DNA from: Acidobacteriota bacterium
GTDB taxonomy: Bacteria > Acidobacteriota > Blastocatellia > HR10
Assembly (NCBI GenBank): GCA_030550025.1
Contig: JAUQQC010000001.1
Span: 124,001-188,000, forward strand
Direction: 5' to 3'
DNA length: 64,000 bases
Shown: one piece after another, positions 1 to 64,000 of the stretch
Numbering within the stretch: position 1 is the first letter of the stretch
Layout: every line of letters begins with the position of its first letter
Notes under the pieces: model-generated
What the model was told of the DNA's origin: nothing
Database searches by the model: none
What the model saw: the letters and a program-made list of their open reading frames with translations, nothing else
Program-made: the position numbers and the translations under genes

Positions 1-1
1 G

Positions 2-1636
2 CTGAGGCTGGCCGAGAACCGGGTACGGGTGATCGCGCCCGAGGTGGGGGGGGGATTCGGGAGCAAGCTGAACGTTTATGCGGAGGAGGCGCTTGTGGGG
101 TATCTGGCCATGCGGCTCGGTCGCCCGATCAAATGGATCGAGACGCGGCGCGAGAATTTCCTCTCGACGATTCACGGGCGCGGGCAGATCGCCGAAGTCG
201 AGGCGGCCGTCAAGCGAGATGGGACAGTCCTGGGCCTGCGATACAAGATCATTCAGGACGTTGGGGCGTATCATCAATTGCTGACGCCGGCGATTCCGAC
301 GTTGACGGGATTGATGGCGACGGGGCCGTACAAAATCCCCAATTTGCATGTTCAAGTCATCGGTGCCTTCACGAATAAAATGGCCACGGATGCCTATCGC
401 GGGGCGGGGCGACCTGAAGCTACCTACCTGCTCGAGCGGATGATGGATCGGATCGCGGGAGAATTGGGATTGGATCCGGTCGAAGTGCGCATGCGGAACT
501 TCCCGCAGCCCGAAGAGTTTCCGTTCCCGACGGCCAGTGGATTGGCCTATGATAGCGGCAATTATCAACAAGCGCTGCGGCGGGCACTGGAGATCGTCGG
601 CTACGAAGGGTTACGGCAAGAGCAACAGCAACTGCGACAGCAAGGCCGATACCTCGGCATCGGGATCTCGACGTATGTCGAGATTTGTGCGCTGGGGCCT
701 TCGCCGGCGCTTCCGGCTGGAGGATGGGAGAGCGCGACGGTGCGCGTTGAGCCGACGGGGAAGATCACCGTTTTGACCGGCGCCTCACCGCACGGGCAGG
801 GACAGGAGACGTCGTTCGCGCAGATTGTGGCCGATGAATTGGGCGTCGAGCTGGCGGACGTGCGCGTCGTTCACGGCGACACGGCCATCGTGCAGTATGG
901 CATCGGGACGTTCGGAAGTCGAGCGACAGCCGTTGGGGGGACGGCCGTCTATGGCGCATTGCAGAAGGTGAAGGAGAAGGCGACGCGTTTAGCCGCGCAT
1001 CTGCTGGGTGAGGAGAATGTGGCCAATGTGGCGTTTGAGGACGGATGCTTCTTCCTCAAGGACAATCCCGAACGTCGCGTGACGTTCCAGGAAGTGGCAT
1101 TGGCGGCCTATTTGGCGAAGAGCTTGCCACCAGGGATGGAACCCGGGCTTGAAGCGACATACTTCTTCGAACCGAGCAACTTCACGTTCCCCTTTGGAGC
1201 ACATATCGCCGTTGTAGAAGTGGACCCGGAGACGGGAGACGTGCAGTTCCGGCGCTATGTGGCCGTGGACGATTGTGGGCGCGTCATCAATCCCTTGTTG
1301 GTGGATGGGCAAGTGCATGGAGGGATCGTCCAGTCGCTCGGGCAAGCGTTGCTGGAAGAGGCCGTGTATGATGAGAACGGGCAGTTGGTGACGGGCGAGT
1401 TGACCGAGTATGCGATCCCGAAGGCGACGGATGTCCCGTGGCTGGAGACGGATCGCATGGAGACGCCTTCGCCCGTGAATCCGCTTGGCGTCAAAGGGGT
1501 CGGCGAGGCGGGGACGATCGCCGCGACGCCGGCGATCGTCAATGCGGTGTTGGACGCGGTGGCGCCGTTTGGCGTCCGACATTTGGATATGCCGCTGAAG
1601 CCCGAGAAGATCTGGCGGGCGATCCGTGGGGCGTGA
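2..1636 (+). CDS. Molybdenum hydroxylase large subunit, CoxL form II-like (5' end outside window)
   Basis: This is the C-terminal ~545 residues of a xanthine-dehydrogenase/CO-dehydrogenase-family molybdopterin-binding subunit. The frame is open to the window edge, so the gene starts upstream. The APEVGGGFGSK segment (encoded from about base 35) is a family hallmark. The active-site loop reads AYRGAGR (bases 392-412), the form II signature, rather than the AYxCSFR of proven form I CO dehydrogenases. GVGEAGTIAATPAI near the C terminus carries the conserved catalytic glutamate. A medium-subunit gene follows after 15 bp. The small Fe-S subunit is presumably upstream (S-L-M order). The substrate cannot be read from sequence; a different aldehyde or N-heterocycle is as likely as CO. 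Confidence 0.9.
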   Translation: MRLAENRVRVIAPEVGGGFGSKLNVYAEEALVGYLAMRLGRPIKWIETRRENFLSTIHGRGQIAEVEAAVKRDGTVLGLRYKIIQDVGAYHQLLTPAIPTLTGLMATGPYKIPNLHVQVIGAFTNKMATDAYRGAGRPEATYLLERMMDRIAGELGLDPVEVRMRNFPQPEEFPFPTASGLAYDSGNYQQALRRALEIVGYEGLRQEQQQLRQQGRYLGIGISTYVEICALGPSPALPAGGWESATVRVEPTGKITVLTGASPHGQGQETSFAQIVADELGVELADVRVVHGDTAIVQYGIGTFGSRATAVGGTAVYGALQKVKEKATRLAAHLLGEENVANVAFEDGCFFLKDNPERRVTFQEVALAAYLAKSLPPGMEPGLEATYFFEPSNFTFPFGAHIAVVEVDPETGDVQFRRYVAVDDCGRVINPLLVDGQVHGGIVQSLGQALLEEAVYDENGQLVTGELTEYAIPKATDVPWLETDRMETPSPVNPLGVKGVGEAGTIAATPAIVNAVLDAVAPFGVRHLDMPLKPEKIWRAIRGA

Positions 1637-1651
1637 AGAGGGGGAGGGCTT

Positions 1652-2515
1652 ATGATCCCAACGGCGTTCGAGTATTTTCGACCAACGAATCTCTCGGAGG
1701 CACTCGCGCTCTTGGAACAGTACAAGGATGAGGCGAAGCTGCTAGCCGGCGGGCATAGTCTGATTCCGATGATGAAGCTTCGCCTGGCACAGCCGCAATA
1801 CCTCATTGATCTCGGTGGCGTGAAGGAGTTGTCCTACATTCGGGAATCGGGGGATCATCTGCTCATCGGCGCGATGACCCGGCACGTGGACGTCGAGACA
1901 TCGGAAGTGCTTCGGCAGCGGTGCCCACTCTTGACAGAGACGGCGCGTCGGATCGGGGATGCGCAGGTGCGGAACATGGGGACGATCGGAGGGAGTCTGG
2001 CGCATGCCGATCCGGCGGCCGATTATCCGGCGGCCATCTTGGCATTGGGCGCCGAGCTGCGTGCGGTGAGCATACAGGGGGAACGGTGGATTCGCGCTGA
2101 GGATTTCTTTGTGGACATGCTGACGACGGCCCTTGCGCCGGAGGAGATTTTGGTGGAGGTGAAAGTCCCGGCGCTCGGACCGCGCACGGGGACGGCGTAT
2201 GTGAAGGTCGCGCAAAAGGCTTCGGGGTTCGCTCTCTGCGGCGTGGCCGTCGTGCTCACCGTGGATCCCAACGGCGTATGTCAGGATGTAGCCGTGGGGG
2301 TTACAGGCGTTGCGTCGAAAGCCTATCGCGCGCGGGCCGTTGAGGATGCGCTTCGGGGACGGGCATTGGACGCTTCCGCGATTGCGGACGCTTCGGCGAA
2401 AGCCGCCGAAGGCGTTGATCCGCTTGAAGATCTGCACGCTTCGGCGGAATATCGCGCGCATCTGGCGCGCGTCTGGTCCCGACGAGCGATCGAACAAGCG
2501 CGCGCGAGCATCTGA
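1652..2515 (+). CDS. Molybdenum hydroxylase FAD-binding medium subunit, CoxM-like
   Basis: A 287-residue FAD-binding subunit of the xanthine dehydrogenase/CoxM family, the usual length. The two flavin-binding signatures are present: AGGHS at residues 32-36 and TIGGS at 111-115, followed by AHADPAAD. It would pass electrons from the molybdenum and [2Fe-2S] centres of the partner subunits to FAD and on to an acceptor. The start ATG has a GAGGGGGAGG ribosome-binding site overlapping the end of the large-subunit gene, indicating one operon. It is the last gene of that operon, because a strong hairpin terminator follows. Confidence 0.9.
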   Translation: MIPTAFEYFRPTNLSEALALLEQYKDEAKLLAGGHSLIPMMKLRLAQPQYLIDLGGVKELSYIRESGDHLLIGAMTRHVDVETSEVLRQRCPLLTETARRIGDAQVRNMGTIGGSLAHADPAADYPAAILALGAELRAVSIQGERWIRAEDFFVDMLTTALAPEEILVEVKVPALGPRTGTAYVKVAQKASGFALCGVAVVLTVDPNGVCQDVAVGVTGVASKAYRARAVEDALRGRALDASAIADASAKAAEGVDPLEDLHASAEYRAHLARVWSRRAIEQARASI

Positions 2516-2531
2516 GAAGCAATACAAAAAG

Positions 2532-2555
2532 AGAGGGGGCAATGGTGCCCCCTCT
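2532..2555 (+). terminator. Bidirectional rho-independent terminator between coxM and TonB receptor
   Basis: A perfect 10-bp stem AGAGGGGGCA/TGCCCCCTCT with an ATGG loop is followed by TTT on the plus strand. It is preceded by AAAAA on its left, which gives a T-run for transcripts on the minus strand. It lies between the convergent coxM-like and TonB-receptor genes and fits a shared terminator. Confidence 0.85.
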
Positions 2556-2565
2556 TTTGGTCTCT

Positions 2566-2593
2566 GAGGCCCGGCACACGATGGCCGGGCCTC
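2566..2593 (-). terminator. Second hairpin in the convergent intergenic region
   Basis: A perfect 10-bp stem GAGGCCCGGC/GCCGGGCCTC with an 8-nt loop lies just after the stop of the minus-strand receptor gene. It lacks its own T-run but sits next to the T-rich hairpin at 2532-2555, so the two probably work as a tandem terminator. Confidence 0.55.
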
Positions 2594-2601
2594 AACGGGT
2601 T

Positions 2602-5600
2602 TCAGAAGTTATACCGCACAGTGAAGATCATGCTCCGGCCGCCGGGCGTGGCTCCGGTCAGCCCCAGATGCGACCACCCGAGGTTCAGATCCGGTTGCGT
2701 CGGCCCCAGCAGCGTTGTCTCCGATAGGAAGTTGGGCGGCGGATAGATGAACTGGCGATGGTTGAAGGCGTTGAAGACTTCCCATCGGATCTGCAGGTTA
2801 TGGCTCTCGGTGATTCGAATCTCCTTCACCAACGCCATGTCGAAGTTGTTCACGCCTTCGGTCCGGAAGCGGTTTCGCCCGGAGTTCCCCACGATCCCAG
2901 AGTTCGTCCCGGGAACGACCCAGTAAGCGTTCGGATTGAGCGGGCGCCCATCCGGTCCAACGCCCGTGACGAGCAAGGGATCTCCGCCCGGATTGATCGA
3001 GACGCGTTGTGAGAAGGCGATCGTCGTGATCTGCCCGGGCAGGATGCCGAGCGCGTTGTTGTTGTTGAAGACCGAGTACGGCGTTCCCGATTGGAACGTG
3101 GTGATTCCGGAGAGTCGCCATCCCGAGAGCGTTTGCCGCAGGAATCCGCTCTCGCCTTTGTATCCAGGGATGTCCCACACATAGTTGATCACGAACCGGT
3201 GCGGGCGATCGTAGATCGAGCGGCCGCGATCCAATCGCGCGTTGATGGGATTAGCCGGTAACGTTTGAGCAAGCCAGGCGCCCAGGATGTCATCGCTCGT
3301 GCTGATATAGCTGGAGTAGGTATAGGCGGCGCCGAATTGCAGCCCGCGGCTCAGGCGCTTATCCACGGAGACCTGCAGCGAGTTGTACCAGGATTGCGCA
3401 TGCCCATCCCCGACCAGGATGGAGCCGCGCGCTGGATCCCGCAGATACACGGGCTGTCCGCCGCGCGTCGTCAACTGCAGGAAGGGCAGGACGCTCTGAT
3501 ACACGGACGGATTGCGATCCACGGCGGCCTTGAAGAAGCCGATGTTGGTCTCGTACTCGCGGATCAGCTTCAACGCGCGCGTGCCGACGTAGCCGACGCT
3601 GAAGACGTAGTCGCCGAGGAACTGTCGCTGTAGCGTCAGGCTATACTGGTTCGTGTAGGGTTGGCTGACGCGCTTATTGAGGGAGAAGTACCGATAGGGC
3701 AACAGGTCCGGATTGCCCCCCAGGCGCACGAAGTCCTGAGGCGTTGGCGGCGAGGGCCAGTTGCTGCGCAGGAAGAGCCGCTGCCCGGAGATCGGTCCCA
3801 GAGCCACTTGCACGCCGCGCGGGTAGTTCCGCGAGGTGTTGAGCAGGACGTTCTGGAAGATTTGATCGTAGGTGAGCGAGTATCCGCCGCGAATCACGAG
3901 TTTGTCGCCGCCGGTGAGCCACCCCCAGAATCCCGTCCGTTCCGTCTTCGGATTCCAGGCGAACCCGAAGCGGGGGCCCCAGTTGTTGATGTCTGGCTTC
4001 GCGTTCGAGAAGTAATTGAAGGGCGTCCCCGTATATTCGTACCGGAGGCCCAGGTTGAGGGTCAGGTTCGGCGTGAGACGGAGATCGTCCTGGAGGAACG
4101 CGCCCAGTTCGGTCAGTCGGCTGGGAACGTAGGCTTCACCAGCATACTGGTTGAACGTCGCATTCTCGTCGCGCAGGAACGCGCGCAGGTTCGGATACGT
4201 CACTTGCCCATCCACGATCGGCGCGAAGAAGGAATTCAATTGCACGCGACGAATGTCCACGCCTGCGCGCAGCGAATGGCGTCCGAACGTGAACGTGTAC
4301 TTGTTCGCATATTGGTAGATGTTGTCGGTGCGGAACTGCGGGAAGTTGATGTTCCCGAGGGTGAAGGCGCCTCCGACTCCGCCGATGGAGAACGCGCCGA
4401 AGCGGCGCACCGTCTCGCCCAAGGGGAAGGTGATGGCCCGACGGTTATAGGCGAAGCGAAATTCGTTCACCGCGCGCGGCGAGAAGACGTGGGTGTGGAC
4501 GAGCGTCAGGCTCTGGTTCCGCACCGCCGTGCCGATCTCCTGTCCACGCAGCGAGGCCGGCGTCCCCGGATCGTCGCTGTCGTCGAAGAGGTAGCGGCCG
4601 AAGAGCTGATCCTTCTCGCCGAAGCGATGATCCAAGCGCGCCAAAAACCGGTGGAAGTTCGTGTCGTACTTGAGCGTCTCGACGGCCCCGCGGTTGAAGC
4701 GCGCGAAGGGGATCAAGAGCGGGGGTTGTCCGGGCGCCGCCACGTTGACGTTGAATCGCGTGGAGAAATCATTGGCCACGGGGAATGTGTTCGCGAGGAA
4801 GTCGATGGCTTCCGTCTTGAACCCTTGTGCCGCCGCGTTCGCTCGAATGAGGTCCAGCCCTTCGCGCGTGATCGCATTGCGTGCGGCGGATCCGATCGTG
4901 CTGCGGAAGCGATCGAAGTCGTAGGAGCCGAAGAAGAAGGTCTTCTCTCGGATGACCGGACCACCAATGGTGAAGCCGCCGAGGTTATCCACGGTCGGGT
5001 TCTTCGCCGAACGCAACGCTTGATGTTTCGGCAAGCCCTGCTGCAGCGCCCCTCGGTAGACACGCTCCTGCTGCAGCGTCAGGGCGTTCAATCCATTGCC
5101 CGCCCAGGTCCAATGCAGCGTCCCGTGATATTCGTTCGTCCCCGACTTGGTGATGACATTGACAACAGCTCCGGAATTCCGCCCCTGCTCGGCATTGAAG
5201 TTGTTCGTCACGATCTGGAACTCCGCGATCGCTTCGGGCGGAACGGTCTGGCGCGGGATCGAGAGCGAGTCGTCGTTGTTGTTAGAACCGTCCAGATTGA
5301 AGTTGTTCGAGCGGGAGCGGCCACCGCTAGTGGCGAAGCCGGAACCCGGCATGCCTGGGACGTTGGGCACCGTCCCCGGCACCAAGAGGGCCAGACCTGT
5401 CAACGTATTGCGTCCCGGCAGCTCAAAGACTTGTCGACTCTGAATGGACTTCGCCACTCGCGCTTCCGTGCGCTCGAGCAACTCAGCCGCCGTCGCCGTC
5501 ACTTCTACGACTTCCGCGATCTCCCCCACTTGAAGTTGGACGTCCACGCGTGTGATGGCCACGGCGCGCACGGCGATCTTCGTGCGGACCTCCTTCTTGA

Positions 5601-5865
5601 ATCCGGGATGCTCGACAGTGATCGTGTAGTTCTCTCCGATCGGGAGCGAGTCCGCGCGGTAGAATCCCGTCTCGTTCGTCGTGAGGACGCGCGTCAGTCC
5701 CGTATCCTCGTTCTTGATCGTGACCGTCGCCCCTTGAATCGGGTCGCCCCGGGGATCGGTCACGACTCCCGAGATGGACCCCAAGATCGTTTGAGCCCCC
5801 GCGATGCTCGCCCCGAAGGTCCAGAACAAGCTCGCGATGAGCGCAAGCGCAGCAAGTCGCCTCAT
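2602..5865 (-). CDS. TonB-dependent receptor with carboxypeptidase-regulatory-like domain (Oar-like)
   Basis: A 1087-residue outer-membrane receptor. It has a signal peptide (MRRLAALALIASLFWTFG...), then a carboxypeptidase-regulatory-like beta-sandwich (about residues 25-110, with VVTDPRGDPIQGATVTIKN), a plug region with the GRNTLTGL segment, and a long beta barrel ending in the aromatic residue F (FTVRYNF). This layout is a large paralogous family in Acidobacteriota. The start at 5865 is chosen because AAGGAGGTG precedes that ATG at ideal spacing; the frame is open upstream but has no better start. The ligand is unknown, with no transporter or SusD-like partner adjacent. Confidence 0.92.
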   Translation of the reverse strand: MRRLAALALIASLFWTFGASIAGAQTILGSISGVVTDPRGDPIQGATVTIKNEDTGLTRVLTTNETGFYRADSLPIGENYTITVEHPGFKKEVRTKIAVRAVAITRVDVQLQVGEIAEVVEVTATAAELLERTEARVAKSIQSRQVFELPGRNTLTGLALLVPGTVPNVPGMPGSGFATSGGRSRSNNFNLDGSNNNDDSLSIPRQTVPPEAIAEFQIVTNNFNAEQGRNSGAVVNVITKSGTNEYHGTLHWTWAGNGLNALTLQQERVYRGALQQGLPKHQALRSAKNPTVDNLGGFTIGGPVIREKTFFFGSYDFDRFRSTIGSAARNAITREGLDLIRANAAAQGFKTEAIDFLANTFPVANDFSTRFNVNVAAPGQPPLLIPFARFNRGAVETLKYDTNFHRFLARLDHRFGEKDQLFGRYLFDDSDDPGTPASLRGQEIGTAVRNQSLTLVHTHVFSPRAVNEFRFAYNRRAITFPLGETVRRFGAFSIGGVGGAFTLGNINFPQFRTDNIYQYANKYTFTFGRHSLRAGVDIRRVQLNSFFAPIVDGQVTYPNLRAFLRDENATFNQYAGEAYVPSRLTELGAFLQDDLRLTPNLTLNLGLRYEYTGTPFNYFSNAKPDINNWGPRFGFAWNPKTERTGFWGWLTGGDKLVIRGGYSLTYDQIFQNVLLNTSRNYPRGVQVALGPISGQRLFLRSNWPSPPTPQDFVRLGGNPDLLPYRYFSLNKRVSQPYTNQYSLTLQRQFLGDYVFSVGYVGTRALKLIREYETNIGFFKAAVDRNPSVYQSVLPFLQLTTRGGQPVYLRDPARGSILVGDGHAQSWYNSLQVSVDKRLSRGLQFGAAYTYSSYISTSDDILGAWLAQTLPANPINARLDRGRSIYDRPHRFVINYVWDIPGYKGESGFLRQTLSGWRLSGITTFQSGTPYSVFNNNNALGILPGQITTIAFSQRVSINPGGDPLLVTGVGPDGRPLNPNAYWVVPGTNSGIVGNSGRNRFRTEGVNNFDMALVKEIRITESHNLQIRWEVFNAFNHRQFIYPPPNFLSETTLLGPTQPDLNLGWSHLGLTGATPGGRSMIFTVRYNF

Positions 5866-6011
5866 AGTGCCACCTCCTTCTCGAAGTCCGATTGCTTTCA
5901 GCGGAAAGCAACCGCATGAACCTTTCAAGCAAGTGGCGTGCCGAAATCCCCCATTTTCTTTCCGACGGTTCATCAAGAAGTTAGCCGGAGAAGGGATGAC
6001 CAGGTGGAGGC

Positions 6012-6037
6012 GGGATTTCCAAAGCCTCGGAAATCCC
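6012..6037. repeat. Inverted repeat upstream of TonB-receptor gene
   Basis: GGGATTTCC and GGAAATCCC form a perfect 9-bp inverted repeat separated by 8 bp, about 150 bp upstream of the receptor start codon. It could be an operator or a weak terminator of the minus-strand nucleotidyltransferase gene. A 12-bp palindrome TTTCGCGCGAAA follows at 6075-6086. Confidence 0.35.
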
Positions 6038-6115
6038 TTTCACGATTTTGGAAGACACAGGGGCGAAATTTTGAATTTTCGCGCGAAAGTGTGGAGGTCA
6101 TCGCGGCTTCAAGAA

Positions 6116-7081
6116 TCAGAACGGGACAAGAAGGTTCTGGCCCACGATCGTTCCCACCGAGGGGGATGGACATAGCGCGGCGCGAACGATGGCGACGCGC
6201 CGGAGATCGCTCTCTGAAGGGATCGTCACCTCATCTCCGATGATGCAATGCTGCAGGCGTGCGCCCCTGCCAATGTGGACGCGCTTCCAGAGGACACTTT
6301 CCCGCACTTCCGCCCCGTCTTCGATGACCGTTCCCTCGCCGGCGATGAACGATCTCCCTTCGCTATGGAGGAAGGCGAGACTCGCGTTCAGGTAGCGCTC
6401 CAATGTGCTCAGCTCATACCACTGGCCTTCGGCGATATAAGCGGCGATGCGCCGTCCACAGGCGATGGCGCGCGGGTAGACGTCTACGGTCGTATGCGAG
6501 AACACGCCGCGCGGAATGAACTCGAAGATCTCCGGCTCGACGATCTGGATGCCTGTGAAGAGCAGGGGCACGTGATCGTCCGACGCCTCATCGAGTGCCG
6601 GAGAGGGCATGCCGCCGAAGCGCACGATGCTCCCGTCGCCGTCCACCTCGACGATGCTGAAGCGCTCGCGTCGAATGTTCTTCATGAGCACGAGTGTCGC
6701 TAAAGCCGCCCGCTGCCGATGGGCTTCGCACACGGCATGCAGGTCGATGTCCGTGATGATCTTGCCGTTAATGACGAGGAATGTCTCCTCTTGGAGGAGA
6801 TGTCGCACCTTGTCCAACGCGCCGCCCGTCCCCAGGATTTCCGATTCCTCCGAGTAGAAGACGCGCACGCCCCAGGCCGAACCATCGCCGACGACGCGGC
6901 GGATGGATTCCCCCTGATGATGGAGGTTGATGATCACGTCGGCGAATCCGTAGCGCTTCAAGTATTCGATGAGATGTACGATGATTGGCTTATTGAGGAA
7001 AGGAACGGCGGCTTTGGCGCGATCGGCCGTCAAGGGCCAGAGCCGTGTGCCCAAGCCCGCTGCTAAGATCATTGCGCGCAT
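6116..7081 (-). CDS. NDP-sugar nucleotidyltransferase
   Basis: A 321-residue sugar-1-phosphate nucleotidyltransferase (GlmU/RfbA/ManC-type N-terminal fold). The nucleotide-binding signature MILAAGLGTRLWPLT is at residues 4-18 and AKAAVPFLNKPI follows. The ILGTGGAL segment is typical of the family. The C terminus (IGRGARLQHCIIGDEVTI) looks like a short left-handed beta-helix. It probably makes an activated hexose for cell-envelope glycans; the sugar and nucleotide cannot be assigned. Its ATG overlaps the stop of the upstream CYTH gene by one base (TGATG), so the two are translationally coupled. Confidence 0.85.
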   Translation of the reverse strand: MRAMILAAGLGTRLWPLTADRAKAAVPFLNKPIIVHLIEYLKRYGFADVIINLHHQGESIRRVVGDGSAWGVRVFYSEESEILGTGGALDKVRHLLQEETFLVINGKIITDIDLHAVCEAHRQRAALATLVLMKNIRRERFSIVEVDGDGSIVRFGGMPSPALDEASDDHVPLLFTGIQIVEPEIFEFIPRGVFSHTTVDVYPRAIACGRRIAAYIAEGQWYELSTLERYLNASLAFLHSEGRSFIAGEGTVIEDGAEVRESVLWKRVHIGRGARLQHCIIGDEVTIPSESDLRRVAIVRAALCPSPSVGTIVGQNLLVPF

Positions 7082-7653
7082 CAGACGCCCCCCTCTTCAA
7101 AGAGCATGTCACCAAAGGGCCTCCCCTGGGCCCGACAGAATTCCGCGTACAAGGTCGGGTAGCTCGCTCGAAGGAGCGGCTTCTCCCACAGGTGAAATCG
7201 CTGGAGGAACTCCTGAATGCCCGCTTCGTCCCCCTCTAATTCCAAGAAATTCCCCATGGGCGTTTCGTCGAACATGACCGAGAGCACAGCTCCCGAGGGA
7301 AAATGCACGCGATATTCGGTGCGATATTTCTGGTAGCGGTAGATCGGCCGAAGGCCCAGCCGTTCGAAGATCGCCAGCGCACGTTCGGGATGACGGACTT
7401 CCGTCTCGACCTCTTCGCGGGCTTTCAGCTGGGGGTGGGTGAGCGGCGGCCCTTTGAAAGTCAGCGTCCCGCGATCTTCCGCACGACGAATGCGTAAGAG
7501 GCTGCCGGAGCGCTGAAGGCGTCCATCCTCGAAGTCGAGCACCCAGTTCTCCTCAAAATGGCGCGGCCTCACCAGTCGCACCCCTGGCTCAGCGAGACCA
7601 TCCAGAGGGTTGCTCTCGACAGGGACCTTCACTTCTGTCTCGATATTTCCCAT
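7081..7653 (-). CDS. CYTH-domain protein (class IV adenylate cyclase/triphosphatase-like)
   Basis: A 190-residue CYTH-fold protein. The diagnostic ExExK motif is ETEVK at residues 5-9. The tunnel-lining charged pattern continues with LLRIRR, LTFKGP, REEVETEV, YRTEYRV and FLELEG. Proteins of this family cleave triphosphates or cyclise ATP; sequence alone does not tell which. It is the first gene of a two-gene operon with the sugar nucleotidyltransferase and is transcribed away from the sigma-54 operon that starts at 7999. Confidence 0.85.
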   Translation of the reverse strand: MGNIETEVKVPVESNPLDGLAEPGVRLVRPRHFEENWVLDFEDGRLQRSGSLLRIRRAEDRGTLTFKGPPLTHPQLKAREEVETEVRHPERALAIFERLGLRPIYRYQKYRTEYRVHFPSGAVLSVMFDETPMGNFLELEGDEAGIQEFLQRFHLWEKPLLRASYPTLYAEFCRAQGRPFGDMLFEEGGV

Positions 7654-7829
7654 ACTGCTTCTCGGTCCTCGTGCCGCGATTGACCCGCTGTCCGCACGCG
7701 ATGAAAATACCCAAGCCGCATGGGGAAAGCAAGAACACCCGGCGTCTGTCCCGTTCCTCGGTGCTTTGAGAGGTCGGCGAGGTGGGCTGTCCCCGCAGGA
7801 TGGGATGGAATCGAGCGCTCAGGGGAGCT

Positions 7830-7856
7830 GGTTGCATCCTGCAACGGGATGCAACC
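7830..7856. promoter_or_regulatory. Candidate upstream activator site (dyad) for sigma-54 promoter
   Basis: GGTTGCATCC and GGATGCAACC form a perfect 10-bp inverted repeat with a 7-bp spacer that contains a third TGCAA half-site. The dyad centre is about 110 bp upstream of the -24 element at 7953, the usual place for enhancer-binding-protein sites. A second perfect hairpin (CTCCGGCG/CGCCGGAG) lies at 7866-7884, then an AT-richer stretch that could allow DNA bending. The remainder of the 345-bp gap from 7654 shows no gene. Confidence 0.6.
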
Positions 7857-7952
7857 GCGCGCAACCTCCGGCGCCGCGCCGGAGATCCGGTAAAAGTTTG
7901 AGTTTTCGTCACTTATTTGAAATCGGGCAGGCCTCGGAGCGATGGCATACCG

Positions 7953-7968
7953 TTTGCTTCAATAACTA
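7953..7968 (+). promoter_or_regulatory. Sigma-54 (-24/-12) promoter of the molybdoenzyme cluster
   Basis: TGGCAT, five bases, then TTGCT matches the sigma-54 consensus TGGCAC-N5-TTGCA with exact spacing. The conserved GG and GC doublets are at 7954-7955 and 7966-7967. Transcription would start near 7979, about 20 nt before the GTG start at 7999, leaving room for the GAGGAGG ribosome-binding site. Confidence 0.75.
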
Positions 7969-7998
7969 CCGCGCAATCGTGAGCGTGAGGAGGCTGAG

Positions 7999-9834
7999 GT
8001 GAGTGAAGCGCATTCGGAAGCAGTTGAAGAGGTCGCGCGGCGTCATGCGGAAGTGCGTGAGCGCTTGGTTGCTATGAGTGCGCTTCTGCGTGAGATGAAG
8101 TCGAGGGCTGCGGTGCAGGAAGCTCGTGACGATTCCGAACGCGCGCCATACGCAGCAGCGCTTGGCGAGTTGGCTGAGTTCTTCACCAAAGACGTGTGCG
8201 AACTCATGCGCCTTGAAGAGGAAGCGCTCTTCCCGCCGGTAGGGCGCGACTTGAACGAAATCGGTGGACCAGTCGCAGCGCTGGAGATCGAGCATGAGGA
8301 GTTACGGCATCTGATTCGGGAATTCGCGCAGGCGGTGGGGGCATGGTCATGCGGCGAATCCGATCGCGGTTCGATCGCCTCCGTCCTCGTATCGTGCGCC
8401 GAGCGCTTGCGAGATTTGCTGCGCGTTCACATTGAGAAAGAGGAGGCTGTGTTGTTTCGACTGATCCCCAGGGTCTTCACGCGGGCTGACGCTCGGAGAG
8501 CGCGCGCGTGTGTGCGCCTGTGGAGAAGCAAAATGAAGGCCCTTGCGTTGATGGTGTTCGGCGGTGGCGTTGGCATCCTCTTTGGGACCGTAGCCTTCGC
8601 GCAGCAGGGGACAAAGTCCATGGAGCGACAGTTCGCGGTACAGGGAGAGATACGGACGCGGTGGGAAGGGCGGTGGGGGGAACTGCTCGGGCAGCCGTTT
8701 CAAATAGGCGTGCGAGATGCCTATCTCCTCACGCGCGTGCGCGTGGGAGTGGACGTGCGTCCGACGCGATGGTTGCGTCTTTTCCTCCAAGGGCAGGATG
8801 CGCAGGCAATGGGGTTTCGGGCCGATCCCGATCCGCCGATCGTCGAAGATACGTTCGATATGCGACAGGCTTATGTCGAAGTCTTCAATCGCGAGCGTCG
8901 CGGCTTTGGTCTACAGATCGGACGGCAGGAGCTGTGCTTTGGCGATGAGCGACTGCTGGGCGCTTTCGATTGGGGGAACACAGCGCGCGCGTTCGATGCC
9001 CTTCGCGTCTTCTACGCGTGGCCGAAATCTCGGGTGGACGTCTTCGCGGCTTCCGTAGTCGTGATCGAGGATGGGGCATTCAACCGGCATCGAGCGGGAG
9101 AGAACCTCTACGGCATATACGGATCGTTTCAAGGGGTGATCCCGGAGGCCGTCGTGGAAGGCTATACGCTGTGGAGGACTCGACCGCGCGTTGTGGGGGA
9201 GCGTGGGCAGTTGGGGGATGCCGATGTGGTGACGGTGGGGACGCGATGGGCAGGGGCGCTTCCTGCTGCGTTCGAGTATCGCGTTGAGATCGCTGGGCAG
9301 TTAGGGCGATGGGCCCGCGAGCGCGTGCGCGCGTGGGCGCTGCATACGCAGCTCAGCTATCGGGCGGCGTCCGCGCCAGTGAGCCCGCGGGTGCTCATCG
9401 AGTACAACCAAGCTTCCGGGGATCGAGATCCCACCGATGGACGGCGCGAGACGTTCGATCAGCTCTTCCCGACCAATCACGATAAGTATGGGATCGCCGA
9501 TGTCGTAGGATGGCAGAACATGCGCAACGTGCGCGTGGGGGTATGGGGGCGACTGAATCCACGTATCACGGCGCAGCTCGACTATCACTCGTTCTGGCTC
9601 GCAAGCGGGCGCGATGCTCTCTACGGAGCTGGGGGGACGCCGATCGTGCGCTTCTCGAGCGCTGATCGAACGCATATCGGGCAAGAGCTGGACGTGGACG
9701 TGCGGGTCGCGCTCTCGCGCGCGCTCGCGTTGGGGACGGGATATGCGCATCTGTTCCCAGGCCGCTTCCTCAAGCGGGCAGCCTCCGGGACGAGCGTGAC
9801 GTTCGCATACACCATGTTGACCTACCGATTTTGA
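7999..9834 (+). CDS. Hemerythrin-like domain joined in frame to an alginate-export-type porin
   Basis: One 611-codon open frame holds two unlike modules. Residues 1-175 resemble an HHE/hemerythrin four-helix domain: H16, the EEEALFPP stretch near E74, H99, H104, H144 and E148/E149 fit di-iron ligands. One usual His before the first EE pair is replaced (ELMRLEEE). Residue 179 begins a typical signal peptide ([11 protein letters not shown]...AFAQQ) and an alginate-export-family outer-membrane barrel ending in YRF. A cytoplasmic di-iron domain in front of a signal peptide is topologically odd. Either translation restarts at 8533 or a frame error hides the first stop. The GTG start follows GAGGAGG and is the first gene after the sigma-54 promoter. 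Confidence 0.8.
8533..9834 (+). other. Probable independent porin start inside the hemerythrin-porin ORF
   Basis: ATG at 8533 is preceded by GGAGAA at suitable spacing and begins a clean signal peptide followed by about 408 residues of alginate-export-type barrel. A TGA overlaps this ATG in the +1 frame (ATGA at 8533-8536), the usual coupling arrangement for two separate genes. This porin could be the channel for substrate or product of the periplasmic enzyme. Confidence 0.6.
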
Positions 9835-9850
9835 GCGCAGGAGGGGGGAT

Positions 9851-12800
9851 ATGACCGAACGGTCCGATCACATCGCGTGCGATCGCATTGCCGAAGGTCG
9901 CTCTCGACTCACGCGTCGAGCCTTCCTTACGCTCTCGGCGCTTGCGGCGGTCGAAGCGGCTTGCCGGCCGAGCCTCTCGCTCTTTCGGCCGAGCGACGAG
10001 ATTCTGGACCCGTTCCAGTATTATCCGAGCCGCGATTGGGAGCGGCTCTATCGCGATCTCTACCGCTACGATAGCACCTTTCACTTCCTCTGCGCGCCCA
10101 ACGATACGCACAACTGCTTACTCAAGGCCTACGTGAAGAACAACGTCATCGTACGGATCGGGCCAAGTTTCGGCTACGGTCGGGCGACCGATCTCTACGG
10201 GAATGCGGCTTCGGCGCGCTGGGACCCGCGCTGTTGCAACAAGGGCTTGGCGTTGTTGCGGCGGATTTATGGGCCGCGGCGGTGTCGGCAGCCGATGGTG
10301 CGACGTGGCTTCAAGGAGTGGGTCGAACGCGGGTTCCCGCGCGATGCGGCGGGGCGTCCGCCACGAGAGCTCTTCCAGCGCGGCAAGGATGAGTGGGTGC
10401 AGGTCTCCTGGGAGGAAGCGTTCGATCTTGCCGCCCGTGCGCTTTTGAACATCGCCAAGACCTATACTGGCGAGCACGGCGCTCGTCTCTTGCGCGCACA
10501 AGGGTACGATGAAGCGATGATCGAAGCGATGAAAGGCTCTGGGACGCAGACGCTCAAGTTCCGCGGCGGGATGCCGCTTCTTGGGACGGTGCGCATCATG
10601 GCGCTTTATCGGTTAGCCAATGCGCTCGCGCTGTTGGATGCGAAGCTGCGCAACGTGGGACCTGATCAAGCGCTCGGCGGGCGCGGCTGGGATAGCTACT
10701 CCTGGCATACGGATCTGCCGCCTGGCCATCCCATGGTGACCGGACAGCAGACGGTCGAGTTCGATCTCTGCGATGCCGAAAACGCTCGAATGGTCATCTG
10801 CTGGGGCATGAACTGGATTTCGACCAAGATGCCCGATGCCCATTGGCTGACGGAGGCTCGGCTCAAGGGGACGAAGATCGTCGCCGTCACGGTCGAGTAC
10901 TCCTCGACCTGCTCGAAAGCCGATGAGGTCGTCATCATCCGTCCGGGCACAGATGCCGCGCTCGCTTTAGGGATCGCGCACGTCCTCATCAAGGAGAAGC
11001 TCTACGACGAAGAATTCGTCAAGTGCTTCACCGATCTGCCGCTGCTGGTGCGAATGGATACGCTCGGGCATCTCAAAGCGAGCGACATCATCCCGAATTA
11101 CCGACCGGCTCCGCTTCAGAACAACGTGAAGATCGTGAAGCCGGGCGAGGGCGCGCCCCCGCCCATTCGACAAGAGGCCCAATACATTTCCGAGGAGTTG
11201 CGCCAGGAATGGGGCGATTTCACCGTGTGGGATGCGAAGGCGGGCAAACCCGCCGTCGTCACGCGCGATGAGGTAGGCGAGCATTTCAAGCGGAAGGGAG
11301 TGGACCCGGCGCTCGAGGGCGAGTTCGAGGTCCAGCTCGTTGATGGTCGGCGCGTGCGCGTGCGGCCCGTCTTCGACCTCATCAAGCAGTACGTCTTCGA
11401 CACCTTCGATCCGGATTCGGTATCCGAACTCACCTGGGCGCCGAAGGAGGCGATCCTCAATCTGGCGCGCGAGATCGCGCGCTTTCGGGGCAGCACGCTC
11501 GTGGCCGTCGGCATGGGGCCGAATCACTTCTTCAACAACGATCTCAAAGATCGAGCGATCTTCCTCGTCTGCGCTCTGACGCGCAATGTCGGCGTGCATG
11601 GCGGCAACATTGGCTCCTATGCGGGCAACTATCGCTCGGCGCTCTTCAACGGTAATCCGCAGTTCATCGCCGAGAACCCATTCGATATCGAGCTGGATCC
11701 GACGAAGCCGGCGCGCACGAAGTCCTACTACAAGATGGAATCGGCGCATTATTTCAACTATGGCGATCGCCCGCTGCGCATCGGGAACAAGCTCTTCACC
11801 GGCAAGACGCACCTGCCGACGCCCACGAAAGTGATGTGGTTCGCCAATTCGAACTCGATCCTCGGCAACATCAAGTGGCATTATGATGTCGTGGTGAACA
11901 CGCTCCCGAAGGTGGAGATGATCGTCGTGCAGGATTGGTGGTGGACGGCCTCGTGCGAATATGCTGACGTCGTCTTCCCTGTGGATTCGTGGGCCGAGTT
12001 CAAGTATCCGGACATGACGGCCTCGGTGACGAATCCGTTCCTTCAGGTCTTCCCGCGCACCGGCTTGCCGCGGTTGCACAACACGCGTTCGGATATCGAA
12101 GTTTGCGCTGGGGTCAGCCGGAGGCTTGCGGAGCTGACAGGAGACAGGCGGTTTGCCGATTACTGGAAGTTCGTCGAAGAGGGCAAGGTCGAAGTCTACT
12201 TGCAGCGGATCCTCAACGCGAGCACGACGACGCGCGGCTACCGGATCGAAGAGCTGGAGGCGAAGGCAAAGGAAGGGATTCCCGCACTCATCCTCACGCG
12301 CACCTATCCGAAGATCATGGGCTGGGAGCATACGAACGAGAGCAAGCCGTGGTATACGAAGACTGGGCGACTCGAATACTATCGCCCCGAACCGGAGTTC
12401 ATCGAATATGGGGAGGCGATCCCAGTCTATCGCGAGCCGGTGGATGGGACGTTGCATGAGCCGAACGTGATCGTCGCGAATCGTCCGCACCCGGCGATTC
12501 GTCCTTCCCCGCCAGAAGCCTATGGGCTCTCGCGCGAGGATCTCTCGGTCGAAGTGCGGCAGGTTCGTAACGTCGTGCGCGCGGTGGAGGAGGTTGTGCG
12601 CAGTCGCCATCCGCTCGCGCGGCGCGGCTTCACGCACGTCTACATCACGCCCAAGTATCGGCACGGCGTGCACACGACGCCGGTGGACACGGATCTGATG
12701 GCTCTGTGGTTTGGGCCGTTCGGCGATCCCTATCGGCGCGATCGGCGCAAGCCGTGGGTGGGCGAGGGCTATGTGGACATCAATCCCGAGGACGCCAAAG

Positions 12801-13351
12801 CCCTCGGCATCGAAGACGGCGATTACGTCTGGATCGATGGCGATCCCGAGGATCGCCCCTATCGCGGATGGCGAGCCGGGACCGAAGCGTACAAGCTCTC
12901 GCGTTGCCTGCTCCGGGCGCGCTATTATTACGGGATTCCGCCTCGAATTGCGCGCTCTTGGTTCCACATGTACATGGCGACTTACGGCTCGGTCGAAGGC
13001 CATGAGAAGAATCCCGACCATCTGGCCCGGAATCCGCGCACTGGTTATCAGGCGATGTTTCGCTATGGGGGACATCAATCGGCGACGCGCGCGTGGTTGC
13101 GCCCGACGCTGATGACCGACAGCCTCGTGCGCAAGGACGTCTTCGGGCAGACGATCGGCAAAGGCTTCGCTCCCGACATCCATTGCACTGTCGGCGCGCC
13201 CAAGGAATCGTTCGTCCGAATCACGAAGGCCGAAGATGGTGGTCCGGAGAAGGAGCGCCTCTGGCGGCCGGCGCGATTGGGGCTGCGTCCAACTTACGAG
13301 AGCGAGGCGATGCGTCGGTTTCTCAAAGGCGAGTTCGTGAGGAAGCGATGA
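9851..13351 (+). CDS. Type II DMSO-reductase-family molybdoenzyme alpha subunit, NxrA/NarG-like
   Basis: A 1166-residue bis-MGD catalytic subunit. A Tat signal ([15 protein letters not shown], residues 19-33) indicates export to the periplasm. The N-terminal [4Fe-4S] site reads C81-x3-D85-x3-C89 with C128/C129 downstream, so Asp stands where NarG has Cys and Cys where NarG has His. HTDLPPGHP (residues 286-294) carries the presumed molybdenum-ligating Asp288. [20 protein letters not shown] matches the NarG/NxrA core. The length is close to Nitrospira-type NxrA. Nitrite, nitrate, chlorate, selenate or hydrocarbon substrates are all found in this family; the direction of catalysis cannot be read. 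The start follows AGGAGGGGG. Confidence 0.88.
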
Positions 13352-13432
13352 GAGGCGTGTCATTTCATGAAGAGCTGAAGGTTCGCCTCGCCGCATGGTC
13401 GTGTAGTGGGGCGGCATGGAAAGGAGGAAGGT

Positions 13433-14566
13433 ATGGCGAACGTCTATAACTGGCAGCTCGGACGCGACATGTTCTATCCCTATGAGGCGCCCAGGCCCCG
13501 ACGGCAGTTCGCTGCCGTCTTCGACACGAACAAATGCATCGCCTGTCAGACATGCACCATCGCCTGCAAGAACGCATGGACCTCAGGGCAGGGGCAGGAG
13601 TATATGTTCTGGAACAACGTCGAGACCAAGCCCTGGGGCTTCTACCCGCTCGGTTGGGACGTGCGGCTTCTGGAAAAGCTCGGCGTGCAGGAATGGGATG
13701 GCGAGGTCTATCGGGGCAGGACGATCTTCGAAGCGGCTCCTCCGGGCGAAGTTGCGCTGGGCATCATGCCCGAGCGAGAGGACTGGTCATATCCGAACAT
13801 CGGCGAGGACGAGGTGAGCGCGCCCGTGAAGCAAGGAGAGTACCTTCGCCTCCCGCACCAGCCGTGGATGTTCTACTTGCAGCGCATTTGCAATCACTGC
13901 ACGTATCCGGCGTGCCTGGCCGGTTGCCCGCGCAAGGCCATCTACAAGCGGCCGGAGGACGGCATCGTGCTCGTGGATCAGATTCGCTGCCGCGGCTACC
14001 AGGAATGCATCCGCGCCTGCCCCTACAAAAAGGTGATGTTCAACGAGTACCTGGGCAAGACGCAGAAGTGCATCGGCTGCTATCCGAAGGTCGAACAGGG
14101 CCTGCAACCAGAGTGTGTAGTCAATTGCATCGGCAAGATCCGACTCATGGGCTTCGTGAGCACGCCGGATCGAGCGCGCGAGGACAACCCGATCGACTAC
14201 TTGGTGCACATTCGCAAGATCGCTTTGCCCCTTTATCCACAATTTGGGACTGAGCCGAACGTCTACTATATCCCTCCGGTCAATGTCCCGACCAGTTTCA
14301 CGACGATGCTTTTTGGGCCGCGCGCCGAAGAGGCGGTGGAGACATACCGGAAAGCGGCACAGGAAGGCGACCAGACGCTCATCGGGCTTCTGATGCTTTT
14401 CGGGAGCACGCCCTTCATCATCCACCGCTTCAAGGTCAAGGACGGCTTCGCCTACGGGTACAACGAGCAGAGGGTGGAGTTGGTGAAGGTCCCGATCAAA
14501 GAACCCATTCACATTCGGCCCTTCTATGACCGTGAACGGAACGTCTATCGTTTCAGCATCACCTGA
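13433..14566 (+). CDS. Iron-sulfur beta subunit, NxrB/NarH-like
   Basis: A 377-residue four-cluster ferredoxin subunit. The cysteine sets are C35-C38-C41-C45, C153-C156-C161-C165, C186/Y189/C192/C196 and C213-C216-C228-C232. Y189 replaces a Cys, predicting one [3Fe-4S] cluster as in NarH (Trp there). The N terminus (VYNWQLGRDMFYPYE) and the segments WNNVETKP and CNHCTYPACLAGCPRKAIY strongly recall Nitrospira/anammox NxrB. It has no signal peptide and should be co-exported with alpha by Tat. The start at 13433 is chosen over 13406 because AGGAGG lies 5-10 bases upstream. Confidence 0.9.
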   Translation: MANVYNWQLGRDMFYPYEAPRPRRQFAAVFDTNKCIACQTCTIACKNAWTSGQGQEYMFWNNVETKPWGFYPLGWDVRLLEKLGVQEWDGEVYRGRTIFEAAPPGEVALGIMPEREDWSYPNIGEDEVSAPVKQGEYLRLPHQPWMFYLQRICNHCTYPACLAGCPRKAIYKRPEDGIVLVDQIRCRGYQECIRACPYKKVMFNEYLGKTQKCIGCYPKVEQGLQPECVVNCIGKIRLMGFVSTPDRAREDNPIDYLVHIRKIALPLYPQFGTEPNVYYIPPVNVPTSFTTMLFGPRAEEAVETYRKAAQEGDQTLIGLLMLFGSTPFIIHRFKVKDGFAYGYNEQRVELVKVPIKEPIHIRPFYDRERNVYRFSIT

Positions 14567-15365
14567 GGCGGGCGGCGCCTCGGCGCGAGGAGGCTTGTAC
14601 AAGGTCTTCTCGCTGGCCTTCCGCTATCCGTCACTGGAGATCGTGGCGTTCTTCGGCGATCCGGAATTGCCGGAGGCGCTCGCCCAACTCCCCGCGCAGG
14701 AGGAAGGAGCGTTGGTCAGCGAACTGGCGGCCTATCTTCGTTCGTCCGCATTTCGAGAAGATATCGCGCGAGTCGAGAGCGCCTATCATGCGCTCTTTCA
14801 TCTGGAAGGCGGCGTGCCGCTCTACGAATCCGCCTACCGGGGCGCGCACGAGTTCCAATGGGCGGAGACGTTGGCCGACGTGAACGGATTTTATCGCGCC
14901 TTCGGATTGGAGCTGGTCGGCGAGCGTCCCGATCATTTGAGCGCGGAGTTGGAATTCATGTATGTGCTCGCGCTCAAGGAGGTGTGCGCGCGTTTTGAGG
15001 CGGACGGGAAGGCATCGCGCGAGCATCTGCAGATCACCTGGGAGGCCGAGCGCGCCTTCCTGCGCGATCACCTCGCCGTTTGGGTTCCGGCGTTCGCGCG
15101 CGCGCTGCGCCGTCGGATGGCAAAGGGGGGGAGATTTTACAAACGCATGAGCGCGTGGCTCGATCGGTTTCTGCAAGGCGAATGTGCGCGCTTCGGCGTG
15201 AGCCCATCGGCAACTGCCGTTTCGCCCACGCTGTCGGAAGCCGAAGAAGAGTTGGCGTGTCCCGTTTCGGCGGCCAGCGGCGGAGCTGTCGCGGATCGAA
15301 GTTCCGCGTGGGGCGATGGGCTTGGCCGATGGGAGATCCCTGAAGAGGGGGAGGAGGAGCGATGA
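14526..15365 (+). CDS. TorD/NarJ-family molybdoenzyme assembly chaperone
   Basis: A 279-residue cytoplasmic chaperone. LYKVFSLAFRYPSLEIV near the N terminus and YHALFHLEGGVPLYESAYRG followed by LSAELEFMYVLALKE are characteristic of TorD/DmsD/NarJ-type helical proteins that bind the Tat signal and guide cofactor insertion. It overlaps the beta-subunit gene by 41 bp and ends in a 4-bp ATGA overlap with the gamma gene, so it is coupled on both sides. The last ~50 residues are low-complexity. The A-B-D-C gene order is that of serABDC, ddhABDC and clrABDC clusters. Confidence 0.85.
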   Translation: MTVNGTSIVSASPEAGGASARGGLYKVFSLAFRYPSLEIVAFFGDPELPEALAQLPAQEEGALVSELAAYLRSSAFREDIARVESAYHALFHLEGGVPLYESAYRGAHEFQWAETLADVNGFYRAFGLELVGERPDHLSAELEFMYVLALKEVCARFEADGKASREHLQITWEAERAFLRDHLAVWVPAFARALRRRMAKGGRFYKRMSAWLDRFLQGECARFGVSPSATAVSPTLSEAEEELACPVSAASGGAVADRSSAWGDGLGRWEIPEEGEEER

Positions 15366-16249
15366 GGACGATCGTCATCATTGGACTCATCGGGCTTGTC
15401 GTGAGCCTGTTCACGGTCGGCTCCTACTATGCGCTCTTTCGCTATCGTACGTTCCCGCCGGCCGCCGACCAGCCGGTGGAGACGCTCGACGTGCCATATA
15501 TGGAGCGAAACGTCGAGCTGAACGAGCGAGGAGCGGAGGATCCGGTCTGGCAGCAAGTGCCCGGCAAAACCCTCGTGCTCACACCTCAGGTGACGGCCAT
15601 TCCGTGGGGGAAGGCGAGCGTGCCAGAGGTCACCGTCGCCGCGTTTCACAACGGCGAGCGCATCTTCTTCCGCCTCCACTGGCGAGACGCCACGGAGAAT
15701 CGCGAGGTCGGACCAGATACGTTCACCGATGCGTGCGCCGTTATGTTACCGCTTGTGGAGGAGCCGCAGCCGAACACGATCATGATGGGATTCCTGGAAG
15801 GTGCGAATATTTGGGCATGGAAGGCTGCGCGCGACGCGCAGGTCTGGGGGAGGGAGCGCGCGACGGCGCCGGCCCCGCCCGAACGTCCGTACACGGATTA
15901 CTATTACCCGCTTGAAGAGCGCGAGGTCTTTCCGATCGCGAGGGAATCGGTCGCGTCGGCTGTCGAGGATCTCATCGCACGGGGAGTGGGGACACTCACG
16001 CCGCGGGCGCATCAGCGCGTCCAGGGACGTGGCTTTTGGAAGGAAGGGACGTGGACGGTGGTCCTCACACGTGCGTTGGCCACTCACGAGGTGGGGGAGG
16101 CGACGTTGCCAGTGGGGAAGACGCGCGCTGTCGCCTTCGCCGTATGGGATGGTGCGAAAGGAGATCGCGGCGCGCGCAAATCCATCACCGAGTGGGTGCG
16201 GCTGCGGCTGTGGCCGATCGAGATCCCGGCTGGCGCGGCGGGGAAATAA
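15362..16249 (+). CDS. Heme-b-binding gamma subunit, ethylbenzene-dehydrogenase-like
   Basis: A 295-residue protein with an N-terminal hydrophobic helix (IVIIGLIGLVVSLFTVGSYYAL) followed by a periplasmic beta-rich domain of the EB_dh (EbdC/SerC/ClrC-like) type. PEVTVAAFHNGERIFFRLHWRD and the C-terminal KSITEWVRLRLWPIEI are typical strands. Such subunits bind one heme b through Met and Lys and relay electrons between the beta subunit and a periplasmic carrier. The uncleaved-looking helix suggests a membrane anchor instead of a soluble subunit. No NarI-type cytochrome b gene is present. Confidence 0.75.
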   Translation: MRTIVIIGLIGLVVSLFTVGSYYALFRYRTFPPAADQPVETLDVPYMERNVELNERGAEDPVWQQVPGKTLVLTPQVTAIPWGKASVPEVTVAAFHNGERIFFRLHWRDATENREVGPDTFTDACAVMLPLVEEPQPNTIMMGFLEGANIWAWKAARDAQVWGRERATAPAPPERPYTDYYYPLEEREVFPIARESVASAVEDLIARGVGTLTPRAHQRVQGRGFWKEGTWTVVLTRALATHEVGEATLPVGKTRAVAFAVWDGAKGDRGARKSITEWVRLRLWPIEIPAGAAGK

Positions 16250-16276
16250 CGCGAGGGAGGAGAAAGGAGGGAGCTT

Positions 16277-16747
16277 ATGATCCGAACGCTGAAGCGTCTG
16301 GGGCTGACGCTCCTCGGGGCAGGAGCGCTCCTCTTCCTCACGTCGGTCGTGCTCGCCTGGTGGCCGACGCGCGGTGAGGAGCGCGCCATCACGATCGTCG
16401 CGCGGCGCTTCCAGTACATGCCGAACATCGTGCGCGTGCGTCGTGGCGATACCGTCACCATTCGCCTCATGAGCGAGGACGTGCACCACGGATTCTATCT
16501 GGACGGCTATGAGGTACAGACGAGCGCACTGCCCGGTCAGGATGGCGTCGTGCGCTTCGTGGCCGATAAGACGGGGAAGTTTGCCTTCCGGTGTTCGGTC
16601 ACCTGTGGCGCGTTCCATCCCTACATGATCGGATACCTCAAGGTCGAACCGGACTATCGGTTTCTGGGGGCGACGGGCGCTGTGCTCGCGCTCTTTGGCG
16701 CTGCTTTCGTAGCGGTGAGCACGCGCAGCGCGTCGGCGGGATCGTGA
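16277..16747 (+). CDS. Membrane-anchored CuA-type cupredoxin, Cox2-like
   Basis: A 156-residue protein with an N-terminal TM helix (residues 8-29), a cupredoxin domain and a C-terminal hydrophobic helix (about 122-146). The metal loop C106-S-V-T-C110-G-A-F-H114-P-Y-M117 is the full CxxxCxxxHxxM CuA pattern, and H70/H71 supplies the upstream His. In Cox2 the residue at the V position is Glu, but it binds through its backbone. No oxidase subunit I is nearby, so this looks like a stand-alone dinuclear copper electron carrier for the molybdoenzyme. Confidence 0.82.
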   Translation: MIRTLKRLGLTLLGAGALLFLTSVVLAWWPTRGEERAITIVARRFQYMPNIVRVRRGDTVTIRLMSEDVHHGFYLDGYEVQTSALPGQDGVVRFVADKTGKFAFRCSVTCGAFHPYMIGYLKVEPDYRFLGATGAVLALFGAAFVAVSTRSASAGS

Positions 16748-16777
16748 GCGTCACGTGCGATCTGAGAGGAGGAGGGA

Positions 16778-17275
16778 ATGGCTATGAAGCGTTCGCTCGC
16801 CGAGCTCTCGCCACAAGAAGTCCTGACCGTCGCCATCTGGATCGAGGAACGGAATGCTCGCATCTATGAGAACTACGCGGAGATGTTCGAATGGTATGAA
16901 CCGGATGCGGCGCGCGCATTTCGGGAGATGGCGGAGGAAGAACGCGAGCACGGCCGTCGCTTGGCCGCGCTGTATGCCGGACGGTATGGGGAAGCGGCGT
17001 GCGAGGTGACGGACGCCGACATTCAGGAGCTGGTCGAAGTGCCTGTCGTCGAGGATGGCGAGGCGTTGATCTACGATCGCGCATCGCGGCGTCAGGCGTT
17101 CGACGTCGGCGTGCAGGCCGAGCGCCGCGCCCGCGCGTTCTATGCGGAATTGGTGGAGCGCACGGCGGATCCCGCGCTGCGCGCGCTCTTTGACGAGTTG
17201 GCCCGCGTCGAATCCGAACACGAAGCCTTCTTCGTGCGAAAACTCGCCGAGGTGGACCCTTCGGAGAACGCGTGA
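16778..17275 (+). CDS. Ferritin-like/rubrerythrin-type di-iron protein
   Basis: A 165-residue four-helix-bundle protein. It carries two ExxH motifs (E55-R-E-H58 and E145-S-E-H148) and Glu residues in helices 1 and 3 (IEERNARIYE, QAERRARAF), a complete carboxylate-bridged di-iron set. It lacks the C-terminal rubredoxin domain of classical rubrerythrins. A role in peroxide, oxygen or nitric-oxide handling, or in iron storage near the enzyme, is possible. It sits between the two cupredoxin-type genes in the same operon, with GAGAGGAGGAGG upstream of the start. Confidence 0.75.
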   Translation: MAMKRSLAELSPQEVLTVAIWIEERNARIYENYAEMFEWYEPDAARAFREMAEEEREHGRRLAALYAGRYGEAACEVTDADIQELVEVPVVEDGEALIYDRASRRQAFDVGVQAERRARAFYAELVERTADPALRALFDELARVESEHEAFFVRKLAEVDPSENA

Positions 17276-17333
17276 GCGCATCGGAGGGGTTCCGCCATAG
17301 GACGAGGGCTTCGCCGATGAGGAGGGAGCGAGT

Positions 17334-18758
17334 ATGCGCGATGGATTGGTGTTGGGACTGATTCCGGAGACGTGGCGCTTTGAGCTGACGCAGTTCCCAT
17401 GGGTCCGGCGCCTCCTCAAGAGTCGCTGGATGCCGCTTGGGCTCATCCTCTTCAACGTCTTCCTGTTCACCGTCATCCTCATGGCGGGATTCTTCGGCGG
17501 TTTGACCTCGCCGGGCAACTATAACTTCGGCATCATGATCGTGTGGATCCTCTGGTGGGTGCTCCTGATGACGGTGCTTGTGCCCGTGCTCTCGCGCTTC
17601 TGGTGCACGATGTGTCCGCTTCCCTTCTTGGGCGAATGGCTGCAGCGGCTGCGATTGTTCGGCGTCCGGTACGAGAGGGGGCGGAATCTTTATTTCGGCT
17701 TGAACAAGCGATGGCCCAAATCGCTCTCGAACATGTGGCTCATGAATATCCTCTTTCTGGCAACGACCTTCGCTTCGGGCTTTTTCACCGTACGGCCGGC
17801 GGCGACGTTCGTACTCTTGGCGGCGATCATCGCCCTCTCGGTCGTGCTCTCGCTCATTTATCGCGCGCGGACGTTCTGCTTGTACGTCTGTCCGGTGAGC
17901 GGCTTCCAGGGACTCTATTCGAATTTCGCCCTGACGGAGGTGCGGGTGAAGGACCCGGAGATCTGTGCCAGACACAAGACGAAAGGATGCGTCGTGGGTA
18001 ACGAACGCGGGTATGGCTGTCCGTGGCTCTTGCTGCCTTATGCCTTTCGGCGGAACACCTATTGCGGGATGTGCTTCGAATGCTTGAAGACCTGCGAGTA
18101 CGATAACATGGCCGTGAATCTGCGGCCTCCGGGGGTAGATCTGCTCGTGGACGAGAAGCGCGGTTTGGACGAAGCGTATAAGGCCCTCATCATGCTGGGG
18201 ATCGCCGTCGTCTTCTTCGTGACGTTCCAGGGGCCTTGGGGGACGCTCAAGGATTGGGCGAACGCGGCGACGCTCTCCGGCTATCTGGCCTTCATCGGGT
18301 TACATGCGAGCTGGAATCTGATCGTTCTGCCCGCGATCTTCCTGCTCTTCACATGGGTGGCGCGACGCGCAGCACGTCAGGCCGTTCCGCTCAAGAAGGT
18401 CTACGTGAACTTCTCCTATGCCACGGTGCCGCTTGGCTTGGCGGCTTGGATCGCCTTCAGCCTCGGCATCATCTTGCCCAATGGCAGCTACCTCCTGCAC
18501 GTTCTCTCCGATCCGTTCGCTTGGGGATGGGACCTGTTCGGGACGGCGCATTTTCCCTGGACGCCGGTGCTCACCGGGATCATGCCGTATCTGATGATCC
18601 TGACGTTGCTCGTCGGCTTGCTCTTCTCGATCGATATCGCCCTCAAGATTGCGCGGCAGACATTTGTTGAGCCGGAGGCCGCCGTGCGCGACGCCTTCCC
18701 GATTTTGGGCTTCCTGGGTGCGACGACGTTTGGCCTGATGTGGCTCTTCGTTGGATAG
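17334..18758 (+). CDS. NapH/NosR-like polytopic membrane Fe-S protein
   Basis: A 474-residue integral membrane protein with about ten hydrophobic segments. Two CP motifs follow transmembrane helices (C91TMCP and C182LYVCP), as in NapH/NosR/CcoG proteins. A cytoplasmic loop has C211, C219, C229 and a ferredoxin motif C244-x2-C247-x2-C250-x3-C254. Such proteins move electrons from the quinol pool or from cytoplasmic donors to periplasmic reductases. It lies directly before the second CuA gene, suggesting a quinone/CuA/enzyme relay. The C-terminal third (about residues 280-474) holds further helices beyond the NapH core. Confidence 0.82.
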   Translation: MRDGLVLGLIPETWRFELTQFPWVRRLLKSRWMPLGLILFNVFLFTVILMAGFFGGLTSPGNYNFGIMIVWILWWVLLMTVLVPVLSRFWCTMCPLPFLGEWLQRLRLFGVRYERGRNLYFGLNKRWPKSLSNMWLMNILFLATTFASGFFTVRPAATFVLLAAIIALSVVLSLIYRARTFCLYVCPVSGFQGLYSNFALTEVRVKDPEICARHKTKGCVVGNERGYGCPWLLLPYAFRRNTYCGMCFECLKTCEYDNMAVNLRPPGVDLLVDEKRGLDEAYKALIMLGIAVVFFVTFQGPWGTLKDWANAATLSGYLAFIGLHASWNLIVLPAIFLLFTWVARRAARQAVPLKKVYVNFSYATVPLGLAAWIAFSLGIILPNGSYLLHVLSDPFAWGWDLFGTAHFPWTPVLTGIMPYLMILTLLVGLLFSIDIALKIARQTFVEPEAAVRDAFPILGFLGATTFGLMWLFVG

Positions 18759-18772
18759 GGAGGGGGAAGACG

Positions 18773-19189
18773 ATGCGAGGGCAGGAGCTTTTGGCCGTGT
18801 TGTTGGCTCTATTGGCGACGGTCGGGACGATCACCGTCGCTCTCTGGTATGATCGCAGTCGCGATGCCGGACGGGAGGTCATCGAGCTACTGGCCATTCA
18901 ACCGAAGAACGGGAATTGGCAGCCGAGCGAGATCCGGCTGGAGCGCGGCCGACCCGTGCGCTTGAAGATTCGGAACGTGGAGACGGTCTCGCACGGCTTC
19001 GCACTGCCGGATTTCGGGATCGGCATCGCCGAGATCAAGCCCGGTGAAGTTCACGTGGTGGACTTCACGCCGGATCGCACGGGCATCTTCCCATTCTATT
19101 GCACAGTGTGGTGCTCGAATGAGCACATGGCGATGGCCGGACGCGTGATCGTCACCGAGAGCGTGGCGCGCGCGTCCTCGAATCGGTGA
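18773..19189 (+). CDS. Membrane-anchored CuA-type cupredoxin, NosZ-like site
   Basis: A 138-residue protein with one N-terminal TM helix (residues 5-25) and a cupredoxin domain. The loop C110-T-V-W-C114-S-N-E-H118-M-A-M121 is a CxxxCxxxHxxM CuA pattern closest to that of nitrous-oxide reductase, with H74 (SHGF) as the upstream ligand. Neither a NosZ catalytic domain nor oxidase is attached. The start at 18773 is chosen because GGGAGGGGGAAG precedes it and because it lies just after the NapH-like stop. It is the last structural gene of the cluster. Confidence 0.82.
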   Translation: MRGQELLAVLLALLATVGTITVALWYDRSRDAGREVIELLAIQPKNGNWQPSEIRLERGRPVRLKIRNVETVSHGFALPDFGIGIAEIKPGEVHVVDFTPDRTGIFPFYCTVWCSNEHMAMAGRVIVTESVARASSNR

Positions 19190-19217
19190 GCGCCTGCGCG
19201 GTTCAGGCGATCTCCTC

Positions 19218-19247
19218 TTGCTCGCCCCCTTGCGTGCGGGATACAAT
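19218..19247 (+). promoter_or_regulatory. Sigma-70-type promoter of the bEBP gene
   Basis: TTGCTC, 18 bp, TACAAT, with the expected start near 19255, some 22 nt before the GTG start. This would allow the activator to be made independently of the sigma-54 operon it probably controls. Confidence 0.5.
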
Positions 19248-19276
19248 CGCCGACGACATCACGGGAGGCGGCGAGC

Positions 19277-20197
19277 GTGGAGGTCGTCATCGGATCCTTG
19301 GAGAAGATCTTTCGCGATGCCGAGATCGCCGCGCGAAGCTCCGAGGCCGTGCTCATCCTGGGTGAGACCGGAGTGGGGAAAGAGGTCCTCGCCCGATACA
19401 TTCACGAGCGATCGCGCCGGCACGCTCGCCCTTTCCTCCCCATCAACTGCGCGGCCATCCCCGCGCATCTGCTTGAGAGCGAGCTGTTCGGGTACGAGCG
19501 AGGCGCCTTCACCGGAGCGACGCAGAGTCGAAAGGGATTGCTGGAGGAGGCCGAAGGGGGGACCGTCTTTCTCGATGAGGTCGTAGAGATCCCCCTGGAC
19601 GCCCAAGCGAAGCTACTGCGCGCCATCGAGGCGAAACAGATCCGCCCTCTGGGCAGCACGCGCTACCGTCCGATTGATGTGCGCTTCATCGCGGCGACGA
19701 ATGCCGACATCAAGCGGAAGGTCGAGCGCGGCGAATTTCGGCGCGATCTCTACTATCGCCTCTCCATCTTCGTCTACGTGATCCCCCCGATCCGCGAGCG
19801 TCCGCAGGACATTCCGGCACTGGTCCACCACTTCCTCGCCGAAGCGGGCATCTCGGTTCGCCTCACTCCGGCCACGTGGGAATTACTGTTCTGCTATCCC
19901 TGGCCGGGGAATATCCGAGAATTGAAGAACGCGCTCACCTGCGCGCTGGCTCGCATGGATGGTGAGGAGCTGCGGCCCGAGCATCTGCCGGACGTCATCC
20001 TCGCGCGTTGTCCGAGACCGGATGTTCTTCGGGAGACCGATTTGCGAAAGAAGCTCGCGTGCTTCGAAGCGCAACTTTTGGCCGACGCGTTGCAACGCTC
20101 TTCCGACCTTTCCGAGGTGGCCCGGGAGTTAGGGATCGGCCTGCGCACGCTCTATCGGAAGCTGAAGCGCTACGGCTTGACCAAGCCCGGCTCGTGA
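19277..20197 (+). CDS. Sigma-54-dependent activator (bEBP) lacking a sensory domain
   Basis: A 306-residue AAA+ enhancer-binding protein. Walker A is GETGVGKE (29-36), the sigma-54-contact loop is GAFTGA (76-81), Walker B is GGTVFLDE (94-101), and RFIAATN, RRDLYYRL and WPGNIRELKNA follow. A Fis-type helix-turn-helix ends the protein (SEVARELGIGLRTLYRKLKRYGL). There is no N-terminal receiver, GAF or PAS domain, as in PspF, so activity must be set by a partner protein or by abundance. GTG start with GGGAGG upstream. Sigma-54 promoters lie both upstream of the molybdoenzyme cluster and downstream of this gene. Confidence 0.92.
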   Translation: MEVVIGSLEKIFRDAEIAARSSEAVLILGETGVGKEVLARYIHERSRRHARPFLPINCAAIPAHLLESELFGYERGAFTGATQSRKGLLEEAEGGTVFLDEVVEIPLDAQAKLLRAIEAKQIRPLGSTRYRPIDVRFIAATNADIKRKVERGEFRRDLYYRLSIFVYVIPPIRERPQDIPALVHHFLAEAGISVRLTPATWELLFCYPWPGNIRELKNALTCALARMDGEELRPEHLPDVILARCPRPDVLRETDLRKKLACFEAQLLADALQRSSDLSEVARELGIGLRTLYRKLKRYGLTKPGS

Positions 20198-20254
20198 CAT
20201 CGAAGTCCTCGCTCTGCGCGGGGAAGACCGACGGCTCCTGTGTGCCAACGGTGG

Positions 20255-20389
20255 CACCGGGCGAATCCTTCCCGGTGTCTCTTCTGTCATGTGGGAAGTC
20301 GTTCTCCCACCGGGCTTCTTCGCCTGGAGGAGAGCGTTCGACTGGGCGCGCTGTGCCAAATGCGGCAAAGGGTGGGGAATTCATTCTCG
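20255..20389. repeat. Three imperfect dyads in the 353-bp gap before the benzoyl-CoA reductase operon
   Basis: Three GGG-GAA-N3/4-TTC-type dyads occur: CACCGGG-N9-CCCGGTG enclosing GAATCCTTC (20255-20277), GTGGGAAGTCGTTCTCCCAC (20291-20310), and GGGGAATTCATTCTCG (20374-20389). They lie about 90-220 bp upstream of the sigma-54 promoter at 20478 and could be activator sites. The first could equally be the terminator of the bEBP gene (followed by TCTCTTCT). No gene was seen in 20198-20508. Confidence 0.4.
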
Positions 20390-20477
20390 ATTCGCTCTTG
20401 ACGCGCAGGCGCCTAACCGGTAGCGACGTGAGCGCGTTACTCCCGCGGAGTCATTGGCACGGGCCATTCGTCCGTCG

Positions 20478-20493
20478 TGGCACGCGGCTTGCA
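20478..20493 (+). promoter_or_regulatory. Sigma-54 (-24/-12) promoter of the benzoyl-CoA reductase operon
   Basis: TGGCAC, five bases (GCGGC), TTGCA is an exact match to the sigma-54 consensus, with GG at 20479-20480 and GC at 20491-20492. The expected transcription start is near 20505, just upstream of the GNAT gene that heads the operon. Confidence 0.82.
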
Positions 20494-20550
20494 AGGAATA
20501 TCTCAGTGATGGTGGAGCGAACAAGCGCACGAAAGCGGGCACGGGCCATC

Positions 20551-20991
20551 ATGAGCATGCTCATCCGAGCGCCGCGCGCCGAGGACCTGGAGGCGATCAT
20601 CGCTTTGGATACGCACATAACAGGCGAAGCGAAGCCTGAGTTCTGGCGACATAAGCTCGGATTAGGGGGTGCGCTCCCAACGGGGAGTCGACCGCTCGTT
20701 CGCGTCGCTGAGGTCAGCGGGCGGATCATCGGCGTCTTGGTCGGAGAGGTTCGGAGCTGGGAGTTTCATCTCCCACCGACGGGTTGGATCACGGTCCTCA
20801 TGGTGGATCCGGCCTATCGCCGTCAGGGTATCGGGCGGCGGCTTCTGGCCGAAGCTCTCGAATACTTTCGAGAGCACGGCTTGCGGAGCGTTCGCACGAT
20901 GGTTGGATGGTCGGACGGGGATGTGCTCTCGTTCTTCACAGCGATGGGCTTCGATCGCGGCCCCTTCATCGAGCTGGAGAAGAGTCTATGA
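20551..20991 (+). CDS. GNAT-family N-acetyltransferase
   Basis: A 146-residue RimI-like acetyltransferase. The acetyl-CoA-binding loop is RRQGIGRRLLAEAL after the strand WITVLMVDPAY, and the domain is complete (DVLSFFTAMGFDRGPFIELEKSL at the end). The frame is open upstream; ATG 20551 is preferred over ATG 20509 because the predicted sigma-54 transcript starts near 20505, which would leave no leader for the earlier codon. It is the first gene of the aromatic operon. Acetylation of CoA ligases or other pathway enzymes is one possible role, by analogy with benzoate degraders. Confidence 0.8.
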   Translation: MSMLIRAPRAEDLEAIIALDTHITGEAKPEFWRHKLGLGGALPTGSRPLVRVAEVSGRIIGVLVGEVRSWEFHLPPTGWITVLMVDPAYRRQGIGRRLLAEALEYFREHGLRSVRTMVGWSDGDVLSFFTAMGFDRGPFIELEKSL

Positions 20992-21036
20992 GGGCTTCGC
21001 GTTGAACGGAGGGCTGAGGCGGGAGGAGGGAGGAAG

Positions 21037-21930
21037 ATGACCGACGGGGTGAAGGCCATTGATTGCATGTACTATGTCGCGACCCGCGCATTCATTGACC
21101 GCTGGAATCGCGCCAAGGAAGGGGAACTCATCTGCCGCATGGAGCGCGCCATTGGCGGCCTCCCCGCCTATGACTCCATCGAGGAGATGATCCGGCAGAT
21201 GGACGAAGCGGGCGTCGAGCGCGTCTTCATCGCGCAGTGCAAGATGTGGTCCTATTGGCGCAAGTGGATGTACATGGACACGCAGCTTGAAGAGGTCCTA
21301 CAGTACACGCAACGCTACCCGGATCGCTTTGTGGGCCTAGCCGGTTACAATCCGTATCGCATCACCGAGAGCTTGCGCGAGATCGAGATCGCCGTGAAGC
21401 AGTACGGGTTCAAGGGCGTCTACGTCCACATCTACGGATTCGATATTCCCCTTCACGATCGCAAGATGTATCCGCTCTACGCCAAATGCGTGGAGCTGGA
21501 TGTGCCCGTCTCCCTCCAGGTCGGGCACGTGCTCGAAGCGATGCCGAGCGACTGCGGGCGGCCGATCTATTTGGATCGCGTCGCGTGCGATTTCCCCGAG
21601 TTGAAGATCATCGGCGCGCACACGGGCTGGCCGTGGGTCGAGGAGCTGATCTCGGTCTGCTACAAGTGGGAGAACGTATGGTTGGGGATAGACGCCTGGA
21701 TGCCAAAGTATCTCGCGCCGGCGATCGTCCAGTTCATCAACAGCCGGCTCGGCCAGGATCGGTGCCTGTGGGGGACGAACGGCTTGCCATGGAAGGAGAA
21801 TTTGCGGCAATTGGACGAGTTGGGGGTGAGGCCGGAAGTGAAACGCAAGCTCCTGCGAGAGAACGCCCTCAAGCTCTTCAAGCTCGAAGAGACGCCCTCG
21901 AGCGCTTCGTTGGCGCAAGGTGCGGCTTAA
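21037..21930 (+). CDS. Amidohydrolase-fold (ACMSD-like) protein with altered metal site
   Basis: A 297-residue TIM-barrel protein of the amidohydrolase-2 (ACMSD/resorcylate decarboxylase) type. FKGVYVHIYG, LDVPVSLQVGH and FPELKIIGAHTGWPWVEEL are family segments. The N-terminal HxH metal motif is replaced (AIDCMYYV), and the usual FGSDxPW Asp is Asn (WGTNGLPW), so a classical divalent metal site is unlikely. A hydrolytic or decarboxylating role on a ring-derived intermediate is a guess from context. A strong GGAGGAGGGAGG ribosome-binding site precedes the start. Confidence 0.75.
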   Translation: MTDGVKAIDCMYYVATRAFIDRWNRAKEGELICRMERAIGGLPAYDSIEEMIRQMDEAGVERVFIAQCKMWSYWRKWMYMDTQLEEVLQYTQRYPDRFVGLAGYNPYRITESLREIEIAVKQYGFKGVYVHIYGFDIPLHDRKMYPLYAKCVELDVPVSLQVGHVLEAMPSDCGRPIYLDRVACDFPELKIIGAHTGWPWVEELISVCYKWENVWLGIDAWMPKYLAPAIVQFINSRLGQDRCLWGTNGLPWKENLRQLDELGVRPEVKRKLLRENALKLFKLEETPSSASLAQGAA

Positions 21931-21942
21931 GAGGGGGAGGTC

Positions 21943-22716
21943 ATGAACGGACAAGAGTTCACGGGAAAAGTGGTGCTCGTCACGGGAGGGGCGCGAGGGA
22001 TCGGTCGCGCCATCGTACGCGCGTTTGCGGAAGCGGGCGCCAACGTCGCTCTCGCCGACATTCGGCAGGAGGAGGCCGAAGTGGCGGCGCGCGAGATTCG
22101 TGAGGCGACCGGGCGGGCGCTTCTCGTCGTGCCGATGGATGTGACTTCGCTGGAATCCGTGCAGCGCGGATGCGCGCAGGTGTTTGAGCAACTCGGAAAG
22201 ATTGACGTCTTGGTGAACAATGCGGGGTGGGACCGAATCGTCCCCTTCCTGCAAACGACGCCGGAGTTGTGGGAGAAGGTCATCGCGATCAACTATCGCG
22301 GCGTCATCCACACGTGCTACGCCGTCTTGCCACATATGGTCGCGCGGAGGCAGGGGAGCATCGTGAACATCAGCTCGGATGCCGCGCGCGTCGGCTCGCT
22401 CGGCGAGGCGATTTATGCCGGAGCCAAGGCGGCCGTCATCGCCTTCTCCAAGACGCTCGCCCGCGAGCACGCGCGCGATCAGATTCGCGTGAATGTCGTC
22501 TGTCCGGGGCCGACCGAGACGCCGCTTGTCGAGGAGATGCGGCAGGAGGAGTTCGCGCGGAAGATCCTTGGCGCGATGGCCGGATACATTCCGTTGAAGC
22601 GCCTGGGGCAGCCGGAGGATGTCGCGCCTCTGGTCGTCTTCCTCGCATCGGAGGCCGCGCGCTATATCACCGGGCAGGTGATCAGTGTCAGCGGCGGATT
22701 GACGATGGTCGGATGA
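21943..22716 (+). CDS. Short-chain dehydrogenase, BadH-like
   Basis: A 257-residue classical SDR. It has TGGARGIG at 14-21 for NAD(P) binding, NNAG at 92-95, catalytic S144/S145 region (NISSDAAR) and Y158-x3-K162. The stretch NNAGWDRIVPFLQTTPELW resembles 2-hydroxycyclohexane-carboxyl-CoA dehydrogenases of anaerobic benzoate degradation. The adjacent benzoyl-CoA reductase genes support oxidation of a hydroxyacyl-CoA ring-derived intermediate. 3-Oxoacyl reductase activity is the alternative. It is 12 bp downstream of the amidohydrolase gene with GAGGGGGAGG as ribosome-binding site. Confidence 0.82.
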   Translation: MNGQEFTGKVVLVTGGARGIGRAIVRAFAEAGANVALADIRQEEAEVAAREIREATGRALLVVPMDVTSLESVQRGCAQVFEQLGKIDVLVNNAGWDRIVPFLQTTPELWEKVIAINYRGVIHTCYAVLPHMVARRQGSIVNISSDAARVGSLGEAIYAGAKAAVIAFSKTLAREHARDQIRVNVVCPGPTETPLVEEMRQEEFARKILGAMAGYIPLKRLGQPEDVAPLVVFLASEAARYITGQVISVSGGLTMVG

Positions 22717-22741
22717 ACCTCGCGCTTCGAGGGAGAGCCCG

Positions 22742-23890
22742 ATGGACGAACTACTCCGCCGATGCGAAGAGATCGTTCGGGATGTGGGCTTCGCGACCGT
22801 TCGTCGGTGGAAGGCGGAGCATCCAGATGGGAAGGCGATCGCCTATTTCCCGGTCTACGCGCCGGTGGAGGTGATCGCGGCCGCCGGGATGCTCCCGGTG
22901 GGCTTACATGGAGCGGGGGATCGGTTGGAACTTCAACATGCCGATGCTCGATTCGGCTCTTTCATCTGTTCGATCGTGAAGACGACGCTGGAGTTGGGGT
23001 TGACGGGGCGCCTTGCTCCGTTCGACGGCATGCTCTTCTCCTCGATCTGCGATTCGGCGCGCAACCTCTGCTTCGTCTTGAAGCGAAACTTCCCGCAGCT
23101 CTACGTGGATTTCCTCCATCTGCCGCACAACGCGGCATCGGCCTCCAGTCGCGAATTCCTCCGCAGCGAATACGCGCGCCTGAAGGCGGCGCTGGAGCAG
23201 TTGGCCGGGCGGGAGGTCAAGGACGAACGCCTTCGGGAGATGATCGTGCGGTATAACGAGAATCGGCGCTTGATCCGCGGGCTTTACGAGTGGCGGGCGG
23301 AGGAGCCGCATCGGATTCGCGCGTGGGAGCTGTATGTGTTGGTCCGAGCCGGAAATTTTCTACCCGTTGAGGAACACACGGCCTTGCTGCGGGAAGCATA
23401 CGATGGGTTCGCGCGGCGTCAGGCGAAACCCCGCGATTCGATCCGCGTCCTCGTCGAGAGCGCGTTTTGTGAGCAGCCGCCCCTTGGGCTGATCCGACTC
23501 CTGGAAGAGGCCGGTTGCTACCTCGTGGAGGATGATTTCACGCTGGGGCGACGGTGGTTCACTGCGGACATCCCGACGGACGGCGATCCTCTTCAGGCGC
23601 TCGCTGAGAGCTATCTCGATCGCTCCGTCACCTCCTCGGTGCGTCATGACTGGCGACGCCCTCGATTCCGCGTGCTCATCGAGAAAGTGCGCGCGCGTCG
23701 GGCGCAGGCGGTGATCTTCCTCATCGCTAAGTTCTGCGAGCCCGCCTACTTCGATTACGTCCTCTTCAAGCGAGAGCTGGAGCGCGAGGGCATTCCGCAT
23801 CTGCTCCTCGAATTCGAGGAGAAGATGTATACGTTCGAGCGCTTGCAGACCGAGGTGGAGACGTTCGTCGAGGCCTTGCTCTTCGAGTGA
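22742..23890 (+). CDS. Benzoyl-CoA reductase subunit C-like (HgdB-family dehydratase component)
   Basis: A 382-residue member of the 2-hydroxyacyl-CoA dehydratase/benzoyl-CoA reductase family. FICSIVKTTLELGL with C76 and SSICDSARNLC with C103/C110 are the usual cluster-ligand regions of the BcrC/BzdN/BadD type. With the next gene it forms the two-subunit active-site module that receives low-potential electrons and carries out Birch-like ring reduction. Dehydratases of 2-hydroxyacyl-CoA use the same fold, but the two linked ASKHA subunits favour the reductase. Confidence 0.82.
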   Translation: MDELLRRCEEIVRDVGFATVRRWKAEHPDGKAIAYFPVYAPVEVIAAAGMLPVGLHGAGDRLELQHADARFGSFICSIVKTTLELGLTGRLAPFDGMLFSSICDSARNLCFVLKRNFPQLYVDFLHLPHNAASASSREFLRSEYARLKAALEQLAGREVKDERLREMIVRYNENRRLIRGLYEWRAEEPHRIRAWELYVLVRAGNFLPVEEHTALLREAYDGFARRQAKPRDSIRVLVESAFCEQPPLGLIRLLEEAGCYLVEDDFTLGRRWFTADIPTDGDPLQALAESYLDRSVTSSVRHDWRRPRFRVLIEKVRARRAQAVIFLIAKFCEPAYFDYVLFKRELEREGIPHLLLEFEEKMYTFERLQTEVETFVEALLFE

Positions 23891-23897
23891 GGGGGGA

Positions 23898-25151
23898 ATG
23901 ATGACCGAGTATCGGGGATGGATTCATCAGCGGCAGAAGGAACTCATGCGGCAGTGGTACGCGCGCTTGGACGAATCGGCGCGAACGGGATGGCCGCCGG
24001 CCATCTGTTTGATGATCTCCGGCAATTGCGTGGAGGTGCTCGAAGCTTTCGGGATCGTGCCCCTTTATCCGGAGGTGAACGCCTTGCAGTTGGCCATCCG
24101 GCATCAAGCTTTGGGGCCGATTCTCGCCGCCGAGGAGTTTGGCTATGCGACGGACAATTGCGCTTACGTGAAGGCGGACATCGGCGCTTATCTGATCGGG
24201 GTGACCCCGACCGGAGGGAAACTTCCGCGCCCGGCTCTTGTCCTTTGCAACTTCGTCGGCTGCAACACCTACATCAAATGGTTCGAGCATGTGGCCACGT
24301 TCTTGGAGGCTCCCCTTTACGTCCTCGACGTCCCGTTCTTGCGGGACGAGGAACCGAGTCCGGCTGACGTCGCCTATGTCGTCGCACAGCTGCGAGAGTT
24401 GGTGCAGCGAATTGAAGAGATCACCGGTTTGCGCTTCGATATGGATCGGTTTCGAGAGGCCGTGCGGTGCTCGCAACGGGTCGAGGAGCTGTGGTCGCGC
24501 ATTAAGTATCTGGCGCAGCGAGTCCCTTCGCCGTTTGATGCCTATTTCGATGCCATCACGCTCATGGGGCCGCTCTACGTCCATCGCGCGAGGCCGGAAG
24601 GGGTGGAATTCTTCCGACTCGCGCTCGCGGAGCTGGAGGCAAAGGCCGCGCGCGGCGAAGGCGTCTATGACCGAGAGCGCTTCCGCGTAGTGATCGAGGG
24701 GCCACCCCCCTATCCCTACTTCCGTGCCTTCCGCGATATGTTCGCGCGCTGGCGTGCCACGGCCGTCGCCTCCACATATTCGACCGTCGGCGGGATTTGG
24801 GAGTTCGGATTCCGGCACGATCCGGAGAAGCCGTTCGAGACGGTTGCCCTCCACATGCTCGCGCACAATCTCACGAACCGGAACTACCTCCAGCGATACG
24901 ATCAAATTCGACGCTACGTCCAGCAGTGGCGAGCCGACGGTGTGATCATCCACTTCGTCAAGAGCTGTCGGCTCTTCTCGGCCGGTCAGGGTGATATGCG
25001 CGACTATTTCACGAAGGTGCTCGGCGTGCCCACGCTCTATATCGAGTCGGACCTGGAAGACCCGCGGTATTTCGCCGAGGCGCAAATTCGGAATCGGGTG
25101 GACGCGTTCTTCGAAGCGCTGGAACGCCATAAGCGCGCGAGCGCCGTGTGA
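23898..25151 (+). CDS. Benzoyl-CoA reductase subunit B-like
   Basis: A 417-residue BcrB/BzdO/BadE-like subunit. Conserved cysteines lie in SGNCVEVLEAFG (C44), NCAYVKADIGAYLIG (C88) and LCNFVGCNTYIKWFE (C117, C122). The C-terminal IHFVKSCRLFSAGQGDMRDYF and PTLYIESDLEDPRYF segments match the family. It pairs with the C-like subunit encoded 7 bp upstream. Two adjacent ATGs (23898, 23901) follow GAGGGGGG. Expected substrate is benzoyl-CoA or a substituted analogue in an anaerobic pathway. Confidence 0.82.
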   Translation: MMTEYRGWIHQRQKELMRQWYARLDESARTGWPPAICLMISGNCVEVLEAFGIVPLYPEVNALQLAIRHQALGPILAAEEFGYATDNCAYVKADIGAYLIGVTPTGGKLPRPALVLCNFVGCNTYIKWFEHVATFLEAPLYVLDVPFLRDEEPSPADVAYVVAQLRELVQRIEEITGLRFDMDRFREAVRCSQRVEELWSRIKYLAQRVPSPFDAYFDAITLMGPLYVHRARPEGVEFFRLALAELEAKAARGEGVYDRERFRVVIEGPPPYPYFRAFRDMFARWRATAVASTYSTVGGIWEFGFRHDPEKPFETVALHMLAHNLTNRNYLQRYDQIRRYVQQWRADGVIIHFVKSCRLFSAGQGDMRDYFTKVLGVPTLYIESDLEDPRYFAEAQIRNRVDAFFEALERHKRASAV

Positions 25152-25172
25152 TCTCCATCGAGGGAGGGCGAG

Positions 25173-25979
25173 ATGCGGTTGGCGGCTGGTGTGGATGTCG
25201 GTTCGACGCAGACGAAAGCGGTGATCCTCGTCGGGGATGGCAAGCCGCGCATCCTCGCGCGCGCGCTCGTGGATACGGGCGCTGATGTCCCGCGCGCGGC
25301 CGAGCGAGCGTTTCGCGCCGCTTGTCAGGAAGTCGGGCTCGATCCGCGCCAGATCGGAATGGTCGTCGGAACCGGCTATGGCCGATACCGAATCGCCTTC
25401 GGTCACGCGCAGGTGACCGAGATCAGCTGCCATGCGCGCGGGGCGCACTTCGTCTTCCCGCAGACGCGCACGGTGATCGACATCGGCGGGCAGGATGTCA
25501 AGGTGATTCGCGTCGGCCCGCAGGGCGAAGTCCGCGACTTCGTCATGAACGATAAATGCGCGGCCGGGACAGGACGCTTCCTCGCCAACGCGGCTGAGGT
25601 CCTCGGCTTGGAGCTTGAGGAGATCGGCCCGCTCTCGTTGCGGGCGACCGATCCGGTCAAGCTCACGACCGTGTGCACGGTCTTCGTCGAGTCGGACATC
25701 CTCTCCTATCTCGCTCACGGGCGACGTCCGGAGGATATCTTGTGTGGCGTGCATCTGGCGATTGCCCGGCGGACGGTGAGCCTGGCGCGGCGCATCCCGA
25801 TCGAGCCCGCGATCACGTTCACCGGCGGAGTCGCACGAAATGTCGGGATGGTGAAAGCGCTCGAGGAGGTCTTGGAGCTCCCCATTCAGGTGAGCCCGGA
25901 GTCCCATTTCATGGGCGCTCTCGGCGCCGCGCTCTTCGCATTGGAGAGGCTGGGTCTCAAGAGCGAATCCTCCTCGTGA
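25173..25979 (+). CDS. Benzoyl-CoA reductase ATPase subunit (ASKHA/BcrAD family) 1
   Basis: A 268-residue ATPase of the BadF/BadG/BcrA/BcrD/HgdC family. GVDVGSTQTKAV is the phosphate-1 loop; CHARGAHF and VIDIGGQDVKVI are family strands. C129 (NDKCAAGTG) and C168 (TVCTVF) are the [4Fe-4S] ligands shared across the homodimeric or heterodimeric interface. FTGGVARNVGM is the adenosine motif. It couples ATP hydrolysis to electron activation. The short length is closer to Bzd-type subunits than to the larger Thauera BcrA. Confidence 0.85.
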   Translation: MRLAAGVDVGSTQTKAVILVGDGKPRILARALVDTGADVPRAAERAFRAACQEVGLDPRQIGMVVGTGYGRYRIAFGHAQVTEISCHARGAHFVFPQTRTVIDIGGQDVKVIRVGPQGEVRDFVMNDKCAAGTGRFLANAAEVLGLELEEIGPLSLRATDPVKLTTVCTVFVESDILSYLAHGRRPEDILCGVHLAIARRTVSLARRIPIEPAITFTGGVARNVGMVKALEEVLELPIQVSPESHFMGALGAALFALERLGLKSESSS

Positions 25980-25995
25980 ACGGGGAAAGAGGCTT

Positions 25996-26844
25996 ATGCC
26001 TTGCGTCGCTGGCATTGATGTGGGAACCGGATTCACAAAGGCCGTCCTCGTGGACGGTGAGTCGGAAGGCGAGAGCGGGCGAGTCGAATGGTCCACTCTC
26101 GGCCGAGGGATGGTGAAAACTGGGGCCTATTTGGAGGAAGCCGCCGAGCGCGCACTCGATCTGGCGCTGCGGGAAGCCGGGCGCGATCGGCGCGACATCG
26201 TCTATATCGCGACGACGGGATTTGGCCGCTACGCCGTCGGCTTTCGAGACGTTCAGATCACAGAGATCACCAGCGGCGCGCGCGGCGCCCGATGGTTCTT
26301 CCCTGAGGCGACGGCCGTGCTCGACATCGGGAATCAGTCCACGCGCGCCATCCGGTTGGACGCGCGCGGAAGAGTCAGCGCCTTCAAGATGAACGAGAAG
26401 TGCGCCGCCGGCTCGGGGAGTTTCCTCATGCGCGCGGCGAAGTACTTGCAGATCGAGGTGGAAGAGATCGGCGAGCTGTCGTTGCGCGCCACTTGTCCGC
26501 AGCCGATCAGCAGCGTTTGCGCCGTCTTGGCCGAGACCGAGATCATCAATCACGTGAGCGCCGGGGCGGCCATCGAGGACATCGTGCGCGGGATCCATAA
26601 CTCGCTCGCCGATCGCGCAGCCCTTTTGCTGCGGCGCGTCGGTGTCGGATCGGATGGGGTCCGATCGCCGCAACTCGTTTTCATCGGCGGCGTCGCTCGA
26701 CAGCGCGGTATGATCGCCGCGCTCGAAGAGCGCCTCAGCATGCCGGTGCGCGTCCCGCCTCAGTGTGAGTTCACGTGCGCATTAGGAGCGGCCTTGCTTG
26801 GCCTCCACCGATGGCGAAAACTTCGCTCGGAGTCATCGTCTTAA
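25996..26844 (+). CDS. Benzoyl-CoA reductase ATPase subunit (ASKHA/BcrAD family) 2
   Basis: A 282-residue paralogue of the preceding gene. GIDVGTGFTKAV, C136 (NEKCAAGSG) and C175 (SVCAVL) keep the nucleotide and cluster ligands. The DIGGQ motif is DIGNQ and the CHARGA motif is SGARGA, so the two subunits are distinct, as expected for a heterodimeric activator. Two different ASKHA subunits next to two dehydratase-family subunits is the benzoyl-CoA reductase arrangement. It is the last gene of the operon. Confidence 0.85.
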   Translation: MPCVAGIDVGTGFTKAVLVDGESEGESGRVEWSTLGRGMVKTGAYLEEAAERALDLALREAGRDRRDIVYIATTGFGRYAVGFRDVQITEITSGARGARWFFPEATAVLDIGNQSTRAIRLDARGRVSAFKMNEKCAAGSGSFLMRAAKYLQIEVEEIGELSLRATCPQPISSVCAVLAETEIINHVSAGAAIEDIVRGIHNSLADRAALLLRRVGVGSDGVRSPQLVFIGGVARQRGMIAALEERLSMPVRVPPQCEFTCALGAALLGLHRWRKLRSESSS

Positions 26845-26884
26845 CGTCGCTCGGACGATGATCGAATACGATACTGCCCTTCCA

Positions 26885-26906
26885 GACCTCCTTTTGACCT
26901 CCTTTT
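26885..26906. repeat. Tandem 11-bp direct repeat
   Basis: GACCTCCTTTT occurs twice back to back, just upstream of a possible -10 (TAAAAT at 26909-26914), in the leader region of the beta-helix/FG-GAP gene. The surrounding 178-bp gap also has short complementary segments (GCATCC at about 26951, GGATGC at about 26995). Confidence 0.4.
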
Positions 26907-27022
26907 GCTAAAATCCCCGCCGACTAAAGGGAGGGGGGCTAAGCGGTATGCATCCTTCAGGAGGATCCATCCGTGCGAAGAAAGCGCCCCTTGGGATGCT
27001 TTCTCTCGGGAGGGAATTGCCT

Positions 27023-29104
27023 ATGAGGAGCAAGGCTCTTTCAGCGTTCGTCCTCAGCATCGCGCTCTTCGCCTTCATGCGGAGTCCAGTGACCGTGAGC
27101 GCGAGTATTCGTGTCGTGGACGACGATGGTCAGGCCACGGCCACGAATTGCGACGCTTCGGGGGTGGCCTACACGAGTATCCAAACCGCCATTTTGGCGG
27201 CCGCTCGTGGCGATATGATCCTCGTGTGTCCAGGGGTTTATAGTGAGCAGGTAACGATCAATACGGACAATCTGACCGTGCGCTCCCTCGATGGCTCGGC
27301 TGTGGATGGCACACCCAACACGATCATCCGGCTTGGCGAGTTGGTCCCGGCCGCCGTCCACATTAGAAGCAGTGGTGTGACCTTCCAGGGGTTCGTCGTG
27401 GAGGATGCGACAGCAAGCGGTCACTCGCATGCTCATCGTGGCATCTTCGTTCAGGGGGACAACAACCGCGTCTCCAACAACCTCGTGAGGGGCCGAGGGA
27501 TGACCACGTGGAGCGATTCGGGGATTCTCGTGCGAGGAGGGGGCGTGGGGAATGGGATTGCTGAGGAGAACGTCATCGAGGGGAATCAAGTTGTCCAGGT
27601 TCATAACAATGGGATCCTCGCCGTGAGTGTCGCGTCCCATAATGCCGCTTCGGGCACGATCATCCGGCGTAACCGAGTGCGGGAGATCGTAGGAAATGGA
27701 ATTGCGACCAATCGCGCGCCCCGCACGATCGTCGTAGGGAATACGGTAGAGGCGAGCGAGATCGGGCTCTTCTTCAACTCGACGGCTGCTCTTCCGGCTC
27801 TGGATTCCCTCTTCCACTGTAACAACGTCGTAGGGAACAATATCGGGGCGCGGAATGACGCCACCGATGGCCGCCTCATGGATGCGCGGTATAACTGGTG
27901 GGGCGATGTGCGAGGGCCTTCGGGCGTCGGATTAGGGAACGGCGATCCTGTGACCATTGGGGTCGAGTTCGCACCGTGGTTGGTCAACCGCTCCGTCGGC
28001 CTGCACTGTGAGGTCACGGCAGCCACGTTGAGCGGCGAAGCACCGGCTGTTGTCAGCCTCTCCTTCGTGAGCTCTGTTCTTGCGACCCTGGGCGAGGAGC
28101 AGCTCGCTCAAGAGGCTTCGGAACGCAATCTCGGCCTAGTGGTTGCCGATTTCGAGAGCGATCAGCTCGTGGTGTATCTCGGACGTGGGGATGGGACGTT
28201 CCGTCGGTTCAAGGGCTACGCCGTCGGGGATGGCCCCGTCGCTCTCGCCGTCGGTGATGTGAATCAGGACGGGCGAACGGACGTGATCGTGGCGAACATG
28301 CTGTCGGACAGCCTTTCCGTCGCCTATGGCCGTGGGGATGGGACATTTGAACGGGTCGTCCACTTCCCCGTGATCGGGCGGCGCCCGCGCTCGGTCGTAG
28401 TGGGAGATTTCGACCGAGACGGCCGTTTGGATGCCGCTGTCGCCAATGTGGAATCGAATGATGTCGCGATCTTCTTCGGGCGGGTTGATGGCCGGCTGGT
28501 GCCGGCGAGGATAGTGCCAATTGTCGGTGGAAGGAGGCCGAGCGCCCTTGTAGCCGCTGATTCCAACCGGGACGGGACGCTCGATCTGGCTGTCGCGAAC
28601 TCGTTCTCTGACAATGTCGTGCTGCTTATCGGTGATGGTCAGGGGAGGTTCGTGGAGGCGGAGGCGTGGGCAGTGGGTGAGGGACCGGTTGCGCTCACCG
28701 TCGCCGATTTCAATGGGGATGGGTGGGTGGATCTGGCTTCGGCGAATGCGAACGTCGGAAGCGTGTCGTTGCTCCTCTCCGCGGAAGGGAGAGGCCGATT
28801 CTCCCGTCGCGATGTTCTCGTCGGGAGAGTGCCTTTATCTCTTGCGAGTGGGGAGTTCATCGGAGGCATGACCGGAATTGCGGTGGCGAACTTCGCGGAG
28901 GGTACGGTGTCGTTGATCCTGGCGAGGAATGCGCGCGCATTTGCTCCCTCGACGCTCCTGCGGACCCTCACCGATCCCGTCTCGCTCGCCGGTGGTGATT
29001 TCAATAACGATGGGTTGCTTGATATCGCCGTCCTCGGAGCTGTGCGGCGAGATCCGGTGGTGCTTGTGAACGTCGGGGGCGGACACTTCCAGCTCAAGAG
29101 GTGA
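27023..29104 (+). CDS. Secreted parallel-beta-helix and FG-GAP (VCBS) repeat protein
   Basis: A 693-residue exported protein. After a signal peptide (MRSKALSAFVLSIALFAF...) residues ~30-340 show right-handed beta-helix repeats rich in N and G (for example GIFVQGDNNRVSNNLVRG). The C-terminal half has about six FG-GAP/VCBS-type repeats with DxNxDGxxD calcium-loop motifs (DVNQDGRTD, DFDRDGRLD, DSNRDGTLD, DFNGDGWVD, DFNNDGLLD). These suggest a calcium-dependent surface or matrix protein. The start at 27023 has GGGAGGGAA upstream; an earlier in-frame ATG at 26948 lacks a signal-peptide context. Confidence 0.78.
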   Translation: MRSKALSAFVLSIALFAFMRSPVTVSASIRVVDDDGQATATNCDASGVAYTSIQTAILAAARGDMILVCPGVYSEQVTINTDNLTVRSLDGSAVDGTPNTIIRLGELVPAAVHIRSSGVTFQGFVVEDATASGHSHAHRGIFVQGDNNRVSNNLVRGRGMTTWSDSGILVRGGGVGNGIAEENVIEGNQVVQVHNNGILAVSVASHNAASGTIIRRNRVREIVGNGIATNRAPRTIVVGNTVEASEIGLFFNSTAALPALDSLFHCNNVVGNNIGARNDATDGRLMDARYNWWGDVRGPSGVGLGNGDPVTIGVEFAPWLVNRSVGLHCEVTAATLSGEAPAVVSLSFVSSVLATLGEEQLAQEASERNLGLVVADFESDQLVVYLGRGDGTFRRFKGYAVGDGPVALAVGDVNQDGRTDVIVANMLSDSLSVAYGRGDGTFERVVHFPVIGRRPRSVVVGDFDRDGRLDAAVANVESNDVAIFFGRVDGRLVPARIVPIVGGRRPSALVAADSNRDGTLDLAVANSFSDNVVLLIGDGQGRFVEAEAWAVGEGPVALTVADFNGDGWVDLASANANVGSVSLLLSAEGRGRFSRRDVLVGRVPLSLASGEFIGGMTGIAVANFAEGTVSLILARNARAFAPSTLLRTLTDPVSLAGGDFNNDGLLDIAVLGAVRRDPVVLVNVGGGHFQLKR

Positions 29105-29166
29105 GCGGATGCCTTGAGTCGGCTCTCGGCTCACACCCGGGTGCGTCTTTGGGACGGCGAATGGGT

Positions 29167-30003
29167 TTAGCGAAATTGAAAACTTTGGAGAGCAATCTCC
29201 CTTTGAGGGAATGTGGTGCAGGGACGGGCTTGGCCGACCACGTACATGATCCCAGCTCGGCCGGTGTTCAAAAGGTGCGCGGGATCAAGCTCGCTGTGGA
29301 GGCGATATCTCACCCCGGCGGCCGTAGCAAATTCCGCGCGCAAGATCGGGACGTTTGGATCTGATTCGTCGAGAGCAATCGTCAGCAACAGTGGGCTGAA
29401 GCGCCGCACAAGGGGGATCACCTTCAGGGCTAAAAGCTCGAGTCGGGAATCGGACATCTGGAGCAGTCCGAAGGCTGAATACCCTTGTCGCGTGGGGGCC
29501 TCCACCTCGGGGACGAAACCGGGGTCAAGGACCGTGACGTCGCCAACGAAGGCGCCGTACCATTCTTGGCCGGTATCGCGAAGCGTGACGATGAACAGCT
29601 CATTCGCTACGGCAGTGATGACATCCACCTCGCGCAGGCACGCGAATCCGCCGGTAAGCTGCGGGAGCTTTCCACCGATCATCGCATTGTTGAATTGAAA
29701 CAGGGCTGTGGCCTCGGATACGCCTTCATGCGAACGCACCGGGTGTAAGTGCTCGCGATTGCGCATTGGGTCGGCATCGGTGCCATTGATGAAGATGAAC
29801 CCGCGCCCATTTTGGGCGCTCGGTCCGACGCCTCCGACTGGTCGCGCGAGCTCGATCCAGCCGGGCCAACAGTCCTTGCACGAAGCAGCGAACCGTTCCG
29901 TTTGCACGCTCGTTTGGGCCGAAGGCGTTGTGGGGGAGAGCACGAGGGCGATTGCTCCAAGAACTGCCAGCCACGTCGTCCGCTTCCACATGTTGTCGCG
30001 CAT
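29167..30003 (-). CDS. Secreted protein of unknown family, CxxCWPGW paralogue 1
   Basis: A 278-residue protein with a signal peptide (KRTTWLAVLGAIALVLS...SAQ). The mature N terminus has FAASCKDCWPGWIELARPVGGVGPSAQNGRGF, followed by FQFNNAMIGGKL, FACLREVDVI, EWYGAFVGDVTVLDPGFVP and a C-terminal RPCTTFPQREIALQSF. No known domain was recognised. It shares all these segments with the next upstream gene, so the two are tandem duplicates. The start at 30003 has GGAGG at six bases. Paired cysteines suggest disulfides in the periplasm or outside the cell. Confidence 0.7.
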   Translation of the reverse strand: MRDNMWKRTTWLAVLGAIALVLSPTTPSAQTSVQTERFAASCKDCWPGWIELARPVGGVGPSAQNGRGFIFINGTDADPMRNREHLHPVRSHEGVSEATALFQFNNAMIGGKLPQLTGGFACLREVDVITAVANELFIVTLRDTGQEWYGAFVGDVTVLDPGFVPEVEAPTRQGYSAFGLLQMSDSRLELLALKVIPLVRRFSPLLLTIALDESDPNVPILRAEFATAAGVRYRLHSELDPAHLLNTGRAGIMYVVGQARPCTTFPQREIALQSFQFR

Positions 30004-30236
30004 AGTCGCCTCCACACGCACTTGGGAGCATAGCAACTCTTCGAGAGAGGACAATCTGGCAAAGGGAGGATTTCCGCGAGAGAAGCGCCGTATTTTTGAG
30101 CGGCATCATCCCCATCGGCCGCGAGAGAGAGGCATTCGTCATATTCCGCACAAGCCTCCGCGTTCGCCTCTGCTTCCGCGCGAAGCGACCTACCGTAGGG
30201 TACGAGGTCTCCGTGGAGATGTCAAGCCAGGGATAG

Positions 30237-31049
30237 TCACCGCACGAGGAACGCGCGTAAGGCGATCTCCCGCTGGACGAGGCTCGCACAGGGTGAACTG
30301 TTGCCGACCAGATACACAATGCCCGCTTTCCCCAGGAGGGGTGCTCGGGCCGGATCCAAGGGGCTGTCGATCTGGACGGATCGCCCGGAAGCGAAGCGAT
30401 AGGTCGCCAGAAGTCGAGGGCCTTCGAGCGTCTCCTCGGCTGCCAGTCGGACGCGGATCGGAGAGAATCGGGGGAGTTGCGGGAGCACCGCGAGCGCTCG
30501 GATCGTGAATGCGTGCTCATCCTTCTCCAGGAGGCCGACGGTCGTATACGGGTCAGCCCGCTCCGGTTGTGGGGCGAATTCCGGGTCCAGAAGCGTGAGG
30601 TCTCCGAGAAACGCCCCGTACCATTTCTCACCATCGTCGCCGAGCGTCACAATGAGCAGCTCATCGGTGACGAAAGCCATCACGTGAGATGGCGGAAGGC
30701 AGGAGAAGCTGCCGTTGGTCAGCATGAGCCGTCCCCCGATGGTCGCGTTATTGAACTGGAATTCGGCCATGACTTCGGCGGGGTCTTCGGCTCGGCTGAA
30801 GTGAAGATGCGCTTGATTTCGGGTGGGGTCCTCGAAGCTGCCGTTCACGAACAGGAATGCGAGCCCATTCTGGACACTAGGACCGACCCCTCGAAGCGGT
30901 CGGAGAAGCTCGCTCCATCCCGGCCAACAGTTCGAGCAACGGGCGGCGAAGCTGGCCGCGATGTACGGAGATTGAGCAGGAGCGGGAAACCATGGAGCGA
31001 GCCCGAAGGGGATCAGCCAGATGAGCGATATGCCTTTTGCTCTCATCAT
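30237..31049 (-). CDS. Secreted protein of unknown family, CxxCWPGW paralogue 2
   Basis: A 270-residue paralogue of the downstream gene. It has a signal peptide ending near APAQS, then FAARCSNCWPGWSELLRPLRGVGPSVQNG, FQFNNATIGGRL, FSCLPPSHVM, KWYGAFLGDLTLLDPEFAP and SSPCASLVQREIALRAF. Conserved Cys, Trp and Gly positions are the same in both copies while the rest has diverged, so both are likely under selection. Function is unknown. The 233-bp gap between the copies shows no gene. Confidence 0.7.
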   Translation of the reverse strand: MMRAKGISLIWLIPFGLAPWFPAPAQSPYIAASFAARCSNCWPGWSELLRPLRGVGPSVQNGLAFLFVNGSFEDPTRNQAHLHFSRAEDPAEVMAEFQFNNATIGGRLMLTNGSFSCLPPSHVMAFVTDELLIVTLGDDGEKWYGAFLGDLTLLDPEFAPQPERADPYTTVGLLEKDEHAFTIRALAVLPQLPRFSPIRVRLAAEETLEGPRLLATYRFASGRSVQIDSPLDPARAPLLGKAGIVYLVGNSSPCASLVQREIALRAFLVR

Positions 31050-31126
31050 CTGGACCTTTGTGCAAAAAGCATGCCAAATCCGAGGCAGGTAGCCGTGGCT
31101 TGAAGAGACGCGCGTTAGGGGTAAGC

Positions 31127-31141
31127 GAAGGCTTCGCCTTC
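31127..31141 (-). terminator. Hairpin downstream of ddl
   Basis: GAAGGC-TTC-GCCTTC forms a 6-bp stem with a 3-nt loop about 40 bp beyond the ddl stop on the minus strand. No T-run follows, so its role as a terminator is uncertain. Confidence 0.3.
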
Positions 31142-31181
31142 CGTTTCAATCGTGAAAAGGGCGTTTCATGCCGGCGCGCGA

Positions 31182-32312
31182 TCAGCGGCCGAGCAGAAGA
31201 GGGAGCTCTTCATAGCTCGTTCGAGACCGCGCTCTCTCGCGGTGGCGTTCGAGCGCCAACTCGATCAAGCGGTCAATGAGCTGGCTGTAGGGGAGACCGC
31301 TTGCTTCCCAAAGCTTCGGATACATGCTGATCTCGGTGAAGCCAGGCATGGTATTGATCTCGTTGATGAGGATCCGATTCGTGCCGCGTTCCAGGAAGAA
31401 GTCCACGCGCGCGAGCCCCGAACCTTCGATCGTCTGAAACGCGCGGATGGCCAGACGCTGGAATTCTCGAACCAAGCGTTTCGGCAGCTTGGCCGGGATG
31501 ATGAGCTGGGCGGCGTCGTTGATGTACTTGTCCGCATAGTCGTAGAATTCGGCGCCCGGGACGATCTCGCCCGGAACGCTGGCGATCGGATTCTCGTTGC
31601 CTAGGACGCTGACTTCGATCTCGCGGCAAGTGATCGCCTCCTCGATCATGATCTTGACGTCGTACTTGGCCGCGAGCGCAATGGCATCGGCCAGTTGCGC
31701 GCTCCTTTTGACCTTCGAGATCCCGACCGAAGAGCCGAGGCTGGCCGGTTTCACGAAGCACGGCAGGCCGATCTCTCGAAGCGCGCGCCGCAGGATGGCG
31801 CGGGGGGAGCGCTCCCATTCCGTTCGCCGAAAGGCGAAGAAGCGAACGACCGGCAACCCGGCTTCGCGGAAGAGCCGCTTCATGACGTCCTTATCCATAC
31901 CCAGGGCCGAGGCGAGCACGCCGCAGCCGACGTACGGCACGTTCGCCATCTCGAAGAGGCCCTGGATCGTCCCGTCCTCTCCGTAAGGGCCATGGAGAAC
32001 AGGAAAGAAGACGTCCACTTTCTCCTGGCGGATCGCCCGGAACTCGCCGTCAAAGCGGACCAACGCTGCCGTCGTGGGATCGGGTAACAGGGCGACCGGT
32101 TGCCCGAGATCGCGCAGCACGTCCTGAGGCAGAAGCTTCGTGGAATCCGTCGGGGAGAGCCATCGGCCTTCCTTGGTGATGGCGATCGGGATGATCTCGT
32201 ATTTGCTCTTGTCCATGGCGCGAATGATTGAAGCCGCCGATCGCAGGGAGACCTCGTGCTCTCCGGAGCGACCGCCGAAAATCACGGCCACGCGCAGCTT
32301 CGTCATCGCCAT
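31182..32312 (-). CDS. ddl: D-alanine--D-alanine ligase
   Basis: A 376-residue ATP-grasp ligase that makes D-Ala-D-Ala for peptidoglycan. [19 protein letters not shown] near the N terminus, [54 protein letters not shown] and [20 protein letters not shown] are diagnostic Ddl blocks. The start at 32312 follows GGAGG closely; ATG 32306 is the alternative. It lies 71 bp downstream of the arginase gene and may share its transcript. Confidence 0.95.
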
Positions 32313-32383
32313 TCCGCCTCCGCCGTTTGGAAGTATACCTGCTTGGTACGTTGCCTTCCACTGCGAAGCCGCGCGACGCTCCA

Positions 32384-33295
32384 TCACAGGATGCGCTTGC
32401 CAAGCGCCGAGAGGGCGAGCTCGACAGCGAATTCGGCCGTGTGGTTTCGGACGTCGAGGACGGGATTCACCTCCACGATCTCCAGCGAGAGGAGGTGGTG
32501 GGAATCGGCGATGAGTTCCATGGCCAAGTGGCCCTCCCGATAAGTCGCGCCGCCCGGCACGGGCGTGCCCACGCCCGGGGCATAGAACGGGTCGAAGAAG
32601 TCCATGTCGAGGCTGACGTGAAACCCCGCCGTCCCCCGCGAGGCGATCTCGATGGCGCGCTCCATGACGGCGCGCATGCCCAGTTCGTCCAGCTCGCGCA
32701 TGGTGAAGACCGTAACGCCCGTTCGACGAATATTCTCTCGTTCAAGTGGATCCACATCCCGCACGCCGATGAGGACACAGCAAGAGGGGTCGAGCTTCGG
32801 ACGAAATCCCTTCAGATCCGTCAGCTCCGGTGCGCCCAGGCCAAGCGAGACGGCGTACGGCATGCCGTGAATGTTGCCTGACGGCGTCGTCTCCGGCGTA
32901 TTCATATCGGCGTGGGCATCGAACCAAAGGACGCCGATCTTCTCCCCGCGTTGGTGATAGTGCGCGGCCAGCCCGGCGATCGTCCCGATGGAGATGGATT
33001 GATCACCGCCCAGCACAAGTGGAATCGCGCCCTCGGCGACGACTTCCTCGACGCGATCGGCCAAGCGGCGATTGACGTCGGCGACCTCGGCCAGGTATTT
33101 CACGCGAGGATCGGTGATTCGGAGGACCTCCGGGATGTTGACGGGGAGATTCCCTAGGTCCTCGACCGCGTATCCGAGCTGGATCAACCGCGGTTGAAGC
33201 CCCGCGATGCGCAGAGCCGAGGGGCCCATGTCCACTCCCCGGCGGTTCGCTCCCAGGTCCATCGGCACGCCGATGATCTTGATCGGACGCTTCAT
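32384..33295 (-). CDS. Arginase-family hydrolase with a His-to-Gln change at a metal-site position
   Basis: A 303-residue ureohydrolase close to bacterial arginases ([24 protein letters not shown]). DAHADMN (126-132) and SLDMDFFDP supply Asp/His manganese ligands. The usual GGDHS motif reads GGDQS (Q99), replacing a conserved His ligand. [11 protein letters not shown] follows the arginase loop. It may hydrolyse arginine to ornithine and urea, or be an altered relative. The start is set by a 4-bp ATGA overlap with the upstream methyltransferase gene. Confidence 0.85.
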
Positions 33296-33999
33296 GAGGC
33301 CTTCCATGCGCGCACGAGTGAGAGGATGGGCCACCACCGAAAGCGCGGACGCTCCAGACCGCGAATGAAGACTTGGGCGAAGCCCGCAGCGCGCAAAAGT
33401 TCGGCCAAATGATCAGCCGTATAGAGGGTCGCGTCCGCTTCTCCCGGATCCCGACGAAGGTAGCGGTAGAAAGCCCATCGCATTTTCAGTAGGAGGGGAT
33501 CATAGGATGTCCCCTGCAGCAAGCGCTCGGTCAGGATCAGCCGACCCTGAGTGGCGAGCACCCGGTGCGCTTCGCGCGCGAAATGCGGGACGTTCAGATG
33601 CCGCACGCCAGCTGCACAGCTGATCACGTCGAACTGCGCGTCCTCGAAGGGAAGGCGTGGGGCCGTCGCCATGCGCCATTCGATCTTGCTCTCGATAGCC
33701 AGGCCGAACAAACGCGCTTCGGCGCGCAGACGCTCCATCTGCGCTTCGGTGAAGCTGAGGCACACGATACGCCCTCCGGGCTCGACCAACCGGAGCAGGT
33801 GGAGGGCCATTCCGGCCGTCCCACATGCGATGTCGAGGACGCGCGCGCCGGGTTTAACGTCGGCCATCTCCAGGAAGCGAATCCACCACGCGCGAAATGC
33901 GGTGCCCGGGAGAGGACTCCCCCACTGGCTTGCGCGAAGAGAAACTTCGCGCTCGAGCGTTCGCGCCTTTCGATCCACGAGGATATTCATCGCTTTCAT
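33292..33999 (-). CDS. Class I SAM-dependent methyltransferase
   Basis: A 235-residue Rossmann methyltransferase of the UbiE/Methyltransf_11 type. Motif I is [10 protein letters not shown], followed by [13 protein letters not shown] and the post-I/II segment [14 protein letters not shown]. The substrate is unknown. Both ends overlap neighbours by 4 bp (ATGA), placing it firmly in the asnS-LOG-methyltransferase-arginase operon. Confidence 0.82.
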
Positions 34000-34568
34000 T
34001 CACCCCGTTCGCAACGCCCCCGCGGCACGCGGCGGCAGATCTCACGCACGGCTTCTTCAGTCGAACGCACGCGCACGATGGCCGAGAGGTCTTTCGGGCG
34101 AAACGCCAGATGCTCCAGAAGGCTCGCGAGCACCGAATCCCAGCATTCGCCGAGCAGAATCAGGGGACGGCTCGGTGTAGCTTGCTCAAGGAGAATGAGG
34201 TTCCAGAAGAGCGCGACCTCGGCGAGCGTCCCAATCCCCCCTCTCAGGGCGACGAATCCGTGCGCCAATTCGCTGACGACCTTCAACCGCTCCAGGAGAT
34301 CGCGCGTGCGAATCTCGCGTGAGAGATAGGGATTCGGCGGCTCCGAGAAGATGTCCACCGTGACGCCCCACGAAGCTCCCCCCGCGAGCCACGCCCCACG
34401 ATTGGCCGCCTCCATGACGCCCGCATATCCGCCCGTGCACACCGTGTAGCCCGCTTCCGCGAGCTGTCGGCCCAGGCGTTCCGCCTCCTGATACTCCCAA
34501 TCTTCCGATTGGCAACGCGAGCCGCCGAAGATGGAGATGACGGGGTGACGCATCGCTGGTTCGCTCAC
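33996..34568 (-). CDS. LOG/SLOG-family nucleotide-binding protein (TIGR00725-like)
   Basis: A 190-residue Rossmann-like protein of the lysine-decarboxylase-like (LOG/DprA) superfamily. ISIFGGSRC at the N terminus, [19 protein letters not shown] and [17 protein letters not shown] (the GGxGT nucleotide-binding motif) are diagnostic. Members bind or release nucleotides, some making cytokinins. A GTG at 34568 overlaps the asnS stop (GTGA), fitting coupling; ATG 34553 is the other possible start. Confidence 0.8.
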
Positions 34569-35860
34569 GGCTTGATGCGATAGAGCATACGAGGGAAGGG
34601 GATGGCCTCGCGCACATGCTCCAGACCGCAGATCCAAGCCACCGTGCGCTCGATCCCCAGTCCGAAACCCGCGTGGGGGACAGAACCATATCGCCGCAGA
34701 TCGAGATACCAATCGAAGGCTTCCTCCGGCAGATTATGCTCGCGAATCCGTTGCTTGAGCAATTCGAGGGAAGCAATGCGCTGCCCGCCGCCGATGATCT
34801 CCCCATAGCCTTCGGGCGCGAGCACGTCTACGCAGAGAGCCAGCTCCGGGCGTTCCGGATCCGGCTCCATGTAGAATGCTTTCACCGCTGCCGGATACCG
34901 GTGGATCATCACCGGCTTTTCGAACTGCTCGGACAAGTACGTCTCATGCGGCGCGCCGAAATCGTCTCCCCAGGAGAACTCGAAGCCGCCCTCCCGAAGC
35001 CGTTCGACCGCCTCATCATATCGAAGCCGAGGGAACGGTGGACGGATGTTCTCCAGTCGCGAGACGTCGCGTTCGAGTACCTGCAACTCCGCGCGCCGCC
35101 GTTCCAGCACCCGTTCGATGACGAAGGTCACCAATTGCTCGGCCAGCTCCATGACGTCTTCCAGCGTGGCATAGGCGACCTCCGGCTCGACCATCCAGAA
35201 CTCCGTCAGATGGCGTCGCGTCTTCGAGCGTTCCGCGCGGAAGGTCGGGCCGAAGCAGTAGACCTTCCCGAAGGCCATACACGCCGCCTCGTTATAGAGC
35301 TGGCCCGATTGCGTCAGGTAGGCCTTCTGATCCTCGAAGTAATTCACCTCGAAGAGCGTCGTCGTTCCCTCGCACGCCGCCGGCGTGAAGATCGGGGCGT
35401 CGCAGAGCACGAACCCATTCGAGTCCAAGAAATCCCGAATGGCGCGAATCACCTCATGGCGGATCTTCAAGACGGCGTGCGGTCGGCGCGAGCGGAGCCA
35501 CAGATGCCGGTGATCCAGAAGGAATTCGATCCCGTGATCCTTCTTCCCCAGCGGATACGGTTCGGCGATGCTGACGATCTCTGCATCGTGGATCTCGATC
35601 TCGTATCCTCCAGGCGCGCGCTTCTCCTCTCGGACCGTGCCGCGCACGATGAGCGACGATTCTTGCGGCAGATGCTCCAACTCATCCCAGACGCGCTCGG
35701 GGACTTGCGTTTTGAGAACGACGCCCTGGATGATCCCGGAACCATCTCGAATTTGCGGGAACATGATCTTGCCGCTGGAGCGCTTGTTGTAAAGCCATCC
35801 CTTCAGGACGACTTCCTGGCCGACATACTGGGCGATTTCGCTCACGTAGACATGCTTCAT
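34565..35860 (-). CDS. asnS: Asparaginyl-tRNA synthetase
   Basis: A 431-residue class IIb synthetase. An N-terminal OB-fold anticodon-binding domain ([20 protein letters not shown]) is followed by the catalytic core, with motif 2 [15 protein letters not shown] and motif 3 [36 protein letters not shown] is typical of AsnRS and not of AspRS. It charges tRNA-Asn. First gene of a four-gene operon, preceded by GAGGGGGAG. Confidence 0.96.
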
Positions 35861-35918
35861 CGTTGCTCCCCCTCGCCTGAAACCTCCGGCGTCTTAATCC
35901 TAGCGCAGATGATGCCGC

Positions 35919-36257
35919 TCAGGCCAGCTGCTTCCATCGGATGAGAATCAAACCGGCGATCCCCAAGCCGATCGCCGCGCGGATGAGATGGTCTGTGAGT
36001 CGAACATCCCCCGAGGAGGAGAGGTCCATATGGAGGGCCAACGCGCTGAGGGCGACGAGCGTCACAAAGGCGACGACGGCAGCCCATTTTCGAGAGCGCC
36101 ACAGCCCGATGGCCGACGCCACTTGGGCGAAGCCCACCAGCGCGAATCCGAGCTGCGGCCGAAACGGAACGCCATACGCATCGGCGACGATTCCCCCAAG
36201 TAGATTCAAGACCCCATAGGTGCCTTGAATAGCCGCGACGACCCTCAAAATCTCCAT
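35919..36257 (-). CDS. Small four-helix membrane protein of unknown function
   Basis: A 112-residue protein of four predicted transmembrane helices: VVAAIQGTYGVLNLLGGIV, LGFALVGFAQVASAIGLW, WAAVVAFVTLVALSALAL and AIGLGIAGLILI. It has no recognised motif. ATG 36257 is preferred; an in-frame TTG further upstream is less likely. It lies upstream of asnS but is separated from it by 58 bp. Confidence 0.55.
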   Translation of the reverse strand: MEILRVVAAIQGTYGVLNLLGGIVADAYGVPFRPQLGFALVGFAQVASAIGLWRSRKWAAVVAFVTLVALSALALHMDLSSSGDVRLTDHLIRAAIGLGIAGLILIRWKQLA

Positions 36258-36477
36258 GGCTTCCGTCCGTGATCCGAGATCCCTCAAGATATGCGGCCAA
36301 ATGGTAGCGCGAATCCTCGCGATTCGCCAAGTCTCCAATGGCCGTCATCGAGATGGTTTCCTCAGCGTCCCGGGGAGACCGCCGGGATGACCGTCACACG
36401 AGTTCAGCTCGGTGGAGGATCAATCCACTAACGGGTAGAATTATGGTTTAACGAACGCTCCTTGAGGAGGGGACGTC

Positions 36478-37434
36478 GTGCCGGCCGCATCGGATGTCAT
36501 CGTTGTAGGGAGCATCAATGCCGATCTGGTCATTCGTGTGCCGCGACTCCCGCGACCTGGCGAGACCGTTTCCGGACACACGTTCAAGGTGTTTGGCGGG
36601 GGGAAAGGAGCGAATCAAGCCCTCGCCGTCGCGCGGTTGGGAGGGAAGGTGCGGCTCATCGGGAACGTGGGGACGGACGATTTCGGCGCGATGGTCATCA
36701 AGAGCCTCGCCAGCGGCGGCGTGAACGTCTCTCTGGTCGAGTGGCTGCCCGATGCCCACACCGGCGTCGCCCTGATTATGGTGGACGAGTCGGGGGAGAA
36801 CGCCATCGCGACGGCGCCCGGCGCGAATCGCCAATGGGCGACGCGAGGAGCCGTATACTTTCGGAATCTCTTCCAGACCTGTCATCCCTACACGACGGTG
36901 ATCCTGCAACTGGAGATCCCGCTGGAGATCGTCGAGGCCGTCACGGCAGCCGCTCGCGAGTGTGGCCTGCGCGTGATCTTGAATCCGGCTCCCGCTCGCC
37001 CACTGGAGGATGAACTTCTGCGGCGGGCCGACGTGATCACGCCGAATCGGCATGAGGCCTCGGAGTTGAGCCGAGTGAAGATCACCGATCTGAAGAGCGC
37101 GCGAGAGGCCGCTCGCATGTTGCTCGATCGAGGAACCGGGTGCGTCGTAATCACCTTGGGGGGAGAAGGAGCGGTGATCGCCACGCGCGCGGGAACTTTT
37201 CATGCGGCGCCGTTCGAGGTGAAGGCCGTGGATTGCACCGCGGCGGGCGATGCTTTCACCGGAGGCCTGGCGGTCGCCCTGAGTGAAGGTCTGGACCTTC
37301 TCTCAGCCGTGAGATTCGCCAATGCTTGCGGCGCGATCGCTGTCACCAAGGAAGGGGCGCAGCCTTCCATGCCCACGCGCGCGGAGGTCGAAGAACTGCT
37401 CCGCACGCAAGCCCCGCCCGTCCGTCGGATCTGA
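36478..37434 (+). CDS. rbsK: Ribokinase (PfkB-family sugar kinase)
   Basis: A 318-residue PfkB kinase. VVGSINADLVIRVPRLPRPGETV and FGGGKGANQALAVARLGG are the N-terminal ribokinase signature. DCTAAGDAFTGGLAVAL holds the catalytic Asp in the GAGD-type anion hole. It phosphorylates ribose or a similar sugar. GTG start with GAGGAGGGG upstream. No sugar transporter is adjacent, so another pentose or nucleoside substrate is possible. Confidence 0.85.
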   Translation: MPAASDVIVVGSINADLVIRVPRLPRPGETVSGHTFKVFGGGKGANQALAVARLGGKVRLIGNVGTDDFGAMVIKSLASGGVNVSLVEWLPDAHTGVALIMVDESGENAIATAPGANRQWATRGAVYFRNLFQTCHPYTTVILQLEIPLEIVEAVTAAARECGLRVILNPAPARPLEDELLRRADVITPNRHEASELSRVKITDLKSAREAARMLLDRGTGCVVITLGGEGAVIATRAGTFHAAPFEVKAVDCTAAGDAFTGGLAVALSEGLDLLSAVRFANACGAIAVTKEGAQPSMPTRAEVEELLRTQAPPVRRI

Positions 37435-37557
37435 ATGGCATGGTGGACTTTCGAATCCGACGCAAACCCGCGCGAGTCAGAGTGGGAGCCTCATCTGGGG
37501 AGGGAGAAGATCGCGCGTGGTCCGGAATCGCCCCCTAACTCTTTCAGGCGAATCTTC

Positions 37558-37633
37558 TGGTGGACCGGAGGAGATTCGAACTCCCGACCTCCAGAGTGCG
37601 ATTCTGGCGCTCTCCCAGCTGAGCTACCGGCCC
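37558..37633 (-). tRNA. tRNA-Ala (CGC anticodon)
   Basis: A complete 76-nt cloverleaf with encoded CCA. The acceptor stem GGGCCGG/CCGGTCC includes a G3:U70 pair, the alanine identity element. The anticodon stem CCAGA/TCTGG encloses ATCGCAC, giving anticodon CGC (reads GCG codons). The T-loop has GTTCGAATC. Confidence 0.95.
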
Positions 37634-37649
37634 ACCAGCACCGTAACGG

Positions 37650-37679
37650 ATCATACCGGAACACCGACGGGCATGTCAA
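37650..37679 (-). promoter_or_regulatory. Sigma-70 promoter of tRNA-Ala
   Basis: On the minus strand TTGACA and TATGAT are separated by 18 bp, placing the transcription start about 10 bp before the tRNA 5' end. Confidence 0.7.
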
Positions 37680-37742
37680 GGTACTGTCATCGCGCGGCTC
37701 AGCACCACGGTCTCGTGCGAAGCGCCCCTTGTTCGTTGCGGC

Positions 37743-38153
37743 TTAAAAGATGCGTTTGAAGGCCTTTCCGACGGCTTTGCCAGCTTTTCCAACGGCCTTT
37801 CCGGCGGCCTTGCCGCCTTTGGCCGCCGCTTTCCCTGCTTCCGTCGTTCCTTGAGCCGTCGCCTCACCAGCCGCTGCGGCGCCCTTCGCCGTCGTCTTTC
37901 CTGCCGAAGCGCTGGCCTTCGCTGTCGCTCGCGCCCCGGTGCTCGTAGCTTTCGCCGTCGCTTCACCCGCTTGCGCTGCCGCTTGGCCCGTAGCTTGGCC
38001 TCCCGCACTCGTCCCTCTCACGACGGCGTTCCGATCCTTCTGCGGATGCGCTGCGCCCTTCACCGAATCAGGTGGTCCGACGGGAAGTCCCAATCCCCCA
38101 GCGAAGATGCTGAAGACGAGACCTAGGACGACGATCCGTCTTCTCTCGCGCAT
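37743..38153 (-). CDS. Exported Ala/Lys/Gly-rich low-complexity protein
   Basis: A 136-residue protein with an N-terminal signal or anchor (RIVVLGLVFSIFAGGLGL), then repeats of the form A-G-x-A-T-A-K and G-K-A-A-x-K, ending KAVGKAFKRIF. The repeat tail is very basic and resembles histone-H1-like or nucleic-acid-binding tails, but the signal peptide places it outside the cytoplasm. Function is unknown. GGGAGGT precedes the ATG. The repeat bias makes homology calls unreliable. Confidence 0.65.
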   Translation of the reverse strand: MRERRRIVVLGLVFSIFAGGLGLPVGPPDSVKGAAHPQKDRNAVVRGTSAGGQATGQAAAQAGEATAKATSTGARATAKASASAGKTTAKGAAAAGEATAQGTTEAGKAAAKGGKAAGKAVGKAGKAVGKAFKRIF

Positions 38154-38233
38154 CGTTTACCTCCCTCGTGTCATGTGGCAGAATTGAAACCTCCAAACGC
38201 CATTCGGCTGTAGTGTATGAGAGGCGACAGGGG

Positions 38234-39337
38234 ATGTCAATAATTTGCTCGAACGATCAGGCGTCACGTCGCATGGCAACTGGGCTTCGACGACTCCTGA
38301 TTGGCGGGGCCCTCATCGGCCTGGGGATCGGTCCCTCCGGGATCTTCGCGCAGAGGCCGAAACCCGGCGGGGAGCCCATCGTCGAGTTGCGCTCCGATCT
38401 CGTCTCCTTCACCGTTTCGGTCATCGGCCCGAGAGGGGAGCGCTTGCGCCATCTCACGCGCGAGGATTTCCTCGTATACGAGGACGGAGAGCGGCAGCAG
38501 ATCTCGCATTTCGCCACGGTGGACGCTCCGGTAGACATCGTCCTGCTCCTGGACACAAGCGGCAGCATGCGCGGTGAGCTGAAGACGGTCCAGCGCGCAG
38601 CGGCGCGATTCATCGAACAGATGCGCCCGCAGGATCGCGTGGCCATCGTCGAGTTCAACCGCGAAGCGATTCTGCATCAGGATTTCACGTCGGAGCGAAA
38701 GCGAGCAATCGGCGCTGTGCGAGACTTGAGAGCGGGCTCGGCGACCGCTTTTTATGACGCGCTGGCTGTCGTCGCCGACGAATTGTTGCGCTCGGCATCT
38801 GAGCGGAAGGCGATCGTCGCGCTCACCGATGGCGTAGATTCGGCGAGCGTCTACGACTTCTCCGAGGCAGCGAGGCGACTGGAGCAGGCTGCTGTTGCGG
38901 TGTACATCGTCGAGCTGGATACTGAAGCATTTGTGATCGGGGGCATACGGCGCGGGGAGCTCACGCTCTCGCCGGCACAGTTGGAGCGGTATCGGCGGGC
39001 ATATCGCCCGCAGGATCTCCCGCTTCGGTATCGCAACCCTTTCTTCTTCACGGAGGGGGAACTGGTCGAGATCACGCGCGGGCTGTATCGTCTGGCCCGG
39101 CAAGAACTGCGGCAGTTGGCCGAGCGGACTGGCGGGCGCGTTTATCCGCTGCGGCAGCTCTCGCACCTGGACCAGGCGTATGCGGAAATTCAAGCTGAGC
39201 TGGGGACGCTCTACAGCATCGGCTATTATCCGAGTCGTCAGGAACGGGATGGCCGCTGGCGCTCGCTGCGCGTGGAGGTCACTGTTGCTGGCGCTCGCGT
39301 GCATGCCCGATCCGGATATTGGGCTCCTTCAAAGTGA
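38234..39337 (+). CDS. Secreted VWA-domain protein of the acidobacterial type
   Basis: A 367-residue protein with an N-terminal hydrophobic export signal, an Ig-like segment (VELRSDLVSFTVSVIGPRG...LTREDFLVYEDG) and a von Willebrand A domain. The MIDAS motif is DTSGSM, with TDGVDSAS further on. The architecture is common in Acidobacteriota. The C-terminal ELGTLYSIGYYPS is shared by this group. Function is unknown; metal-dependent protein binding is likely. The start could also be ATG 38273. Confidence 0.82.
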   Translation: MSIICSNDQASRRMATGLRRLLIGGALIGLGIGPSGIFAQRPKPGGEPIVELRSDLVSFTVSVIGPRGERLRHLTREDFLVYEDGERQQISHFATVDAPVDIVLLLDTSGSMRGELKTVQRAAARFIEQMRPQDRVAIVEFNREAILHQDFTSERKRAIGAVRDLRAGSATAFYDALAVVADELLRSASERKAIVALTDGVDSASVYDFSEAARRLEQAAVAVYIVELDTEAFVIGGIRRGELTLSPAQLERYRRAYRPQDLPLRYRNPFFFTEGELVEITRGLYRLARQELRQLAERTGGRVYPLRQLSHLDQAYAEIQAELGTLYSIGYYPSRQERDGRWRSLRVEVTVAGARVHARSGYWAPSK

Positions 39338-39343
39338 GGTCCC

Positions 39344-40654
39344 ATGCAAAACCGATGGCGATTCTCTGCGATCTTCCTATTCCTCGTGCTGGAGGTCGTG
39401 GCTCGGACATTCGCTTCTATCTCTCCAGGGACTCCGCATCTCGCTCAAGAGCTCGTGGTGAGCGCACCGATCGTGGGCGATGTGACGGCGGACGGCGCAC
39501 TGATCTGGACGCGGGCGAATCGAGAAGCGATCGTGCAGGTCGAATATGGGAAGGATGCCGAGTTGGGGATGTCTCAATTCACGGAGCCTGTCCGGCTCTC
39601 TCCAGATCGGGATTTCACGGCCAAGATTCCGCTCGATGGGCTCCTGCCCCACACGCGATATTTCTATCGCCTCCATGCGCGGGATTCCGGAGATCCTTCG
39701 CGCGCGTTCGTGAGCTCGATTGGAACGTTTCTGACGGCGCCCGCGCAGGACGAGTGGGGGGCACTCACGTTCGCCTACAGCGGGGATGCGGGCGAGGCCT
39801 ATCAACCGTTCCGGCTCTTTGATGCCATCCGCACGCAGCGTCCCGATTTCTTTCTCTTCCTCGGCGATACGATTTACGCCGATCAAAGTCCGGGGCCGGA
39901 GGCGAAGACGCTCGCGGAATATCGCCTGAAGTATCAAGGGAATCGGAAGGACGCGGCCTTTCAACGACTGGCGCGCGAGACGTCGTTTTACGTCATCTGG
40001 GACGATCACGAGATCGCCAACAATGCCAACCGTGCGCATCCGCGTCTTCTCACCGCGCGTCGGGCATTCCTCGAATATTGGCCGATTCGTGAAGATGCCG
40101 CGGGGGAAACGCGGCTCTATCGCTCGTTTCGGTGGGGACGGGCCGCCGAGCTCTTCATCCTCGATTGTCGCCAGTATCGGAGCCCGCAGGCGGAGCGAGA
40201 CGGACCTTCGAAGACCATGCTCGGGGCGGAGCAGAAGGCATGGCTGAAGGCGGCGTTACTCGCCTCCCCGGCGGCCTTCAAATTCATCGCCACGACCGTT
40301 CCCTTGAAATATCACACGCGCGATTCCTGGGAGGGATATCGGATCGAGCGACAGGAGCTTTTAGAGTTCATTCGCACCAATGGCATCGCGCATGTGATCT
40401 TCCTGGCGGCCGACGTTCATTATGCGGCCGTACTGCGCCATGTCGAGGGCGTCGTCGAGATCATCGCCGGACCGATCGCTCAATTCCCTTCGCCGATCGC
40501 CTTCGTCGGACGTCGGCCTGAGGTCGAGTTCACGGCGGTGAACATGTACACTTATGCCCTCGTGCACGTGTTCCTCACGGATGGTGAGCCGCGCGCGGAG
40601 ATATCGCTCTTCAATGCCGCGGGGAAGCGCCTGCACACGACGCGAGTGCCGTGA
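39344..40654 (+). CDS. PhoD-family alkaline phosphatase/phosphodiesterase
   Basis: A 436-residue secreted metallophosphatase. After a signal peptide comes a fibronectin-like N-terminal domain (VSAPIVGDVTADGALIWTRAN), then the PhoD catalytic domain with FAYSGDAG, FLFLGDTIYAD and VIWDDHEIANN metal and catalytic segments, and FLAADVHYAAVLRH near the end. It would release phosphate from phosphoesters in the periplasm. It starts 6 bp after the VWA gene and is probably cotranscribed. Confidence 0.85.
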   Translation: MQNRWRFSAIFLFLVLEVVARTFASISPGTPHLAQELVVSAPIVGDVTADGALIWTRANREAIVQVEYGKDAELGMSQFTEPVRLSPDRDFTAKIPLDGLLPHTRYFYRLHARDSGDPSRAFVSSIGTFLTAPAQDEWGALTFAYSGDAGEAYQPFRLFDAIRTQRPDFFLFLGDTIYADQSPGPEAKTLAEYRLKYQGNRKDAAFQRLARETSFYVIWDDHEIANNANRAHPRLLTARRAFLEYWPIREDAAGETRLYRSFRWGRAAELFILDCRQYRSPQAERDGPSKTMLGAEQKAWLKAALLASPAAFKFIATTVPLKYHTRDSWEGYRIERQELLEFIRTNGIAHVIFLAADVHYAAVLRHVEGVVEIIAGPIAQFPSPIAFVGRRPEVEFTAVNMYTYALVHVFLTDGEPRAEISLFNAAGKRLHTTRVP

Positions 40655-40750
40655 GTCGGTCGCGGTCTACAGGGCCCCCCGATCCTCTCGGAGTCGGCCT
40701 TCGCGCGACTTCGTCCTGCGATATGCTTTGTTCGGTTCGCGCGGGGAGAG

Positions 40751-40963
40751 TTAGCGGCTGCGCGCCCTCTCCTTGGAGGCCTTCAGCGGATCCTTGAATC
40801 CAGTCTCTTGCTTCTTGCCATTGGCCGAGCAATCGTGTTCGGCGGCGCGCTGCCGGTAGTACGCCTCCTTATCCACCCCTTTCGAGATGTAGGCGACGAC
40901 GGTGAACGCCGCGAAACACTTAGGACAGATGAGTCGAATCGGCTTGGCCGCTGTGCGTGCCAT
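40751..40963 (-). CDS. Small zinc-ribbon-like protein
   Basis: A 70-residue basic protein with a CPKC knuckle (residues 13-16) and EHDC about 28 residues later, a possible C2HC zinc site. GGAGGGAGG lies at ideal distance from ATG 40963. The tail (KASKERARSR) is strongly basic. No known family was recognised; a nucleic-acid-binding or regulatory role is possible. Confidence 0.6.
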   Translation of the reverse strand: MARTAAKPIRLICPKCFAAFTVVAYISKGVDKEAYYRQRAAEHDCSANGKKQETGFKDPLKASKERARSR

Positions 40964-41094
40964 GATGCCTCCCTCCTTGTGCGATTGGATTGGGTGACGA
41001 CGTCGGTCGTCACAAAAGGCGAAAAGGTTGCCAGAAAAAGCGGAGGAAGTCAATGGCGCGCGGTGGCTCGCTTGAGCGCGACCGCAACGGCGAA

Positions 41095-41123
41095 TTGACA
41101 AACGGGCGGAGAGCCCATACCCT
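41095..41123 (+). promoter_or_regulatory. Sigma-70 promoter upstream of lepB
   Basis: TTGACA, 17 bp, TACCCT, with the start expected near 41130 and the lepB ATG at 41157. Confidence 0.5.
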
Positions 41124-41156
41124 TATTGCTCATGAGCGAGAGGTGGAGCGAGCGCG

Positions 41157-41903
41157 ATGAACGAGGAGTGCTATCGGATCGGTGAGCCGTCGGAGACCTC
41201 GAGGACTCCCTCACAGATCGAGGATCCACGCGCGCGTGTGGGGGACACTGTGAGTCTTTCCGCAGATGCGGTCGAAGGCGAGGCGCATCGTTGGCCGGAA
41301 TCGGTCCTGTGGGAGGGGAGCGTCCCGGAAGATGGCTCTGGGACGAGAGCGGCGTCGGAGGCGCGAGCACCGCGAGATTGGGTCGCGCTCGGGCGAGAGG
41401 TTCGCGCTTTCCTGCGCGATCTCGCCCTCACGGTGCTCGTCGCGATCGTGATCGTCGCGTTCGTGATCCAGCCAGTGCGCGTCGAAGGGACAAGCATGCT
41501 GCCGCGCTTGCATGACGGCGAGCGCATCTTCGTGAACAAGTTCATCTACAAGTTCGAACCGATCCGGCGTGGCGACATCGTCGTCTTCTGGTATCCGAAC
41601 GATCCCTCGAAATCGTTCATCAAACGGGTGATCGGGCTGCCCGGCGAGACGATCTCCATTCGCCGGGGCGTCGTCCACATCAATGGGGAACCCTTGCCGG
41701 AGCCTTATTTGGATCCGAATCTTCACACGCGCGAGGAGAATATGCCGCCCGTGTACGTGCGCGAGCATTACTATTTCGTCATGGGAGACAACCGCGATTC
41801 GAGCAACGATAGCCGACAGTGGGGGCTCGTGCCGGAGAAGTACATCTACGGGAAGGCCGTCTTCCGCTATTGGCCGCTCAGCAACATAGGCCGAGTACGA
41901 TAA
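41157..41903 (+). CDS. lepB: Signal peptidase I
   Basis: A 248-residue S26 leader peptidase. A charged ~85-residue cytoplasmic extension precedes one TM helix (LALTVLVAIVIVAFVIQPV). The catalytic Ser113 is in GTSMLP and Lys156 in FIKRVIGLPGE; MGDNRDSSNDSRQWGLV is the conserved box E region. It cleaves Sec and Tat signal peptides, including those of the many exported proteins here. A membrane-protein gene follows 6 bp later. Confidence 0.95.
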   Translation: MNEECYRIGEPSETSRTPSQIEDPRARVGDTVSLSADAVEGEAHRWPESVLWEGSVPEDGSGTRAASEARAPRDWVALGREVRAFLRDLALTVLVAIVIVAFVIQPVRVEGTSMLPRLHDGERIFVNKFIYKFEPIRRGDIVVFWYPNDPSKSFIKRVIGLPGETISIRRGVVHINGEPLPEPYLDPNLHTREENMPPVYVREHYYFVMGDNRDSSNDSRQWGLVPEKYIYGKAVFRYWPLSNIGRVR

Positions 41904-41909
41904 TCCCAC

Positions 41910-42743
41910 ATGTCCCGTATAATCCGAACTGCAGGCGAGCTTCTGTATGCCCCGTGGCGGGCGCTTGTGCGTCCCTTCGGGTGGGCGGAGATCGGTGGGG
42001 TGACTCTGCTGGCCCTCGGAGTCACGATGCTCTATGAGAGTAAGCTCACGGGGGTGTTCGAGCAGGTGCGCTACATGCTGAGCGCGCGCGGGCATTGGGA
42101 CGCCGTGTCCGCGCGCTACCTTTTGAGTGCGCTGCGCGAAGCGGCGCGGGAAGGGTTCGGATGGCTCGTCGTGCTGGGGATGGTCTTCGTCCCTCTCCTC
42201 CTCCTTTTCGGGAACGCGTTCTCGGTGCGGAAGTCGTTGCTCGTGCTTTGGCGCGAACAATACCGGCGGATATTGGGGGCGGCACTTTATGGGTGGACAG
42301 TGGCTCATGGTGTGATGGCCTTGCCGGTTTTCGTCCTGCTGCCGGAGTGGGCGCCGCGGTACGAGGCGGCTCTGGGGATCGCCGCGCTTCCGCCCTTCGC
42401 TTTCTTCATGGGGATCGCATTGCGGCAGGTCTTCCCGATGTCACTCGTTCGGACGCTGGCGGTTCTCCTTCCGGCTTTGGTCTCGCTGGCAGCGGCTCCC
42501 GTAGTGGGCAAGGTGTTCGTCCTCGTCGCGGCGTCGCCAGTGCTCGTGCTCATCGGGCATCAGCTTTTGACGCCCCATCTGCATCACGCCCTTGCCGCGA
42601 CCCGATCCTTCAGGGAGAGGGGATCACAGGCGAGCCCCAACCAAGCGGAGGACGTTGGAGAGATCGAACCGTCTCGCGCGGAAGGAGGTGGAGAGGGATC
42701 GGCCGAAGCCTCGTGTGCCGAGGGCCGATCCTCGGCGGTGTAA
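41910..42743 (+). CDS. Multi-pass membrane protein of unknown function
   Basis: A 277-residue protein with about five or six hydrophobic helices (for example [75 protein letters not shown]). A charged, Glu/Ser-rich tail follows. The layout recalls Yip1-type proteins, but no motif confirms this. It sits between lepB and carA and is probably cotranscribed with both. Confidence 0.65.
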
Positions 42744-42757
42744 TCGAAGGGGGAGCT

Positions 42758-43888
42758 ATGGAGGCGATTCTCGCGCTCGAAGATGGTACGGTCTATCGCG
42801 GAGAAGCCTTCGGGGCGGAGGGGGAACGCGCCGGAGAGATCGTCTTCAATACCTCGATGACGGGATATCAGGAGATTTTGACTGATCCGTCCTATGCTGG
42901 GCAGATCGTCGTCATGACGTATCCGCACATCGGCAACTATGGGGTCAACTCGGCGGACATCGAGGCGCGGCGTCCGTTCGTCGAAGGCTTCGTCGTGCGC
43001 GAATATTCTCGGACGTTCAGCAATTGGCGTGCTGAGGCGAGCTTGGAGGATTATCTGCGGCATTATGGTATCGTCGGCATCGCTGAGATCGATACGCGAG
43101 CCTTAGTGCGACACATTCGGGAACGGGGAGCGATGCGCGCCTGTCTCTCGACGGAGACGCTCGATGCTGAGGAAGCCGTACGGCGGGCGCGCGCGGCCCC
43201 TCCGATGCTCGGCCTCGACCTGGCGAGTCGGGTGACGTGCGAGCATCCGTATGTGTGGAACGAGTGGGCGGCTCAGATGGATCCGGCGAACGATTCCACG
43301 GGGGCGTCTACGACGCGCTTCCACGTCGTGGCGTACGATTTCGGCATCAAGTTCAATATCCTGCGGCAGCTGGCCGCGCGCGGCTGCCGGGTGACGGTTG
43401 TGCCGGCGCACACCTCGGCCGAGGACGTGCTCGCGTTGAAGCCGGATGGCGTCTTCCTCTCCAACGGGCCGGGCGATCCGGAGCCCCTCACCAGCGTTGT
43501 GGCAAACATCCGACGCTTGATCGGGCGGCTCCCTATCTTCGGCATCTGCTTGGGGCATCAACTGCTTGGGCTCGCCTTCGGCGGACGCACCTATAAGCTG
43601 AAGTTCGGTCACCGGGGGGGGAATCAACCCGTGAAGAATCTTCGGACTGGACGCGTGGAGATCACGGCGCACAATCACGGATTCGCCGTCGCGGCGGAGA
43701 CGCTTCCACCAGAGATCGAGCCGACGCACATTAATCTGAACGATGGGACGCTCGAAGGCCTGCGCCATCGAGAGCTCCCCATCTTCTCCGTCCAATACCA
43801 TCCGGAGGCTTCGCCTGGCCCCCATGATGCGCTCTACCTCTTCGATGAATTCATTCGCTTGATGGAGTGGCATCGGCGCGAGCCCTGA
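42758..43888 (+). CDS. carA: Carbamoyl-phosphate synthase small subunit
   Basis: A 376-residue glutaminase subunit. The N-terminal domain ([25 protein letters not shown]) is CarA-specific. The class I amidotransferase domain has the nucleophile Cys in [13 protein letters not shown] and [21 protein letters not shown] with the His/Glu of the triad. It feeds ammonia to CarB for pyrimidines and arginine. carB is not in the window. The start at 42758 follows AAGGGGGAG. Confidence 0.95.
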
Positions 43889-43987
43889 GCCGGTCAGAAG
43901 ATCGCCTAGTATAGTTTTGGCTGATGCGGAGAAAATCGGCAGAGGCTTCCCTCCGGGAGTCTCAATTGCGGAGATTTGAGCAAGCGC

Positions 43988-44635
43988 TCATTGTTCAGCG
44001 CGCTGCATGATAATATGGAGGGTGAGGGAAAACGTTTCCGGCGCGCGCGCGCGACGCAAGGAAGCGAACGTGAGCGTGAGACGAGCCGGCGCATGGCGCG
44101 GACCGGGCTCTCCGGCGAGCGCGAGGAAAAGCATTCCCCGCCGCGTCTCGTCGGGAGCGAGCGCGGGCGTGAAGGCGAAGGCCATCTCCGCGAAGGATCG
44201 TTCCAATTGCTCGCGCGACGTGATCCGATAGGCCGTGACGTCATAGTAGTCGAAGAGGTGGCGTAGCGCCTGCTTGGGCGAACGTAGGAGGAGGCGATTT
44301 CCGCTTTCATCATAGGCCTCCACGCGCACCCGGTGCAGTTGGACGGGTACGTCGCCGCGATTCCGCATCTCCAAATAGACCGGCAAAAGCCCAGCCAGCA
44401 GCAGATTCGCTCGAAAGAGCTCCAATTGCGCTTCTTCATCCACGAGCGCAGTCGCGCGAATCGCCAGGTCCGAGGTCTCCACCTCTCCGCGAGGGCTCTC
44501 CTCAGGGATACGGACCTGCGTGGGGACGCGAAACGGCGGAGCACAGGCCAGAAGCAGCCCGCACAAGCTCGCCAGCGCCCATAGGACGAAGGCTCTCGGC
44601 CCGAGAGGACCTCGATGCTTCCATCCACAGCTCAT
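43988..44635 (-). CDS. Lipoprotein of unknown function
   Basis: A 215-residue protein with a type II signal (LWALASLCGLLLAC, lipobox cysteine at residue 31). The mature domain is beta-rich, with an immunoglobulin-like core (PVYLEMRNRGDVPVQLHRVRVEAYDESG). No known family was recognised. It overlaps the upstream Crp-like regulator gene by 4 bp (ATGA), so expression is coupled to it. Confidence 0.7.
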   Translation of the reverse strand: MSCGWKHRGPLGPRAFVLWALASLCGLLLACAPPFRVPTQVRIPEESPRGEVETSDLAIRATALVDEEAQLELFRANLLLAGLLPVYLEMRNRGDVPVQLHRVRVEAYDESGNRLLLRSPKQALRHLFDYYDVTAYRITSREQLERSFAEMAFAFTPALAPDETRRGMLFLALAGEPGPRHAPARLTLTFASLRRARAPETFSLTLHIIMQRAEQ

Positions 44636-45303
44636 ACGGCGCCTTCCGCTACTCGCTCCAATTCCGCTCGATGGCGAATGAGGAGACTTCCAGCCTCGAA
44701 AGCGATCACGCGTTCGGCGAGCAACTCTTCTAAGGCCTCTCGCGCGGCTTCCTCGGAGAGTCCGGTCATCTGCATCAGGGCGCGGGCCGTCAACTTCACT
44801 GGGACGAGCGTGCGCTTATCGAGCGTGGGCACACCATACTCCTCAGCGAGTTGCAGGAGCACGCGGGCCAGACGCGGTCGAGGGGCTGTTTCGAGTAACC
44901 GCGAGATCGGGAGGGCGAAGTCCAAGTCGCCGCCCTCACCCGAAAGGCTCATCGTCACGAGGCGGGCGGCGTACTCCTCCAAGGCCCGACGTTCTACCGT
45001 CTTCACCGCCGAATCTTCCATGGCTTCGAGCACGAATTCCCGGGGTCCTCCGCGAAGCTCGCCGAAGAGATCATCCGGGCCGAGCACGGCGATCGTCTTC
45101 TCCTCACCCGTCGGGCTCGCGCGAAAGAGCCGCAGCCGTCCGGCGCTCACCAGATAGATGTAGTCGCGCGCTTCTTCGGGGAGGTAGAGATACAGCCCTC
45201 GTCGAATGAGGTCTATGGGCCAGGCGTGCGTCGAAAGCGCGCGCGCCAGATCAGCGCCCCACGCGCTGGAGGTCACAAACCAGACGGCGTTGAGCGTGAG
45301 CAT
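44632..45303 (-). CDS. Crp/Fnr-family transcription regulator
   Basis: A 223-residue protein with a cyclic-nucleotide-binding-like domain (YIYLVSAGRLRLFRASPTGEEKTIAVLGPDDLFGEL) and a C-terminal winged helix (LTARALMQMTGLSEEAAREALEELLAERVI). No Fe-S cysteine set is seen in the sensory part, so it is not a classical FNR. The start at 45303 is the most plausible ATG, though the frame is open upstream. A TTCCC/GGGAA dyad lies in its promoter region. Confidence 0.7.
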   Translation of the reverse strand: MLTLNAVWFVTSSAWGADLARALSTHAWPIDLIRRGLYLYLPEEARDYIYLVSAGRLRLFRASPTGEEKTIAVLGPDDLFGELRGGPREFVLEAMEDSAVKTVERRALEEYAARLVTMSLSGEGGDLDFALPISRLLETAPRPRLARVLLQLAEEYGVPTLDKRTLVPVKLTARALMQMTGLSEEAAREALEELLAERVIAFEAGSLLIRHRAELERVAEGAV

Positions 45304-45326
45304 GAGAAGAAGATCATACGCAAGAC

Positions 45327-45341
45327 TTCCCGAAGAGGGAA
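45327..45341. promoter_or_regulatory. Dyad in the Crp-like/purE divergent region
   Basis: TTCCC-GAAGA-GGGAA is a perfect 5-bp inverted repeat just upstream of a minus-strand TATGAT -10 at about 45312-45317. It may be an operator for the adjacent regulator. Confidence 0.3.
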
Positions 45342-45427
45342 GAGGTGCGATAAGATAATCCGGCTTCGGAGCGATTCGCGAAGCGGGGCAATGTGCGCTT
45401 ATATCCATGGGGATCAGCGGAGGTCGT

Positions 45428-45937
45428 ATGAGTGCAGATGAGCGGGAGAGGCGCCCGCTTGTGGGCGTCATCATGGGGAGTCGGTCGGATTGGGAGACGA
45501 TGCGCGGCGCGGTGGAAGTCTTACGGCAGTTGGACATCCCTTATGAAGTGCGCATCGTCTCAGCACATCGGACGCCGGATTTGATGTTCGAGTATGCCGA
45601 GACGGCGCGCGTGCGAGGATTGGAGGTCATCATCGCCGGGGCCGGAGGCGCGGCGCATCTGCCGGGAATGACGGCGTCCAAGACGATCCTACCCGTCATT
45701 GGAGTGCCTGTCCCGTCTCAGGCGCTCAATGGCCTCGATGCTCTGCTCTCGATCGTCCAAATGCCGGCCGGCGTGCCGGTGGCGACCGTCGCCATCGGGA
45801 ACGCGAAGAACGCGGGGTTGATGGCAGCGCGCATCCTGGCCATCAAGTATCCGGATGTCGCGGAGCGGCTCACCGCTTATGTGGAGGCGATGAAGAACGA
45901 CGTCCTGCGGATGGTGATCGAGGAGGAATCAGCATGA
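45428..45937 (+). CDS. purE: 5-(carboxyamino)imidazole ribonucleotide mutase
   Basis: A 169-residue Pur[15 protein letters not shown] and [16 protein letters not shown] hold the active-site Ser/Asp and His; [24 protein letters not shown] is diagnostic of bacterial class I enzyme. It converts N5-CAIR to CAIR in purine synthesis. ATG 45428 has GGAGG upstream. It overlaps purK by 4 bp. Confidence 0.95.
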
Positions 45938-47094
45938 CGATCATCGAACCTGGGTGCACTATTGGCGTCCTCGGCGGAGGACAACTGGGGCGCATGCTCA
46001 CGCTGGAGGCTAAGCGCATGGGCTATCGTGTGATCACGTTGGATCCGGAGCCGGATGCTCCCTGTGGGCAAGTCGCCGATGCGCAGATCGTGGCTCCATA
46101 TGACGATCGGGAAGCCGTCGTGCAGCTCGGTGGCCGGAGCGCTGTCGTGACCTATGAGTTCGAGAATGTGCCGGCCGCGTCGGTTCAATGGCTCGAAGCG
46201 GAGGGCCGACGCGTCTGTCCCTCGAGTGCCATCCTCGCCATCACACAAAATCGGTGGCGCGAGAAGACATTCCTCGCTGACCTGGGCCTCGGCGTCCCGC
46301 GCTTTCGAGCCATCGCTTCGGTTGAGGATGGAGAGCGGGCGGCTCGCGAGATCGGATTCCCCGCCGTGCTCAAGATGGTCTGCGGCGGATACGATGGAAA
46401 AGGCCAGACGCTCGTCCGAACGCCGGAGGAGGCGCAGCAGACGCTCCGCCGATGGGGCATCTCTGAGAGCGCCAGTGCACAGCCGCGAGCTATCTGGGAG
46501 CAATGGGTGCCTTTCGTCAAAGAGGTAAGCATGATCGGAGTTCGGGATGAGCGGGGGATGATCCTCACGTATCCGCTCGTCGAGAACACGCACGTAGACA
46601 GTATCTTGGACACGTCGCTCGTTCCGGCTCGCGTCGCCCCAGAGGTGGAGGATGAAGCGCGTCGCATCGTTCGTGCGATCGGGGAGCATCTTGGGATTGT
46701 TGGCGTCTATTGCGTCGAGATGTTCCTGCTTGGGGACGGTCATCTGCTCGTCAATGAGATCGCTCCACGACCTCATAATTCTGGGCACTATACGCTCGAC
46801 GCCTGCGTGGTCTCTCAGTTCGAGAATCATGTGCGAGCGATCTGCGGATTGCCTATTGTTCCGCCGCAGCTTCGTTCCCCAGCGGTGATGGTCAACATAC
46901 TTGGGGATGGGAGCGGCCATCGGTTGCTCGGCGTGGAGCAGGTCTTAGAAGACCCGCGCGTCCGCCTGCATCTTTATGGGAAGAGAGAGGCTCGTTCCAA
47001 GCGGAAGATGGGCCATGTGACCATCTTAGTCGAAGACGTCTCGGAAGCGCTCGGGTTGGCTCACCGCGTGCGCCAACAACTTCGGTGGGGATGA
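45934..47094 (+). CDS. purK: N5-carboxyaminoimidazole ribonucleotide synthase
   Basis: A 386-residue ATP-grasp enzyme. [40 protein letters not shown] and [18 protein letters not shown] are PurK signatures. It carboxylates AIR with bicarbonate and ATP and passes N5-CAIR to PurE. Its ATG overlaps the purE stop (ATGA), the usual coupled pair. Confidence 0.95.
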
Positions 47095-47127
47095 GCGGGA
47101 TCCTCACGCGGACTCTGTGGGCGAGAT

Positions 47128-47757
47128 TCAGGGCGCGGTGCTTTTGATCGCCACGCCGATGATGTGCGGGGCGACCAAGGGGAAGGGGAGTGAGATCCGG
47201 TGTACGAACACGCGCTCAAAACCGATCGCTTGGATGATCCGATCCGTCTCTCGATCCGGGTGGCACCCATCAGCGAGCCGTTGCCACAGTGGGCGTAGAC
47301 GTTCCTGCCATCGGCGGAGGCGTGTCCCCTGAGGAGCCGCGACATGCTCGATGAAGAGGAATCGTCCTCCCGGGACGAGCACGCGAAGGATCTCGCAGAG
47401 CACGCGCTCGGGATCTGACACGGTGCACAGCACGTGCGTGCTGATGACTGCGTCCACGCTCTCATCATTGAGATCCAGATGTTCGGCTTGCCCGTCGATG
47501 AGCATTGCGTTCACGCCCCATCGTTCGACCTCAGCCCTCAAATACCGATGCATGAACGGATTCGGTTCGACCCCGATCCAGTGCACGGAGGAGGGGTAAT
47601 ACTGGAGGTTCGGCCCCGTCCCCGGCCCGATCTCCAGGACGCGCCCGCAAAGCCCGGCGAAGAGCTTTTCCTTGTAAGGCCGCAGATGTGCGTCCACATA
47701 CGGACTGGCGTGCGCCATGACCCACGCATGCCAGCGCTTACTCCATCCCATGGCCAT
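47128..47757 (-). CDS. Class I SAM-dependent methyltransferase
   Basis: A 209-residue methyltransferase. GRVLEIGPGTGPNL is motif I, VDAVISTHVLC the motif II region and GGRFLFIEHVAAPQ follows, a pattern close to METTL7/phospholipid-type methyltransferases. The substrate is unknown. ATG 47757 is preferred; a GTG at 47772 is in frame. It converges with purK. Confidence 0.82.
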   Translation of the reverse strand: MAMGWSKRWHAWVMAHASPYVDAHLRPYKEKLFAGLCGRVLEIGPGTGPNLQYYPSSVHWIGVEPNPFMHRYLRAEVERWGVNAMLIDGQAEHLDLNDESVDAVISTHVLCTVSDPERVLCEILRVLVPGGRFLFIEHVAAPQGTRLRRWQERLRPLWQRLADGCHPDRETDRIIQAIGFERVFVHRISLPFPLVAPHIIGVAIKSTAP

Positions 47758-47863
47758 GCCACATTGTATCACACCGTCGCGCGAGGGAGTGGTGGGCGAG
47801 AGGCATCGGGTATGACGTTGTCGCCACCGCTGCGCGCCAAGACCTCGAATCGTCTGTCCTGCG

Positions 47864-47893
47864 TTGTGAAAATCGGTGCGGGGGGGATAAAAT
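47864..47893 (+). promoter_or_regulatory. Sigma-70 promoter of the fumarase operon
   Basis: TTGTGA, 18 bp, TAAAAT, with the start expected near 47900, about 22 nt before the fumarase ATG. Confidence 0.45.
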
Positions 47894-47921
47894 TGCTTCT
47901 TGAATCTCGTCGAGAGGAGGC

Positions 47922-49445
47922 ATGATGCGAGCTTTCAAGGACAGCATGCTGGAGCTCATCACGAAGACTGCGACGACGCTTCCGGCCGATGTACGACGCG
48001 CGATTGCGACGGCATTAGAGCAGGAGGAGCCGGGGACGCGCGCGGCGCAAGCGCTGGCCATCATCGCGACCAACGTGGATATGGCGTGCCAGACCGAGGG
48101 CCCGATCTGTCAGGACACGGGGATGCCGACGTTCGAGATCAAGGTCCCCGTCGGTGTCAATCAGATCGTTCTGAAGCAGCAGATCCTGGAAGCGATCGCC
48201 GAAGCCACGCGTTTGGGGAAGTTGCGCCCGAATTCGGTGGATTCGCTCACGGGGAAAAATAGCGGCACGAATCTCGGTCCGGGTACGCCCATCATTCACT
48301 TCGAGCAGTGGGAGAACGACGAGGAGATCGAAGTCCGGCTGATCCTCAAAGGTGGGGGGTGCGAAAATCAGAATGCCCAATATTCGCTTCCGTGCGAACT
48401 GCCGCATCTGGGGCGCGCTGATCGGAATCTGGATGGCGTGCGCAAGTGCATTCTGCACGCCATCTGGCAAGCGCAAGGGCAAGGCTGTAGCGCCGGAGCC
48501 GTCGGTGTATGCATCGGCGGAGATCGCGCTTCGGGATATCACCATGCGAAGCTGCAGTTGTTCCGCCCGCTCGACGATGTGAATCCGGATCCCGATCTCG
48601 CGCGGTTGGAGGAGTACATCCTCAAGGCGGCGAACACGCTGAACATCGGCACGATGGGATTCGGGGGGCGAGTGACGCTCATCGGCTGCAAGATCGGGGC
48701 GCTTAATCGGCTGCCGGCGAGCTTCTTCGTCTCGGTCGCTTACGATTGCTGGGCTTTTCGCCGATTGGGCGTTGTGTTGGAGGCACGGACGGGGGAGATC
48801 GTGCGTTGGCTCTATCGCGATGAGCGGCCGCAGCCGTTGGCGCGCGCCGAGGGAGTGCCGCTGACCGGCAAGGAGATCTCGATTCGCGCGCCGCTTTCAG
48901 AGGAAGACGTGCGCCGGTTGAAGGTCGGTGACGTCGTGCTCGTCCAAGGCGAGGTCTTCACCGGACGCGATGCCGTACATGCGCATTTGCTGACGCATGA
49001 GCCGCCGGTGGATCTGCAGGGGGCCATCCTCTACCACTGCGGACCGGTCGCCCTTCGGGAGAACGGAGGATGGCGCATCACGGCGGCCGGACCGACCACG
49101 AGCATGCGCGAGGAACCGTATCAAGGCGAGATCATTCGCCGATACGGTGTGCGCGCCGTCATCGGCAAAGGAGGGATGGGACCGAAGACGCTGGCCGCGA
49201 TGAAGGCCTGTGGCGCCGTGTATTTGAATGCCATCGGCGGTGCCGCACAGTACTATGCCCGCTGCATCGAGGAGGTACTCGGGGTGTACCTTCTGGAGTT
49301 CGGCATCCCGGAGGCGATGTGGCATCTGCGGGTGAAGGATTTCCCGGCCATCGTCACGATGGATGCGCATGGGCATTCGCTTCACGAAGACGTCGAACGC
49401 GCTTCGGCCATCCTCTTGGAGAGATTGGCCGACCCTGTTTTCTGA
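47922..49445 (+). CDS. Class I iron-sulfur fumarate hydratase
   Basis: A 507-residue single-chain class I fumarase with alpha and beta domains fused. The [4Fe-4S] cysteines are in CQDTGMP, GGGCENQN and GCSAGAVGVCIGGDR. The C-terminal beta domain has RDAVHAHL, AGPTTSMREEPYQ and GKGGMGPKT. It interconverts fumarate and malate and is oxygen-sensitive. First gene of a five-gene operon; two adjacent ATGs follow GAGGAGG. Confidence 0.92.
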   Translation: MMRAFKDSMLELITKTATTLPADVRRAIATALEQEEPGTRAAQALAIIATNVDMACQTEGPICQDTGMPTFEIKVPVGVNQIVLKQQILEAIAEATRLGKLRPNSVDSLTGKNSGTNLGPGTPIIHFEQWENDEEIEVRLILKGGGCENQNAQYSLPCELPHLGRADRNLDGVRKCILHAIWQAQGQGCSAGAVGVCIGGDRASGYHHAKLQLFRPLDDVNPDPDLARLEEYILKAANTLNIGTMGFGGRVTLIGCKIGALNRLPASFFVSVAYDCWAFRRLGVVLEARTGEIVRWLYRDERPQPLARAEGVPLTGKEISIRAPLSEEDVRRLKVGDVVLVQGEVFTGRDAVHAHLLTHEPPVDLQGAILYHCGPVALRENGGWRITAAGPTTSMREEPYQGEIIRRYGVRAVIGKGGMGPKTLAAMKACGAVYLNAIGGAAQYYARCIEEVLGVYLLEFGIPEAMWHLRVKDFPAIVTMDAHGHSLHEDVERASAILLERLADPVF

Positions 49446-49466
49446 GCGCCCGGTGGAGGCGATGCG

Positions 49467-50057
49467 ATGAACGAGGTGAAAGCCGAACATGCGCTCGCAT
49501 CCGGTCAGGTGATTCGGCTTGTGCACGGCGACATCACCGAGGAGCGCGTGGACGCCATCGTCAACGCGGCCAATTCGCATCTGGCGCATGGAGGAGGCGT
49601 CGCTGCAGCGATCGTACGCAAGGGGGGAGCAGTGATCCAGCGCGAGAGCGAGGAATGGGTGCGCCAACATGGGCCGGTCCCGACCGGAAGTGCGGCGATC
49701 ACCAGCGCTGGCGCCTTGCCGTGTCGCGCGGTCATTCACGCCGTCGGACCGATTTGGCGAGGAGGACGCGAGGGCGAGGAGGAGCAACTGCGATCGGCTG
49801 CCTTCTCCAGCTTCGCCCTCGCGGCCGAGCGCGGATTCACGAGCCTTGCGCTCCCGGCCATCAGCGCGGGGATCTTCGGCTTCCCAGCCGATCGGTGCGC
49901 CGAAATTCTCCTGACGGCCGCGCGCGACTTCTTGCGCGCGCATCCAGAGAGTTCGCTGCGAGAGATTCGGTTCGTCCTCTTCGATCCGCCAACGCTCGAA
50001 GCGTTCCGGAGCGCCTTTCGTCGGATCTTTGGGTCTTCCGAGGAGTCTCGCGCATGA
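49467..50057 (+). CDS. Macro-domain ADP-ribose-binding protein
   Basis: A 196-residue macrodomain of the YmdB/MacroD type. LVHGDITEERVDAIVNAANSHL and HGGGVAAAI form the ADP-ribose pocket, and LPAISAGIFGFP is the second phosphate loop. Such enzymes remove ADP-ribose or O-acetyl-ADP-ribose. It starts 21 bp after fumarase and overlaps the next gene by 4 bp. No DarT-like toxin is nearby. Confidence 0.9.
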   Translation: MNEVKAEHALASGQVIRLVHGDITEERVDAIVNAANSHLAHGGGVAAAIVRKGGAVIQRESEEWVRQHGPVPTGSAAITSAGALPCRAVIHAVGPIWRGGREGEEEQLRSAAFSSFALAAERGFTSLALPAISAGIFGFPADRCAEILLTAARDFLRAHPESSLREIRFVLFDPPTLEAFRSAFRRIFGSSEESRA

Positions 50058-51055
50058 ACCATCCGGCCTTTCTGACGTCTGACGAAGAGCGCGTCCTTGC
50101 CCGCGTGGATGAAATGGCCGAGGAGATGTTCGACTTTCTGGCACATTTGATTCGCATCCCGACGGTGAATCCGCCTGGAGAGAATTACGCCGAGTGCGCA
50201 GCGTTCGTCGAAGAGCGTTTGTTGAGTTTCGGATACGAAGTGACTCGCTTCACGGCCATCGAATCCCTCGCTCACAGTGCGCGCTATCCGCGCGTGAACG
50301 TCGTGGGGCGCTTCGCACGATGTGGGCCGGGACGCACGCTCCATGTGAGCGCGCACGTGGACGTCGTCCCGGCTGGAACCGGATGGACTGTGGAACCGTT
50401 CAGTGGACTCATTCGCGAGAGGAAGATCTTCGGGCGTGGGGCCGCGGGTGCGAAGGCGGGGTTAGCGGCGAGCCTTTACGCGGTAGAGGCGCTGCGCCGC
50501 ACGCACGTCGCCTTCGATGGTGTGATCGAAGTGAGCGCGACCGTTGATGGGGAGAGCGGCGGAGAGGCCGGAATGGGGTATTTGGTGGATGCGGGAGTGG
50601 TACGCGCCGGACAAACCGATCACGTGCTCATCGCCACGGCTTGCGGCGTGGAGCGCCTTTGCTTCTCTCCTCGCCACGAGCCTTTGCGTGAGCGCCTTGT
50701 CGAAGTGCCGGCCGAAGGGAGCGCTCTTGTGATCCTGCCAGCCGCGGAGGTGCCGATGGAGATACGCCTCGTGCGCATGATGGATCGCGCGATTCGGAGC
50801 GTGCTCGTCCGCGCCCCCGAATGTGTAGTCGGCCCCGCGTCATCCGAGTGTGCACATGTCGAGCGGAGCGGCGTTCGGGAATGTCTCCTATACGGGCCTG
50901 GACGCTTTGAACTGGCGCGGCAACCGGATGAGCACTGCCACTTGGAGGATGTGGTGGCGGGGTGCAAGGTGCTCGCCCTAGCCTTGCTTCGAACGCTGCG
51001 AGAGGATGAGGGCGATTCTCCAACGCGGATCTTCCGGACGGAGGCGACCCATTAG
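50054..51055 (+). CDS. M20-type peptidase-like protein with altered metal ligands
   Basis: A 333-residue protein with the M20 (DapE/ArgE) fold. IRIPTVNPPGENY and LHVSAHVDVVPAG (H101, D103) are kept. The bridging Asp of GRGxxDxK is replaced (GRGAAGAKAG, G132), and the catalytic EE pair reads DGE (G166, E167). The protein is shorter than typical M20 enzymes, and the lid/dimerisation domain appears reduced. It may be inactive, a binding protein or a new variant. The ATGA overlap couples it to the macro-domain gene. Confidence 0.75.
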   Translation: MNHPAFLTSDEERVLARVDEMAEEMFDFLAHLIRIPTVNPPGENYAECAAFVEERLLSFGYEVTRFTAIESLAHSARYPRVNVVGRFARCGPGRTLHVSAHVDVVPAGTGWTVEPFSGLIRERKIFGRGAAGAKAGLAASLYAVEALRRTHVAFDGVIEVSATVDGESGGEAGMGYLVDAGVVRAGQTDHVLIATACGVERLCFSPRHEPLRERLVEVPAEGSALVILPAAEVPMEIRLVRMMDRAIRSVLVRAPECVVGPASSECAHVERSGVRECLLYGPGRFELARQPDEHCHLEDVVAGCKVLALALLRTLREDEGDSPTRIFRTEATH

Positions 51056-52153
51056 ATGGAGGGGCTCACCCGGCGAGCGTTTCATCGGTGCGCGCTCTCT
51101 CTTCTCGCAGGCGGCCTCCTCAGAGGGGGAGAGCTGTCGGGAGGGCAGGAGTCGAACGTGAACGAATCGGTTCGAATCTCCGGGGGATTGACCGACGTCC
51201 CGGGAATCAAGGTCGGGCATTTCACGCATCCGCAGCGCCCCACCGGGTGCACGGTCATCCTCGCCGAGGAAGGAGCCGTCGCCGGCGTAGATGTGCGCGG
51301 CTCGGCTCCGGGAACGCGGGAGACGGATCTCCTGAATCCCGTCCACACGGTGCAAAAGGTGCATGCGGTCGTGCTCGCCGGCGGAAGTGCGTTCGGCTTG
51401 GATGCTGCCTCCGGCGTCATGCGATACCTTGAGGAGCGTGGCATCGGATTCGAGACGCGCGTGGCGAAGGTTCCGATCGTTCCGGCCGCCATCCTGTTCG
51501 ACTTAGCGGTTGGCGATCCGCGCCTCCGTCCGGATCGCGAAGCGGGATACCAGGCGTGCTTGCGCGCATCTGGTGGGCCCGTCGAGGAGGGAAATGTCGG
51601 CGCGGGCGCCGGAGCGACGGTGGGGAAGTTATTCGGTCTGCATCGCGCGATGAAGGGTGGGTTAGGGACAGCGAGCCTTCGCGTCGGCGACGTGATCGTG
51701 GCCGCACTGGTGGTCGTGAATGCGGTGGGGGATGTTGTGGATCCCAAGACGGGGCGCCTTCTGGCTGGTGTGCGTACGCCGGACGGCAAGCAATTAGCCG
51801 ACGCTATGGAGCGACTGCGGCGAGGGGAGAGCCCGGCTCCGCAGCGACCCGGGGAGAATACGACCATTGGCGTCATCGCGACGAACGCGGCGTTCGATAA
51901 GGTGGGGATGACCAAGATCGCGCAGATGGGACACGATGGGCTCGCCCGCGCCATTCGCCCCGTGCACATGCCCCTTGATGGAGATGCCTTGTTCGCGCTT
52001 TCGACGGGACGCGTGCGCGGAGCGGATCTCGGCGTAGTGGGCGCCTTGGCGGCCGAGGTCGTCGCCGAGGCCGTCGTCCGCGCCATCCTGAAGGCTGAGG
52101 GATTGCCGGGCTATCCGGCCGCTCGTGACTTGCAGCGCGCTGAGACGCGATGA
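51056..52153 (+). CDS. P1-family (DmpA-like) peptidase with Tat signal
   Basis: A 365-residue autoprocessing Ntn-type aminopeptidase. A TRRAFHRCALSLLAGG signal suggests Tat export. SGGLTDVPGIKVGHFTH, CTVILAEEGAVAGVDVRGSAPGTRETDLL and GGSAFGLDAASGVMRYLEE are family segments; GENTTIGVIATNA is the predicted cleavage and nucleophile region, with Thr in place of the Ser found in DmpA. It starts immediately after the stop of the M20-like gene and overlaps the transporter gene by 4 bp, suggesting peptide release and uptake as one process. Confidence 0.85.
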   Translation: MEGLTRRAFHRCALSLLAGGLLRGGELSGGQESNVNESVRISGGLTDVPGIKVGHFTHPQRPTGCTVILAEEGAVAGVDVRGSAPGTRETDLLNPVHTVQKVHAVVLAGGSAFGLDAASGVMRYLEERGIGFETRVAKVPIVPAAILFDLAVGDPRLRPDREAGYQACLRASGGPVEEGNVGAGAGATVGKLFGLHRAMKGGLGTASLRVGDVIVAALVVVNAVGDVVDPKTGRLLAGVRTPDGKQLADAMERLRRGESPAPQRPGENTTIGVIATNAAFDKVGMTKIAQMGHDGLARAIRPVHMPLDGDALFALSTGRVRGADLGVVGALAAEVVAEAVVRAILKAEGLPGYPAARDLQRAETR

Positions 52154-53550
52154 ACGGATACGTCCTGCTCCTCCTCCTTTATGCCGGAGCGCTGATCGCC
52201 CTCGGGATCCTCGCCTCTCGTTCTGTTCGCGCGGCCGCCGATTTCTTCGTCGCGCGCCGGAGCTTGGGAGCAGGCCGACTTTTCGCTACGCTCCTTGCCG
52301 CCAACATTGGTGCGGGATCTACGGTTGGAGCCGCCGGGCTCGGATACCAGTTCGGGCTCTCGGGATGGTGGTGGGTCGGATCGGCCGGGTTGGGGAGCAT
52401 ACTCTTGGCGCTGGTCGTAGGGCCGAAGTTGTGGGCGCTCGCGGCTCAGCACGGGTTCTACACGGTCGGAGATTATCTCGAATATCGTTATGGCCGCACT
52501 GTGCGCGGCACGATCGCCGTCATCCTGTGGGTGGGATCGCTCGCGATCCTCGCCGGTCAGTGGATCGCCGTCGCGTGGATTCTGGACGTCGTCGCCGGTG
52601 TGCCTAAGCCCTTCGGGTGCGCGTTCGGTGGCCTCGTCACAATCCTCTACTTCGCCGCTGGAGGGTTGGTCTCAGCTACATGGGTCAATGTCGTTCAAGT
52701 GATCGTGAAGCTGAGCGGATTCGCGCTCGCGCTTCCGTTCGCGCTCGGGAGCGTGGGGGGATGGACGGGCTTGCGAGAGACAGTCCTCGCGCAGGATGCG
52801 ATCGGTTCGCCGTATTTCGAGTTCGTGGGTTTTGGTCTGGATCGCGTGCTCGCCTATTGCCTCATGCTCGTACCGTCATTCATCGCCTCCCCAGGGCTCG
52901 TGCAAAAGGTCTACGGCGCACGTTCGGCGCAAGCCGTGCGAATCGGCGTCGGCGCCAACGCCTGTGCTCTTCTTCTCTTCGCCTTCCTCCCGGTGGGGAT
53001 CGGCATGGCCGTTCGAGCCGCGCATCCCGATTTGGCGCATCGCGAATTGGCTCTACCTGTGGCCCTCGTCTCGATATTGCCGGTTTGGTTGGGAGGCATA
53101 CTGCTCGCGGCGATCTTCTCGGCCGAGGTGAGCTCGGCCGACGCTGTCCTCTTCATGCTCTCGACGTCGCTCGCGCAGGATTTGTACAAGCGGTTCCTGA
53201 GGCCGGAAGCATCCGAGCGAGAGCTGTTGCGCGTGAGTCGTCTCACGGCCACCGTGGCGGGAGCTTTCGGCATCCTGTTGGCGATCATGCTTCCCTCGAT
53301 CATTGCTGCCCTCTCGATCTTCTACACGCTCCTTTCGGCCGCGCTCTTCGTCCCGTTGATCCTCGGACTCTTCTCGACGCGCCCGAGAGAGCGAGCTGCG
53401 CTCATGGCCATCGCGCTCGCGCTCGTGGTGACCGCCGGCACGCATCTGGCGGCCGAGGGACAGGGCATCGCCGGCTTGCCCCCAATCGCCTTTGGACTTC
53501 TCGCCTCTTTCGGGGCGATGCTGCCGGCGCTTCTTCGCCCTGGACGGTGA
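52150..53550 (+). CDS. Sodium:solute symporter (SSS family)
   Basis: A 466-residue transporter with about 13 hydrophobic helices. AANIGAGSTVGAAGLGYQFG and YTVGDYLEYRYG are SSS-family segments, and FSAEVSSADAVLFMLSTSLAQDLYKRFL matches the conserved signature in TM8-9. It likely imports an amino acid or other organic solute with sodium. Last gene of the fumarase operon, coupled by ATGA to the P1 peptidase. Confidence 0.88.
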   Translation: MNGYVLLLLLYAGALIALGILASRSVRAAADFFVARRSLGAGRLFATLLAANIGAGSTVGAAGLGYQFGLSGWWWVGSAGLGSILLALVVGPKLWALAAQHGFYTVGDYLEYRYGRTVRGTIAVILWVGSLAILAGQWIAVAWILDVVAGVPKPFGCAFGGLVTILYFAAGGLVSATWVNVVQVIVKLSGFALALPFALGSVGGWTGLRETVLAQDAIGSPYFEFVGFGLDRVLAYCLMLVPSFIASPGLVQKVYGARSAQAVRIGVGANACALLLFAFLPVGIGMAVRAAHPDLAHRELALPVALVSILPVWLGGILLAAIFSAEVSSADAVLFMLSTSLAQDLYKRFLRPEASERELLRVSRLTATVAGAFGILLAIMLPSIIAALSIFYTLLSAALFVPLILGLFSTRPRERAALMAIALALVVTAGTHLAAEGQGIAGLPPIAFGLLASFGAMLPALLRPGR

Positions 53551-53652
53551 GAAGCTCACTGCTCGGTTGAACTCTCCCCGATGGGTGGACGTCACGCGAC
53601 GACTAACATCGTAGGGAGCAGGTGATCCCGGTGAGCGCGCCGTAACGATGGG

Positions 53653-53684
53653 GACCGTGAGGGAGGGGGATCTCCCTCACGGTC
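53653..53684. terminator. Bidirectional hairpin between SSS and STAS genes
   Basis: A perfect 13-bp stem (GACCGTGAGGGAG/CTCCCTCACGGTC) with a 6-nt loop overlaps the 3' end of the STAS gene. T-runs are weak on both sides, but the position between convergent genes fits termination. Confidence 0.6.
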
Positions 53685-54132
53685 TATCTTCAGGGACGTA
53701 GAGGGGGTCATCTGCATGAGATCCTTGAAGGCAGCGCGGCATGTCGCTTTCTCCCTGCGGGACAGGTTCACTGGCTTCCTCAAGCAACGTCAGCGCCTCA
53801 TTGAGATTCGCCAATCGAAGGAGGTGCGCCACACGTCCATTTCGGATGAGGAATCGGATCGAGCGGTTATGCCGCTGACCAAGAGTGTGGACCTTCACTA
53901 GCTCTCCGACGCCTCGCGCATCTATATCGGTGACCTCGCGCAGGTCGATGACGAGAGTGCGCGCGGTGGAACGCAATGCCGCAGCGATCGTCGAGTGGAA
54001 GACGGGGACGGTTGCGACTGTGAGCTTCCCCGCGACCCGCAACAACAGGCTCTCGCCCATCGGACGCGGCGTAATCTGCAGTACCGATGCCCTTTTCGTC
54101 ATCACGCCCATCATCGTTCTGGGTCCATCCAT
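53677..54132 (-). CDS. STAS-domain protein (anti-anti-sigma-like)
   Basis: A 151-residue protein with a STAS domain (LLLRVAGKLTVATVPVFHSTIAAAL, LVIDLREVTDIDARGVGEL). In anti-sigma antagonists a phosphorylatable Ser follows the D-x-D turn; here it reads DIDARGVG, with no Ser or Thr at that position, so classical phospho-switching is doubtful. The start codon is uncertain among several ATGs (54132, 54114, 54102). The 270-bp gap beyond shows no gene. Confidence 0.65.
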   Translation of the reverse strand: MDGPRTMMGVMTKRASVLQITPRPMGESLLLRVAGKLTVATVPVFHSTIAAALRSTARTLVIDLREVTDIDARGVGELVKVHTLGQRHNRSIRFLIRNGRVAHLLRLANLNEALTLLEEASEPVPQGESDMPRCLQGSHADDPLYVPEDRP

Positions 54133-54402
54133 CGAACCTGTCCTTGACGACCGAAAGATATGATGAAGAGCCGACGAGGCAGGATGCCTGAGTCCAGTAT
54201 CTCTTCGCATGTCTTCTCGTCCCCTTTTTCGCGCATCCTTTCTAGGAAACGATGGGCGCGTCGGAAAGTTCCCGAATTCTCTCTCACCACAGAAAAGCGG
54301 GCGGAGATGCGAAATCGTGAAAAGCGCGGCGCTTGGCGGGAATCGCCGGCGAGTCTCAGGAGCCGACCGGGGATCCCTCGGGGTCTGGGCGAGCCATCTC
54401 GA

Positions 54403-56679
54403 TCATGGGAGAACGACGGTTACTTTTTGCGAGCCGACGTTCCCCTGCAAGTCGAAGACGCGCACGGTGATCGTGTGCTCTCCCGAGTCCTGGAATTCGG
54501 CGCGAGCGGTGAATGTCTCTTCCGGTGAATCGGCAATGCCATCATCGGGGAGGAGCTGTTGCCACCGCCCGCCATCAAGGCTGACTTCGGCGCGCGCGAT
54601 ATTGCTCGTCGCATCCACGGCCGTGAACGTCACCTCCACGCGCCGCCCGATGAGGCGGGGCGCCGCCGCGCGAATCAAAGGGGGCGTGTTATCAATGAGG
54701 ATCGGCTCGGTGAGTCGCTCGGCTTCGAGCGCGCGTTCCGGAGAGTTCGAAGGGAGATCGCTCGCGACGAGCCGAAAGACGTACCACCCATCGGGGAGCA
54801 TCTCCGTATCGAGCGTGTAAAACGTCTGCGTGAGATCACGAACGAGAAGCCGCCATTGCCCTTCGCCCACAGTTCGGTAGAAGAGGCTGTAAACGAGCTG
54901 ATCGCCGTTGGGGTCGCTCGCCGTCCATTGAAAGGAGCGCGCCCCTCGCTGGTACACCCGCCGTGGGGGGACGTTCGTGCTCACGCCGAAGATCGCGGGG
55001 TCCAGGCCGGAGCTGAGAATGCCCGGATCAATCGGCTGTTGCGGCACCTCTTGCAAAGCGACACCCGCCGGAAGGACCTCGAGCGAGGAGATCGTCGGTT
55101 TCACATTCTGCGGGAGGTAGGCGATGCGCACGCTCTCGATTTGCGGACGCGCGTTCGGCCGAGCACTTCCAGATGCCGTGCGATCCGCTCTGAGCGTCAG
55201 TCGGAATTGAATGAATCGCGCCGGAGGACTCGTCACTTTCTCCCCGTTGCGTACCGGCGGTGACCATTCACTCCACGTCTCATCGGGAGTCTCTGTGTTC
55301 CCCGTGCGCGTTCGGATCTCGACCTGGCCGATCTGGTTCCGCCACGTGATCGTGCCCCACTGGGCGATGAAGCGCGCGTCGAAGACTGGGGATTCATACA
55401 CGCCGTGCCCTGCCCATTCCGGCCCCAGGCGGAAGAGCTTGCCCAAGTTGCTCGTCGCGACAAAGAGTCCCCTATCACTTCGCACAAAGCGCGAGATCTG
55501 CGCCTCCGGGGCTTGCACGAGAAGCGTCGCGTTCCCTTGCTGATCAACGGCATAGATGCGCCCCTTATCGTTCGTCCCCAAAAGCACGTTTCCCGATTCA
55601 TCGAGCGTCGCGCAAAAGGCACTGAAGGAGGAGGCGTTCCAGAGCGTCTCTACTTCTCCGAACGGACGAAGCCGATAGAGCACCGCGTTCACGTTTTGGG
55701 CTTCCGGCTCTATGGGCGTGACCGAGGATGTGAGATCGAAGCTCGTGATCGTCACCGTCACACTGCCCGTGCTGCTGACGGCGGTCACCGGTGGAAGCGA
55801 GGAGGGAGAGGGCGGAGCGGATGAAGGTCGCGTCTCTCGCTCGCTCAGCCCGATCGCGTAGATCGTCCCATCCGAAGCGAGCAACAGATCGTGGATCTCG
55901 CGCACGGGAGAGTCATAGAGGGCGAAGGCTCGGCCCTCCGGCGTCACTTTTAAGATCAAGCCACCGGGATCGGTGCCCGCGATCACGGCTCCGGTCGAAT
56001 CCACGAGCAACGCCATGATGTTCGTCTCTTTCGTGTCCACCAGCACCTGTCCGCGGCCCGCTCGGTCCACTCGATAGATGCGACCTTTGGCTCCTGTGCC
56101 GACAAAGAGCGTGCCGTGGTGGAAGGCGAGCGACCAAATGTACGTATCCTCCGGATCGAAGAACACCGAACTCTTCCCCTGCGGCGTCAGGCGATAGACT
56201 TTCCCTTGTGGGGAAGTCCCCACATAGACAGTACCCTCATCGTCCACGGCCAGAGCGGTGACGTCCAACTCTTCCGTATCGAGGACGAGCGTCCCTCTCC
56301 CCTGCGGATCCACGCGGAAGACTTTGCCTTCGTGTCCGGTGCCCAGATAGATGTTCCCTTTTCGATCGGCGACGCTCGACCAGATGAAGGCTTGCCCCGT
56401 ATCGAAAATGGGGACGAGCGCCGGCGCCAACAGGAGTCGTCCTTCACGCGAAATGGAGATGCCATCGGGATCACCGCGCAGATACGCCGCTTGTCCTTGG
56501 AGCTGCCAATATTGGGTTCCTCCGGCATTCGTGCGGATCGCGAGCGGACCGAGGGAGAGCATGAGGATCACGAACACCATGCATCGCGAGATGCGCGCGT
56601 CGGGACGAAGGCGCATCGGCGTTCGTGGCTCCCTGGATGCTCTTCTGATCGAAGGATGGCCATGTGCTTTTCCGTTCAT
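54403..56679 (-). CDS. Secreted beta-propeller and Ig-like repeat protein
   Basis: A 758-residue exported protein. After a signal region (MVFVILMLSLGPLAI) there are at least six propeller-like repeats with motifs such as GNIYLGTGHEGKVFRVD, GTVYVGTSPQGKVYRL and GRIYRVDRAGRG. A Ser/Pro-rich linker near residue 300 leads to further repeats and C-terminal Ig/fibronectin-like domains (FQWTASDPNGDQLVYSLFYR; TFTAVDATSNIARAEVSLDGG). A role in extracellular binding is likely; no enzyme motif is seen. The start is uncertain (ATG 56679 chosen). Confidence 0.75.
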   Translation of the reverse strand: MNGKAHGHPSIRRASREPRTPMRLRPDARISRCMVFVILMLSLGPLAIRTNAGGTQYWQLQGQAAYLRGDPDGISISREGRLLLAPALVPIFDTGQAFIWSSVADRKGNIYLGTGHEGKVFRVDPQGRGTLVLDTEELDVTALAVDDEGTVYVGTSPQGKVYRLTPQGKSSVFFDPEDTYIWSLAFHHGTLFVGTGAKGRIYRVDRAGRGQVLVDTKETNIMALLVDSTGAVIAGTDPGGLILKVTPEGRAFALYDSPVREIHDLLLASDGTIYAIGLSERETRPSSAPPSPSSLPPVTAVSSTGSVTVTITSFDLTSSVTPIEPEAQNVNAVLYRLRPFGEVETLWNASSFSAFCATLDESGNVLLGTNDKGRIYAVDQQGNATLLVQAPEAQISRFVRSDRGLFVATSNLGKLFRLGPEWAGHGVYESPVFDARFIAQWGTITWRNQIGQVEIRTRTGNTETPDETWSEWSPPVRNGEKVTSPPARFIQFRLTLRADRTASGSARPNARPQIESVRIAYLPQNVKPTISSLEVLPAGVALQEVPQQPIDPGILSSGLDPAIFGVSTNVPPRRVYQRGARSFQWTASDPNGDQLVYSLFYRTVGEGQWRLLVRDLTQTFYTLDTEMLPDGWYVFRLVASDLPSNSPERALEAERLTEPILIDNTPPLIRAAAPRLIGRRVEVTFTAVDATSNIARAEVSLDGGRWQQLLPDDGIADSPEETFTARAEFQDSGEHTITVRVFDLQGNVGSQKVTVVLP

Positions 56680-56779
56680 GCTCGTCGTTCTCCTTTGTTC
56701 ACGTCCGTGAAGGGACGATAACGTCGGCAACTGAGCTTGTGCCCACTGATTCGGTGGAGGGCGTTGGGCATTGCGCGAC

Positions 56780-58651
56780 TTATCGCACCACGGTGATGGA
56801 GACTTGTCGCTGACCGGTGATCACGAACTCACCTGGGGGAAGCTCCATCTCCTTCAGCGTCGTGTAGGGGATGGATTGATACCCTCCAGCCGTGCGCTCG
56901 GATCCAATCGTCGCCAAGACGGAGGGCGGAAGGGCCGGTAGCTCCTCGTTCTTCACGATGGCTCCTGGGCTCGAGCGGACGAGTTTCACGTAAAGCCGAT
57001 CGCTCTTGCGCAGGCGATTGAGCGTGCGGATGAGCTGCGCCAAGCTTTGCACGGAGCCGAGCGAGGCGGCCGTCGGGCGTCCGTCGTAAGCTTGGATGGC
57101 GTTCCCATCCCCAACGACGATCGAAAGCTTACCCAGTGGAGCGTCCGCCGGGATCCCGATCGGCACGCGCTCGACGACCTCGCGCCCATCCTCGGCGCGC
57201 GCGTAGATATGCAACTCGATCGTCTCGCCGCGCTTCACTTCGGTCCGATTAACCCACACGCGATCGAGCATCCCCACACGCCGCTGTTCGAGCGTTTCGA
57301 TCTCCAAGTGGATGCCCTCCAACATCACCTCAAAACCGCTGTTGAGCAAATAGCTTACCGGAAGAGCGACCGAGAGCGCGGCCTGAACGGGCGCCTCATT
57401 CGTCGCCGAGAAGCGGCCATCTACGAGCACATCTTCGTGCCCGCGCACTTTGATCGCCCCACGCACCCGCACGGTCATATCGCCAAAGCTCCGTTCGCTG
57501 CCGGTGACGACGCTGAAGACAGCGAGATTCACCAGAAGCGGAGTGAGCACACTATTGTCGATCATCTCGACGCGATAGGTATGCGTCCCCCCCCGACTCT
57601 TCTTCTGTTGAATCGTCAGTGGGATCATGCGCGGGGATTCGCCGAGCACGCCCAGAACGCCCGCCGAACGGTCCTGCCGCAACGTCCCTACGAGTTTCTC
57701 CGTGACGCCCACTTTGAAGGAGTTCATCACACTCGGGACGATGGCGATCGTCGAGGCCTCGGAAAGCGGCATCTCAACCCCACCGAGATTGAACAACCGA
57801 TGCCCAAAGGCATAGACCGTCTTGTCATCGCGCAGGGTCACTGTGCCGATAGCTTCGATCGAGAGATCGCCGCGCATGAGTTGCACGCTGACGGATTTCC
57901 CCGGCGTCAGCGTCTCGGCCGTGATCGGAGCGAGCGGCGTAATGGCCGCTCCGGCGGAGATCCCGACAACGGGAAGGAAGCCCAATTTTTGCAATTCTGG
58001 AGAGAAGCGCTCGAGGGCTTCCGGCGAGATCCCCGTGATGGACAGCGGCGTCGCGATCGGAACGAGCTGCTGGCCGAAGAACGGCCGCAAGCTCGCAGAC
58101 ATTCGGGGGTTCGGCTCGATCGGGATCTCTTCAAGGGAGGAGAGGCTTCGGAGGAGTCGGCTCCAGAGGCCTCCGTCTTTCGCGCTCTCAAAGAGCATGG
58201 CGTTCATGCGCGCCGTGCCCAAGGAGGATGACGGCGAGGGAGCGTTTGCCTGCAGAGATTCCATCATATCCCAGATCGGCGTGATGCCGGCGATCGGTTC
58301 GGTGGCGAAGGGGAAGGCATAGGCGATGGCGCCGAGAAGTCGACCGTCAATGTAGACGGGACTCCCGCTCATACCTGCGAAGATGCGCGTTCGTTCCAGG
58401 CGCGGTCCCGTGAGCCGCGCGATGATGACGCTTTGCTTTGGCCCGGGTCGACCAGGCAGGATGCCGAGGATCTCCACACCGAATTCCTCAACCTTGTCCC
58501 CCTCGAACACCGTCTTGCCGATGCCATGCAATCCCGGCCGCACCTGATCCGCGGGGAAGAAGCGCTCCGACGCCGATTGCGCAGAAGTGCCCACTCGACT
58601 CCACGGGATTCCCAAGATGATCGCGAGAACGAGACTCGCCGCTTGCTTCAT
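56780..58651 (-). CDS. SpoIVB-type (S55) peptidase-domain protein
   Basis: A 623-residue exported protein. After a signal peptide the S55 domain starts with FFPADQVRPGLHGIGKTVFEGDKVEEFGVEILG; FAGMSGSPVY (95-97) holds the catalytic Ser. In sporulating Firmicutes the domain cleaves SpoIVFA, but this organism shows no sporulation genes here, and the acidobacterial proteins have a long extra C-terminal region (about residues 300-623). Its start codon lies only about 45 bp from that of mobA, in divergent orientation. Confidence 0.82.
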   Translation of the reverse strand: MKQAASLVLAIILGIPWSRVGTSAQSASERFFPADQVRPGLHGIGKTVFEGDKVEEFGVEILGILPGRPGPKQSVIIARLTGPRLERTRIFAGMSGSPVYIDGRLLGAIAYAFPFATEPIAGITPIWDMMESLQANAPSPSSSLGTARMNAMLFESAKDGGLWSRLLRSLSSLEEIPIEPNPRMSASLRPFFGQQLVPIATPLSITGISPEALERFSPELQKLGFLPVVGISAGAAITPLAPITAETLTPGKSVSVQLMRGDLSIEAIGTVTLRDDKTVYAFGHRLFNLGGVEMPLSEASTIAIVPSVMNSFKVGVTEKLVGTLRQDRSAGVLGVLGESPRMIPLTIQQKKSRGGTHTYRVEMIDNSVLTPLLVNLAVFSVVTGSERSFGDMTVRVRGAIKVRGHEDVLVDGRFSATNEAPVQAALSVALPVSYLLNSGFEVMLEGIHLEIETLEQRRVGMLDRVWVNRTEVKRGETIELHIYARAEDGREVVERVPIGIPADAPLGKLSIVVGDGNAIQAYDGRPTAASLGSVQSLAQLIRTLNRLRKSDRLYVKLVRSSPGAIVKNEELPALPPSVLATIGSERTAGGYQSIPYTTLKEMELPPGEFVITGQRQVSITVVR

Positions 58652-58697
58652 ACACCCGTATTGTGGCAAAAATCGGAGGAGTGGACAAGAGGGCCGG

Positions 58698-59297
58698 ATG
58701 ATCAGTGCATTCGTTCAGGCCGGGGGGCGGAGCACCCGCATGGGGCGAAATAAGGCGCTTCTTCCCATTGGAGGGAAGCCTTGCCTCGAATGGGTGATCG
58801 CGGCCGCGCGCGCCGTGACGCCGGAGGTCACCGTCGTCACGTCGGACGCTCAGGTATGGGCTTTTTGCCAGGAGCGGGGAATTGCCCTCGCCTCGGATCA
58901 CTATTGCGACGTTGGACCGTTGGCCGGTCTTCATGCCGCGCTCGCGCGATGCCGGGGGGAAGCGGCGCTCGTGTTGGCATGCGATCTCCCCTTTTTGACG
59001 GGCGAGTTCCTCCGTGTGCTTCGGGATTCGTTCCGCGAGGCCGAGGCGGTCGTGCCGCTTGATGCACAGGGGCACCCGCAGCCGCTGTGCGCCATTTATT
59101 CCGTTGCCTGTTTGCCCGTGGTGACCAATCTGATCGAGCGAGGTGAGCAGCGCCTGGGTCGAGTACTCGAACACCTCCGGGTCCGCTTCCTCGCCTTCTC
59201 GGAGATCGCCCATTTGCCGGGCGCGGAGGCCTTCTTCTGGGACCTCGATACGCCGGAAGACTACCAGCGCGCGCAGCAGCGCCTCTGCCAGAGATAG
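58698..59297 (+). CDS. mobA: Molybdenum cofactor guanylyltransferase
   Basis: A 199-residue MobA-like nucleotidyltransferase. AFVQAGGRSTRMGRNKALLPIGGKP is the GTP/phosphate-binding signature, and ACDLPFL the Mg-binding Asp region. It attaches GMP to molybdopterin to make MGD, the cofactor form needed by the DMSO-reductase-family alpha subunit at 9.9 kb. The N-terminal loop reads VQAGGRSTRM instead of the usual LAGGxSxRMG with small changes. ATG 58698 follows GAGGG. Confidence 0.88.
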   Translation: MISAFVQAGGRSTRMGRNKALLPIGGKPCLEWVIAAARAVTPEVTVVTSDAQVWAFCQERGIALASDHYCDVGPLAGLHAALARCRGEAALVLACDLPFLTGEFLRVLRDSFREAEAVVPLDAQGHPQPLCAIYSVACLPVVTNLIERGEQRLGRVLEHLRVRFLAFSEIAHLPGAEAFFWDLDTPEDYQRAQQRLCQR

Positions 59298-59341
59298 TCG
59301 CGATGCGCATCGCCACGCGCTGGAGCCAAAAGTCCCGCCGC

Positions 59342-60289
59342 TTAGAGGGCCGACGTGGAGACCAGCCGCCGGTACGACTCGGAGGCGGGCGCCCCCCTTC
59401 GTTGAAGCTCTCGCCGGTAGCGATCCAGCGATTCTAGGTATCGGTGCAACTCTCGCACGTAGTCCCTCAGGCCTTGCAGATAGGCATCCCAGAGGACATC
59501 GCCTTGGCCATAGTACCATCCCCTCGGTCGCTCGCGGCGCTCAAGGGACACGGTGATCTTTTGCCGCTCCTTGTTCCGGACGATCGTGAGCGAGACCTCG
59601 CCTTCCTTGCTCGCGAGCGCGCGAGTGAATTCGCGCACATTGCGGACGTCAGTGTCGTCTACGGCCACGATGACGTCACCGGCGCGCAGGCCCGCGCGTT
59701 CGGCCGGGCTCCCCGATCGCACGAAGGTGATCAAGACGCCTCGTCCCTCGGGCACGCCGAAATACTCTCCCAGTTGCTCCGTGAGGTCTTGCACCCGAAC
59801 GCCCAAGAGCGAATATCCCCCCAATTGCACGACGATCGGCGGGATGCGAATCTCTGGGATCCTCAGATCGAAGCGAAAATCGGGGCCGATCGCAATCGGT
59901 CGGCGAGAGCCGAGCGTGACCTTGAGTTCCTGCGTCTTCCCGTCTCGAACGATCTTCACCGGGACCGTTCGCCCCGGAGGGGTTTCGCGCACGAGGCGTC
60001 CGAATTGGACTTCGCCTTCGACGCGAATGCCGTTGAATTCGATGATGACGTCATTCTCTCGGATCCCGGCCTTGGCTGCTGGACTCTCCTCAGCGACTTC
60101 CATGACGAGGACGCCGTATTCGCCGGGCGTCCGAAGCTGCTTCGCCTTCTCCGGCGTGAGATCGGTCACGTAGACGCCGAGATATCCCTCATCAGGGGTC
60201 GCCCTCGACGCGCTTTCGGCCCGTGCGCCGAGAGTCGAGAGGACGAGAATCGCCGAGAGGAAGAGCGTCACTGCTGGCTTCCTCCGCAT
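59342..60289 (-). CDS. Periplasmic double-PDZ protein
   Basis: A 315-residue protein with a signal peptide and two PDZ domains (YLGVYVTDLTPEKAKQL..VLVMEVAEESPAAKAGI and YSLLGVRVQDLTEQLG..VLITFVRSGSPAERAGL). There is no protease domain, unlike DegP. The C-terminal ~60 residues are helical and Arg/Tyr-rich. It may be a scaffold or adaptor for an extracytoplasmic protease. GAAGGAGGAAA precedes ATG 60289. Confidence 0.85.
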   Translation of the reverse strand: MRRKPAVTLFLSAILVLSTLGARAESASRATPDEGYLGVYVTDLTPEKAKQLRTPGEYGVLVMEVAEESPAAKAGIRENDVIIEFNGIRVEGEVQFGRLVRETPPGRTVPVKIVRDGKTQELKVTLGSRRPIAIGPDFRFDLRIPEIRIPPIVVQLGGYSLLGVRVQDLTEQLGEYFGVPEGRGVLITFVRSGSPAERAGLRAGDVIVAVDDTDVRNVREFTRALASKEGEVSLTIVRNKERQKITVSLERRERPRGWYYGQGDVLWDAYLQGLRDYVRELHRYLESLDRYRRELQRRGAPASESYRRLVSTSAL

Positions 60290-60417
60290 CGCCGATTTCC
60301 TCCTTCTATTGATGTCCACCCCCCATACACGCTTCGCGCGCGCCGGGGTTCCAGAAAAGCATTGTGGTCGCCTGACCGTGGCGCGCGCCAGCGCATCCGG
60401 TCAGCGACGCGACCGAT

Positions 60418-60446
60418 TTGCCTTCACCTTGACCTTCGGGTAATAT
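60418..60446 (+). promoter_or_regulatory. Sigma-70 promoter upstream of ttcA-like gene
   Basis: TTGCCT, 17 bp, TAATAT, with the start expected near 60453 and the ATG at 60481. Confidence 0.5.
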
Positions 60447-60480
60447 TTCAGGCCGGAAGCAGGAATCGGTGAGGAGTCCG

Positions 60481-61359
60481 ATGATCTCTATTCATCACGA
60501 TCGCGAGGGTGAGCGCGCGCGTTCGATCGAAGCGCTGGAGCGTTCGATCCTACGCCGGGTGGGGCGTGCGATCAAAGATTACCGGATGATCGAAGACGGC
60601 GATCGCGTCCTGGTGGCGATCTCCGGGGGGAAGGACAGTTGGACGCTTCTTCACGTTTTGCGCCTGCTGCAGCAACGAGCCCCGGTGCGCTTCGATCTCT
60701 TCGCCGTCAATATTGATCAAGGATATCCCGGATTCCGCGCCGACCTCATCGAGGAGTATCTGAAGCGCGAGGGGTACGAATACTACATCGTCCAGAACCC
60801 CACCTATCGCATTATCCAAGAGAAGCTGGAGCCGGGCACGACGGCCTGTGCCTTGTGTTCGCGGCTCCGACGGGGGACGCTCTATCGGTTGGCGAAGGAG
60901 TTGAAAGCCACCAAGATCGCTCTCGGCCATCACGCCGATGATCTGATGGTGACATTTCTGCTCTCGATCTTCTTCCGAGGGGAGATTCGCACCATGCCGC
61001 CCGTCCTCCTCTCCGATGATCGGCAGAACGTCATCATTCGCCCGCTCTGCTATGTCTTCGAGGATGAGATTCGGCGGTATGTCCCTCATACGGGAGCGCC
61101 GGTCGTCTCCTGCGCGTCTCCCTATTGCGAGGACGAGACGGCGCTTCGCTTCCAAATGAAGGCCTTACTCGAGGAATTGGAGCGCCGATACCCGCGCTTG
61201 AAGAATTCGTTCCTGGCGGCGCTCGGGAAGATCAATCTCACGCACCTCATGGATCGGCGCTTTCTGCCCATGCTTTCCGAAGTTCCGAACGCTGCGGATG
61301 GGCGTGTTGCTCTGGCCGCCGAGCCAGTGCTCGAAGAGATAGACGCCCACGACGGATGA
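60481..61359 (+). CDS. ttcA: TtcA-like tRNA 2-thiocytidine ATP pyrophosphatase
   Basis: A 292-residue N-type ATP pyrophosphatase. The PP-loop is SGGKDS; C-A-L-C in TTACALCSRLRRG and a later Cys pair (SCASPYC) fit the Fe-S cluster site of TtcA enzymes that thiolate C32 in tRNA. The C-terminal region (DRRFLPMLSE) ends without extra domains. GAGGAG precedes ATG 60481; an upstream in-frame GTG at 60469 is less likely. Confidence 0.85.
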   Translation: MISIHHDREGERARSIEALERSILRRVGRAIKDYRMIEDGDRVLVAISGGKDSWTLLHVLRLLQQRAPVRFDLFAVNIDQGYPGFRADLIEEYLKREGYEYYIVQNPTYRIIQEKLEPGTTACALCSRLRRGTLYRLAKELKATKIALGHHADDLMVTFLLSIFFRGEIRTMPPVLLSDDRQNVIIRPLCYVFEDEIRRYVPHTGAPVVSCASPYCEDETALRFQMKALLEELERRYPRLKNSFLAALGKINLTHLMDRRFLPMLSEVPNAADGRVALAAEPVLEEIDAHDG

Positions 61360-61371
61360 GCGACTGCGCGC

Positions 61372-62517
61372 TCACGGCGTGACGCCGTGCCGCTCAGCGA
61401 GTATCCTCGCATACGTGATCTCAAATTGCGTGACGACGCGTTCGGCTTGATAGTCTTCGGGGAATGCAACAGTCTTCGTCCGAGGAGGTGCCGCGAGCGT
61501 CTCCACGACCGCGCGCGCCAGTTCTTCAGGGTCCGTTGGGCTCACGACGCGAACGGCATAGCCGCATGCCTGAAGCCGTTCGGCAATCGCCGTCCGAACG
61601 GAGATGACGGGCTTGCCGGCGGCCAGTCCTTCGAGCGGGATCAGACCGAAGGCTTCCACCGGCGAAGTCGAGATGACGAGATCGGCCGCGCCATAGGCGT
61701 GGTGGGCATCTTCGGGCTCATCAGCGAAGCGAAGGCGCGCTTCGACTCCGAGAGCGCGGGCTAGTTGCTGCAATTCCCGAAGATAGGCCTCGTTCGCCGC
61801 TCGCCCGTGCGTGCGCCCGAGGAAGACGATTCCGGCATCAGGGAGATGACGAAAGATCGTTGGCGCTGCGCGCAAGAGCAGACGCTGGTTCTTCCCCGGC
61901 ATGATGTGTGAGGGGCAGAGCAGGAGCGGCCGATAGTCGCCCCAAGCGCGGCGCAGTTCCGCCGCCACGGGATCCCGCACGCGCGCGCGAATTCGTTCGA
62001 CATCGACGCCGTTCTCGATGGCGATCGGATATCCCGCACATTGCGCCCACGCTTCTTGAAGCTGCGCGTGGACGAGGACGATACGGGATGCCCGCCGGGC
62101 GACCACAGCTTGCCACATCCGATAGAGCCATCGCGGATAGGATTCGCGCGCTTCGTGCACATGGTAGAGGCACGGCACACGCGCTCTTCGTGCGGCGATC
62201 CCCGCCCACAGCGTGTACACGCCGTTGACGTGCACGAGGTCAGGCCGCCAGGCGCGAACGAGCTGTTCGAGGCGACGCACCGTCTCGGGGAATTCGAGGA
62301 GATGGCGAGCGATCATCACGGGGGAACGCCGAAGCGGCGTCATGGGGACGAAGACGATGGGCCCGAGATCCTCCCCATGAACGCGCGTCAGAGGGCCGGC
62401 CTCCGGGAGAACGACGAGCGTCTCATGCCCGCGCCGCCGAAGGTACTTCGTCAAGAGAGCAAGCATGCGACCGGCGCCGGTCAGATACGGACTCGGGTGG
62501 ACGAAGAGCACGCGCAT
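61372..62517 (-). CDS. Glycosyltransferase family 4 protein
   Basis: A 381-residue GT-B glycosyltransferase. MRVLFVHPSPYLTGAGRMLALL starts the N-terminal Rossmann lobe. LLCPSHIMPGKNQRLLLRA and STSPVEAFGLIPLEGLAAGKPVI are the donor-binding segments, with the E-x7-E motif (EAFGLIPLE). It makes a surface glycan together with the GT2 enzyme whose gene overlaps it by 37 bp. A CACGGCG/CGCCGTG hairpin overlaps the stop, between convergent genes. Confidence 0.88.
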   Translation of the reverse strand: MRVLFVHPSPYLTGAGRMLALLTKYLRRRGHETLVVLPEAGPLTRVHGEDLGPIVFVPMTPLRRSPVMIARHLLEFPETVRRLEQLVRAWRPDLVHVNGVYTLWAGIAARRARVPCLYHVHEARESYPRWLYRMWQAVVARRASRIVLVHAQLQEAWAQCAGYPIAIENGVDVERIRARVRDPVAAELRRAWGDYRPLLLCPSHIMPGKNQRLLLRAAPTIFRHLPDAGIVFLGRTHGRAANEAYLRELQQLARALGVEARLRFADEPEDAHHAYGAADLVISTSPVEAFGLIPLEGLAAGKPVISVRTAIAERLQACGYAVRVVSPTDPEELARAVVETLAAPPRTKTVAFPEDYQAERVVTQFEITYARILAERHGVTP

Positions 62518-63446
62518 GGTGTGATCTCGCCCACACGGTGTGCGAGCGCGTATTTCAACAGCACGAGGTCTCTCCGGAAGCGCGCCCCGTTCCCGCGAAA
62601 GAGCGCTCGCGCCAGATCGAGCGAGAGCATACGGAGGATGAGGACGAGGGCCAGTCCCAAGCGGAAGAGCAGCAGGGGCAGGCGTCCTCCGTGCTTGGCG
62701 AAATAGCGCAAGTTCGATTTCACGGCTTCGATCTCTCGCCGCTCTTCGTTTTGGCGGCTGCTCGCCCCGTGATGGTGAAGAAGGATGAGGTCCGGCGCGC
62801 AGGCGATTTTGTATCCGACTCGACGCATGCGGAGGAGCCAATCGGCATCTTCACCGTAAAGGAAGAAGCCCTCGTCCAGGAGCCCGACCGTCTCCAAGAC
62901 TTCGCGCCGCACGATCATCGCCGCGCCGGAGATGGATTCGGTCTCGTACAAGGGCCCCTGGGGAGAGGGGTCAAGCGGCTTCAGATGAAGAGGGATTTCG
63001 CGACGCCGAGGGATACTGTATTGGGCGAGCGTCCCGAGCAACGACTTCGCGCGCGCCGCCGAATAATGCTGCGTGCGCCCGTTCGGGTAGATCAAGCGAG
63101 GACCAGCTGCCCCAACCTCCGGATGAGCATCGAGCCGCCGCAGGAGTGGGCCAAGCACATCCGCGCAGAACTCGGTGTCGCTGTTCAGGAGCATGACATA
63201 CCGACCGCGCGCTTGCCGCAAGCCCTGATTGCATGCCCGGGCGAATCCGACATTCATGGCGTTCTCGATCAGCCGGACGTCGGGGAACTCCTCTCGCACC
63301 AGGCGAGCCGTGCCGTCCTCCGACGCGTTCTCCACGACAATGACTTCGATCCGGAGGCCGCGCGCGAAGGCGAAGAGGGAGCGCAAGCAGCGCGCCGTCA
63401 GCTCGCGCGTGTTATGGCTCACGATGATGATTGAGAGATCACACAT
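62481..63446 (-). CDS. Glycosyltransferase family 2 protein
   Basis: A 321-residue GT-A glycosyltransferase. SIIIVSHNTRELTARCLRSL starts the fold; VIVVENASEDGT, LLNSDTEF (the DxD-like metal motif) and GEDADWLLRMRRVGY (the catalytic ED) are present, in the WcaA/rhamnosyltransferase style. A single hydrophobic segment lies at the C terminus. No good ribosome-binding site is visible; ATG 63446 is chosen because it starts the fold. It probably builds polysaccharide with the downstream GT4. Confidence 0.85.
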   Translation of the reverse strand: MCDLSIIIVSHNTRELTARCLRSLFAFARGLRIEVIVVENASEDGTARLVREEFPDVRLIENAMNVGFARACNQGLRQARGRYVMLLNSDTEFCADVLGPLLRRLDAHPEVGAAGPRLIYPNGRTQHYSAARAKSLLGTLAQYSIPRRREIPLHLKPLDPSPQGPLYETESISGAAMIVRREVLETVGLLDEGFFLYGEDADWLLRMRRVGYKIACAPDLILLHHHGASSRQNEERREIEAVKSNLRYFAKHGGRLPLLLFRLGLALVLILRMLSLDLARALFRGNGARFRRDLVLLKYALAHRVGEITPCACSSSTRVRI

Positions 63447-63516
63447 GGCGCTTCGGCCCGTAGCGGCTTGAAGATTATATCCACTCCGGCTAACATTGGC
63501 ACGGTACGGAGCGGAT

Positions 63517-63990
63517 ATGCCGGCGTTCAAGGAGATGAAGACATATCGTGGGCAGCGGCTGCGGCTCGATCTGCCGGACCTTCTGGAGTACGCCCGGTTC
63601 GAGCTTTCGCGGAATCGCTCCCTGCGCTTGGAGATGTCCGGACCAACCATGCGCCCGACGATCGAAGAGGGCGACATCCTCACCATCGAGCCCGTGGATG
63701 TGACGACCATTCGCCCGCAGGACATCGTGCTCTACGCGACGAGCAGCGGCACGGCCGTTGTGCAACGAGTGATCGCGCTTGAAGAGCGCGGCGGATGCAC
63801 CTATGCCATCACGCGGGGGGATCGCGCGGAGGTTCCCGGCACTCCGATCGCTCTCCATCAAATCCTCGGGCGCGTCGTCGCGATCGAGCGCCGAAGAAGT
63901 GGGCGCACGATCTCACTTAAGCGGGAATCCTCCCTGAGAGAGCGATTGCGTCATCTCTTACGTCGCCTCTTTGGCCGGAAGCGGAAGTGA
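63517..63990 (+). CDS. S24/S26 peptidase-like protein with altered catalytic residues
   Basis: A 157-residue basic protein containing an S26-like core (LRLEMSGPTMRPTIEEGDILTIEPVD and RPQDIVLYATSSGTAVVQRVIAL). The motif is normally GxSMxP; here it is GPTM (T44), and the Lys/His partner position is Gln (Q83), so activity as a signal peptidase is doubtful. The C terminus is very Arg-rich. ATG 63517 is used with GGAGCGG upstream. Its role is unknown. Confidence 0.65.
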   Translation: MPAFKEMKTYRGQRLRLDLPDLLEYARFELSRNRSLRLEMSGPTMRPTIEEGDILTIEPVDVTTIRPQDIVLYATSSGTAVVQRVIALEERGGCTYAITRGDRAEVPGTPIALHQILGRVVAIERRRSGRTISLKRESSLRERLRHLLRRLFGRKRK

Positions 63991-64000
63991 GGGTCATGTC

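Follow-up and report, generated by a model that had tools for sequence, protein, structure and literature searches.

The site at positions 20478–20493 of the 64 kb window (the whole stretch of DNA analysed, from genome G000, which is 3.17 Mb long and 98.7 % complete) is very likely to be a working sigma-54 promoter of a single operon, 20509–26844, that is switched on by the sigma-54 activator (bEBP) encoded next to it. The argument draws on the promoter and on the dyads upstream of it with their spacing, on how these are conserved, on the order of the genes and on their phyletic linkage, all of which are read from the sequence (Table 1). The site, TGGCACGCGGCTTGCA on the + strand, has no mismatches to TGGCAC-N5-TTGCW, with the −24 GG and the −12 GC in that context, and the window holds no other exact match, with 0.035 matches per 64 kb expected from dinucleotide shuffling; in shuffled copies of the 353 bp intergenic region an exact + strand match appears at a frequency of 0.00015. 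Pattern searches, which were used for all genome-wide counts of sites and dyads, find 11 exact matches in G000, against about 1.7 expected by extrapolation from the shuffles of the 64 kb window, and RpoN is encoded in the genome (PF04552, 1.7e-55). The locus has named relatives in Bacterium HRbin10 and in a Blastocatellia MAG, which places the window in the Blastocatellia (Acidobacteriota) and not in Geobacter. A sequence-only reading had described this site as a near-perfect sigma-54 promoter with TGGCAC-N5-TTGCA as an exact consensus, and both statements are borne out by the exact match, the presence of RpoN and conservation in six genomes. At the level of sequence we regard the site as confirmed as a genuine sigma-54 promoter heading an operon of the aromatic-reduction type.

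Table 1. Promoters, dyads and genes of the two sigma-54 units and the activator gene (window positions)
Feature	Coordinates	Strand	Remarks
Dyad of respiratory operon, GTTGCATCCTGCAAC, GTTGCA-N3-TGCAAC	7831..7845	+	Only perfect copy in genome
Sigma-54 promoter of respiratory operon, TGGCATACCGTTTGCT	7943..7958	+	One mismatch; conserved in four genus members
Sigma-70-like promoter of activator gene, TTGCTC-N18-TACAAT	19218..19247	+	Conserved before all six orthologues
Sensor-less sigma-54 activator (bEBP)	19277..20197	+	AAA+ with GAFTGA, lid, Fis-type HTH
Dyad A, GTGCCAACGGTGGCAC, GTGCCA-N4-TGGCAC, putative activator site	20242..20257	+	Has a counterpart in each of the six orthologous regions
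Dyad B, degenerate weaker copy of A	20275..20290	+	Exactly 33 bp after A
Dyad C, GTGCCAAATGCGGCAA	20353..20368	+	Two mismatches
Sigma-54 promoter, TGGCACGCGGCTTGCA	20478..20493	+	Exact consensus; conserved in six genomes; predicted start ~20504
GNAT acetyltransferase, first operon gene	20509..20991	+	Pfam PF00583, 2.6e-14
Amidohydrolase-2 family protein	21037..21930	+	PF04909, 1.3e-36
SDR dehydrogenase, BadH-like	21943..22716	+	Best NCBIfam TIGR03206 benzo_BadH, 307.6 bits, below cut-off of 431
Class-I benzoyl-CoA-reductase-like subunit C	22742..23890	+	TIGR02263, 345 bits, cut-off 421; PDB 9g87 MbdN, 2.3e-83
Reductase-like subunit B	23898..25151	+	TIGR02260, 305 bits, below cut-off of 487
Reductase ATPase subunit A-like	25173..25979	+	PF01869; PDB 9gai MbdQ, 5.2e-96
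Reductase ATPase subunit D-like	25996..26844	+	PF01869; best equivalog TIGR02261, 192 bits, below cut-off

The operon begins 311 bp beyond the end of the bEBP gene. The leader from the predicted start to the ATG at 20509 is only about 5 nt long, without a Shine–Dalgarno sequence, and a second in-frame ATG lies further on in the GNAT gene, at 20551; because the N-terminal MxxR..RK stretch of the protein is conserved among orthologues from the ATG at 20509, we take this codon to be the start. Neighbouring genes are separated by short gaps of 8–45 bp, and the reductase genes start 2.2 kb 3′ of the promoter. The subunits have the class I architecture, with two HGD-D subunits (PF06050 twice) and two different BadF/BcrA-type ATPases (PF01869 twice), and 3-methylbenzoyl-CoA reductase is the closest solved relative of the C and A subunits according to the PDB matches. 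All four subunits lie below the cut-offs of the curated Bcr/Bad equivalogs (C 345 of 421 bits, B 305 of 487 bits, and the ATPases too), and we therefore name the operon benzoyl-CoA-reductase-like, a sequence-based designation; curated models for Oah, BadI and benzoate-CoA ligase gave nothing above cut-off in the G000 genome. The proposal that the site heads a benzoyl-CoA reductase operon serving aromatic-ring reduction thus stands in part: an operon of the aromatic-reduction type with a class-I-like subunit set does lie downstream, but its first gene encodes a GNAT protein and not a reductase subunit, and the curated cut-offs are not reached.

The circuit was compared in six genomes of three genera (G000, G001, G002, G004, G005 and G008), four of which are closely related genus members, with the independent evidence coming mainly from G005 (a sister genus) and G008 (another family). 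A sigma-54-type site with invariant GG and GC precedes the same GNAT gene in all six, with no mismatches in G000, G002 and G008, one in G001 and G004, and two in G005, the promoter of which is weak (CGGTACGACATTTGCA). Orthologues of the bEBP are found in just these six of 162 genomes of the class; a GNAT gene follows the bEBP gene in each, and the reductase is present in six of the six, as against 13 of 58 relatives overall. The order in G008 is bEBP, sigma-54 site, GNAT and then BcrC directly, and its reductase is more distant (BcrC 47 % and BcrB 36 % identical).

The G005 locus is divided between two contigs, of which C68 (L156, 10163–13455), carrying bEBP and GNAT, breaks off within coxA and C85 (L040), carrying the amidohydrolase, SDR, BcrC and BcrB, starts within coxA. 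When aligned to the G000 coxA the contig ends meet with a two-residue gap, and across the contig break the order is likely to be bEBP, GNAT, oxidase genes (coxB, coxA and further subunits), amidohydrolase, SDR and reductase. A close relative of this oxidase is encoded elsewhere in the G000 genome (coxA 82 %). An oxidase operon inside the G005 reductase operon could possibly provide a link to respiration by another route.

Dyads A and B start 236 and 203 bp 5′ of the sigma-54 site, and the perfect dyad GTGCCA-N4-TGGCAC occurs once in the 3.17 Mb genome, as dyad A. With the consensus taken from G000 first and counted in the other genomes afterwards, the six intergenic regions hold nine dyads with two or fewer mismatches, compared with 0.16 in shuffles, and none of 1000 shuffles reaches nine. 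Dyad A starts 235–238 bp upstream of the sigma-54 site in every genome but G008, where the distance is 250 bp, and the spacing from A to B is exactly 33 bp in all six. Over the six genomes an offset of +33 is far ahead of every other spacing: 53 of the 72 positions match, compared with a mean of 19.3 (sd 5.8), and when only G001, G002, G005 and G008 are taken the figure is 37 of 48; counterparts of dyad C are found in G002 (125 bp before the promoter) and G008 (139 bp). The sequence between the dyads and the promoter has diverged while the distances have stayed, as would be expected of a looping enhancer, and we regard the tandem conserved dyads as putative upstream activator sites.

The candidate activator matches Sigma54_activat (PF00158, 2.1e-65), with the AAA+ domain beginning at residue 7, and HTH_8 (1e-10), and the GAFTGA motif is present in all six orthologues. 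An N-terminal regulatory domain is absent from the protein and from its orthologues, including those of G005 and G008, which by sequence makes it a PspF-type (sensor-less) bEBP. A TTGNNN-N18-TA(C/G)AAT element lies 5′ of the gene at −59 to −97 in six of six genomes, with a chance of 0.0004 per shuffled 120 bp region, and because this sigma-70-like promoter is conserved the bEBP is probably expressed on its own and not solely by transcription that runs on from the preceding respiratory operon. The adjacent bEBP is very probably the activator of the reductase-like operon.

In the mechanism that we propose, the bEBP would be made from its own sigma-70-like promoter and would bind the tandem dyads A and B (20242–20290), 33 bp apart. 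Looping of the DNA over about 240 bp would then allow it to remodel the sigma-54 closed complex, presumably by ATP-driven opening, and transcription from about 20504 would run through GNAT, the amidohydrolase, the BadH-like SDR and the BcrCBAD-like reductase, with read-through to 26844. Since the bEBP has no sensor domain, its activity is probably restrained in trans, in the way that PspA restrains PspF, or governed by the amount of bEBP present. The co-regulated GNAT protein is a candidate maker of the signal molecule, by analogy with BadL of Rhodopseudomonas.

Several other explanations were weighed against this circuit. That 20478–20493 is a chance match to the consensus seems extremely improbable: if one mismatch is permitted, the genome holds no surplus of sites (79, compared with 106 for the pattern reversed), so that we give weight to exact or conserved sites only, but this one is exact, is conserved in six genomes and has dyads at fixed distances. 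Somewhat less remote, although still quite improbable, is a promoter that drives GNAT only, with the reductase genes using another. The bEBP–GNAT pair is kept in six of six genomes and the next genes in G005 are those of the cytochrome oxidase operon, as such an arrangement would have it, but the gaps within the operon are short, no terminator-like or sigma-70 promoter-like site was found between GNAT and the amidohydrolase gene (20991–21037), and in G008 BcrC comes directly after GNAT.

The remaining explanations involve the respiratory operon (7999–19189), which encodes a molybdoenzyme of DMSO-reductase type II, with two cupredoxins, a rubrerythrin-like protein and a 474-residue protein that weakly matches Fer4_5. 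The scores of the catalytic subunits fall far short of every curated equivalog. At its head (7999–9834) a single ORF encodes an N-terminal hemerythrin domain fused to an alginate-export-type porin barrel, and this fusion is kept in three other genus members. A second conserved promoter (7943–7958) heads the operon, so that two sigma-54 units do flank the activator gene, as had been proposed. It had been suggested further that the 19.3-kb bEBP alone controls both operons, coupling respiration to ring reduction. The conserved promoters on both operons, the position of the bEBP between them in the genus members and the terminal oxidase operon apparently inside the G005 reductase operon would all suit this idea, but it is very unlikely to be correct. 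The dyad of the respiratory operon, which lies 111–112 bp before the sigma-54 site in four genus members, differs from dyad A, each has one perfect copy in the genome, and no copy of the A-type dyad with two or fewer mismatches lies within 400 bp of the respiratory operon. Moreover, the bEBP tracks the reductase and not the molybdoenzyme, since the latter is found in 33 of 162 class genomes, of which only four have the bEBP and 29 lack it, and G005 and G008 have bEBP and reductase without molybdoenzyme. These different, genome-unique dyads and the distribution of the bEBP argue against one activator for both operons, and judging from the sequences the activator of the respiratory operon is probably a different protein; no further perfect copy of the respiratory dyad, and none near another bEBP, was found in the genome. 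We think a cascade less improbable than a single activator, though still unlikely: another activator would turn on the respiratory operon, read-through would raise the level of the bEBP, and the reductase operon would come on in turn. The bEBP gene is co-directional with the respiratory operon and lies 87 bp 3′ of its final gene, a terminator-like site was not found on the + strand, and a sensor-less activator could be governed by its level; on the other side is the sigma-70-like promoter of the bEBP gene, conserved in six of six genomes, the molybdoenzyme-free G005 and G008 among them.

The adjacent bEBP, as probable activator of the reductase-like operon, can be compared with several known systems. 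That sigma-54 governs the anaerobic degradation of aromatics, which the earlier reading noted for Geobacter, has been reported for Geobacteraceae (the bam genes with BamVW, and bss and hbs in Geotalea daltonii; PMC11497800), and the principle is therefore not new. There, as here, sigma-54 promoters stand at anaerobic aromatic operons with bEBP genes adjacent; however, BamVW is a two-component system whereas the activator described here is sensor-less, the bss and hbs regulators of Geotalea daltonii are opposite to their operons whereas this one is co-directional, and the setting here is a Blastocatellia genome whose reductase is of the ATP-dependent, class-I-like kind. PspF and HrpR/HrpS are bEBPs without a cis-regulatory domain that are controlled in trans (PMC7057263), and they share with the protein described here an AAA+ domain with GAFTGA and an HTH, with no N-terminal sensor, although the target here would be a catabolic operon. 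The bad cluster of R. palustris includes BadL (a GNAT), BadM and BadDEFG and is reported to be under the control of BadM, AadR and Fix; BadL acetylates aminobenzoates, and the products relieve repression by BadM (PMC6191541). A GNAT, a BadH-like SDR and a class-I-type reductase are clustered in both organisms, but here the GNAT gene leads a sigma-54 operon. The likeness of this GNAT to BadL lies in its fold (PF00583) and its place in a benzoyl-CoA-type cluster, and a BadL-type role is by that analogy a lead. The closest solved relative of the C and A subunits belongs to Azoarcus MbdONQP (PDB 9gai, 9g87), and control of mbd is ascribed to MbdR (PMC4424350), unlike the sigma-54 activator proposed here.

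Among 33 related reductase clusters drawn from several phyla, six have sigma-54 sites with no more than one mismatch at 20–250 bp before the first gene, compared with 0.19 expected, and 27 have no such promoter. Three of the six are orthologues among the six Blastocatellia genomes and the others (L059 at 6999, L067 at 4982 and L094 at 4756) have the site 45–82 bp before reductase clusters of other lineages; no bEBP gene was detected near these three in the locus sequence examined. Sigma-54 control of related clusters, as predicted from such sites, thus appears to be recurrent and not universal. The amidohydrolase-2 protein accompanies the reductase cluster almost without exception across phyla (L055–L105), mostly at about 70–92 % identity, and relatives of the GNAT adjoin the reductase cluster or the amidohydrolase in several phyla (L061, L062, L068, L072, L074, L081, L084 and L092). 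Besides the site at 20478–20493, G000 has ten exact sigma-54 sites, and we note that five of them lie just 5′ of plausible gene starts (L046–L054); their products, identified from translations read by eye, are NuoE/HoxE-like, a hemerythrin, an Fe-S oxidoreductase subunit, MreB-like and TonB-dependent-receptor-like, and several of these are redox genes.

We found no paper in the open-access literature on the reductase cluster in Blastocatellia, and within that literature four things are new: the lineage, an activator that is both sensor-less and co-directional, the arrangement of tandem enhancers, and an operon that begins with a GNAT gene. A broader and doubtful proposal is that in Acidobacteriota these parts make up a portable switch controlling oxygen-sensitive ring reduction, in which a sensor-less activator acts through dedicated tandem enhancers, a BadL-like acetyltransferase makes or removes the signal, and in the sister genus the switch has captured a terminal oxidase operon; if this were true, oxygen removal or respiration would share one transcript with ring reduction in that genus. 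The circuit itself is concrete, consisting of an activator, two putative enhancers at fixed spacing, a promoter and an operon, and it concerns a class-I-like reductase cluster that is widespread, occurs in Acidobacteriota and other phyla, and has apparently been little described. It supplies a candidate signal-maker in the GNAT protein, and it illustrates that enhancer dyads can separate neighbouring sigma-54 operons, instead of a single regulator being presumed.
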